Shown: positions 1-37,583 of the stretch, piece by piece | How positions within the stretch are numbered: the stretch's first letter is position 1 | How the letters are laid out: the number at the start of each line of letters is the position of its first letter | DNA from: an uncultured Chloroflexota bacterium | GTDB lineage: Bacteria > Chloroflexota > Anaerolineae > Aggregatilineales > Phototrophicaceae | Assembly: GCA_903864435.1 (NCBI GenBank) | Contig: CAIPFY010000430.1 | Coordinates: forward strand, 1-37,583 | Direction of reading: 5' to 3' | Length of the DNA: 37,583 nt | Made by a program: the position numbers and the translations under genes | Notes under the pieces: model-generated | The model's input: only the letters and a program-made list of their open reading frames with translations | What the model was told of the DNA's origin: nothing | Database searches by the model: none

Positions 1-3000
1 CTTGTTATCGGTCTGCTGCTCCCGGCGGTACTCACCTCCGTCCAAGCGCAGGAAAGCACGCCGCCAGCTATCGTGGAAGTCACAGCAGAGCAGCCCACAA
101 TCGAGCCGTCTGCCGTACCCACGCTGGAACCGCCCACGCTGGAAGCAACGGTCGTGCCGACCGCAGAAGCGACGGTTGAGGTGCCGACTGCGGTAGCGAC
201 AGTGGGTGAGCAGCCCACCCTTGCCGCAACAGAACCCCCGGTTGTCCTTCCGACATCCACGCCTGTGATTCCCGATCTGCCGCCGCTGCGGTTGCTGGCA
301 AGAGATTTGTTCGACACAGGTGATCTCTCCGGTTGGTTGGCTGTCACCAACTGGACGCTCGTGCCGCACGAAACAGGTCTGGGTATCCAGACGACCAATG
401 CGGGAGCAACCCTGCAACTGGTACGCGGCCCGTTCACAAATGTCGTGGCGCAGGTGAGCGTTCAGATCACCGGAGGCACTGTCCTCCTCAACCTGCGGCA
501 GAGCGAAGCCGGTGCATACAGTGTCGGCCTCGATGCCAGCGGCAGCCTGACGCTGTACCGCGCCAATGTGCCGGTACAGTCCGTGCCCGTCTCCCTGCTA
601 TTGCCGTACTGGTACGATCTGCGCCTCGCAGTCATTGACGGGGTTGTGCGGGTCGCCCTCAACGGGATAGAAATGATCGTGTGGCAGGATAGCGCGCAAC
701 TCCCTCCCGGCACGGCTGGATTGGTGGTCGCTCCCCCGCAAGACGGCGCTCCCTTTATAGCGCAGATGGACAACTTCTTCCTGTGGGTTCCGGAAGCCGA
801 CTATGAATCCTACACACCGCCGACTGCGGTTCCGGTCACAGCAGTCCCCACCGAACTACCCCCCTCGCCAGTGCCTACAGAAGTTGCGCTCCTCCCGACC
901 GAGGTGCCGCCCACACTGACACCGACCGAGGAACCGGCACAGCCCACCGCGACTCTGGTGCCAACGGATGTTCCGTCGCCCACTGCGACCAGCACCGCGA
1001 CGGCGACCCTTGAGCCGACAATCACCCCGTCCCCCACAACATCTCCGGTTATCAATCCCCAAACCGGTAAATCACAATCGCTCATACCGTATATCCCCCC
1101 ATCCGGCATCGGTATTGCAGCCTATAACCAGCCCACCGATGCACAAGAAGTCTTTATGCCGCTGCCATTCTCCAGCGCAGACAGCACGACCGGCAACGAC
1201 ACCACCGGCGAAGACAATCTCGCGCTGCCTTGCGGCTTTAACATCACCGCTACCACATGGTATCGGTTCATACCGGAAGTCACCAAGAAATATATCCTGA
1301 CCACTAGCGGCAGCGCATTTGATACCATTCTGGTTGTCTATCCGAACAACAGCGATGTGCCTGCCGAACTTCCGACCAATGCGCTCGGTTGCAATGATGA
1401 TTTCAGCAAGACCGACTTTACCTCCCGTTTGGAAATCATCCTCACCGCAGGCCAAACATACTGGATACGGTTAGGGGGGTACAATGGCGCACACGGTGAA
1501 TACACCTTCACCGTTCAGGATTCCACCCTTCCCGTTCCTGCTGCGCCGCGCCCATCCAGCCCAACGAACAACCTGACCAGCAACAGCGGCGATCAGACCT
1601 TTGAGTGGCTGGCGCCCGCCACTGGCGCGACACCCGATTCCTACGAAATTCAGATCAGCGCCGTCAGCACGTTCGCCACACTCATTCACAGTGCCACAAC
1701 CACTGCTGATGAACTCTCTCATCCATTTACGCTGGAAACCGATGGTATTTACTTCTGGCGCGTGCGTGCTTTGAACGCCAACAAAGTAGGTGGTGCATGG
1801 TCAGCGGTATGGAAGCTCACGCTCGACACGATTGGCCCGGCCACGCCTGTTCTGAACACCCCGCTGGATAACGCCGTCTTCACTGCGACCCGTCCCTCAC
1901 TGACATGGAAAGCGGTGACTGGCGCGGCTGCGTACCGGATTACGCTGCTGGATAACAGTCAAGACCCGCCGGTTGCAGTCGAACTCACGAAGACCGAAAC
2001 CAATGCCGTCTCGTTCGCGTTGAGCGCCGCTGTGTTGGCGCAACCGTTGCAACATGGCAAGACCTATAAATGGTCTATCGCGGCGCGGGATGCAGCAGGC
2101 AACTGGGGGGATGACAGCCCGCAGCGATCCTTCACTGTCAACTTGTTGACGGCACTCGCCGACAATATCACGATCACCGTTGCCGATAAGCGCCCCACCT
2201 TCACATGGGCCGCGGCAGGGTTTACGGGGGTGCAATATATCCTCGAAATCAGCACTACGGAAGATTTTTCAGGTGAACTCGCGTATACTTCTCCTGAACT
2301 CACCACCACCTCGCACAAAATCGCCACCGCGCTGCCCGATGCCACGCCCCCGCACTACTACTGGCGGCTGCGCGTACTCAACCCCGAAGGTGGAGAATCT
2401 ACCAACATCACACCGCGCTCCTTTTTCTGGGCCGCCGCTGCGCCGCCGACCGTCACACCGCTAACCCCCGTGACCAAAGCCACCGTGAGCGCCGAACCAG
2501 TCGGTCTTACATGGCGACCTCTAGCAGATACGCTGCCGGGCAGCCCCTTCACCTATGAGATGCAGATGGCTACCGACAGCACCTTCTCAACGGGACTGAT
2601 TCCGGTCGCGGACATCACCATTGAAGAAGCAACAGCTTCAGTCGCCAACTTGTCTGATGGCCTGTTGTACTACTGGCGCGTGCGTGCGCTGAATACCGAT
2701 AGCGTACCGGGCGTATGGAGTGCCGCATGGAGCCTGACGGTGGATCGCACCCCGCCCGCTGCACCCACCCTCAAAACACCCCTCAACAACAGCAGTTCTG
2801 CGGTCGTCCGTCCCACCCTCACATGGAATGCAGTCACGGGCGCTGCAAGTTACCGCGTGCAGTTGCAGGTTAAGGGAACGACCGATCAACTGCTAATTTC
2901 CGGCAAAGAAACGGCAACGAAGCCGCCGTTGGCGCTCAGTGCGGCTGTTATGACAGCCCCTCTACAGCATGGCGTTACTTACGAATGGAACGTGGTCGCG

Positions 3001-4260
3001 CTGGACGCAGCGAAAAACGCAAGTGCGGCGAGTGATACATGGGCGTTCACTATCAACTTGATGAACCTACCCGCCGACAGCACCTCGCTGATGATGACCC
3101 CCCTCGCAGGTCGCCCAACCTTCAGCTGGACAGCGGCAGGCTTTACCGGCGCAGCCTATCAGGTAGATGTTTCCACCAGCGCGGATGACTTCAGCGCACC
3201 CGTTGCCTCCTGCACCGGAACCGGCACCAACTGTCGGTTGCCCGTCGGGCAAGAACTCCCCACCGCTGGGATTTACTACTGGCGACTGCTGGTTCTCACC
3301 GGGGGTATCTCTGGCACACCGCAAACTGAAACAGTCCCTGTCCGCAGTTTCGCCCTGACCACCACCGCTTTGCCCGGTGCGCCCCGCCTGACCAGTCCGG
3401 TCAACGGCGCAGCGTTCAACGAATTGCCCACGCTCAACTGGAGCGCCCCAACCGGCGTGCTTGCGAACTACGAATTGCAGATCGCAACCGACAGCCTGTT
3501 CGCCACGCTCATTCCTGATGCGCCATTTTCAATCCCGATGGATACACCGTCCTACCTGCCGGTATCCCCGTTGAGTGATGGCACCTACTGGTGGCGCGTC
3601 CGGGCTGTCAACGACGAGGGTGCTTGGGGCGCGTGGAGCAGCGTAAACACCTTCGTGATGGACACAGACCCACCAACAGGAATGGTTGATCTGCTCGAAC
3701 CGATCAATCACTCGTCGTTCGCTGGCTCGCAACCGCGCTTCACATGGAAACCGATCACAGGAGCCAAGTTCTACGAAATTGAGCTGGGCAACAGCAGCGA
3801 TTTCACCACCGCCCTACCGTTCAGTTTCGTGGTCACAACCACCAGCTTCACGCCGCCCGGCCCACTGCTGTATACCACCTACTACTGGCGCGTGCGTGTA
3901 CAGGATGCGGCAGGAAACAGCGGCGACTGGAGCAACGCCTTCGAGGTCAAAGTCACCTCGGCGACGACTGCGGTGCCTGTACTCAACTACTACACCAGCA
4001 GCACTTCGCTCACGTGGACGCCGATTACATGGGCTGAAGCCTACGAGATTCAGATCAGCCGCATTGCCACTTTCGTAGGCACGCTGGCTTATCAGGATGC
4101 AACCCTTCTTTCCACCAGCACCTCGTTCGACTTGCCCACCACCCTGCCTAACGGCACCTACTACTGGCGCGTGCGCGCACAGAAGGCCGATAGCACATGG
4201 GGAACGTGGTCAACCGGCGTCGGTGTGTTCCAGATCAACGTTAGCCCTACTAGCCCGTAG
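1..4260 (+). CDS. Secreted multi-module FN3-like protein (5' partial)
   Basis: The reading frame is open from base 1, so the true start lies upstream of the window. The first visible residues are the hydrophobic core and AxA-type end of a signal peptide (cleavage likely after VQA, near base 48), so the protein is exported. Visible order: Pro/Thr/Glu-rich linker (to about base 285), a LamG/DUF1080-like beta-sandwich beginning LLARDLFDTGDL (about 289-790), a second Pro/Thr linker (about 800-1075), a domain resembling bacterial pre-peptidase C-terminal domains (about 1130-1525; WYRFIPE, GCNDDF, GEYTFTVQD), then nine fibronectin-III-like modules (about 1540-4250), most ending in YYWRVRA. There is no catalytic motif and no C-terminal anchor. 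The role is probably surface adhesion or polysaccharide binding (inference). The internal GTG at 73 is not the start because the signal peptide precedes it. The beta-sandwich recurs twice in the subtilase at 17466-21875. Confidence 0.85.
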   Translation, partial: LVIGLLLPAVLTSVQAQESTPPAIVEVTAEQPTIEPSAVPTLEPPTLEATVVPTAEATVEVPTAVATVGEQPTLAATEPPVVLPTSTPVIPDLPPLRLLARDLFDTGDLSGWLAVTNWTLVPHETGLGIQTTNAGATLQLVRGPFTNVVAQVSVQITGGTVLLNLRQSEAGAYSVGLDASGSLTLYRANVPVQSVPVSLLLPYWYDLRLAVIDGVVRVALNGIEMIVWQDSAQLPPGTAGLVVAPPQDGAPFIAQMDNFFLWVPEADYESYTPPTAVPVTAVPTELPPSPVPTEVALLPTEVPPTLTPTEEPAQPTATLVPTDVPSPTATSTATATLEPTITPSPTTSPVINPQTGKSQSLIPYIPPSGIGIAAYNQPTDAQEVFMPLPFSSADSTTGNDTTGEDNLALPCGFNITATTWYRFIPEVTKKYILTTSGSAFDTILVVYPNNSDVPAELPTNALGCNDDFSKTDFTSRLEIILTAGQTYWIRLGGYNGAHGEYTFTVQDSTLPVPAAPRPSSPTNNLTSNSGDQTFEWLAPATGATPDSYEIQISAVSTFATLIHSATTTADELSHPFTLETDGIYFWRVRALNANKVGGAWSAVWKLTLDTIGPATPVLNTPLDNAVFTATRPSLTWKAVTGAAAYRITLLDNSQDPPVAVELTKTETNAVSFALSAAVLAQPLQHGKTYKWSIAARDAAGNWGDDSPQRSFTVNLLTALADNITITVADKRPTFTWAAAGFTGVQYILEISTTEDFSGELAYTSPELTTTSHKIATALPDATPPHYYWRLRVLNPEGGESTNITPRSFFWAAAAPPTVTPLTPVTKATVSAEPVGLTWRPLADTLPGSPFTYEMQMATDSTFSTGLIPVADITIEEATASVANLSDGLLYYWRVRALNTDSVPGVWSAAWSLTVDRTPPAAPTLKTPLNNSSSAVVRPTLTWNAVTGAASYRVQLQVKGTTDQLLISGKETATKPPLALSAAVMTAPLQHGVTYEWNVVALDAAKNASAASDTWAFTINLMNLPADSTSLMMTPLAGRPTFSWTAAGFTGAAYQVDVSTSADDFSAPVASCTGTGTNCRLPVGQELPTAGIYYWRLLVLTGGISGTPQTETVPVRSFALTTTALPGAPRLTSPVNGAAFNELPTLNWSAPTGVLANYELQIATDSLFATLIPDAPFSIPMDTPSYLPVSPLSDGTYWWRVRAVNDEGAWGAWSSVNTFVMDTDPPTGMVDLLEPINHSSFAGSQPRFTWKPITGAKFYEIELGNSSDFTTALPFSFVVTTTSFTPPGPLLYTTYYWRVRVQDAAGNSGDWSNAFEVKVTSATTAVPVLNYYTSSTSLTWTPITWAEAYEIQISRIATFVGTLAYQDATLLSTSTSFDLPTTLPNGTYYWRVRAQKADSTWGTWSTGVGVFQINVSPTSP
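1540..4250 (+). repeat. Nine FN3-like modules, partly in duplicated triplets
   Basis: Nine modules of roughly 95-105 codons follow one another, each closing with a variant of YYWRVRA. Modules 1-3 (about 1540-2445) and 4-6 (about 2448-3390) match in order. Modules 1 and 4 share WRVRALN and a W-x-LT-x-D ending. Modules 2 and 5 share ALSAAV, PLQHG and FTIN/FTVN. Modules 3 and 6 share RPTF-W-AAGFTG. This indicates duplication of a three-module block. Modules 7-9 are more diverged. Confidence 0.8.
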
Positions 4261-4271
4261 TCCGTAAACAC

Positions 4272-4308
4272 AAACCGTCCGCACCGATTATATCGGCGCG
4301 GACGGTTT
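4272..4308. terminator. Bidirectional hairpin terminator between convergent genes
   Basis: A perfect 11-bp stem (4272-4282 with 4298-4308, AAACCGTCCGC) encloses a second 5-bp stem (4284-4288 with 4292-4296). On the plus strand it is followed by ACCTTTTG, a short U tract. It lies 12 bases after the stop at 4260 and about 54 bases after the LacI-family stop on the other strand, so it can serve both genes. Confidence 0.75.
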
Positions 4309-4361
4309 ACCTTTTGCTATCGTGAGCAGTACCCGCTTCTGGAACCTTTCCAAAACTCGGG

Positions 4362-5408
4362 TTAAATATCCTGATAATGGGAAATCGGATTAACGCTGCG
4401 CCGCTCAATCAAGCGGGTGGGCAGCACATGTTCCTGAATGGGCGCTTCGCCAGCCATGTGATGCCGCAACAGTTCAGCGGCTAACTGCCCTTTCTCATGG
4501 ATGGGCTGTACGACGGTGGTCAGCGGCGGCTGCAACCAGCGGGCAATCGGCAGGTCATCAAAGCCAACAATCGAGAAATGCTTGGGTGCAGATAGTCCGT
4601 GCCGGACAGCCGCCTCCAATAGCCCCACAGCGAGGATGTCCGCCATTGCCACAAAAGCCGTCGGCATCTGCTGATCTCGTAGCAAATGCTCAAAAGCAAG
4701 CGCCCCCCCCCCAGCAGTACACGGACACTCAATCAGGCGTACATGCTGTCCGTCAACCGCTAGGCCAAACTCCGCTAATGCGCGCTGATACCCCTGCATA
4801 CGGTTACGAATCGTGCCGACGTACTCCTCAAAGCGACCGTGCTTCCCCGACTCGATCCCCAGAATAACGATCTCCCGATGCCCTTGTTGCAGCACATGCC
4901 GCATGGCTTCATACGCGCCGGTCTGATCGTCCACATTGACGCAAATCGCGCCGGGGTGTGGGTCGCTATCTACCATGACGTAGGGAATCTCGCGCTGTTC
5001 CAGCAAGCGAATCGTTGATTTATAGTGCTCTAGCCCGATGGTGAGAAAGCCATCCACGACAGCGGCGGATACGGCCTGACGCATGTTCCCCAAGCGCGGC
5101 GAAACCAGCACGATATTCAAGCCGTGCGCGTCGCACACCTGCCCGATCCCCTGCAACAATTCCAGCGTATACGGGTTATTGAGAATCGTCTGTACGGGCT
5201 GCGGGAAAAGTAGCCCGATGTTGCCAGTATGGTTGCTGGTCATGCTGCGTGCAATCGGATTCGGCACATAGCCAAGTTCTTCAGCCACCTTCAAAATGCG
5301 CTGCACCGTTTCAGCCGGCAAGCGTTCCGGGGTGTTGAAGGCAAAAGAAACGGTGGTCTTGCTGACACCGGCTCCTTTCGCAATATCGCTGATCGTCAGT
5401 CTAGCCAT
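4362..5408 (-). CDS. LacI-family transcriptional regulator
   Basis: A 348-residue DNA-binding repressor with the family's usual length. The N-terminal helix-turn-helix reads TISDIAKGAGVSKTTVSFAF (residues 5-24) and the hinge helix region PNPIARSM follows near residue 50. The remainder (about 60-340) is a periplasmic-binding-protein-like effector domain, including VGFDDLPIARWLQPPLTTV. I chose the ATG at 5408 rather than the upstream alternative at 5465 because the HTH starts 4 residues later and the ATG overlaps the end of the GH13 gene by 8 bp, suggesting translational coupling. It is the last gene of the maltodextrin-type operon and is the obvious candidate to bind the palindrome at 9939-9961, sensing a maltodextrin-derived sugar (inference). 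Codons 233-235 form a run of ten G on the coding strand. Confidence 0.93.
   Translation of the reverse strand: MARLTISDIAKGAGVSKTTVSFAFNTPERLPAETVQRILKVAEELGYVPNPIARSMTSNHTGNIGLLFPQPVQTILNNPYTLELLQGIGQVCDAHGLNIVLVSPRLGNMRQAVSAAVVDGFLTIGLEHYKSTIRLLEQREIPYVMVDSDPHPGAICVNVDDQTGAYEAMRHVLQQGHREIVILGIESGKHGRFEEYVGTIRNRMQGYQRALAEFGLAVDGQHVRLIECPCTAGGGALAFEHLLRDQQMPTAFVAMADILAVGLLEAAVRHGLSAPKHFSIVGFDDLPIARWLQPPLTTVVQPIHEKGQLAAELLRHHMAGEAPIQEHVLPTRLIERRSVNPISHYQDI
4703..4712 (-). repeat. Ten-base G tract inside regulator gene
   Basis: Ten consecutive C on the plus strand (G on the coding strand) encode Gly233-Gly235 plus the first base of Ala236 in the LacI-family effector domain. The frame is intact here. 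A slip of one base would truncate the repressor after about two thirds of its length. Confidence 0.9.
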
Positions 5409-6798
5409 TGCCGCTGCCGTATTCAGGCACAAGGACGAATGCCGACTGTGCCGGCAACGGTTCAAAGTGGATTTGACCGTCCTTCACGGGAACAATCGTC
5501 TCTGACAACACATCCCGCCAATACGGCGCATGAATGCCATCCGGCACCGGAACGCCTAAGCGCGGCTGTGCCCCGCGGGGATTCGTGACTACCATCACCA
5601 CATCATCACCAGCGCGGCGAGCATACGCGAACACCCCGTTCCACAGCTTAAGCGGCTCAACATGCAGCGAACGCAGCGCCGGATGGGCATGTCGGGCAGC
5701 GGTCAAGCGCGTGGTCGTTTGCCAGATCACCGGATTCCACCGGCTTTCGTCCCAGATCATCGGGCGGCGGCAATCGGGATCGTTTTCCCCTTCCATGCCA
5801 ATCTCATCCCCGTAGTAAATCATCGGCGCACCCGGCAACGTCAATTGCAGCGTGATAGCAATCGCGGCGCGTTGCACATTCCGGCGGCTTAAGGTCAGCA
5901 GGCGCGGCGTGTCATGGCTACCGAGCAAATTGAGGTGAAAGTAGGCCGTATCGCCATACTCGCGCAGTAGATAATCCACTTCGTAGGAGAAATCCTCAGC
6001 ATCCATGTGGTCGAATATAGCATAATCTAGGATGTTTGCACGCAGGCGATAGTTCATCACGCCATGCACCCGTTTCCCATCCAGCCAATCCCCTGCGCCC
6101 CGCCAAACTTCGCTCACCAGATACGCATCCGGTTTCGCCGCCAGCACCCGTTCCCGCACTTTAGGCCACAGCGCCATATCAGCTTTCCAGGGCACGTCCA
6201 AACGCCAGCCATCTGCGCCCTGTTCAATCCAGTAGGCCGCCACATCGAGCAAATGCGCCTGTACCTCCGGGTTAGATGTGTTCAACTTGGGCAGGAACGG
6301 CGCACCGCCACACGTCTGATAACCCGGCGGGTCGCTCTGAACCGGATAGTTCTCGATGTAGAACCAATCCCAGTACGGGGACTGTCGCCCTTTAGCGACC
6401 ACATCTTGAAACGCCCAGAAACTATCCCCACAGTGATTGAATACCGAATCCAGCACCCAACGAATCCCACGCTCATGCAGCGTTTGGACAAGCTCATGAA
6501 AGGTGTCCATCGTCCCGAACGCAGGTTCAATCCGCATATAGTCGGTGGTGTCGTATTTATGGTTGCTCAACGCGGCAAAAATCGGCGTTGTATACAGCGC
6601 CGTCGCCCCCACCCGAATCAGATGGTCGCAATGTGCGCGAATACCAGCGAGATCGCCACCAAAAAAGTTTTCGCGGGTGGGCAAGTCCCGTTCCCAATCC
6701 GCCACGCCCGCCGGATCATTCGACGGATCGCCGTTAGCGAACCGTTCCGGAAATATCTGATAAAACACCGCATCGCGTACCCACACAGGTTCGGTCAT
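5401..6798 (-). CDS. GH13 alpha-glucan hydrolase, neopullulanase/cyclomaltodextrinase type
   Basis: A 465-residue alpha-amylase-superfamily enzyme that should cleave alpha-1,4 (perhaps also alpha-1,6) bonds of imported maltodextrins in the cytoplasm; there is no signal peptide. Conserved regions: FYQIFPERFANGD near residue 12, FFGGDLAGI (45-53, typical of the GH13_20 group), DSVFNH (117-122), GWRLDV with the predicted nucleophile Asp201, VSEVW with acid/base Glu230, and GSHDTP with Asp296. The N-terminal CBM34-type domain usual in neopullulanases is absent, which explains the short length. The start at 6798 is favoured because its ATG forms an ATGA overlap with the upstream permease stop; the longer upstream reading would run far into that gene. 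It overlaps the LacI gene by 8 bp at its 3' end. Exact specificity (cyclodextrin, pullulan or maltodextrin) cannot be read. Confidence 0.93.
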   Translation of the reverse strand: MTEPVWVRDAVFYQIFPERFANGDPSNDPAGVADWERDLPTRENFFGGDLAGIRAHCDHLIRVGATALYTTPIFAALSNHKYDTTDYMRIEPAFGTMDTFHELVQTLHERGIRWVLDSVFNHCGDSFWAFQDVVAKGRQSPYWDWFYIENYPVQSDPPGYQTCGGAPFLPKLNTSNPEVQAHLLDVAAYWIEQGADGWRLDVPWKADMALWPKVRERVLAAKPDAYLVSEVWRGAGDWLDGKRVHGVMNYRLRANILDYAIFDHMDAEDFSYEVDYLLREYGDTAYFHLNLLGSHDTPRLLTLSRRNVQRAAIAITLQLTLPGAPMIYYGDEIGMEGENDPDCRRPMIWDESRWNPVIWQTTTRLTAARHAHPALRSLHVEPLKLWNGVFAYARRAGDDVVMVVTNPRGAQPRLGVPVPDGIHAPYWRDVLSETIVPVKDGQIHFEPLPAQSAFVLVPEYGSGNG

Positions 6799-7670
6799 TC
6801 TTTGACTCCAGACAGAGCGATACTTTCGATAAATTGGCGTTGGCCTAGCAAGAACACAATGACCGTCGGAATCGTCGCCGTGACCGTGCCAGCCATCAGC
6901 AGCGTCCAATTTGTCGAATAGCGTCCCTGAAACATCACCAGACCGAGCTGAATCGTGCGCATATTCGGGTCATCCGTCACGATCAGCGGCCACAAAAAGT
7001 CATTCCACGCAAAGAGAAAGGCGAAAATCGCCAGCGTTGCCAGCGCAGGGCGCGACAGCGGTAGAATAATACGCCACCACACATCGAAATGCGACGCACC
7101 ATCAATGAACGCGGCTTCGTCCAGATCACGCGGGATGCTCAGGTAGAACTGCCGCAGCAGAAAAATCCCGAAAGCACTCACCATACGCGGCACAATCAAG
7201 GCCAAAAACGAGTTCTTCCACCCCAAGCTCAACACCGTCAAATACGACGGGATAATCAGAACTTGGATAGGCAGCATCATCGTGCCGAGCAGAATCAGGA
7301 ACAACACCTCACGCCCCGGAAACTTCAATCGCGCAAACGCATAGGCCGCTAGAGACGAGAACAGCAATTGACCGAGGGTAATCCCTAGCGCCATGATCGC
7401 CGTGTTCAGGTAGTAGCGGGCAAACGGCGCGGCATCCCACGCCTGCACATAATTCTGCCACTCAAACGTATCCGGGAATAGGTAGGGCGGCGAGTACGTC
7501 AAGCGGGCAGGCTTGAGCGACAGCGTAATCATCCACAAAAGCGGCGCAATCATCACAATTGCACCCGTTATCAAAATCAGATGGATGTACCAGCGGCGCG
7601 GTATCCAGCGTTTCCAGTTCGGCGCAGAAGCCGTTTGAGGCGTTCGTGCAGACAAGTGTTCAGTCGTCAT
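6795..7670 (-). CDS. Sugar ABC transporter permease, MalG type
   Basis: A 291-residue inner-membrane permease of the CUT1 carbohydrate family. Hydrophobic segments include LILITGAIVMIAPLLWMITL near residue 30 and several later helices. The EAA loop that contacts the ATPase is present as EAAFIDGASHFDVWWRIILP. It ends with a family-typical sequence close to FIESIALSGVKE. The ATG at 7670 is preferred over an upstream alternative (7748) because it overlaps the preceding stop as ATGA; its own stop overlaps the GH13 start in the same way. With the gene at 7667-8581 it forms the membrane channel of the importer. Confidence 0.93.
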   Translation of the reverse strand: MTTEHLSARTPQTASAPNWKRWIPRRWYIHLILITGAIVMIAPLLWMITLSLKPARLTYSPPYLFPDTFEWQNYVQAWDAAPFARYYLNTAIMALGITLGQLLFSSLAAYAFARLKFPGREVLFLILLGTMMLPIQVLIIPSYLTVLSLGWKNSFLALIVPRMVSAFGIFLLRQFYLSIPRDLDEAAFIDGASHFDVWWRIILPLSRPALATLAIFAFLFAWNDFLWPLIVTDDPNMRTIQLGLVMFQGRYSTNWTLLMAGTVTATIPTVIVFLLGQRQFIESIALSGVKE

Positions 7671-8581
7671 ACACTGCTCCGCCCGGATGTGCCGAACACC
7701 CGCCATTGAATCACCGTCACCAGTAGTACGATGAAGAACAGAACCCATCCCACCGCCGAGGCATCACCCAGATTGAAATACCGGAACGCCTCACGCCACA
7801 GGATGAACCCTAGCACTTCCGTCGAACCCACCGGGCCGCCCGTCCCATTGGACATCACGAATACCGTATCGAACACCAGAAACGCATCAATCAAGGACAT
7901 GATGGCGACCAGCAGCGTTGTAGGAGCCAGCATCGGCAGAGTGATATAGCGGAACTGTGCGCGTGTATTCGCGCCATCCACCATCGCCGCTTCATAGTAG
8001 GTACGCGGTATGGTTTGCAACCCCGCCAGAAAAATCACCATGTTGAAGCCGACCCGTTTCCACACGCCCACCAGAATCACAGCCAGCAGCGCAAAGCGTG
8101 GATCGGTCAACCACGCAGGCCCTTTGACGCCGATCTGTCGCAGCAAGGTGTTGACCAGACCTGACCCCGGATCGAGCAGATAGCGCCACACGGTTGCCGC
8201 GGCAACCGTTGCCGTCACCACCGGGATGAAGTAAAGAATGCGGTAGAAGGTCACGCCGCGAATGCCCGAATTGAGGAGCAATGCGATGAACAAGCCCCCC
8301 ACCGAACTTAGCAGGGTGATGCTCACCACATAAATCAGCGTAATTTGTAGGGAATGCCAGAACTGTGTGGAATTAAACAGATCAATATAATTTTGCAGCC
8401 CGACGAAATTTCGGTTGGATGAAAAACCATCCCAGTCATGCAGGCTCAAGTAGCCGGAGTATAGGATAGGGTAGATGCTGAAAATTCCGAGTACCAGTAT
8501 GGCGGGCAGCAAAGCGATGAATGCAGTCAACCATGTACTACGCGACTGTCGGCGGGCTGCCGATCCCGCTTTTACGGTCAT
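7667..8581 (-). CDS. Sugar ABC transporter permease, MalF/UgpA type
   Basis: A 304-residue CUT1 permease with about six membrane helices, the first being FIALLPAILVLGIFSIYPIL after a basic N-terminus. The EAA loop reads EAAMVDGANTRAQFRYITLP. An SD-like GGGAG lies 8 bases upstream of the ATG at 8581. Partner of the MalG-type permease, with which it overlaps by 4 bp. No ATPase gene accompanies the pair, so a shared ATPase encoded elsewhere is expected (known for MsmK/MsiK-type ATPases; inference here). Confidence 0.93.
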   Translation of the reverse strand: MTVKAGSAARRQSRSTWLTAFIALLPAILVLGIFSIYPILYSGYLSLHDWDGFSSNRNFVGLQNYIDLFNSTQFWHSLQITLIYVVSITLLSSVGGLFIALLLNSGIRGVTFYRILYFIPVVTATVAAATVWRYLLDPGSGLVNTLLRQIGVKGPAWLTDPRFALLAVILVGVWKRVGFNMVIFLAGLQTIPRTYYEAAMVDGANTRAQFRYITLPMLAPTTLLVAIMSLIDAFLVFDTVFVMSNGTGGPVGSTEVLGFILWREAFRYFNLGDASAVGWVLFFIVLLVTVIQWRVFGTSGRSSV

Positions 8582-8614
8582 AGGATGTACTCCCGATATT
8601 GCCCGTGCAAATCA

Positions 8615-8652
8615 TCGCTTCCGTCCGGCGACTAATCACCGAACGGAAGCGA
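8615..8652 (-). terminator. Intercistronic hairpin after binding-protein gene
   Basis: A perfect 10-bp stem (8615-8624 with 8643-8652, TCGCTTCCGT) lies in the 86-base gap between the binding-protein stop at 8668 and the first permease. No U tract follows. It probably stabilises the upstream mRNA or attenuates read-through so that binding protein exceeds permease. Confidence 0.6.
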
Positions 8653-8667
8653 CTTGCTACCCCAATG

Positions 8668-9912
8668 TTACCGCAACAGCGCGTTCACAGCCGTTTCTGC
8701 ACCGGCCAGCGCGTCTTCGGGAGTAATCTGCCCGTATAGCGCCTTCTCGATGAAACCGCTGAACACATCCGACAATTCGGGATAAACCTGCACAGACGGG
8801 CGGTTAATCGCGTACTGCTGATTTTCCACGAACGGGATCAAGCGCGGTTCGGTGTCCTTCAACCATGTCTGGAAACCGGCATCCGCCGCAACCGATGCAC
8901 GCACGGGCATAAAGGCCGTCTTTTGATCCCACACGGCCTGCGTTGCCGTGCTGGTCAGCCATTCCACAAACGTGAATGCTGCCTGTTGGGTGGCCTCATC
9001 ACTGCTGAAGATGGCGATGTGTTCGCCGCCCATATTGGTGGCCGGCTTGCCATCCGCAGGAATGGGCATCGAAGCAACGCTAAACGTAAAGGCCGATTGC
9101 GACGCGAGGCCGCTGACCATCCACGAGCCATCCATGCGCATACAGGCCTTGCCCTGATCGAACAAGCCCCACGGCGACAAGCTGCTGGCACCGCTGTCAA
9201 TCAGCGACTTCCAGTAGTTCACCGCCTGCAAACCAGCCGGTGTATTGAACGCCGCTGCCGTGTTATCGGCATTCAGGAATTCGCCACCCGACTGCCACAG
9301 ATACACCTGAAACTGCCACGTCAGACCTTCGCCGGGTTGGGTGAACAGTTCCATGCCCACAACACCCTGATCGGGATTCGCGCAGGCCTGCGCCGCCGCC
9401 GTCAGTTCGTCCCATGTGGTCGGCGGTGCAGCCGGGTCGAGTCCAGCGGCAGTGAACAGATCGTTGTTGATGAACAGTTCGAGGTTGTTCGTGCTGACAG
9501 GCAGGCCGAACAACTGATCGTTGTAGCGGTTGACGTTGAGCAGCGCCGGATAGAAGTCCGCCAGATCAACGCCTGCACTCTCGATGTAGGCATCCAGCGC
9601 CGCCACCTTGCCCGAATTGGCGAGCAAAGGCATCCACGCCATATCTACAGCGGCAATACCGGGAGCTTCGCCACCCGCAATTGCGGTTTGCAGACGGGGC
9701 AGCAATTCGCCCCAACCATAAAAGACATTTTCAACTTGAATGTTAGGATGGTCAGCATTGAACTGGTCAACCAACCCCTGAATCGCTTCCCCGTTATTGC
9801 CATCCCAGTAGTTCCAGAACTTCAGATGCACCGGGTCTTGAGCAGAAACCGAAACAGCGGAAAGCAGCATCAGGCAAACAACCAACAGACTCAGACGAAG
9901 TGTACGGGACAT
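8668..9912 (-). CDS. Extracellular sugar-binding protein, MalE/CUT1 type
   Basis: A 414-residue solute-binding protein (family 1) for an alpha-glucan or similar oligosaccharide importer. It has a Sec signal peptide (basic MSRTLRLS, hydrophobic core, cleavage likely at VSA/QD) without a lipobox cysteine. The mature part begins VHLKFWNYWDG, typical of the family, and includes GEGLTWQF and the C-terminal ALAGAETAVNALLR pattern. I prefer the ATG at 9912: GAGGTG lies 6 bases before it, whereas an upstream ATG at 9933 sits inside the probable leader beside the operator. First gene of the operon, directly behind promoter and operator. Substrate is inferred from the linked GH13 gene. Confidence 0.92.
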   Translation of the reverse strand: MSRTLRLSLLVVCLMLLSAVSVSAQDPVHLKFWNYWDGNNGEAIQGLVDQFNADHPNIQVENVFYGWGELLPRLQTAIAGGEAPGIAAVDMAWMPLLANSGKVAALDAYIESAGVDLADFYPALLNVNRYNDQLFGLPVSTNNLELFINNDLFTAAGLDPAAPPTTWDELTAAAQACANPDQGVVGMELFTQPGEGLTWQFQVYLWQSGGEFLNADNTAAAFNTPAGLQAVNYWKSLIDSGASSLSPWGLFDQGKACMRMDGSWMVSGLASQSAFTFSVASMPIPADGKPATNMGGEHIAIFSSDEATQQAAFTFVEWLTSTATQAVWDQKTAFMPVRASVAADAGFQTWLKDTEPRLIPFVENQQYAINRPSVQVYPELSDVFSGFIEKALYGQITPEDALAGAETAVNALLR

Positions 9913-9938
9913 TGAAAACACCTCAACTTTCATGCATA

Positions 9939-9961
9939 AAATCGGTTTAGTAAACCGATTT
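9939..9961 (-). promoter_or_regulatory. 11-bp palindromic operator at +1 of maltodextrin operon
   Basis: Perfect inverted repeat with 11-bp arms around a single central G: AAATCGGTTTA at 9939-9949 and its complement at 9951-9961. It begins immediately after the -10 box and covers the predicted start point near 9956, so a bound repressor would block initiation. The LacI-family protein at the end of the operon is the likely ligand. Confidence 0.85.
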
Positions 9962-9962
9962 A

Positions 9963-9991
9963 ACTATAGAGCGATTTTGAATCGAAGTCAA
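9963..9991 (-). promoter_or_regulatory. Sigma70-type promoter of maltodextrin operon
   Basis: On the minus strand: -35 TTGACT (9991-9986), 17-base spacer, -10 TATAGT (9968-9963), then the operator. The spacer contains a small palindrome, CGATT-TTG-AATCG (9972-9984). Confidence 0.8.
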
Positions 9992-10433
9992 GTCTGTCGA
10001 GTTGAAAAATTAAAAAGTTGGAGGGGTGACGGTCATTGCCGAACACACGACTCATTAATTTGCCTGCCCGCTTTTCATGCGCACACGCTGATCCGTCTTT
10101 CAGCTTATGGGCACAACACATACTCCCACAATATAATTCTGACCCACAAGGAAATCGGACAATATGCTCCCAGAATTTCGACGTACCAGCCCTTACGAGA
10201 CTTTCACAGCAGCACACATTCCCTGCATGGCAGCGGGGGCAAAGATCGAGATGTGTTGGCCTACATTAGGAAGGTCTTGTGATACCCATGTTGCGTGGTG
10301 GACGTTTGCTTCTGCCTCAACCTTGCCGTCGGCGGACAACTCGCCGGCCCGGTTGGACTCGATACTGTCTTTCCGAAGCATCTCTTGGTAGATTACGTGC
10401 GCGTTTTCCAGCAAAAACAGTCGTAACTCGCAG
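9992..10433. other. Long gene-poor region between divergent genes
   Basis: About 440 bases without a convincing gene. A minus-strand frame of 96 codons (10193-10483) is open but has no recognisable motif or ribosome site, and other frames here look like chance. A TATAAT box occurs at 10132-10137 on the plus strand, without a good -35 element. The region may hold the leader of the 10514 gene or the remains of a decayed gene. Confidence 0.4.
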
Positions 10434-10467
10434 ATCCCTCGAAACCAGAAAACGCTATTCGAGGGAT
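10434..10467 (+). promoter_or_regulatory. Hairpin upstream of the 1144-residue protein gene
   Basis: Perfect 10-bp inverted repeat ATCCCTCGAA (10434-10443) and its complement (10458-10467) around a 14-base loop, ending 46 bases before the ATG at 10514. No U tract follows. It could be a leader hairpin, an operator or a weak terminator. Confidence 0.5.
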
Positions 10468-10513
10468 ACTCTACTCTAGGCAATCAATCTTCTGAAGTGA
10501 AAGAACGTAGACC

Positions 10514-13500
10514 ATGACAATTTTCATTGGTGACACCCTCCAAAAGCAACCCGATGCCCCCCTTCAGGGCGATTATGTCACGCTGATGGGAGAGCCGTTT
10601 TACCGGATACAGAATTTTGACGGGATGGAGCCATTTTTCATAAGTCTCGTCAGCAATTCAGATCACTGGTTGTTTGTCGCATCAACCGGGGGGCTTTCGG
10701 CAGGCCGGGTGAATGCTGAACACGCGCTGTTCCCCTACTACACGGTAGACAAACTGACCGAAAACAGTGAAAACAGCGGCAACAAGGCCGTCTTGCTGGT
10801 CACACGCTCTGACCGGACGAGTCTGTGGGAGCCATTTTCAAACCGGCATCACGGCAGCTATGCCATCCAGCGGAATCTGTATAAGAACGTGACCGGAACG
10901 GCGCTGGTCTTTGAGGAGATCAATGCCGATCTGGGTTTAACCTACCAGTACGCATGGCGCACCAGTGAGCGTTTCGGATTCGTCAAAACAACGTGGCTCA
11001 AAAACACAGCCGAGTCACCTTGCCAGATTGAGATTGTGGACGGATTGCAAAATATCCTGCCTGCTAATGTAGCAACGTGGACGCAGAATGTGTTTAGCTG
11101 CCTTCTGGACGCTTACAAACGTGCGGAGCTAGAACCCCAAACCGGCTTGGGCATCTTCGCTTTGAACTCCCAACTTAGCGATCTGGCTGAACCGAGCGAA
11201 TCACTCCTCGCCACCACCGTCGCACAAATCGGCCTCCCGCAGGCCGGCTATCTGCTCTCGTCAACCCAGATCAACCGTTTCCGCAGAGGGAAACCGGTGG
11301 TCACAGAAACGGAAGTGCGGGGTCAGCGCGGCGCTTATTTTGTACATGCGGCGTTCAATCTGTCGCCCTCCGAAAGCAAAGTCTGGCATCTGATCGCCGA
11401 CCTAGATCAGGACAATGCTGCGGTTGCCCAAACGATGCGGTGGCTACAGAAGGATCAGCCCACGCTGGAACGGGAGTTGGAACAGGATATTGCAGCCAAC
11501 CAATCCCGTTTGTGGGACATTGTAGCCAGCGCCGATGGCATCCAGCTTTCCCAAAATCCCATCTACACGGCGCACCATTTTGCCAACGTCATGTTCAACG
11601 TGATGCGCGGCGGCATTTTCGCCAATCAATACTGGATTCAGGCGGCGGACTTCAGGGACTTTGTATCCGTCCGCAGCCCCGCCCTACTGCAAGCCCACGC
11701 GGGTTTCTTCGCCGCGTTGCCGGATCGCATTCAGGTGTCTGATCTACAATCGCAGGCAGCAGCACACGGTTCGGCTGATCTCATGCGCCTGAGCTATGCC
11801 TACCTGCCGTTGACGTTCAGCCGGCGGCACGGCGATCCCAGCCGCCCCTGGAATCGATTCGCCATCAACGTGAGAAAACCCGACGGCTCGATCAAGCTGG
11901 ACTATGAAGGCAACTGGCGCGACATCTTCCAGAACTGGGAGGCGCTCGCGTATGCCTATCCCGAATTTATCGAGAGCATGATCGCCACCTTCTTGAATGC
12001 CACCACCGCCGATGGCTACAATCCCTACCGCATCACCTATTACGGAATTGATTGGGAAACGCCAGAACCCAACAATCCCTGGGCGAACATCGGCTACTGG
12101 AGCGATCATCAGATCATCTATCTGCAACGGTTGCTGGAAATCAGCAGCATGTTCCATCCCGGCAAACTCCGGGAATTCCTGTCGCAACCGCTGTTCAGCT
12201 ATGCGAATGTGCCTTATCAAATCAAGCCTTACGCAGACTTGTTGAAAGACCCCTATAACACGATACGTTTCGACTGGGCACTCAATGAGCAAATCGGGGC
12301 AAGCCTGACGGAGCGCGGCACCGACGGAAAACTGGTGTATGCCCCGCATCAACAGGTGCTACAAGTCTCACTGACCGAAAAACTGCTCACCCTGCTCCTC
12401 GCCAAACTGGTCAACCTCGTTCCTGAAGGCGGCATCTGGATGAATACCCAGCGCCCCGAATGGAACGACGCCAACAACGCGCTCGTCGGCAAGGGATTAT
12501 CCGTCGTCACGTTGGGCTATCTGCGGCGCTACATCTCGTTCTTCCGCGAACTCATCGCCAGTGATACGCTCGCCACCGTCCCGATCAACGCGGAAGTGCA
12601 GGCGTTCTACGCACAGGTATCCACCATCCTCAGCCGCTTCCAACCCGCTTTGCAAGCCTCTTTTGACGATACACAGCGCCGACTCTTCATGGATGCGCTA
12701 GGTGAAGCCGGCAGCAACTATCGCTGGACGGTCTATCAAAAAGGGTTCTCCGGTGAACTAATCGCCTCGCCAGTCACGGAACTGGTCGCGTTTCTCGATC
12801 TGGCACAGCAGTATATTGAACATGCCCTGCGTGCCAACAAACGCAGCGATCATCTCTATCACGCCTACAATATCCTGCATCTGGACAACAATCGCGCCTC
12901 CATCAGTCACCTCTATGTGATGCTCGAAGGTCAGGTGTCTATCCTGTCGTCAGGATTACTCTCCAGCCACGAATCGTTGGCGCTGCTTCAGAGCCTTCGG
13001 GGTAGCGCCCTCTACCAACCGGAACAGCAGACTTACATCCTTTACCCAGATCGAAACCTACCGGGTTTTCTGGAAAAGAACAGCTTGACGCACGCTCAGG
13101 TGGGCGATATAGCCCTGTTTGAAATGCTCGTAACCACACAGGATAAATCCATCATCGTGCGCGATGCCAATGGCATGTATCACTTCAGCGGTCACATCCG
13201 CAACTTTCACGATGTTCAACAGGCTTTGGACGCCCTCAAACAGCAACCGGAGTACGCAACGCAGGTCGAAGCAGACATCGAGAAGATCAAAGCCCTATTT
13301 GAAGCCACCTTCCACCACAACGAGTTCACCGGACGCTCAGGAACATTTTTCGCCTACGAAGGTTTGGGCAGCATCTACTGGCACATGGTTGCCAAGCTCC
13401 TGCTGGCGGCACAAGAAACGGTCATCCGGTTTAAGGACGACCCGAACGCCGCTGCGCTGCGAGAATGCTATCTGGATATTCGGCAAGGCTTAGGCTTCAA

Positions 13501-13948
13501 CAAAACGCCCGAAAACTACGGGGCATTCCCAACCGATCCCTACTCGCACACCCCCAAAGGTCAGGGCGCCAAACAACCGGGCATGACCGGCATGGTCAAA
13601 GAGGAAATCCTGACGCGGCAATCTGAATTGGGCATCTTCATTGACGCGGGACGAATCATGTTTGACACGGTTCTGTTAGATCGCGCCGAAATCATGACTG
13701 CACCTTCGCTGTATGCCTATCAGGATGTTCAAAACACTCGGCAAACAATCGAACTGGAGGCCGGTTCTCTGGCCTATTCCATCTGTCAGACACCGATTGT
13801 CATGAAGTCAGATGGCAGCAAGTCGCTGACCGTCCATCATGCAGATGGGACGCAGGAACAGATCGAAGGAAACGTGTTGGACGCGGCGAACAGCCAGCAC
13901 ATCTTCCTGCGTGATGGAAAGGTGCATCATCTCACCGTTTCCTTCTAA
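10514..13948 (+). CDS. Large GH94-like (alpha/alpha)6 carbohydrate-active protein, function unknown
   Basis: A 1144-residue protein without signal peptide or membrane helix, hence cytoplasmic. I cannot assign it to a characterised family. Residues about 20-300 look like the beta-supersandwich that precedes catalytic barrels in GH94-type enzymes (FFISLVSNSDHWLFVASTGG; SNRHHGSYAIQRNLY). Residues about 340-1060 are helix-rich and resemble an (alpha/alpha)6 barrel, with GIDWETPEPNNPWANIGYWS (511-530), RPEWNDANNALVGKG (647-661), EGLGSIYWHM (949-958) and GMTGMVKEEILTR (1023-1035). The PEWND segment recalls the GDWND motif holding the catalytic acid of GH94 phosphorylases, with Glu649 in its place. 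A small beta-rich tail ends the protein. Start context is weak (no clear SD). It is divergent from the maltodextrin operon, which suggests glucan or oligosaccharide turnover (inference). GH36-like or other barrel families are alternatives. Confidence 0.7.
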   Translation: MTIFIGDTLQKQPDAPLQGDYVTLMGEPFYRIQNFDGMEPFFISLVSNSDHWLFVASTGGLSAGRVNAEHALFPYYTVDKLTENSENSGNKAVLLVTRSDRTSLWEPFSNRHHGSYAIQRNLYKNVTGTALVFEEINADLGLTYQYAWRTSERFGFVKTTWLKNTAESPCQIEIVDGLQNILPANVATWTQNVFSCLLDAYKRAELEPQTGLGIFALNSQLSDLAEPSESLLATTVAQIGLPQAGYLLSSTQINRFRRGKPVVTETEVRGQRGAYFVHAAFNLSPSESKVWHLIADLDQDNAAVAQTMRWLQKDQPTLERELEQDIAANQSRLWDIVASADGIQLSQNPIYTAHHFANVMFNVMRGGIFANQYWIQAADFRDFVSVRSPALLQAHAGFFAALPDRIQVSDLQSQAAAHGSADLMRLSYAYLPLTFSRRHGDPSRPWNRFAINVRKPDGSIKLDYEGNWRDIFQNWEALAYAYPEFIESMIATFLNATTADGYNPYRITYYGIDWETPEPNNPWANIGYWSDHQIIYLQRLLEISSMFHPGKLREFLSQPLFSYANVPYQIKPYADLLKDPYNTIRFDWALNEQIGASLTERGTDGKLVYAPHQQVLQVSLTEKLLTLLLAKLVNLVPEGGIWMNTQRPEWNDANNALVGKGLSVVTLGYLRRYISFFRELIASDTLATVPINAEVQAFYAQVSTILSRFQPALQASFDDTQRRLFMDALGEAGSNYRWTVYQKGFSGELIASPVTELVAFLDLAQQYIEHALRANKRSDHLYHAYNILHLDNNRASISHLYVMLEGQVSILSSGLLSSHESLALLQSLRGSALYQPEQQTYILYPDRNLPGFLEKNSLTHAQVGDIALFEMLVTTQDKSIIVRDANGMYHFSGHIRNFHDVQQALDALKQQPEYATQVEADIEKIKALFEATFHHNEFTGRSGTFFAYEGLGSIYWHMVAKLLLAAQETVIRFKDDPNAAALRECYLDIRQGLGFNKTPENYGAFPTDPYSHTPKGQGAKQPGMTGMVKEEILTRQSELGIFIDAGRIMFDTVLLDRAEIMTAPSLYAYQDVQNTRQTIELEAGSLAYSICQTPIVMKSDGSKSLTVHHADGTQEQIEGNVLDAANSQHIFLRDGKVHHLTVSF

Positions 13949-14101
13949 TCAGCAAGGTCATACGGGCAAATGTCGGGGCATTTCTTGGGGGCATTACGCT
14001 TCTACAACGCGGCGGGAATGTCCCCGATTCGTTCAGGTTGAATCCACCCCTCGCCATAAGTCCCAACTCAGGGCGATCCGCTAACCACACGCTTCACCCG
14101 A

Positions 14102-14127
14102 AACCGGAAATTTGGGCTACTCCGGTT
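14102..14127. terminator. Weak hairpin between convergent genes
   Basis: A 7-bp stem AACCGGA (14102-14108) with TCCGGTT (14121-14127) spans the histidine-kinase stop codon in the 168-base gap between the convergent 10514 and 14117 genes. There is no clear U tract. An imperfect repeat (TCGGGG-CATT near 13973 with AATGTCCCCGA near 14020) also lies in this gap. Confidence 0.3.
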
Positions 14128-16873
14128 GAGAGGGAGCAATCAGAGGCATTTCGATTGTGAAGGTCGTTCCGCTTCCAATCTGGCTGTCTATGCGGATCGT
14201 GCCGCCATGCCGTTCCACACAATCTTTGACGATGCTCAACCCTAGCCCCGTGCCTTTAATATGATACACGGACTCGCTGCGGAAGAACGGATCAAAGATG
14301 TGTTCAAGGTCGGTCTGGCTGATTCCCATTCCGCTATCAATCACCTTCAACACAATCCAATCATCACGCCGGTTAAGTTCAAGTCGGATTTCGCTTGCCG
14401 TCGGCGAAAACTTCACCGCATTCGACAGCAGGTTGAGGAGGATACGAGTGATGAGCGTTTCATCTACGCTGGCGGTGGTGATGAACCCATCCGTCACAAA
14501 ACGCATCTGATGGTGGCTACCACTGGTCTGCTGGATTTCGTTGATACTGATCTGGCACAACGCGGCAAGGTTGATCGCCTCGGCACGGAAGCGCATCTCC
14601 TCCACATTGCCCCGCGCCATGTGAACGGTGTCTTCCAGCAGTTCAATGGCGAATAGTGTCTGCTTGCCGATGGCTTCCAGCTTTTCCTTGCGCTTTTCAT
14701 CGCTCAAACGGTCGTAAAAGTTCATCAAGATGTCTTTAGAGGTTGAAATAACCGCCAGCGGGGTGCGCAAATCATGTGAAAGCGCCGCAATGATGCGCTG
14801 AATGAGCAGGTTATGATCGTGTTCTTTCTTCAGTGTAGCGGTCAACCGTTCCTGTTCTAGGCGCAGTTGTTCGGCTTGTTCAATCGCCGTCACATCCTGC
14901 TTGATGGCGATGAAATGACGAATCACGCCGCTTTTATCCCGCACAGGAGTAATGGTCTGTTCTTCGGTATAAAGGCTGCCATCCTTGCGCCTATTGACCA
15001 AACGCCCCTGCCACGATGCGCCGGCTAAGATCGTGTTCCACAGGGATTTGTAAGTTCCACGATCTTGAATACCTGATTTAAGCAAATTCGTTTTTTGATT
15101 TCGCGCTTCTTCTAACCGATAGCCGGTGAGGGTCGTGAAGGCTGGGTTGACCCATTCGATAACCCCATCCGGGCTGGTGATGACAATCGCATTCGCGGTG
15201 GCTTGCAGGGCTTCTTCCTGAAGCTGAAGCTGGTCGCGGGCTTTCATCAGTTCCGTAATATCAATACCAACACACTGAAACTCGCTGATCTGACCCGCCC
15301 AATCGGTGAGTCCTACAAATTCCCACAGCGTCCAGAAGAATCCCCCATCACGACTGGGCTTATGCAGCATCACCTGTACCGGCATACCGGGCGTCCGGGC
15401 GCAAGCCATAATCGTTTCAACCGTCTTGCGATGATCGTCCGTGATGATGGTATCCAGACTGGGAGTGCCGATAAAACTACCATCCTCTATCATCCAGCCA
15501 AATTTGTGCGAGAACGCTTGGTTCACATAGGTATAATTGCCAAAAAGATCGGTGCGGATTACATAGGTTGTCTGGGAGTCAATCAAAGAGCGAAGCCGCG
15601 CCTCATTCGCCTGCAAATTCATTTCAGCCTGCTTGCGCTCCGTGATGTCCTCCGCCACACCCGCGTAACGATACACCCTGCCCTGCGGGTTAAGAACCGG
15701 ATAGGTGCGCGTATGAACCCAACGCACCGTGTTATCAGGACGCAAGATACGGTATTCCTCGTCAAGAGGCTCATTTTCTTGGAGTCGCTGCATTGCGGCC
15801 TGAACGCGAGCTAGATCATCGGGATGAATGCTGGCAATGAGCGATTCGGGAGACTCGTATAGACTCTGACAGGTTCGCCCCCAAATCGTTTCATAGGCCG
15901 GGCTGACATAAAGGATATTCCCGCTGAGGGCATCTTGCAGCCCGAACATCTCACTAATATTTTCCACGACCTGCCGGAAGCGTTTTTCGCTGGCTTCCAG
16001 AGCCATCTCAACCATTTTGCGTTCAGTGACATCACGGGCAATCACATAGGTATCGAGGCGCACACCCTTCGCATCATAACGAAAGTGGGCATGATCTTCC
16101 CGCCAGATATAGTGCCCATCACGGTGTCTCACGCGAAACGTATAGGTCAGGTTCTCCAGTTTTTCTTCCATCGCGGCTTCAATCAAAGCAAAGATTGCCA
16201 CGCGATCATCCGGGTGAATGGTTTCAAAGATGCTGCTGCGGTCGCGGGGTTCCGAATAGTCCTTATCGCGTCCCATCATCCGGTTGTAACCGGGAGAGGC
16301 GTAGACCATTGTGCTAGTCACCGCATCAATAATCATGATGCCATCCGACGTGTTCTCTGCGATCAAGCGAAATTTTTCCTCACTTTGGCGCAGGGTTTCC
16401 TTGATTTGCTGACGTTCTGTAATATCACGAGCCGTTGCCACGATAGCCGGCTTGCCGTTATATTCGATGCGATGTGCGTTCAGTTCCACCGGAATCACCC
16501 GACCATCTTTACACAGGAGTTCCAATTCCGAGATGCCTGTTTCGCCTGCCAGCAAATATTCCTGATTGGCCTCCATCATCGTGTGAAAATCGGGGGGAAC
16601 GATATCAGCAAAACGCAGGTCGAGCAATTCGTCGCGGGTATAACCCAGCAAGTTGAGAATGACAGGGTTACAGTTCAAGAATTGACCGGTATCCCGATAG
16701 ATCATTAACGCTTCATTGATGGTATTAAAAAGATGGTCGGGGAAACTGACCGAGTAGGTGGGGGGAACCGCGTCCAAAAACTGCCTTAACAGGTCGTCTG
16801 CCGAACAGCCTTCTTGCTGGGCGCGATGATGCAGGCGACTGACCAGATCAGAATCAAGCGGCAATGAGTTCAT
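14117..16873 (-). CDS. Soluble sensor histidine kinase with five PAS domains
   Basis: A 918-residue protein without membrane segments. Residues 1-36 look like a ribbon-helix-helix type segment (PLDSDLVSRLHHRAQQEG). Five PAS/PAC units follow at about 45-155, 165-287, 293-415, 422-545 and 550-668, four closing in DITERK-like or DVTERK-like sequences. The kinase core has the H-box ALSHDLRTPL with phospho-acceptor His700, the N-box LLNLLSNAVKF (812-822), G1 DSGMGI (846-851), F-box FDPFFR and G2 GTGLGLS (874-880), so all ATP-binding elements are intact. No receiver domain is fused and no response regulator gene is adjacent, so it is an orphan kinase. The signal may be redox, light or a small ligand; no cofactor residue can be named. 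Start at the ATG 16873 gives a full RHH-like segment, though no strong SD is seen. Confidence 0.93.
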   Translation of the reverse strand: MNSLPLDSDLVSRLHHRAQQEGCSADDLLRQFLDAVPPTYSVSFPDHLFNTINEALMIYRDTGQFLNCNPVILNLLGYTRDELLDLRFADIVPPDFHTMMEANQEYLLAGETGISELELLCKDGRVIPVELNAHRIEYNGKPAIVATARDITERQQIKETLRQSEEKFRLIAENTSDGIMIIDAVTSTMVYASPGYNRMMGRDKDYSEPRDRSSIFETIHPDDRVAIFALIEAAMEEKLENLTYTFRVRHRDGHYIWREDHAHFRYDAKGVRLDTYVIARDVTERKMVEMALEASEKRFRQVVENISEMFGLQDALSGNILYVSPAYETIWGRTCQSLYESPESLIASIHPDDLARVQAAMQRLQENEPLDEEYRILRPDNTVRWVHTRTYPVLNPQGRVYRYAGVAEDITERKQAEMNLQANEARLRSLIDSQTTYVIRTDLFGNYTYVNQAFSHKFGWMIEDGSFIGTPSLDTIITDDHRKTVETIMACARTPGMPVQVMLHKPSRDGGFFWTLWEFVGLTDWAGQISEFQCVGIDITELMKARDQLQLQEEALQATANAIVITSPDGVIEWVNPAFTTLTGYRLEEARNQKTNLLKSGIQDRGTYKSLWNTILAGASWQGRLVNRRKDGSLYTEEQTITPVRDKSGVIRHFIAIKQDVTAIEQAEQLRLEQERLTATLKKEHDHNLLIQRIIAALSHDLRTPLAVISTSKDILMNFYDRLSDEKRKEKLEAIGKQTLFAIELLEDTVHMARGNVEEMRFRAEAINLAALCQISINEIQQTSGSHHQMRFVTDGFITTASVDETLITRILLNLLSNAVKFSPTASEIRLELNRRDDWIVLKVIDSGMGISQTDLEHIFDPFFRSESVYHIKGTGLGLSIVKDCVERHGGTIRIDSQIGSGTTFTIEMPLIAPSQPE

Positions 16874-16903
16874 CAGGGTATCAATCTTTTTATTTCAAGC
16901 ACC

Positions 16904-16909
16904 ATTATA
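16904..16909 (-). promoter_or_regulatory. Candidate -10 box of histidine kinase gene
   Basis: A perfect TATAAT on the minus strand lies 31 bases upstream of the kinase start codon. The -35 position is poor, so this is only a candidate. Confidence 0.35.
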
Positions 16910-17342
16910 AAAATGATTGTAACCGAGTTTTCGGATAATCAGGGTAAAGCGTTCCAAGTTGGTCAGAAGGCCAAAACGCGAACGAACTACTAATCAGGAT
17001 ACGCCGTTTTAAACACCCCTGCCCTTGCTGGTTGGACGTAAACGAACTAAGCATAAATGCGCCCGCATCAAAGCCATCGTGCGCGAAACCCGCTACGCCG
17101 ATGCCCAAGCCGTTGCGAGCGAAGTTCTAAAGCTGCCCGCGCCCACCCCATCGAAACCGATCTACAAGCGCGTACCAAAACCAGAGCATACGCCTCGTAA
17201 CGCTCTGCTGCGGAGCGTTCGCACCCTGTAGCGCCCATCATACATTATTCACGCGCCGACCCCATCGCCTCGGTTGCGCCACCTCACAAATTTCACATTT
17301 CCGAAAACCGAGTGAAAACAGGCTTAATTAAGGTCAAATCTG
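16910..17342. other. Intergenic region without convincing gene
   Basis: Between the divergent kinase and subtilase genes. A 68-codon Lys/Arg-rich frame starting with TTG (17025-17231, plus) is open but has no SD and no recognisable domain. A 9-bp match GTTTTCGGA (16927-16935) and its complement (17300-17308) could be the remains of a small element's termini, but this is weak. Confidence 0.4.
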
Positions 17343-17372
17343 TTGACGCTGGAACAAGAAACAGACTATGAT
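17343..17372 (+). promoter_or_regulatory. Candidate promoter of subtilase gene
   Basis: -35 TTGACG (17343-17348), 18-base spacer, -10 TATGAT (17367-17372), giving a leader of about 87 bases. The SD AAGGA at 17455-17459 lies 6 bases before the ATG at 17466. Confidence 0.6.
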
Positions 17373-17465
17373 GCCATTATGGTGTATTTCCACTAATAAT
17401 CACTTTCAACATTTATATTGCATTGCGAATTATAGCAACACAATAGCTCGTCGTAAGGATATGCA

Positions 17466-20400
17466 ATGTTCAAAAAGAACTCGTCGGTTCTGGTTTCAGC
17501 AATTGCGATTGGGCTTCTCGTGCTGGTGCTTGGAATCAGCGGAACCTCTGCCGTTGCACAGGATGTCGTGCCTGCGCCGACCGGGGACACCCTCGAAGCA
17601 CCCCCGGTCGTTGTGGAAATGCCCACCACAGCGCCCACGACGCCGGCTGAACTGCCGACCGCAGCGCCCCCCGCTCCGACCGAGTCCCCGGCTGAAGCGC
17701 CCCCGGCTCCAACCGAGTCCCCGACCGGGGTGCTGCCTACGCCCACCGAACTGCTGGCTGAAACGCCCACACTATCCAACACACCGCCAGTTGAACCCAC
17801 CCTTGCGCCGACCATGACCCTCGCGCCGCTGCTGATCCCGGAACCGCCCATGCGCTTGCTGGTGCGCGACCTGTTCGACAGTGGCGATCTATCGCACTGG
17901 CTACTGGGTGCAGGCTGGGCGATTGTCCCCAGCGAAACCGGATTCGCTCTGCAAGCCAACAGCCCGGACGCCGCCAAGCTCAACAAAGGCGCATACTACA
18001 ACGCCGCCGTGCAAATGCGCTTCGCCCTAACCGGCGGCACCGCCAAACTCAGCCTGCGTGTGAGTAGCGCAGGCCGCTACACCGCCTCGCTGGATGCCAG
18101 CGGCGCGCTGCTGCTGTTCAGGGGCGATGCGCTTCTGGGGTCGGCAGCCGTCGCCCCTACCGCACCCGGCACATGGCGCACCCTGCGCTTGTCCGCCGTG
18201 AACGATACCGTGCGCGTTATGCTGGATGCGACTGAATGGATTGTGGCACAGGATACGGCTCCGCTGCCTCCGGGTGAAGCCGAAATTATGGCAGGCGCGG
18301 CAGGCGCTAATGCGGACGGTTCTCCCATCATCGCCCCCATGCTGGCAGATGAGGTGTTCCTGTTCGTCCCGGAAGCCGAATACAGCCTGTATCCCCAACC
18401 GACCGATGTGCCGCTGCCCACGTTGATGCCCACCGAAGCCCCGACCACCGTCCCCACACTCGTGCCGACCATCCCGCCTGTCACCAACGCCCTGCCGGTG
18501 GTGATCGAAGCCGAAAGTTCGGATGTCAGCCGTTTCGGGGACTGGCAGGAAGTCGTGGATGCGTCCGCCAGCGGTGGGCGCTACCTGATGGGAACCGAAG
18601 GCAGCGGCGCGGCGCTGGAATTCTTCTTCCGGGGCGCTGCCGTCACTGTGAACTTCATCAACGGCCTGACCGATTCCACCGTAACCCTCACACTGGACGA
18701 CACCCCGCTGCGCACATGGGTGAGTGTGCGTGCCCCGACAAGCGTGATTGAACCCACCAGCTTAACCGGCTTGGGCGCAGGGGCGCACAAATTACGTATC
18801 GAAGCGCCCGTTGGCATTCCGGTTGTGGATAGCATCCGTGTGATCGCGGCGGCTAACCCGCTGGCCTCCCTGACCGATACGGTCGGCATAGCGTCCGAAG
18901 TCTTTTCCGATCTGCGCGAAGACGGAACAGCTAATGTAATCGTCTACTTCAACACAACCGCCTCTGTCGGCGCGTCCGTTCCTGATAGCGTGGTGGCAGC
19001 ACGCATTGATGCCAGCAGCGACGCCATCGTGGAAGCCCTGCCCGAAAATCAGGTTGACGTAAACGCGCAGTTCCAATATATTCCCGCCCTTGCTGCCGAA
19101 ATTACCGATAACGCGCTAGTCGCCCTTCAGGAAGATGCACGGGTGAGCGCGATTCAGACCGACCGCGAAGTGCATGTCGCGCTTGCGCAAAGCCGCACAC
19201 TGATGAATGTGCCCGCAGTGGAAACCACCTACGGCCTGACCGGAGCCGGCGTGAACGTCGCCATACTCGACACGGGTATCTCGGCTTCTCACTCGTGGCT
19301 GTCGGATAGTGTGGTGGCGCAGCGATGCTTCCTGTCAACGGGCTGCCCCGGCGGCGGCACGACCGGCAGCAACGCAGCGGATGGGCAAGGTCACGGGACG
19401 CATGTGGCCGGCATCATCACCTCCAACAATGCCACCAATCGCGGCGTCGCCAATGGCGCGGGTATCGTGGCGGTCAAGATTCTCAGTGATGCAGGCAGCG
19501 GCAGTTGGTCAGATATTCTGAAGGGTCTGGAGTGGGTCTACACCAACCGCGCCACCTACAATATCCGCGTGATTAACATGAGTCTCGGCGGCGGCTTGTA
19601 CAGCGGCTATTGCGACGCTTCGGATGCGGCTGGCGCGAGTGTCGTCAACCGCCTGACGAGCGCCGGGGTCGCCGTGTTTGTCGCCAGCGGCAACGACGGT
19701 TCTTCCACGCAGGTCAGCTCACCCGGTTGCCTTCAGAACGCCATTTCCATCGGCGCGGTCTATGACTCCGGCGCTTCGACCGGGCGGGTCACAAGCTACT
19801 CGAATGGCAATAGCACGCTGGACTTGCTCGCTCCCGGTTCATACGTAACATCCTCAACCCCCAGTGGCAGCGCCACATTGGAAGGGACTTCAATGGCAAC
19901 CCCGATGGCGGCAGGTGTGGCGGCGCTGCTGTTCCAGCAAAACCCCAATCTCACCGTAGCCCAGCTCGTCGCCAAGATGAAATCTACGGGTGTCTCGATA
20001 CTGGATACGCGCAATGGCCTCACCTTCCCGCGCATTAATGCGCTGGCGGCGGCGCAAAATGGAACGGTCGTGCCCACACCCACCCGCACGCCCACAGTCA
20101 CCCCGTCACCGACCGCCCCGCCTACCGGAGTACCCGCATTGGTATCCCCGGTCAATGGCAGCACGCTGAACTTTGTGAACCGCCCGACCTTTAGTTGGGG
20201 CAGAGTCACCGGGGCGACAAAATATGAACTTCAAGTGGCAAATAACGCAGCGTTCACCACGCCAACCACGCGCTCACTCACCACCACATCCGCGACATGG
20301 AGCAGCAATCTCGCTAAAGGCACTTACTATTGGCGCGTGCGTGCCTACGTCAGCAAGGTATGGCAAAGCTATAGCGGGGTGTTCAGTGTCACGTTGAGTA

Positions 20401-21875
20401 CCCCGGCGCCCACGCTGCTCACGCCGAGCGACAATGAACTGCAATCCCTGCGTCCGACCTTCACATGGCAACGAGTAACCGGTGCCACCGCTTATCAGAT
20501 ACAACGTGCCACCAACCCGAACTTCACAGGTGCGGTGGTAAATTCGGTCACGACAGCCACCTACACGCCTACCCAGAATCTCGCCAGTGGCACCTACTAT
20601 TGGCGCGTGCGCGGTCAGGTGGGTTCCACCATCATAGGCGATTGGAGTGCAACGCGCAGCCTGATCGTCAGTGCTTCGCAGTTCAACGTGTCTCTGCAAT
20701 GGAACGAAATGGCCGATTTTGACCTGCACCTGTGGGAGCCAAGCGGGAACCATATCTACTATGCGAACAAAGTCTCCTCAACAGGCGGTTTCCTCAATGC
20801 CGATTCAAACAGTTGCTATGGCGGCGCACCGCAGGAAACCATCGCTTGGCCGGGTGCCGCACCAAGCGGAACTTACACCATCAACCTCATGCACTATCCC
20901 TCATGCACCCTCAGCACGGTGACTTACACCTTGACCATTCGGGTACGGGGACAGGCCACACGCACCGTGACCGGTTCACTCTTGCCCGATACGCAATCTA
21001 GCAACATCACCATTTCGCTCCCCACAGGGACGCTAACAAGGGCGCTGACCACCGAGTCGTATACCATCAATACCGCCGAGCTTCCCTCCAAAGACAATCA
21101 GCCCTCGGTTGCGCCGGTGGACGAATCGAACACCCCACCGGACAACACATCAGCCAATCTGCCCGTCGTGCCGATCACCAGTCTGCCTGTTGCGCCTGCC
21201 ATCCCGCAGGCCATCGCGCCGCCGCCGGCTGAACCGCCGGTACGCCTGCTGGCGCGGGCACTCCTCAACGGGGGCGATGTAGAACAGTGGCAAATTGGCG
21301 GGGGTTGGTCAGTGGTGCCTAGCGATGGGGGCGGTGCGCTCAGTGGCGCAACGAACGAACCGGCGTTACGCACGAACGGCGTGTTCTTTAACGCGGCGGC
21401 ACAGGCGCGGTTTAACCTGATGTCTGGCACAGCACGTCTGAGCCTGCGTGCCAGCACCGTGAGCAGTTACACCGCCGAGATGAACGCCAACGGAATCATC
21501 ACGCTCTTAAGGGGTAACACAGCGCTGGGTAGCGCACTGGTCAACACCCCCACGCAGGCAGGCTGGCACACGCTGCGCCTGTCCGCGATACAGGGAACGC
21601 TGCGCGTGGCGGTGGATAATGTAGAAATGATCGTGGCGCTCGACCCGGCGCCGCTGCCACCCGGTAGCGCACAGATCACGCTCGGCGCAGTCGGAACAAC
21701 TGCGGACGGCACATCGGTCTATGCGCCCGCCTTAGTGGATGACTTCTTCCTGTTCGTGCCGGAGTCCGAGTTCGGTCAGTACCCGCAAACGGTAGCGCCG
21801 CCTGCGAATCAGTCCCCGGAACGTCCGGTCAGCCCGCACCGATGGAATCGCCCCATGTGGACGGCGACCCGCTAG
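17466..21875 (+). CDS. Secreted subtilisin-family (S8) serine protease, multidomain
   Basis: A 1469-residue exported protease. Order: Sec signal peptide (1-31, cleavage near AVA/QD), Pro/Thr linker (35-125), LamG/DUF1080-like domain (about 129-306), linker, a carbohydrate-binding-like beta domain (about 345-460, VVIEAE start), an I9-like propeptide region (about 475-575), then the S8 catalytic domain (about 590-865) with Asp602 in VAILDTGI, His643 in GHGTHVAGI, oxyanion Asn743 in SGNDG and Ser809 in GTSMATPMAAG. It continues with a linker, two FN3-like modules ending YYWRVRA/G (about 890-1070), a DUF2135/YfaP-like domain (about 1073-1170, DFDLHLWEPSGN), and a second copy of the LamG-like domain (about 1258-1432). 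The catalytic set is complete. Role: extracellular protein degradation or processing of surface proteins. There is no sorting motif or C-terminal helix, so attachment, if any, is through binding domains. Confidence 0.95.
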   Translation: MFKKNSSVLVSAIAIGLLVLVLGISGTSAVAQDVVPAPTGDTLEAPPVVVEMPTTAPTTPAELPTAAPPAPTESPAEAPPAPTESPTGVLPTPTELLAETPTLSNTPPVEPTLAPTMTLAPLLIPEPPMRLLVRDLFDSGDLSHWLLGAGWAIVPSETGFALQANSPDAAKLNKGAYYNAAVQMRFALTGGTAKLSLRVSSAGRYTASLDASGALLLFRGDALLGSAAVAPTAPGTWRTLRLSAVNDTVRVMLDATEWIVAQDTAPLPPGEAEIMAGAAGANADGSPIIAPMLADEVFLFVPEAEYSLYPQPTDVPLPTLMPTEAPTTVPTLVPTIPPVTNALPVVIEAESSDVSRFGDWQEVVDASASGGRYLMGTEGSGAALEFFFRGAAVTVNFINGLTDSTVTLTLDDTPLRTWVSVRAPTSVIEPTSLTGLGAGAHKLRIEAPVGIPVVDSIRVIAAANPLASLTDTVGIASEVFSDLREDGTANVIVYFNTTASVGASVPDSVVAARIDASSDAIVEALPENQVDVNAQFQYIPALAAEITDNALVALQEDARVSAIQTDREVHVALAQSRTLMNVPAVETTYGLTGAGVNVAILDTGISASHSWLSDSVVAQRCFLSTGCPGGGTTGSNAADGQGHGTHVAGIITSNNATNRGVANGAGIVAVKILSDAGSGSWSDILKGLEWVYTNRATYNIRVINMSLGGGLYSGYCDASDAAGASVVNRLTSAGVAVFVASGNDGSSTQVSSPGCLQNAISIGAVYDSGASTGRVTSYSNGNSTLDLLAPGSYVTSSTPSGSATLEGTSMATPMAAGVAALLFQQNPNLTVAQLVAKMKSTGVSILDTRNGLTFPRINALAAAQNGTVVPTPTRTPTVTPSPTAPPTGVPALVSPVNGSTLNFVNRPTFSWGRVTGATKYELQVANNAAFTTPTTRSLTTTSATWSSNLAKGTYYWRVRAYVSKVWQSYSGVFSVTLSTPAPTLLTPSDNELQSLRPTFTWQRVTGATAYQIQRATNPNFTGAVVNSVTTATYTPTQNLASGTYYWRVRGQVGSTIIGDWSATRSLIVSASQFNVSLQWNEMADFDLHLWEPSGNHIYYANKVSSTGGFLNADSNSCYGGAPQETIAWPGAAPSGTYTINLMHYPSCTLSTVTYTLTIRVRGQATRTVTGSLLPDTQSSNITISLPTGTLTRALTTESYTINTAELPSKDNQPSVAPVDESNTPPDNTSANLPVVPITSLPVAPAIPQAIAPPPAEPPVRLLARALLNGGDVEQWQIGGGWSVVPSDGGGALSGATNEPALRTNGVFFNAAAQARFNLMSGTARLSLRASTVSSYTAEMNANGIITLLRGNTALGSALVNTPTQAGWHTLRLSAIQGTLRVAVDNVEMIVALDPAPLPPGSAQITLGAVGTTADGTSVYAPALVDDFFLFVPESEFGQYPQTVAPPANQSPERPVSPHRWNRPMWTATR

Positions 21876-21888
21876 ACCAGATTTTGCA

Positions 21889-21921
21889 GCGCCCCTTCCT
21901 AGCCTTACAAGGAAGGGGCGC
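21889..21921. terminator. GC-rich hairpin between convergent genes
   Basis: Perfect 12-bp stem GCGCCCCTTCCT (21889-21900) with its complement (21910-21921) and a 9-base loop, in the 70-base gap between the subtilase stop and the SDR stop on the other strand. Neither side has a strong U tract, so termination may need another factor. Confidence 0.65.
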
Positions 21922-21945
21922 GTGGCTATCTCCGCAGGCAACGAA

Positions 21946-22776
21946 TTAGTTCATCTCGCTGCCGCCATCCAAATTGTAGGATTGGGCAGTGATATAGTCG
22001 GCCTCATCCGAACACAAGAACGCCGCCAGCGAGGCTACTTCAGGAATCGTTCCGGGGCTTTTCAACGGGATTTTCTGGATGCGCTGCTTAAAGAACTCGC
22101 CGGGAGCCAGATGTAGCTTCTCAGCCATGCGGTTATCCAGATTTTCGTAGAGCGCCGTCCAGATCGCCGCCGGACAGATGGCGTTTACGTTGATGTGGTA
22201 CGGTGCTAGTTCCATCGCCGTCGCCTGTGTGATGGTAATCACCGACGATTTGGACGTGGAGTAGTGAATGGCATCCGAACGTCCGCGTCGTCCGGCAATC
22301 GAGGCAATGTTGATAATCTTGCCCTGACAGGCATCCGAGCGCCCCGCCTGTCGAATCTCCGGCGGAACCTGCTCGATCATCTGACGGGCAACCGCCTGCG
22401 TGGTGAACAGCAGCCCGCGCACATTCACATACATCATGGCATCCCAATCTTTGGGTGTCATCTCCATCAGGGTCATCTTGTCCGAAATGCCCGCGTTGTT
22501 GACCAGAATATCAATCCGACCAAAATGTGCCACCACATCGGCAACCATCTGCGGGGTGCGGTCAGGATCGCCAATATCAATCGGATAAGATAGCGACTCG
22601 GGGCCAATTTTTGAGAAGTCCTGCGCCGCCTGTGCCGCCGTCGTCGGGTTGATTTCGGCGACCACCACATGCGCGCCTTCTTCGGCGAACCGTTTGGCGA
22701 TGCCATAGCCGATCCCCTGCCCTGAACCGGTCACAATAGCGATTTTGCCGTCAAGTCGTTTTGCGCTGTATGCCAT
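21946..22776 (-). CDS. SDR-family dehydrogenase (polyol/sugar type)
   Basis: A 276-residue classical short-chain dehydrogenase/reductase. TGSGQGIG (16-23) binds the dinucleotide; Glu41 after the second strand (VVVAEINP) favours NAD over NADP. NNAG is at 93-96, and the catalytic set is Ser159, Tyr172 and Lys176 (YSTSK). A short insertion around residues 137-151 precedes GKIINIAS. I chose the ATG at 22776 because AAAGG lies 7 bases upstream and the core starts directly after it; the alternative at 22848 adds 24 unusual residues. Probable role: oxidation of a polyol, or reduction of a ketose, in the pathway of the 33262-21946 operon, of which it is the last gene. A FabG-like role is possible but less likely in this context. 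Confidence 0.9.
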   Translation of the reverse strand: MAYSAKRLDGKIAIVTGSGQGIGYGIAKRFAEEGAHVVVAEINPTTAAQAAQDFSKIGPESLSYPIDIGDPDRTPQMVADVVAHFGRIDILVNNAGISDKMTLMEMTPKDWDAMMYVNVRGLLFTTQAVARQMIEQVPPEIRQAGRSDACQGKIINIASIAGRRGRSDAIHYSTSKSSVITITQATAMELAPYHINVNAICPAAIWTALYENLDNRMAEKLHLAPGEFFKQRIQKIPLKSPGTIPEVASLAAFLCSDEADYITAQSYNLDGGSEMN

Positions 22777-22858
22777 TCTGCTGCCTTTCACCTGTAGTAC
22801 GGCTGATGTTCGGGAAAACGGGGGCGAGAAAACACCGTCCCTAATCATTCATCAACAT

Positions 22859-22884
22859 GACGGGCGGGAGTGTTCCCGCCCGTC
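22859..22884 (-). terminator. Strong hairpin between the two SDR genes
   Basis: Perfect 11-bp stem GACGGGCGGGA (22859-22869) with TCCCGCCCGTC (22874-22884) and a 4-base loop, 56 bases after the stop of the upstream SDR gene. No U tract follows on the minus strand. It may terminate part of the transcripts or protect the mRNA, so the last SDR gene may be expressed differently. Confidence 0.65.
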
Positions 22885-22939
22885 TCAAGACCTGACCTCT
22901 GTTGTCAAAGGATGGATAAAAAATCCGGTCTGTGGCGCA

Positions 22940-23746
22940 TCACCACGCGCAGTAACCGCCATCAATGATAAGGTCGCTGCCCGTCATAAAATCTGACGCT
23001 TCGCAGGCCAGATAGACCACCGCGCCCTGCAAATCGGTCACTTCGCCCATCCGCGCCATCGGGGTCATCCCCATCCATCGCGGCAGGATAGCCTGCCCTT
23101 CCGGGGTCAGGAGCAGATCGTCAACCAGTTTGGTGCGCGTATAGCCGGGACTGATGGTGTTCACGCGGATGTGGCGCGGCGCCCATTCAGCCGCCATGCT
23201 GCGCGACAGGTGAATCACGCCCGCTTTGGACGCATTGTAGTGAACCTGATTCTGTGGCGTGACCGCAATCGTCCCCGCCATCGAAGCCGTGTTGATAATC
23301 TTGCCGTAACCGGCCTTCAGCATCACCCGCGCCTCGGCCTGTGCGCACAGGAACACGCCCTTCAAATTCAGGTCGAGCATTTGATCCCATTCCGCCTCGG
23401 TCATGGTTTCCGCCGCCGACCAGCGTGCAATGCCGGCGTTGTTCACGCCAATCGTCAGCTTGCCCCACTTCTGCACGACGGCATCCACCATCGCCTGCAC
23501 GTCATCCGCTTTCGACACATCCGCCTGCACCGCGAAACACTCGATATGCTTGGCCTTCAGTTCGTCCACCACATCGTTCGCATGTGACAGCGACAAATCC
23601 ACTACCGCGACCGCCGCGCCAGCCTCGCCTAGCGCATGAGCATAGGCGCGACCAATCCCTTGTCCACCGCCCGTCACTAGCGCCGTGCGTCCCACCAGAC
23701 TAAACCGTTCCAGTATCGGACGGGCAGTTAAAATTGCGTCAGTCAT
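22940..23746 (-). CDS. SDR-family dehydrogenase (ketose/polyol reductase type)
   Basis: A 268-residue classical [11 protein letters not shown] is at 25-32; Asp50 (VAVVDL) favours NAD(H). VNNAG is at 101-105, and the catalytic set is Ser155, Tyr170 and Lys174 (YNASK). The end IIDGGYCAW resembles sorbose reductase/gluconate 5-dehydrogenase-like members. The ATG at 23746 has GGAG 9 bases upstream; a further ATG at 23770 lacks this. It is separated by 56 bases from the SorC gene and by a 193-base stop-to-stop-free gap with a hairpin from the next SDR gene. It probably acts with that second SDR on the imported polyol or sugar; the direction of the reaction is unknown. Confidence 0.9.
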
Positions 23747-23802
23747 GATTCTAATCTCCAATTCCATCATAGACCTGACACACTTGGCTGAGTCAGGTTC
23801 TT

Positions 23803-24774
23803 CTATGCACTCACGCTGTTTGGCACATAGGCCAGCAAATGTTCGGCGGTGGGTTTATCCATCACCATTGTTCCCACCAGCTGCCCGGACAGCACACCGT
23901 ACAGCGCCGGAACTTTCGGTTTGCCAACCGCCACGCCAATCACTTGCTGGCGGTGGTGGGTCAGCCATTCCCGGCTGATCCCTATCCGGCGATGGTGAAG
24001 CTCAATATCCAGATAGTTACCATTCTGGTCGAAGTACAGCCCGCAAATATCCCCGACTGCGCCCTGTTCGCGCAGCTTTTCCACATACGACTGCTCGACG
24101 TAGCCAGCGCGAATCACGCTGCTCACCGACAAATCAGTGCTACCGATGCCCACCAGCGCAATATCCGAACTCTCCGCCAGACGGAGCGCGTCCGCCACCG
24201 TCGGGATACTGAGGAGCGAAGTGGCAACCGCCGCGTTCTCCACCAGCATCGGCGCGGAAAGCACCCGGAACTGGCTGCCCAACTTTTGCGCCGTTCGCAC
24301 CGCCAGATCAGGTGTATCCGTCAGGTTGGAGGCCGAACCCGCCGCACCGATCACCTGCACCACCAGCAATTGCGGAAGTTCCATCGAAGGTAGAGCTTCA
24401 ACGGTGGCGGCCACCGCCGTCCCCCACGAAATGCCTAGCACGCTGATATTCGGCAGATGGCGTGCAATCAATGCCGCCGCCATTTGCCCCACCATATAGA
24501 GCGCCTCGCTGGTGGAAACGGTGCCGCCTGTATCCACGACTGCGGCTTGCAACAGCCCGAAACGGGTTTGCAGCGCCCTTTCCAGCGCCTCATCGCGCAG
24601 CAGCGGTTGGTGTACCTCTATGCGAACAATCCCCGCTTTCCGCGCTTCCGTCAGAATACGGCTGATTGCAGACCGGGATACACCGACCACATCCGCTATT
24701 TCGTTTTGACTAAGATTATCCAAATAATACAGTCTGGAGACTCGTGCTAGTAAAATGGCACGTTCATTTTCCAT
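23803..24774 (-). CDS. SorC-family sugar-responsive transcriptional regulator
   Basis: A 323-residue regulator. The N-terminal HTH (about 19-43) reads [20 protein letters not shown]; the rest is a SorC/DeoR-type sugar-phosphate-binding domain ([46 protein letters not shown], all family landmarks). Members respond to phosphorylated sugars (LsrR, EryD and SorC are known examples). The ATG at 24774 is preferred to a TTG three codons earlier. It lies 20 bases after the E2 gene, inside the operon, and is the natural candidate to bind the 13-bp palindrome at 33196-33222, with the FGGY kinase product as inducer (inference). Confidence 0.93.
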
Positions 24775-24794
24775 GAGATTCAACCCGTGTTGAA

Positions 24795-25514
24795 CTAACC
24801 GTACAAGGTAGCCAACTCAGGATTCTCAAGAAGCTGCTTGAAGGTGAGCAAGAACCCGGCCGCATGGGCGCCGTCCACCACCCGATGATCCACGCCCAAC
24901 GTGGCAATCATCGTCGGAGCAACCACCAGCTGACCCTGACGCACAAATGGACGCTCACTCACCGTTCCCAACGACAGAATGGCTGACTGAGGAGATCGGA
25001 TAATAGATGTAAAACTATCCGGCCCTTCCTTGCCCATATTGGAAATTGTGAACGTCCCATTCAGCAGGTCATCAGCCGTCGTGCGCTGGCGTCGTGCGCG
25101 GTCTACCAGATCAATTGTCCGTGCCGCCAATTCCGGGAGGGGCGTTAAATCGGCGGCATGGACAACAGGGATTAGCATCCCATCTTCAAGCGCAACCACA
25201 ATCCCGATGTTGACCTCGCCATTATACACAATTGTTTCGCCATCTAGCGAAGCATTAAGCCGGGGATGCGCGTGCAACGTGGCAGCACACACCTTAACCA
25301 GCAGGTGCAGCAGTGAAATCTTGATGTCGGGATAGCGTTCGCGCAACTGATTAACGGCGTTCTTTGCGGGCAGCATGTCAATCTCGATCTGGCTATAGAA
25401 ATGCGGCGCCGTTTGCATACTAGCCGTCGTCATACGCGCAATCGCTTTGCGCATTTTCGACAGCGGAACTTGCCGCGTTTCCATTGGTGTCACCGGATTC
25501 GATTGATCGCTCAT
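24795..25514 (-). CDS. 2-oxoacid/acetoin dehydrogenase E2 catalytic domain only
   Basis: A 239-residue acyltransferase comprising only the E2 catalytic domain. The family active-site motif DHRVVDG is at 209-215 (His210, Asp214). TFTISNMGKEG (154-164) and APHFY near residue 36 are also typical. The lipoyl domain and the peripheral-subunit-binding domain that normally precede this core are missing: the protein starts about ten residues before the core. GGAG lies 6-9 bases upstream of the ATG. The lipoyl domain is supplied by the separate 87-residue gene 11 bases upstream. It should transfer an acyl group from lipoyl-lysine to CoA. No dihydrolipoyl dehydrogenase (E3) gene is present in the window. 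Confidence 0.92.
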   Translation of the reverse strand: MSDQSNPVTPMETRQVPLSKMRKAIARMTTASMQTAPHFYSQIEIDMLPAKNAVNQLRERYPDIKISLLHLLVKVCAATLHAHPRLNASLDGETIVYNGEVNIGIVVALEDGMLIPVVHAADLTPLPELAARTIDLVDRARRQRTTADDLLNGTFTISNMGKEGPDSFTSIIRSPQSAILSLGTVSERPFVRQGQLVVAPTMIATLGVDHRVVDGAHAAGFLLTFKQLLENPELATLYG

Positions 25515-25525
25515 GTCCCTCTCCG

Positions 25526-25789
25526 TCAGTTAATTCCCGAAATGTCCTCGTCGGGCGTGCCGATAATCGCCAGCAAATCGCCAACGGTTGCCGTTTGCCC
25601 TTCTTCAATCACGATTTTACGCAGCGTGCCGGAAGACAGGGCTTCCAGTTCCACCGTCGTCTTATCGGTTTCGATCTCCAGCAGCTTCTCGCCCTTCTGA
25701 ACCGGATCGCCTACGCTTTTCAACCATTTGAGGACGTTTGCCTCGTCAGACGAATCGCCCAGTGGGGGCATGGTGACACGATTTGCCAT
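25526..25789 (-). CDS. Free-standing lipoyl-domain carrier protein
   Basis: An 87-residue protein that is a single biotinyl/lipoyl domain. The modified lysine is Lys43 in IETDKTTVELEA, in the canonical ETDK turn; MPPLG at the N-terminus and GDLLAIIG near the end are typical. GAGGA lies 9 bases upstream of the ATG. It sits between E1 beta and the E2 core, with gaps of 12 and 11 bases, so it most likely carries the acyl group between them as the lipoyl arm of a split E2. A biotin carrier is less likely because the lysine is flanked by Asp and Thr rather than by Met residues. Confidence 0.92.
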   Translation of the reverse strand: MANRVTMPPLGDSSDEANVLKWLKSVGDPVQKGEKLLEIETDKTTVELEALSSGTLRKIVIEEGQTATVGDLLAIIGTPDEDISGIN

Positions 25790-25801
25790 AGGTGTTCTTC
25801 C

Positions 25802-26794
25802 TCAATGCACTTTCTGCTTGGATTCGAGCGTTTTCTCAATCGCCTTTTTGACCTGCTCCGCGTTCGGAACAAGGTACTTTTCGAGTGTCACATTGGCGGG
25901 CAGCGGCACATCCGGCGCGGTCACACGCTGCACTGGCGCCAGCAGTTCGCTGAACAGCGCCTCGTTGATGCGGGCGCTCAGTTCGCCGCCCAGCCCGCCC
26001 GTCAGCACCGCTTCATGCAGCACCACAGCGCGGCGGGTTTTGGCAACCGAACGCAGCACCGTATCCATATCCAGCGGCAGCAGGCTACGCAGGTCAATCA
26101 CTTCTACGCTGACATTCTGCTCCGCCAGTTGCTTCGCCGCATCCAGCGCCACATGCAACATGCGCGAGTAGGTAATCAACGTCACATCGCTGCCTTCGCG
26201 CTTCACATCCGCCACGCCAATCGGGGTGACATACGGCTCATCCGGCACTTCGTCCTTCACGGCGTACAGCCCCTTGTGTTCGAGGAAGATCACCGGATTG
26301 TCGTCCTGTATCGAAGCCCGCAGCAACCCGTAAGCATCGGCAGGTGTGGCAGGTGCCACCACTTTCAGCCCCGGCGTGTGAATGAACCATGATTCGAGGC
26401 TTTGCGAATGCTGCGCCCCTGCGCCGCGCCCCGTCCCCTGTTGGGTGCGGATGACGCACGGCACTTTGATCTGCCCACCGAACATATAATGAATCTTCGC
26501 CGCCTGATTCACGATCTGATCCATCGCCAGCGTGATGAAATCCACATACATAATTTCAGCCACAGGACGACCACCGACCATCGCAGCGCCCACCGCAGCG
26601 CCCACGATCATCGCTTCGGACATCGGGGTATCGCGCACTCGTTCCGTACCGAACTCCGCCGACAGCCCTTTCGTGACCGCGTAAGCGCCACCATAAGCAC
26701 CCACATCCTCACCGAGGACAAACACACGAGGATCGGCTTTCATTTCTTCATACAACGCACGACGCAGTGCGTCGCGGTACATCATCACAGACAT
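25802..26794 (-). CDS. Acetoin-dehydrogenase-type E1 beta subunit
   Basis: A 330-residue transketolase-like E1 beta subunit. Landmarks: VLGEDVGAYGGAYAVTKGL near residue 26, DTPMSEAMIVGAAVGAAM, EIMYVDFITLAMDQIVNQAAK, GTGRGAGAQHSQSLESWF and PVIFLEHKGLY. This pattern is closest to AcoB-type acetoin dehydrogenase subunits, with pyruvate dehydrogenase beta as the alternative. It completes the thiamine diphosphate site together with the alpha subunit encoded just upstream. GAGGAG lies 8 bases before the ATG. The gap to the alpha gene is 23 bases. Confidence 0.93.
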   Translation of the reverse strand: MSVMMYRDALRRALYEEMKADPRVFVLGEDVGAYGGAYAVTKGLSAEFGTERVRDTPMSEAMIVGAAVGAAMVGGRPVAEIMYVDFITLAMDQIVNQAAKIHYMFGGQIKVPCVIRTQQGTGRGAGAQHSQSLESWFIHTPGLKVVAPATPADAYGLLRASIQDDNPVIFLEHKGLYAVKDEVPDEPYVTPIGVADVKREGSDVTLITYSRMLHVALDAAKQLAEQNVSVEVIDLRSLLPLDMDTVLRSVAKTRRAVVLHEAVLTGGLGGELSARINEALFSELLAPVQRVTAPDVPLPANVTLEKYLVPNAEQVKKAIEKTLESKQKVH

Positions 26795-26817
26795 GAGTGG
26801 AACTCCTCTACAGCTTC

Positions 26818-27771
26818 TCAGGCGTAAATGTCTTCAAACAAGGTGGAAGGTTGCGCCAGCGGGCTATCCTCAGCGAACTTCACCGCTGCATCCAGCACCT
26901 CTTTGACCTGCTGTTCATACGCCTCGACATCCTGATCCGAGATCATTTCTGCGCCCACTTTGGCACGCATAATCGTCAGCGGATCACGGGCGCGTTCGCG
27001 TTCTTCTTCTTCGGCAGGGCGATACTTGGAAGGGTCGGCGCGGGAATGACCGAGGAAGCGATACGTGTGCGCCCCGATCAACGTGGGGCCTTCACCGCGC
27101 CGCGCCCGTTCAATCGCTTCCAGAGCCACTTCGCGCACCGCCAGCACGTCCTGTCCATCCACATCCACGCCCGGAATGCCGTAAGCGCGGGCGCGTTCCG
27201 TAAAGCTCAGCTGCGGCGTGGAGCGTTCCCATGCCAGCGACATCGCGTAATGGTTGTTTTCCACCACGAAGATGACCGGCAGCTTCCACAGCGCCGCCAT
27301 GTTGATCGATTCGTGCGTGATTCCTTCGTTCACCGCGCCTTCACCGAAGAAGCATACCGTCACCGCGTCGCTCTTGTTCAGGCTTGTCCACAGCGCCGCA
27401 CCGGTGGCGATGCCCAGATGCCCGCCCACAATCCCGTTCGCGCCCAGATGCCCGATGCTAACATCCGTGATGTGCATCGAACCGCCGCGCCCTTTGCAGT
27501 AGCCGGTTTCCTTGCCGAACAGTTCTGCCATCATCCGACTAAGCCCGCCGCCACGAGCAATAAAATGCCCGTGACCGCGATGGGTGCTGGTCAAATAGTC
27601 CTGCGGTTGCATGGCGCTGCACACGCCCGCCGCCACCGCTTCCTGCCCGATGCTCACATGACACATCGTACTGGCAAGGTTGCCCTTCATCATCTCCTCA
27701 AGGATGCGCTCCTCCGAACGACGGATGAGCAGCATACTGTGGTAAAGTGACTTCGTTAGATCGAGTTCCAC
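26818..27771 (-). CDS. Acetoin-dehydrogenase-type E1 alpha subunit
   Basis: A 317-residue thiamine-diphosphate-dependent E1 alpha subunit. It has STHRGHGHFIARG (62-74), GYCKGRGGSMHI (90-101) and the thiamine motif GEG...NN (143-173; the usual GDG reads GEG). These features match AcoA-type acetoin dehydrogenases, which split acetoin to acetaldehyde and an acetyl group passed to lipoyl-E2; branched-chain or pyruvate dehydrogenase alpha are relatives. The start is GTG at 27771, supported by GGAG at 27779-27782 with a 7-base spacer. It lies 12 bases after the kinase stop, so the complex is co-expressed with the sugar kinase. Substrate unknown. Confidence 0.93.
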   Translation of the reverse strand: MELDLTKSLYHSMLLIRRSEERILEEMMKGNLASTMCHVSIGQEAVAAGVCSAMQPQDYLTSTHRGHGHFIARGGGLSRMMAELFGKETGYCKGRGGSMHITDVSIGHLGANGIVGGHLGIATGAALWTSLNKSDAVTVCFFGEGAVNEGITHESINMAALWKLPVIFVVENNHYAMSLAWERSTPQLSFTERARAYGIPGVDVDGQDVLAVREVALEAIERARRGEGPTLIGAHTYRFLGHSRADPSKYRPAEEEERERARDPLTIMRAKVGAEMISDQDVEAYEQQVKEVLDAAVKFAEDSPLAQPSTLFEDIYA

Positions 27772-27783
27772 TGTATTTCTCCG

Positions 27784-29346
27784 TTATTGCTGTTTCGCCA
27801 CATGATCCGCCATCGTGTGCATCAGATCACGCATTTGCGGATAGGTCGCAATGTATTGATCTACATAGAAGCGATAGGCTTCATGGGCTTCGAGGTTGGG
27901 TTCAAAGCAGTTCACAATGCGAACCATCTGCTTAGACGCTTCCCCCGGCGTTTTGTAAATCCCCGCGCCAATCGCTGCCAGCGCCGCCGAACCGAGCATC
28001 GCCGCCGCATCCCCCGCTTCGGTGATGTTGATCGGCACGTTGCTCACATCGGCGTGAATCTGCATCCACAGCTTGCTCTTGACCGGCCCACCCGCCGCCA
28101 CAATCTGTTTGGCGGCGTACCCGTTCTGGCTGAACACGCGCAGGATATGCTCTGTGCCGTAAGCCACGCCTTCCATGATGGCGCGGAACACATGCGCCGG
28201 CGTGTGACTGAGCGTGAAGCCCCACATCATCCCACGCGCACGCGGATCAACCAGCGGTGTGCGGTTGCCCTGCCAGTAGTCCAGCACGACCAGTCCATCC
28301 GAACCGGGGCGAATTTTCGCCGCTTCCGGCGTCATCAGGTCATACAGGTTCGCCCCGCTTTGATCGGCTTCGCGCAACCAGCGCCCGCCGATGAAATTAT
28401 CCTTGAACCAGCGCATGATCGAGCCGGTAGAAATCTGTCCGCCTTCCACCGTGTACTGTCCGGGGATCAGGCAGTCGGTATACGCACCGAAAATCCCCTT
28501 GCCGTGAAACTGCGTGGCTGACTGACCGAGCAACAGATGGGACGACCCCACGATGAACGCGATCTTACCCGGTTCCACCACATCGAGGCCGATCATGGCG
28601 ACCAGCGCATCCGCGCCGCCTTCCGCCACCGGCGTACCGGCCACCAGCCCCAGTTCAGAGGCCGCCGCCGCAGACAGTCCGCCCGCCACCTGCCCCAGAT
28701 CGAGGATGCGCTGCGGGAACTTCTCGATCAAATCACCGAGTCCGATCCCCTCGTAAAAATCCGTCGGCCAGCCGCCCGCGTTCCGGTCATAGTACCAGCG
28801 CAAACTGGTGTTATTGATGCTGCCCGTCCATTCGCCCGTCAGCCGGTACGTAACCCAGTCGTTAAAATCGCCCACATAGCGCGACTTCTGGTAAACCTCC
28901 GGTTCGTTCTCCTTCACCCACAGCGCCTTACACGGCATCCACTCCGCCGAAACGTTCCCGAACCCGTTGTACTTCAGCGCCGGATACCCGCTGGCCGCGA
29001 TGCGGCTCGACTGTTCGGCAGCACGCACGTCCATCCAGATGATCGCCGGACGCACGGGCTGGAAGTTCTCGTCCATCATCACGACGGTACACGAAGTCGT
29101 ATCGCTGCTGATGCCCTTGATCGCCTCCGGCGCGACCTTCGCAACCGCGACCGCCCCGCGCACCGCCACCACCATCGCCGTCCACCACTCATCGGGACTC
29201 TGCTCCGCCCACGACGGACGCGGATGCCGCAGCGCGTACCCGTGCGCGTGTGAACCGACTAACGTGCCCGTCGGCGTGAACACACCGGCTCGAACACTTT
29301 CCGTTCCAAAATCTATGCCCAGCACATATACGTCAGACATGCTCAT
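27784..29346 (-). CDS. FGGY-family carbohydrate kinase (ribulokinase-like)
   Basis: A 520-residue kinase of the size usual for FGGY. FGGY_N begins VLGIDFGTESVRAGVF; SSDTTSCTVVMMD and IIWMDVRA follow; the catalytic Asp is in GGADALVAMIG (about residue 246). The C-terminal half has IVGSSHLLLGQ, YWQGNRTPLVDPRARG and AAGGPVKSKLWMQIHADV. The GTES-VRAG start resembles ribulokinases more than xylulokinases or glycerol kinases, pointing to a ketopentose, ketotetrose or similar substrate (inference). Among several start codons the ATG at 29346 has AAGGGG at the best distance; 29340 is also possible. It lies between the transporter and the E1 genes, so it should phosphorylate the imported sugar or the product of the SDRs. 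Confidence 0.92.
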   Translation of the reverse strand: MSMSDVYVLGIDFGTESVRAGVFTPTGTLVGSHAHGYALRHPRPSWAEQSPDEWWTAMVVAVRGAVAVAKVAPEAIKGISSDTTSCTVVMMDENFQPVRPAIIWMDVRAAEQSSRIAASGYPALKYNGFGNVSAEWMPCKALWVKENEPEVYQKSRYVGDFNDWVTYRLTGEWTGSINNTSLRWYYDRNAGGWPTDFYEGIGLGDLIEKFPQRILDLGQVAGGLSAAAASELGLVAGTPVAEGGADALVAMIGLDVVEPGKIAFIVGSSHLLLGQSATQFHGKGIFGAYTDCLIPGQYTVEGGQISTGSIMRWFKDNFIGGRWLREADQSGANLYDLMTPEAAKIRPGSDGLVVLDYWQGNRTPLVDPRARGMMWGFTLSHTPAHVFRAIMEGVAYGTEHILRVFSQNGYAAKQIVAAGGPVKSKLWMQIHADVSNVPINITEAGDAAAMLGSAALAAIGAGIYKTPGEASKQMVRIVNCFEPNLEAHEAYRFYVDQYIATYPQMRDLMHTMADHVAKQQ

Positions 29347-29364
29347 CATCAACCCCTTCTCGCT

Positions 29365-30363
29365 TTAGAAGAAGCGAATTTCTTCGCGCCGTACCGCCAG
29401 TGATACCGCGAGAATAAGTACGGAACCCTTGACGATGGTCTGAAGGAAAAACGGCGCACCCACAAGGTTCAAACCGTTATTGATGATACCGAGAATGAGC
29501 ACACCGACAATGGTGCCGAGGATATTGGCCTGCCCGCGCCGAATAGTGGTCATGCCAATGAACACTGCTGCGAGGCTGTCCATCGCATAATTGTCTGCGC
29601 CGGAAGGCTGTGCCGAACCGAGGTACGACACGAGGATGCTGCCGCCCATCGCCGCGCAGAAACCGCTAATCATCAACGCGATCAGGCGATACTTATTGAT
29701 GTTGATACCACTCAGGCGCGTCGCCGTCGGGTTGCCACCTGTCGCCAGAATGTAGCGCCCGGTGCGGGTGTAGTTCAGGAACACGTACAGAACCGCCACC
29801 ACCGCTGCCGACACGATCACCACGAACGGAATCGGGCCAATCGTACCCGTGCCGATGAAGGTGTATTCTTCCGGCATACGCCCGTAAATCGAGTCGCCGC
29901 GTGCATAGGCGTAGTTCACGCCCACTGCGATTAGCCCCATACCGAGGGTGGTAATCAACGACGGAATTTTGAAGCGCGTCACCAGCATACCGGTAATCAG
30001 GCCAGCCAGCATACCCGTCCCCAGCGCACCAATTGCCGCCACGCCCCACGGCAATTCCTGCCGGACGATCAACCCCGCCATCAAAATACCCGTCAAACTG
30101 GCGACCTGCCCGACGGACAGATCAAACTCGCCAGCGGCGACCGCGATGGTCAACCCGCTTGCCACGATAGCCAGTGTTGCCACTTGGCGCAGAATGTTAA
30201 TCAGGTTCTGGCTGGTCAGGAAGCGACCACCCTGAAAGGACGACAGCACGGAGAACAACACGAAAATGACGATGAGGGCAAGTACGGTTCCGAACCGATT
30301 TACAAAGTTGCCGACATCAAACCCTCGCGGTTCATTGGACTTGGAGTTGGAAATTTGAGCCAT
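29365..30363 (-). CDS. Sugar ABC transporter permease, RbsC type
   Basis: A 332-residue CUT2-family permease with 8-10 hydrophobic segments (e.g. LALIVIFVLFSVLSSF; ILGIINNGLNLVGAPFF). Family landmarks: VASGLTIAVAAGEFDLSVG, ILATGGNPTATRLSGIN and MDSLAAVFIGMTTIRRGQ. The ATG at 30363 is favoured over a GTG at 30375; GTGGA lies just upstream. Only one permease gene occurs, as in ribose importers, so it probably forms a homodimer. Confidence 0.93.
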   Translation of the reverse strand: MAQISNSKSNEPRGFDVGNFVNRFGTVLALIVIFVLFSVLSSFQGGRFLTSQNLINILRQVATLAIVASGLTIAVAAGEFDLSVGQVASLTGILMAGLIVRQELPWGVAAIGALGTGMLAGLITGMLVTRFKIPSLITTLGMGLIAVGVNYAYARGDSIYGRMPEEYTFIGTGTIGPIPFVVIVSAAVVAVLYVFLNYTRTGRYILATGGNPTATRLSGININKYRLIALMISGFCAAMGGSILVSYLGSAQPSGADNYAMDSLAAVFIGMTTIRRGQANILGTIVGVLILGIINNGLNLVGAPFFLQTIVKGSVLILAVSLAVRREEIRFF

Positions 30364-30420
30364 CGAATTATCCACTTTTTACTAGATTCTAAGAAGTCAA
30401 CACGTTGCGATGCAGTTCAC

Positions 30421-31914
30421 CTAGCCGCCCATCATCTGTTGCAAGATGGAGTCGTGGGTGAATTCCTGCTTCAACCCTTCATTGATAATCTGCCCCCGGC
30501 GCATGACGTACAGCCGATCCGAAATCGCCATCAGCTCATCCAGATCGGACGAGGTGATGAGGACAGCCGCCCCCTGCGCCGCCAGATTGCGGATAATCAC
30601 CCACATATCGGCGCGTGCGCCCACATCCACGCCTTCGGTTGGCTCATCGAACATAAAGATCAAGCCGCGCACATCGTCCGAGGATGCCAGCCACTTGCCG
30701 AAAACCACTTTCTGCTTGTTACCGCCACTCAGGGATTGCACCGGTGTATTCAGCGAAGGTGGCATAATCCGCAGCCGATCCATCGCCTTGGTCGCAGCTT
30801 CTTGCATCTTCTTTTGCTGAAGCCATCCCAACCGCCCGCTGTACCGCTTGAGCGAAGCCACCGTCAGGTTCTCCAGCACATTCATGCGGTTCAGCAACCC
30901 CTTCTCGATGCGCTTATCAGGAACCAGCACGATGCCATGCCGGATTGCGTTCTCAGGTGAAGTAATCTGCGTGGGTTTGCCCTCCAGCAGAATCTTGCCG
31001 CTGGTGGCACGCCGGAACCCAACCAGTGTTTCCAGAAGTTCGGTGCGCCCTGCGCCAACCATACCCGCCAAACCCACCACTTCCCCGCTGTTGATTTTCA
31101 GGTTTACGCCCTGAAACTCCGCTGAGGATAGGTTTTGAGTCTCCAGCAGCACGGCGCCTATATTCAGAGTCGGCGTCGTTTCCAGTTTCGCCACACTACG
31201 CCCCACAATGTCCTGAGTGACCCGCGCAGGCGTATATTCGCTAATCGGGCCACTACTCACCACATGACCATCTCGAAGAATGGTCATCGAGTCGGAAATC
31301 TCAAACACCTCGTCCAGACGATGCGAGACGAAGATGATGCCGATCCCCTGTTTCTTGAATTGGCGCAGCAGGTCAAATAGATGCTTGGTTTCGGCCTGCG
31401 ACAGCGCCGCAGTCGGTTCGTCCAGAACCATCACCTTCGGTTCAGTACGCAGCGCCCGCACGATGTCCACCAACTGCTGCTGCCCCGCGCCCAGTTGGAT
31501 CACTTCCTTATTCAGGTCAAGTTCTACACCCAACCGCTTGAGCAATTGATCGGCTCGTTCGTTGAGTTTACGGCGGTTAATCAGTTGGCCTCTGCCGGGT
31601 TCCAGCCCTAACATGATGTTTTCCGCGATAGTGAAATGCGGAATGAGCGTTCGCTCTTGATAGACGACCACGATACCGTTACGCATCGCGTCGGCAGTAT
31701 TATTGATCTGAAGAAGATTGTGCTGGAGTTTGATCGTGCCGCTGTCCGGCGGTTGTGCGCCGCAGATAATCTTGACTAGCGTGCTTTTGCCCGCGCCGTT
31801 CACGCCCAGAAGCGCATGAACTTCGCCGCTGCGAAGCGTAAAATCTACGTTGTTGAGCGCGGTAACGCCGGGGTAGATTTTAGAAATGCCTTGGAGTTCA
31901 AGTAAGGTTTCCAC
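30421..31914 (-). CDS. Sugar ABC transporter ATPase, RbsA type (two domains)
   Basis: A 497-residue fusion of two nucleotide-binding domains. The first has Walker A GVNGAGKST (37-45), a degenerate signature LGAGQQQL and Walker B VMVLDEPTAAL. The second has a degenerate Walker A (GMVGAGRTEL), an intact signature LSGGNKQKV and Walker B LIFMFDEPTEGVDVG. This asymmetry is normal for RbsA/MglA-type ATPases. The start is GTG at 31914 with no strong SD. It energises the RbsC-type permease encoded next. Confidence 0.95.
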   Translation of the reverse strand: METLLELQGISKIYPGVTALNNVDFTLRSGEVHALLGVNGAGKSTLVKIICGAQPPDSGTIKLQHNLLQINNTADAMRNGIVVVYQERTLIPHFTIAENIMLGLEPGRGQLINRRKLNERADQLLKRLGVELDLNKEVIQLGAGQQQLVDIVRALRTEPKVMVLDEPTAALSQAETKHLFDLLRQFKKQGIGIIFVSHRLDEVFEISDSMTILRDGHVVSSGPISEYTPARVTQDIVGRSVAKLETTPTLNIGAVLLETQNLSSAEFQGVNLKINSGEVVGLAGMVGAGRTELLETLVGFRRATSGKILLEGKPTQITSPENAIRHGIVLVPDKRIEKGLLNRMNVLENLTVASLKRYSGRLGWLQQKKMQEAATKAMDRLRIMPPSLNTPVQSLSGGNKQKVVFGKWLASSDDVRGLIFMFDEPTEGVDVGARADMWVIIRNLAAQGAAVLITSSDLDELMAISDRLYVMRRGQIINEGLKQEFTHDSILQQMMGG

Positions 31915-31971
31915 AACAGTAAATAATCCGTTGTAAAGGAATGAGAAGCAGCGTTAGGGAGTTTACAAACA

Positions 31972-32009
31972 GGAGGATAGAGCGAGACTGCTTAATCGCC
32001 CCATCCTCC
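31972..32009 (-). terminator. Intercistronic attenuator-like hairpin
   Basis: In the 110-base gap after the binding-protein gene: a 7-bp outer stem (31972-31978 with 32003-32009, GGAGGAT), a symmetric 3-base interior loop, then a 4-bp inner stem GCGA (31982-31985) with TCGC (31996-31999). On the minus strand TGTTTGT follows, a partial U tract. It probably lowers transcription into the ATPase gene. Confidence 0.6.
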
Positions 32010-32024
32010 AGCAAATCAGATCAG

Positions 32025-33131
32025 TTACGCCCCGACCTGACCTTTGGCCTGATTCATGAACTGGGTGTAGAAGTCCACCGTATCCCACGGCATCTTGCCG
32101 GTTTCAGGCAGGTTGACACCCTTGACGATGAACGGTGCGGGGAAGTCAATCTGCGGAACCGGTACAACTTCCGCCGCCGGACGACCCTTGCCCACGATTT
32201 CGTCAATGAACGAGGCAGCCAGCGCGCCCCACAGCTCGAAAGCCTGTGCGCAGGTGGCGACCATCGTGTAGTCCGCATCCGCCATCAGTTCCACCGCCGG
32301 CGGATGACCGTCAGCAGCAACCACAATGGTGTCCTTCACGGTCTTGCCGAAGCTCAGCAGCGCCTGCGAAGCGGCCATCGCGGGTTCGTCCCACGGGCAC
32401 CAAATCGCGTCAATTTCGCCACCGAAGCGGTTCAGCCAGTCGTTGACGGTGTTGAGGGTGGTTTCAAAGAAACCGTCGTACTGGATGACCTGATCGCCAG
32501 CAACCTTGATGTTCTCGTTCTCGCTCAGAACGGCATCACGCACCTTGCCGCGTTTGCGCGTGCCGTGATGGAAGTTGGCGGTGATGGTGCAGATGTTCGG
32601 TTCGGTCTTGCCTGCGCCGAGCAGGCTCTGAACCATGTACGAAGTCATCTGTGCGCCCATCGTGTAGTTGTTCGAGGCAATATCGCACAGCGCCGGAGGA
32701 TAGTAGCCCGAGTCCACCGTAATCAGCGGAATGCCAGCGGCGGCAACCGACTGCAACGCGCCCTGAGCAGCGGTCAGCGTGCCGAATGTCACAACGATCG
32801 CATCCACTTTGCGCGAAACGGCATCTTCGATCATGGCCGACAGCGTTTCCGGGCTGCCTTCAGCGTTGGAAACCGTCACGTCCCACGACAGACCCGCAGC
32901 CGCCAACCAGTCTTCCCAGCCCTTCAGCGTGCGCTGGTCGCTCTGAGCAGACATCTGCTGGGCAATGTGCGCCACCGTCAAGCTGGACTGACGACGGGGC
33001 AGGCTGCTCACATGCGAGAAATTGCGCTTGATCGAAGCCAGCGAACGATTAATGTTCGTCCCCATCAGGCCCAACCCAGCAGCACCAACGGCTGACGACT
33101 GAAGAAATTTACGGCGAGTGATACCAGTCAT
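32025..33131 (-). CDS. Tat-exported sugar-binding protein, RbsB-like
   Basis: A 368-residue periplasmic-binding-protein type 1 (CUT2). The N-terminus has a twin-arginine signal, TRRKFLQSSAVGAAGLGLMG, without a lipobox and without a clear AxA cleavage site (SLA near residue 32 is possible). The mature part has TVAHIAQQM, AVSRKVDAIVV, AAAGIPLITVDSGYY and IDAIWCPWDEPAMAASQAL, typical of sugar-binding members. AAGGGGAC lies 6 bases before the ATG. First gene of the operon, directly behind promoter and palindrome. Ligand unknown: a pentose, tetritol or deoxy sugar would suit the downstream enzymes. Confidence 0.92.
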   Translation of the reverse strand: MTGITRRKFLQSSAVGAAGLGLMGTNINRSLASIKRNFSHVSSLPRRQSSLTVAHIAQQMSAQSDQRTLKGWEDWLAAAGLSWDVTVSNAEGSPETLSAMIEDAVSRKVDAIVVTFGTLTAAQGALQSVAAAGIPLITVDSGYYPPALCDIASNNYTMGAQMTSYMVQSLLGAGKTEPNICTITANFHHGTRKRGKVRDAVLSENENIKVAGDQVIQYDGFFETTLNTVNDWLNRFGGEIDAIWCPWDEPAMAASQALLSFGKTVKDTIVVAADGHPPAVELMADADYTMVATCAQAFELWGALAASFIDEIVGKGRPAAEVVPVPQIDFPAPFIVKGVNLPETGKMPWDTVDFYTQFMNQAKGQVGA

Positions 33132-33195
33132 GTAAAAGTCCCCTTTTAGCTAAACAAGATTCAAGAGATACCTAACAGACAAATACGCTTCTGCA

Positions 33196-33222
33196 CAAAT
33201 GTGAGTTAGTAACTCACATTTG
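33196..33222 (-). promoter_or_regulatory. 13-bp palindromic operator at +1 of sugar operon
   Basis: Perfect inverted repeat with 13-bp arms around a central G: CAAATGTGAGTTA (33196-33208) and its complement (33210-33222). It starts a few bases after the predicted transcription start near 33227 and would block elongation or initiation when bound. The SorC-family regulator in the operon is the likely ligand. Confidence 0.85.
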
Positions 33223-33233
33223 CTCATACAGGT

Positions 33234-33262
33234 AGCATAGAGTCTTTTGTAGAATTTGTCAA
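33234..33262 (-). promoter_or_regulatory. Sigma70-type promoter of sugar operon
   Basis: On the minus strand: -35 TTGACA (33262-33257, consensus), 17-base spacer, -10 TATGCT (33239-33234). The binding-protein start codon is about 96 bases downstream of the predicted start point. Confidence 0.8.
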
Positions 33263-33372
33263 CTTATTCCATATCAAAAAAATCGTCAATTCATACAAAA
33301 ACAATTACACGGGGAAATGACCGCATTCAAGATACGTGATGGGCTTTTAGTCCGCAGGGGCGAGGAGTCGAA

Positions 33373-33426
33373 ACCTCACTCTGCTGGCAAACAAGCGGGG
33401 TATTTGCGAAGCCAGCAGAGTGAGGT
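33373..33426 (-). terminator. Long hairpin after DUF4177-like gene
   Basis: Perfect 16-bp stem (33373-33388 with 33411-33426; arm ACCTCACTCTGCTGGC) with a 22-base loop, beginning 13 bases after the stop of the 33439 gene and followed on the minus strand by TTTCG. It probably ends that transcript and also isolates the promoter at 33262. Confidence 0.6.
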
Positions 33427-33438
33427 GAGGGGTTCGGC

Positions 33439-33975
33439 TTAGGTGCAGGGGGTGGTGTCATCGCAAGGATTCAACGGGCGCTTGAACACCATATCCACCT
33501 GATAAGCGGACTCCGAGCTGTGATTATCGAACGCCACCAATTCCCACCCATCCTTCCCCAGCACGCTGAGGACAAATTCGCGTCCGATGAAATTCTTGCC
33601 AATGCAGGTCTGAGCCGGGATGTCAAAAACAATACTATCTGTAATGGTGCAACCTTTAGTCAGCAAATCGAGAAACATGCTGCCGTAAGGATCTGCCACA
33701 TCAACCAGTTCATAGCGTGTAACCTCGGCATCAAAATCGTACTCAGTGCCAAGAATCGAATACTGACCATAATCCACACCCAGATACTCCCACTGCGCTG
33801 TGGCGCTCTGCGGCGCGGGTGCTGGCGTGGCGGTAGGGATAGCGGTGCTTACAGTATCGAGCGTCTTTGCAGGCCGGGGAGGAGCAAAATACAGCAAGCC
33901 AATCCCCATCATCACCACCAGAATCAGCATAAACAGCAGAACAGACTGGGCAACCAGCAGGAATTTGGTGTTCAT
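33439..33975 (-). CDS. Membrane-anchored DUF4177-like small protein
   Basis: A 178-residue protein. An N-terminal transmembrane segment (about 5-30, SVLLFMLILVVMMGIGLLYF) is followed by a Pro/Ala/Thr linker and a soluble domain from about residue 60. The WEYLGVDYG start and LSVLGKDGWELVAF near residue 140, with VFKRPL at the end, match the DUF4177 pattern; function is unknown for that family. Two cysteine pairs (near 108/123 and near the C-terminus) could form disulfides outside the cell. It follows the PLP-enzyme gene after 127 bases holding a terminator-like structure, so it may have its own promoter. Confidence 0.75.
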   Translation of the reverse strand: MNTKFLLVAQSVLLFMLILVVMMGIGLLYFAPPRPAKTLDTVSTAIPTATPAPAPQSATAQWEYLGVDYGQYSILGTEYDFDAEVTRYELVDVADPYGSMFLDLLTKGCTITDSIVFDIPAQTCIGKNFIGREFVLSVLGKDGWELVAFDNHSSESAYQVDMVFKRPLNPCDDTTPCT

Positions 33976-34022
33976 CGCGTGCTTTTCCTTTGACAGACGG
34001 GGAACACAACTGCTCCACGCTC

Positions 34023-34050
34023 AAAAACGGTGGGTGAAGTCCCGCCCGCC
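34023..34050 (-). terminator. Candidate terminator of PLP-enzyme gene
   Basis: Fifty-odd bases after the stop at 34103, the minus strand has a GC-rich imperfect hairpin (GGCGGGCGGG...CCCACCG) followed directly by TTTTTG, the best U tract in this part of the window. Confidence 0.45.
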
Positions 34051-34102
34051 AAAGTTAGCTTATCGCGCCGCCTTCATTTCGGCTTGAGTGCTAACCCTCA
34101 AT

Positions 34103-35086
34103 TCACGTCCACAGATCGGTGCTGAGGTACTTCAGGCCGGAATCGCACAGCAGCACCACAATCGTTTGCCCGACGTGCGTGGTCGCCAGCAGGTGCAGCG
34201 CCGCCGCCACGTTCGCCCCGGACGAGAAACCGGCGAAGATGCCCTCCTCACGTGCCAGCCGCCGCGTCACCTGCATGGCCTCCTCGTCGCCAATCTGAAG
34301 GTAGCCGTCAATCAATTCGCGGGGAATCAACGGGAGGTCAGCGATTGAATAGCCGCCGCCCTGTATCCGGTGATTAGGCGCAGTCACAGCCTGCCCCGCC
34401 AGCACCGCCGCGCCCTCCGGCTCGACCAGATAGCAGGCAATCGCCGCGTCATGCTCCTTGAAGGCCGCCGCACAGCCCCCGAACGAGCTACCTGTGCCGG
34501 CAAAATCGCAAAACGCATCAATGCGCGTCCCCACCACCTGCTGCAAAATCTCCGGCACGGTGTTCAGGTAATGCGCCCGCGAACTACCGGGAAGGTGGAA
34601 CTGGTCAGCGCGAAACGCATTGAGCTCGCGGGTGATGCGCTGCGCGGCTTCCTCCACCAGCGCCAGATCGCCGCCGGACACCTGCCCCGTCTGCGAACCG
34701 GGCAACTGGTCTACCAGCACCACTTCCGCACCCAGCGCCCGCATCATCCGCGCCCGTTCGGTGGAGTTGCCCTTCGACATAACCGCCACGAACGGATAGC
34801 CCTTCACCGCGCACACAATCGAGAGTCCCGTTCCGGTATTGCCGCTGGTCAGCTCGACCACTGTTTGCCCCGGCTCTAGCGAACCGTCCGCTTCGGCTTC
34901 TTCGATCATTTGCAGTGCAATCCGGTCTTTCTTAGAAAAGCCGGGGTTCAGGTATTCCAGTTTGGCGAGGATGCGCCCTTCCACGCCGCGTGTGATCCGC
35001 GCCAGTTCCACCAGCGGGGTGCAGCCAATCGCGCCAAGCACCGAAGGCAGCAGCGCCGCCTGTCTCGCAAAATTCGCTGCATTCAT
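34103..35086 (-). CDS. Cysteine synthase-type PLP-dependent enzyme
   Basis: A 327-residue fold-type II PLP enzyme of the cysteine synthase/cystathionine beta-synthase family. IGCTPLVEL opens the domain; the Schiff-base lysine is Lys53 in NPGFSKKDR; TSGNTG (80-85) binds the substrate carboxylate; GTGSSFGG binds the cofactor phosphate; LLCDSGLKYLSTDLW matches the family's C-terminal DSG-xx-YLST pattern. Probable reaction: O-acetyl- or O-phosphoserine plus sulfide to cysteine; a cystathionine- or other amino-acid-synthase role cannot be excluded. Length is normal and there is no regulatory CBS domain. Cytoplasmic. Divergent from the GH2 gene. Confidence 0.9.
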   Translation of the reverse strand: MNAANFARQAALLPSVLGAIGCTPLVELARITRGVEGRILAKLEYLNPGFSKKDRIALQMIEEAEADGSLEPGQTVVELTSGNTGTGLSIVCAVKGYPFVAVMSKGNSTERARMMRALGAEVVLVDQLPGSQTGQVSGGDLALVEEAAQRITRELNAFRADQFHLPGSSRAHYLNTVPEILQQVVGTRIDAFCDFAGTGSSFGGCAAAFKEHDAAIACYLVEPEGAAVLAGQAVTAPNHRIQGGGYSIADLPLIPRELIDGYLQIGDEEAMQVTRRLAREEGIFAGFSSGANVAAALHLLATTHVGQTIVVLLCDSGLKYLSTDLWT

Positions 35087-35404
35087 CGTAAGACTCTTTC
35101 TGGTATCGGCTGTCGAAACCGTGCAAAACGCTTATCATAGCCCGCTGATCGCCAACCACCAAACCGGAGGATTTATTCCGGGAAACGACCATACCAATCA
35201 CGTAGTCAAGCGTATCCAGCACGGTATACAATTGCATCCTAAAGATGCTCCTGACCGTATTTCTTTCTGGAGAAACGACACCCGATCCGTGATCCTCGCT
35301 CAAATCATACCCGTCGGTGACATAAATTCTTGCCAGAATCGCCTGCTCACAGCGACCGCGCATGATGACATAACATCCGGTCTACAGCCATTGGAGGCGC
35401 AACC
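35087..35404. other. Divergent promoter region, no convincing gene
   Basis: 318 bases between the PLP-enzyme and GH2 start codons. For the minus strand a candidate promoter is present (TTGGTG at 35162-35157, 17-base spacer, TATGAT at 35139-35134). No good plus-strand promoter was found. The SD of the GH2 gene, GGAGG, is at 35393-35397. Open frames crossing this stretch on both strands have no recognisable motif. Confidence 0.45.
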
Positions 35405-37135
35405 ATGCCCACACCGCATCCCGAATATCCACGCTCGCAACTTCAACGCGCCGACTGGCTGAACCTCAACGGTCAATGGGGGTTCGCCTTTGACGATGCT
35501 AACGCAGGTCTGCACGAAGGCTGGTCGCAACCGGAGAAAGCGCAGTCCTTCCCGCTGACGATCACCGTCCCCTACCCGTTCCAGAGCCAGCTCAGCGGCA
35601 TTCAGGACACCGACTTTCATGATGTGGTGTGGTACACGCGCACCGTCAGCATCCCCGCAGCATGGGCGGGCAAGCGCGTGCGGCTGAACATCGGCGCTGC
35701 CGACTATGCCGCGCAGGTGTGGGTGAACGGCAAGCTGGCTGGTTCTCACGAAGGCGGTCACACCCCCTTCTCGCTAGACATCACCGATTTCCTGTCGTCG
35801 GCGGGTGAGCAGCGCATCACCCTGCGGGTTGAGGACGACTCACGCGATCTGTCACAACCGCGTGGCAAGCAATACTGGGAGCCGAAATCTGCCAGCATCT
35901 TCTATACCCGCACGACGGGGCTGTGGCAAACGGCATGGCTGGAAGCCGTGAGCGCCGTGCATCTCTCGCGCATCAAGTTCACGCCCGACATTGACGGGCA
36001 GGAATTGATCGTCGGCTACGAGTTGAACAAAGCGAAAGTCGAAGCCGAACTGGAAACCGAAATCCGCTACAACGGGCAGGTCATCCACCAGCGCCACCAC
36101 AAGGCCGAAGCACAAACCTTCGCCCTCGAAGGCACTGCCCTGCATCTGTGGTCGCCCGAAACGCCCAACCTGTACGAGATGACCGTGCGCGTGGTTCAGG
36201 GCGGGCAGGTGGTAGATGCCGTCGAGAGCTATTTCGGGATGCGTAAACTCGATGTGCAGAACGGTAAGGTGTGCCTGAACAACCAGCCCTACATGCTGCG
36301 CTTGATCCTCGATCAGGGCTATTTCCCGCAGAGCATCCTCGCCTACCCGGACGATGAGGCGCTGAAGCAGGATGTGGAACTGACGAAGGCGATGGGCTTC
36401 AACGGTGCGCGTAAGCATCAGAAGGTCGAAGACCCGCGCTACCTGTACTGGGCAGACCACTTGGGGCTGATGGTGTGGGGCGAGATGGCGAACAGCTACG
36501 TCTACACGGACAAGAGCGTTGCCATGCTCACCAAAGAGTGGCAGGAAGCCGTCCTGCGCGACTACAACCACCCCTGCATCGTGGCGTGGGTTCCGCTGAA
36601 CGAAAGCTGGGGCGTGCCGGATATTCCCAACGACCCGCGTCAGACCGACTATCTCAAAACGCTCTACTACCTGACCAAAGCGTTAGACAGCACTCGCCTC
36701 GTCATCTCCAACGACGGTTGGGAACACGCCAAGTCCGACCTGCTCACAATCCACGACTACACCGGCGACGAGCCAACCCTGTACGAACGCTACCAGAAGC
36801 TAGACTCCACGTTGGCATGGCGGCCTGCGGGCAAGGCGTTGTACGTGCCGACAGTCACCTATTCGGGTGAACCCATCCTTGTCACCGAGTTCGGCGGCAT
36901 CGCCTACCGCGTGAGCGAACAGGAAGGTTGGGGCTACACCAGCGCCACCGACAGCGACAGCTTCGCCCGCCAGTTGGAAGGCGTATTCCGCCCGATGTAC
37001 CGGTCGCCGCTGGTGCAGGGCTTCTGCTACACCCAGTTGACCGATGTCGAGCAGGAAATCAACGGCCTGCTGACCTATGACCGCCGTCCCAAACTGCCGC
37101 TGGAAACCATCCACAAAATCGTGACCGGGCAGTAA
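35405..37135 (+). CDS. GH2-family glycosidase (beta-galactosidase/glucuronidase type)
   Basis: A 576-residue glycoside hydrolase family 2 enzyme. The N-terminal sugar-binding jelly roll (about 10-180) has LNGQWGFAFD and VWVNGKLAGSHEGGHTPF; an Ig-like domain follows (about 185-280, LWSPETPNLYEMTV); the TIM barrel spans about 290-570. The acid/base is Glu400 in VPLNESWG and the nucleophile is Glu495 in ILVTEFGG. There is no signal peptide, so it acts on imported beta-glycosides or glucuronides. GGAGG lies 7 bases before the ATG. It lacks the C-terminal domains of long LacZ enzymes. Specificity among beta-galactoside, beta-mannoside and beta-glucuronide is not readable. It is monocistronic, ended by the terminator at 37162-37191. 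Confidence 0.92.
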   Translation: MPTPHPEYPRSQLQRADWLNLNGQWGFAFDDANAGLHEGWSQPEKAQSFPLTITVPYPFQSQLSGIQDTDFHDVVWYTRTVSIPAAWAGKRVRLNIGAADYAAQVWVNGKLAGSHEGGHTPFSLDITDFLSSAGEQRITLRVEDDSRDLSQPRGKQYWEPKSASIFYTRTTGLWQTAWLEAVSAVHLSRIKFTPDIDGQELIVGYELNKAKVEAELETEIRYNGQVIHQRHHKAEAQTFALEGTALHLWSPETPNLYEMTVRVVQGGQVVDAVESYFGMRKLDVQNGKVCLNNQPYMLRLILDQGYFPQSILAYPDDEALKQDVELTKAMGFNGARKHQKVEDPRYLYWADHLGLMVWGEMANSYVYTDKSVAMLTKEWQEAVLRDYNHPCIVAWVPLNESWGVPDIPNDPRQTDYLKTLYYLTKALDSTRLVISNDGWEHAKSDLLTIHDYTGDEPTLYERYQKLDSTLAWRPAGKALYVPTVTYSGEPILVTEFGGIAYRVSEQEGWGYTSATDSDSFARQLEGVFRPMYRSPLVQGFCYTQLTDVEQEINGLLTYDRRPKLPLETIHKIVTGQ

Positions 37136-37161
37136 GCCATTCCCGTCCCCATTTCCAATGC

Positions 37162-37191
37162 AAAAAGCGCACCCTGACGGATGCGCTTTTT
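37162..37191. terminator. Rho-independent terminator of GH2 gene
   Basis: Perfect 10-bp stem AAAAAGCGCA (37162-37171) with TGCGCTTTTT (37182-37191), loop of ten bases, U tract on both strands. It lies 26 bases after the GH2 stop and can also end the convergent rhodanese-like transcript. Confidence 0.85.
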
Positions 37192-37196
37192 AGATC

Positions 37197-37265
37197 AACC
37201 TCACCCCTCTTATCCCCTCTCCGCTCGGAGAGGGGAAGCTAAGCGTAGCGCAGCGGGGTGAGGTT
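37197..37265. repeat. Nested palindromic REP-like element
   Basis: Outer arms AACCTCACCCC (37197-37207) and its complement (37255-37265) enclose a second hairpin CCCCTCTCC (37214-37222) with GGAGAGGGG (37227-37235). This CCTCACCCC...GGGGTGAGG form is typical of dispersed intergenic palindromes in many bacteria. It touches the 3' end of the rhodanese-like gene (stop at 37271). Confidence 0.7.
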
Positions 37266-37270
37266 CTTAT

Positions 37271-37583
37271 CTATCCGCAGCCGCCCGCAACCGCCCCGCG
37301 TTTGATCGCCAACACCACATGCGGCTCGAAGGCCACCTCAAAGCGATCTTCATGCGGCGCAGAGGCAGGATGCTTCTCGCCATAAGCCATCGGGAAAATG
37401 TAGCGCAGCATATCCGACCCGCTGGACTCTATAGCGGCGGCGGTCTTGAAATCCGCCTCCCCGAACGTATCCAGCCACTTATTCACCCCGCCGTCCATGA
37501 TGTACACGTTCACCACGCTATCCGCCACCAGATAGCGCCATGCTTCGACAGCCTTCTCCTCATCGTTGCTCATCACGAACACC
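37271..37583 (-). CDS. Rhodanese-like domain protein, C-terminal part
   Basis: The frame runs off the right edge; the first visible codon (GTG) is internal. The visible 103 residues hold the second half of a rhodanese domain: VFVMSNDEEKAVEAWRYL aligns with the active-site strand and helix, and VYIMDGGVNKWLDTF is the usual C-terminal GG-x-x-W motif. At the position of the catalytic cysteine I read Ser in VMSND, so sulfurtransferase activity is doubtful. A 55-residue extension follows, ending AVAGGCG, a Gly-Gly-Cys-Gly tail. Role unknown; perhaps sulfur or thiol binding through the terminal Cys (inference). The N-terminal part, which may include a signal peptide or second domain, is outside the window. 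Confidence 0.8.
   Translation of the reverse strand, partial: VFVMSNDEEKAVEAWRYLVADSVVNVYIMDGGVNKWLDTFGEADFKTAAAIESSGSDMLRYIFPMAYGEKHPASAPHEDRFEVAFEPHVVLAIKRGAVAGGCG

Follow-up and report, generated by a model that had tools for sequence, protein, structure and literature searches.

The window, a 37,583-nucleotide stretch of DNA from an uncultured Chloroflexota bacterium, holds an operon of 11 open reading frames at positions 21946–33131, all on the minus strand. Open reading frame calls and family profiles identify a three-gene Rbs-type importer, an FGGY kinase, the α and β subunits of an E1, a lipoyl carrier, an E2, a SorC regulator, and two SDRs, separated by gaps of 11–45 bp except for two wider ones, of 110 bp behind the solute-binding protein gene and 91 bp in front of the last SDR gene. 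The tightly spaced, co-directional gene set described in the sequence-only reading is thus confirmed. Families were assigned with NCBIfam and Pfam, using NCBIfam only for the kinase and the permease and Pfam only for the solute-binding protein.

The importer consists of an Rbs-type solute-binding protein (PF13407; 32025–33131), an RbsA/AraG-type ABC sugar ATPase (30421–31914), and an RbsC-type permease (29365–30375). The matches of the solute-binding protein are of the ribose type, and the fold search named no ligand for it. The kinase (27784–29352) belongs to the pentulose-kinase group according to NCBIfam and a kinase tree, and matches the TIGR01315, XylB, and ribulokinase models, in every case below cut-off. 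The regulator (23803–24783) matches the SorC-family sugar-binding profile PF04198 at 196 bits, in addition to several HTH models. Both SDR 2 (22940–23770) and the iditol/acetoin-reductase-like SDR 1 (21946–22848) contain TGxxxGxG and YxxxK motifs and, as judged by eye, an acidic residue after β2, so they read as NAD-type, as had been claimed. The annotated start of SDR 1 may be internal; its orthologue in a related locus (L055) is 276 residues long. The profiles also bear out the earlier statement that none of the 11 genes encodes an aldolase or isomerase, and E3 is likewise missing from the set.

The remaining four genes encode a TPP-dependent E1α (26818–27771), E1β (25802–26794), the lipoyl carrier (25526–25789), and E2 (24795–25514). 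Their products match the Pfam families E1_dh, Biotin_lipoyl, and 2-oxoacid_dh and carry the superfamily's TPP motif (GEGA...NN, where Glu in E1α replaces the usual Asp of GDGA), lipoyl lysine (ETDK), and E2 HxxxDG motif (HRVVDG). The E2 of 239 residues is not a chain combining lipoyl, subunit-binding, and catalytic domains; it is a catalytic core only, with PF00198 spanning residues 12–235 and HRVVDG intact, and the lipoyl domain resides on a free-standing 87-residue protein. For all of these proteins, the top-scoring models are of the acetyl type (PDH/Aco). The E2 core is closest to the acetyl-transferring model and the lipoyl carrier to the acetoin-type E2 model, while the best curated matches of both E1 subunits are PDH models.

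Upstream of the operon, a consensus-like σ70-type promoter (TTGACA-N17-TATGCT) can be read directly on the minus strand at 33234–33262, followed by a 27-bp palindrome with perfect arms at 33196–33222, a candidate SorC operator. The core of the palindrome, ATGTGA-N9-TCACAT (33199–33219), has counterparts with the same half-sites and nine-base spacing upstream of the solute-binding protein gene in the two closest relatives, L055 and L056. These half-sites were not seen in the other eight of the ten upstream stretches inspected.

The kinase, the E1, and the importer are one unit, maintained in other Chloroflexota and in Proteobacteria. Five other Chloroflexota loci (L055–L059) have the order solute-binding protein, ATPase, permease, kinase, E1α, E1β, lipoyl carrier, E2, SorC, which answers positively the conservation check suggested in the sequence-only reading. 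In Alpha- and Betaproteobacteria, an E1 of the window's clade also stands beside the kinase, but the genes are arranged differently and the E2 is of a different type. For example, the E2 of L117 is an AcoC-type α/β-hydrolase (445.6 bits, cut-off 307), and AcoC adjoins 16 of 17 kinase loci in the family of its host. Because the same set recurs, in differing orders, in such distant phyla, it is not a chance assembly.

A kinase-alignment search returned 80 loci, and 26 of these (10 Chloroflexota and 16 Proteobacteria) have, no more than 5 kb away, E1α, E1β, and a lipoyl protein, whether a free carrier or AcoC; this count includes L072, whose lipoyl gene is overlapped by another open reading frame, and excludes L063 and L087, which have E1β of other types near the kinase. 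The full E1 set was not seen within 5 kb in the other 54, some of which lie on short contigs. No E2 gene was seen beside the E1 and lipoyl carrier genes in five Chloroflexota loci (L060, L062, L071, L072, and L077), the L062 stretch ending soon after these genes. Searching from the E1 side, we matched 446 plasmid records, and the kinase lay within 2 kb in all nine with an E1β of at least 77% identity, the next best being near 48%. Similarly, among 400 genomes of the window's phylum, with at most five candidates scored per genome, the kinase adjoined E1β in both genomes with at least 70% identity. The claim that kinase and complex are kept together therefore stands from the side of the E1, which in the searches made was found only beside the kinase, but not from that of the kinase, for which no full E1 set was seen in 54 of 80 loci. 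A search of viral contigs with E1α gave two relatives at 34% identity.

For the E1 tree, 74 E1β and 73 E1α sequences were collected and 56 rows kept; near-copies, repeated entries for one locus, L063, L066, and any locus lacking either subunit were dropped. Another tree kept 71 rows after removal of three rows and of identical copies. The kinase-linked E1s from both phyla form a single clade of 28 rows (98/98). That this clade contains only kinase-linked rows partly reflects sampling, as the rows came from a kinase-based search, and the E1-side searches provide the check. A second E1 clade is also present; a sister relationship between it and the kinase-linked clade is not recovered.

The active-site loop of the window E1α reads GHSRADP, and its Arg244, beside GH-S/A/G and next to the active-site His, is found in all 31 sampled members of the kinase-linked clade. 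The second clade has Lys or Arg at this position in nine of nine members, eight of them linked to DXR-II, and Lys occurs in all seven further DXR-II-linked loci fetched later. Other E1s have a basic residue here in only four of 32 cases, and one of the four (L179) falls in the second clade. Human PDH has Met at this position. The sole acetoin-type reference, the E1 of L087, reads GHFEGDH, with Glu; the linked gene that defines this reference, which has an NAD_kinase domain, is presumably AcoX. As far as sequence can tell, the conserved Arg fits an anionic substrate, and the comparison with this single reference suggests an active site unlike that of the acetoin-type enzyme, altered as a phosphorylated substrate would lead one to expect.

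DXR-II interconverts methylerythritol phosphate and 1-deoxyxylulose 5-phosphate (DXP), and in most cases second-clade E1s have as neighbors DXR-II, SorC, and an ABC importer or a polyol PTS. In all 13 plasmid records among the matches listed in both searches, about 1.1 kb separates DXR-II from E1β, leaving room for E1α, and eight of nine Chloroflexota DXR-II regions contain polyol-PTS genes together with E1α–E1β–E2. On a Priestia plasmid, the kinase, DXR-II, E1, E2, E3, and SorC genes fall within about 13 kb, and the E1 belongs to the second clade and not to that of the window. These loci point to cleavage of a 1-deoxyketose, namely DXP, and it is by analogy with this second clade that DXP may be linked to the window operon. 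The DXR-II loci resemble the window in carrying a related E1 but differ from it in DXR-II itself, which neither one search of the window's genome nor another, in which the controls were silent too, could find. In the same genome, DXR-I was not found in a search whose controls matched in 10 of 14 cases, and the best DXS score, 150.6 bits, falls short of the cut-off of 466; DXP in this host would hence not come from isoprenoid synthesis.

We propose that the operon encodes a pathway from uptake to carbon–carbon cleavage, in which the complex splits DXP or a near 1-deoxyketose phosphate into acetyl-CoA and glyceraldehyde 3-phosphate, a scheme whose chemistry we infer and to which we give an even chance of being right. 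The Rbs-type importer would bring in a polyol or deoxy-sugar, the two SDRs would oxidize this substrate, yielding a 1-deoxyketose that is most likely 1-deoxy-D-xylulose or a close isomer, and the FGGY kinase would convert this to DXP or a similar phosphate. In E1α/β, judging from the family and the motifs present, the TPP carbanion would attack the C2 ketone and the C2–C3 bond would be cut, releasing glyceraldehyde 3-phosphate. Acetoin dehydrogenase cleaves acetoin by the same type of cut. As in other members of the family, the acetyl group would then pass to the free lipoyl protein and via the E2 core to CoA, and the lipoyl group would be reoxidized, with formation of NADH, by an E3 encoded elsewhere; the genome has one lipoamide dehydrogenase over cut-off, on another contig. 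SorC may sense a pathway phosphate and act at the palindrome. In DXP synthesis, DXS joins the two carbon fragments; the proposed cleavage would run that step backward, with CoA as the acyl acceptor, although DXS is a homodimer and the window enzyme a heteromeric, lipoyl-linked E1/E2. A precedent for the reverse reaction, a mutant E. coli PDH E1 that raises DXP in vivo, is described in an excerpt of PMC3424233. We recognized no account of such an operon or of DXP catabolism among CC-licensed PMC articles.

The SDRs need not yield a 1-deoxyketose. A pentitol processed by SDR and kinase could instead give an ordinary ketopentose 5-phosphate of the xylulose or ribulose type, cleaved to glycolyl-CoA and glyceraldehyde 3-phosphate. 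The ribose-type binding protein and the kinase's sub-threshold matches to pentulose kinases agree with this, and in relatives the kinase is paired with Rpe-like (6) and UlaE-like (12) epimerases, RpiB, and transketolase; the epimerases fit ordinary ketopentose phosphates equally well. Still, the acetyl-type scores of the E1, E2, and lipoyl proteins, the methyl ketone suggested by the DXR-II and 5-deoxyribose-salvage partners, and the operon's want of an apparent gene for handling glycolyl-CoA make this rather unlikely. Of the acyloin cleavage originally put forward, the 1-deoxyketose phosphate version agrees with the active-site Arg and the DXR-II/E1 loci, and release of glycolyl-CoA from a plain ketose keeps the small probability just given. 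Further kinase partners are RuBisCO-like (10) and ADH/AraM (7) genes, equally compatible with such phosphates, and 6PGDH-like genes. The RuBisCO-like and 6PGDH-like partners brought up the D-apiose pathway, which was rejected: the RuBisCO-like protein of L045 scores 84.6 bits for OiaX, whose cut-off is 700, and more closely resembles the methionine-salvage enolase, for which it is also below cut-off (222 of 409), and the window operon has no RuBisCO-like gene.

Alternatively, the complex might act on an aldehyde arising in the pathway (acetaldehyde, lactaldehyde, or glycolaldehyde) or on a 2-oxo acid (pyruvate), oxidizing it without cleaving a sugar phosphate. We regard this as unlikely. In its favor, an acetoin-dehydrogenase homologue in a Caldicellulosiruptor rhamnose cluster is proposed, in a portion of PMC8579813, to handle lactaldehyde, and in a Rhodobacter locus (L130) MtnK-like, MtnA-like, and class II aldolase genes, the kind that converts 5-deoxyribose to DHAP and an aldehyde (the DHAP shunt), accompany E1, AcoC, and kinase genes. 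The window operon has none of these three salvage genes, nor any other aldehyde-producing gene detectable by profiles, and a conserved Arg or Lys would be unexpected for a small neutral aldehyde. A plain acetoin or pyruvate dehydrogenase, present in a sugar operon through co-regulation only, would account for the PDH matches, including that of E1β to the broad PRK09212 model, whose cut-off it exceeds. We consider it very unlikely: E1α reaches 355.4 bits against TIGR03182 (PDH E1α), under the cut-off of 393.85, this clade has Arg where the acetoin-type E1 of L087 has Glu, and the kinase–E1 pairing is maintained across phyla despite reshuffled gene order. Pyruvate dehydrogenase shares the E1 families and motifs, but the human enzyme has Met in place of the Arg, and the window's E2 is split and its genes lie in a sugar operon. 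The acetoin dehydrogenase system (AcoABC/L) shares the TPP E1α/β and, in the Proteobacterial relatives, the AcoC-type E2, but the window's 11 genes lack AcoX and AcoR as well as E3, and its E1 is linked to a kinase and importer. Finally, AI-2 or a close dicarbonyl might be the substrate, with the kinase phosphorylating it and E1/E2 taking over the cleavage from LsrF/LsrG. The resemblance to Lsr and erythritol-type operons noted earlier holds for the SorC regulator, FGGY kinase, and Rbs-type importer, but for Lsr only generically: the kinase scores 202.7 bits against an LsrK cut-off of 528 and the regulator 145.9 against 486 for LsrR, and cleavage by a TPP–lipoyl complex, if correctly proposed, would set the operon apart from Lsr. 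In the sister loci, the binding protein of L044 scores up to 84 bits against LsrB and that of L067 up to 91 bits, yet both match 5bra, named for ribose, far better (292 and 281 bits). LsrB is missing from the matches of the window's own binding protein, and LsrF and LsrG were not seen among the matches listed for ten scanned genes (the best 25 for the SDRs and the ATPase), leaving AI-2 a highly improbable substrate.

Beyond the window, DXP-cleaving, acetyl-transferring complexes may constitute a family, serving as the hub for catabolism of both 1-deoxyketoses, via SDR and FGGY kinase, and 2-C-methylerythritol, via a polyol PTS or an ABC importer plus kinase and then DXR-II to DXP; we hold this broader proposal tentatively, at somewhat less than even chance. 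An active DXR-II from Chloroflexus, grouped with strains that use only mevalonate, is reported in part of PMC3847144, where the question of how DXR-II redundancy evolved is also posed. Here, many DXR-II genes have SorC and polyol-PTS genes and an E1/E2 complex in their neighborhood. The proposal, if true, would offer a testable explanation for the retention of DXR-II by bacteria that also possess DXR-I or rely on mevalonate alone. The cleavage proposed for the window operon would, if right, join aldolases, transketolase, and phosphoketolase as another way of cutting sugar phosphates, an oxidative ketol cleavage that yields acyl-CoA directly.

The eleven-gene operon proposed in the sequence-only reading was confirmed in extent and gene families (21946-33131, minus strand). 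In transcription order, it encodes the solute-binding protein (SBP), ATPase and permease of an Rbs-type importer, an FGGY kinase, E1-alpha, E1-beta, a lipoyl carrier, E2, a SorC regulator, SDR2 and SDR1, with successive intergenic gaps of 110, 45, 12, 12, 23, 12, 11, 11, 32 and 91 bp. The SBP gene is preceded by a promoter close to consensus at 33234-33262 and, at 33196-33222, by a palindrome of 27 bp whose arms match perfectly. Half-sites ATGTGA and TCACAT, spaced by nine bases, recur 5' of the SBP gene in the closest relatives (loci L055 and L056) and in none of the remaining eight upstream stretches examined. E2 is a bare catalytic core, the lipoyl domain being carried by a separate 87-residue protein. 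The motifs of E2 (HRVVDG), the lipoyl carrier (ETDK), E1-alpha (TPP motif) and both SDRs are intact, the TPP motif of E1-alpha (26818-27771) reading GEGA instead of GDGA, as it does in L055-L059. The earlier observation that the operon holds no aldolase or isomerase gene stands: across the eleven genes, family searches (NCBIfam only for the kinase and permease, Pfam only for the SBP) matched neither an aldolase nor an isomerase, an epimerase or E3. A GC-rich hairpin without a T-run lies between SDR2 and SDR1 (22849-22939), and genes for an alpha-amylase, a LacI-type regulator and an ABC importer of the maltose type lie together elsewhere in the window (4362-9933, minus strand).

The host genome, with a given completeness of 94.5%, contains one lipoamide dehydrogenase over the cut-off, encoded outside the operon. 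It yielded no match to DXR-I (controls were detected in 10 of 14 cases) and no DXS reaching the cut-off. DXR-II is absent from the window and unmatched in the genome; a second search agreed, its controls being silent too. A second E1-alpha-E1-beta-E2 set in this genome (L255, contig C232) has a GHSK loop and, ~5-7 kb away, genes for an FGGY kinase and a SorC regulator; such complexes may thus be linked to sugar genes more generally. L255 is also near RpiB; an adjoining GpsA-like gene and ABC importer were read by eye only.

To examine the linkage of kinase and E1, a kinase alignment was searched against the genome collection and the best 80 of 219 loci were kept. In 26 of them, E1-alpha, E1-beta and a lipoyl protein lie no more than 5 kb from the kinase; these 26 fall into a Chloroflexota and a Proteobacteria block (16 proteobacterial), and no E2 gene was seen at five. 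Chloroflexota L055-L059 share the order SBP-ATPase-permease-kinase-E1-alpha-E1-beta-lipoyl carrier-E2-SorC (with both SDRs in L055 and L056), which is the conservation that the earlier reading had proposed to look for, and L060, L062, L071, L072 and L077 combine kinase, E1-alpha, E1-beta and lipoyl carrier with different partners. Most proteobacterial loci, together with four annotated plasmid records, have SorC followed by SBP-ATPase-permease-E1-alpha-E1-beta-AcoC-(CMD)-kinase-SDR(-SDR), where AcoC is an E2 of the alpha/beta-hydrolase type; L130, L131, L133 and L134 are arranged differently. The bracketed CMD, seen in L135-L138, is a small gene of the carboxymuconolactone decarboxylase family that separates AcoC from the kinase. 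Because gene order was reshuffled and E2 replaced, the pairing of kinase and E1 argues for a functional linkage.

This sampling started from the kinase; E1-beta searches of plasmids and of 400 genomes from the phylum of the window (Chloroflexota, going by named matches) avoid such bias. Among 446 matching plasmid records, nine have at least 77% identity (next best ~48%), and the kinase lies within 2 kb of E1-beta in all nine (four from annotation, five from match coordinates). Among the 400 genomes, with up to five candidates scored in each, E1-beta of at least 70% identity occurs only in the host and in G283, with the kinase adjoining in both. The claim that kinase and E1 are kept together thus holds in these searches from the E1 side but only in part from the kinase side, where 54 of the 80 loci, some on short contigs, lack the three genes within 5 kb. 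In the family of the proteobacterial L117 host, the kinase occurs in 16 of 297 genomes and adjoins AcoC at 16 of 17 loci (not L203). The kinase-linked E1s from the two phyla group as a single clade (28 rows, support 98/98 in a joined E1-beta plus E1-alpha tree; 91 in a quick E1-beta tree), and along the kinase tree the E1 partner was gained or lost with seven label changes, one label being wrong. E1-alpha relatives of 34% identity were also seen on two IMG/VR contigs (L053, L054).

We scored the residue beside the catalytic GH-S/A/G of E1-alpha, with human PDH (GHSMSDP) aligned as reference. Arg is present in 31 of 31 kinase-linked sequences (GHSRADP in the window), and 32 other E1-alphas have 16 Val, five Ile, three Glu, four something else and four basic residues, near-copies being abundant in both sets. 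The basic four are L156, with a SorC gene nearby, L159, L160 and L179, which groups within a second E1 clade (12.6-kb stretch without DXR-II). Glu is carried by, among others, L087, adjoining an NAD-kinase-like gene that we take to be AcoX. In this second clade, Lys or Arg occurs in 9 of 9, with DXR-II at eight loci and none seen in the stretch of the ninth, L157; Lys was also found in 7 of 7 E1-alphas from DXR-II-linked loci retrieved once the motif had been set. The basic residue fits a phosphorylated substrate. Since the tree does not resolve the two clades as sisters, it may be ancestral or convergent.

DXR-II (DRL) interconverts DXP (1-deoxyxylulose 5-phosphate) and methylerythritol phosphate. 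It was assigned by PF21135, the Sinorhizobium (S.) meliloti protein scoring 695 bits against structure 3UPL, presumably Brucella DRL. Rhizobial plasmids carry DRL-E1-alpha-E1-beta-E2, some with SorC, lpdA or lipA, and DRL is ~1.1 kb from E1-beta in 13 of 13 plasmid records among the matches listed for both (40 of 446 and 60 of 88). Other DXR-II/E1 loci include an ABC importer and PfkB kinase (L149) or a glucitol-type PTS (L151, L152); the Listeria and Ligilactobacillus stretches (L148, L150) have DRL, SorC-type and PTS-Gut genes and no E1. Chloroflexota L166 was grouped with the DXR-II-linked E1s in the E1-beta tree, and its locus was afterwards found to hold DRL, PTS-Gut, E1-alpha-E1-beta-E2 and SorC. 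DRL is present in 37 of the 400 genomes; the sample considered further was the 12 near-complete ones with DRL of at least 50% identity. Among nine regions read, eight have polyol-PTS genes, DRL and E1-alpha-E1-beta-E2 within ~13 kb, SorC being in seven of the eight stretches, with DRL and E1 on the same strand (L245, L246, L247, L250) or facing strands (L185, L248, L249, L252); in the ninth (L251), DRL is at a contig end without E1. In each of the remaining three genomes (G050, G059, G148), one contig carries both DRL and, ~9.6 kb away, an E1-beta match. Overall, DXR-II near E1-alpha-E1-beta-E2, mostly with SorC and a polyol-PTS or ABC importer, was seen at L185, L245-L250, L252, L143, L145, L147, L149 and L151-L153.

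Several DXP-related partners meet the window-type kinase or these E1s. A Priestia plasmid has a window-family kinase (47-48%), DRL, two SorC genes, E1 (of the second clade), E2, E3 and PTS-Gut within ~15 kb. Chloroflexota sister kinases (L067, L086) accompany MtnA-MtnK-DhaK-DhaL-importer-6PGDH-like genes and a RuBisCO-like protein. In Rhodospirillum, a RuBisCO-like protein serves a route by way of methylthioxylulose phosphate. That route ends in DXP (PMC6302742). Rhodobacter L130 has SorC, a TIM-barrel protein, MtnK-like, MtnA-like, class II aldolase, E1-alpha, E1-beta, AcoC and kinase genes, and kinase-isomerase-aldolase is the 5-deoxyribose salvage set described in PMC6079011. A mutant E. 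coli PDH E1 raised cellular DXP about 20-fold (PMC3424233), indicating that an E1 is able to handle DXP, in the synthetic direction.

The kinase has other partners too, namely Rpe-like (6), UlaE-like (12), RuBisCO-like (10) and ADH/AraM (7) proteins among the best 80 of 219 loci, and such epimerase-type, RuBisCO-like and ADH/AraM partners mean that its substrate may vary among loci or be an ordinary pentulose. The RuBisCO-like protein was seen at L064-L068, L070, L074, L076 and L086, several with DhaK/DhaL, a 6PGDH-like dehydrogenase, MtnK and MtnA; UlaE-like TIM barrels were seen at Clostridia loci L101-L103, L105-L110, L112, L113 and L116, often with BtpA, an M29 peptidase-like protein and DhaKL. 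By analogy, the complex might instead oxidise an aldehyde, a role that PMC8579813 suggests for a Caldicellulosiruptor homologue. The earlier proposal of ketose or 1-deoxyketose phosphate cleavage is partly supported, the active site and the DXR-II loci narrowing it to a DXP-type substrate.

The CC-licensed PMC literature yielded no description of an operon of this type or of DXP catabolism, and neither 'acetoin' nor 'catabol' occurs in PMC3847144. The gene context of the second E1 clade reads as pointing to DXP as substrate and suggests a catabolic role for DXR-II in these loci, where a PTS would deliver a polyol phosphate, DXR-II would convert methylerythritol phosphate to DXP, and an acyloin-cleaving complex would split DXP into acetyl-CoA and glyceraldehyde 3-phosphate. 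For the window, we propose with moderate confidence, from sequence comparisons, that the complex acts on a DXP-type 1-deoxyketose phosphate.
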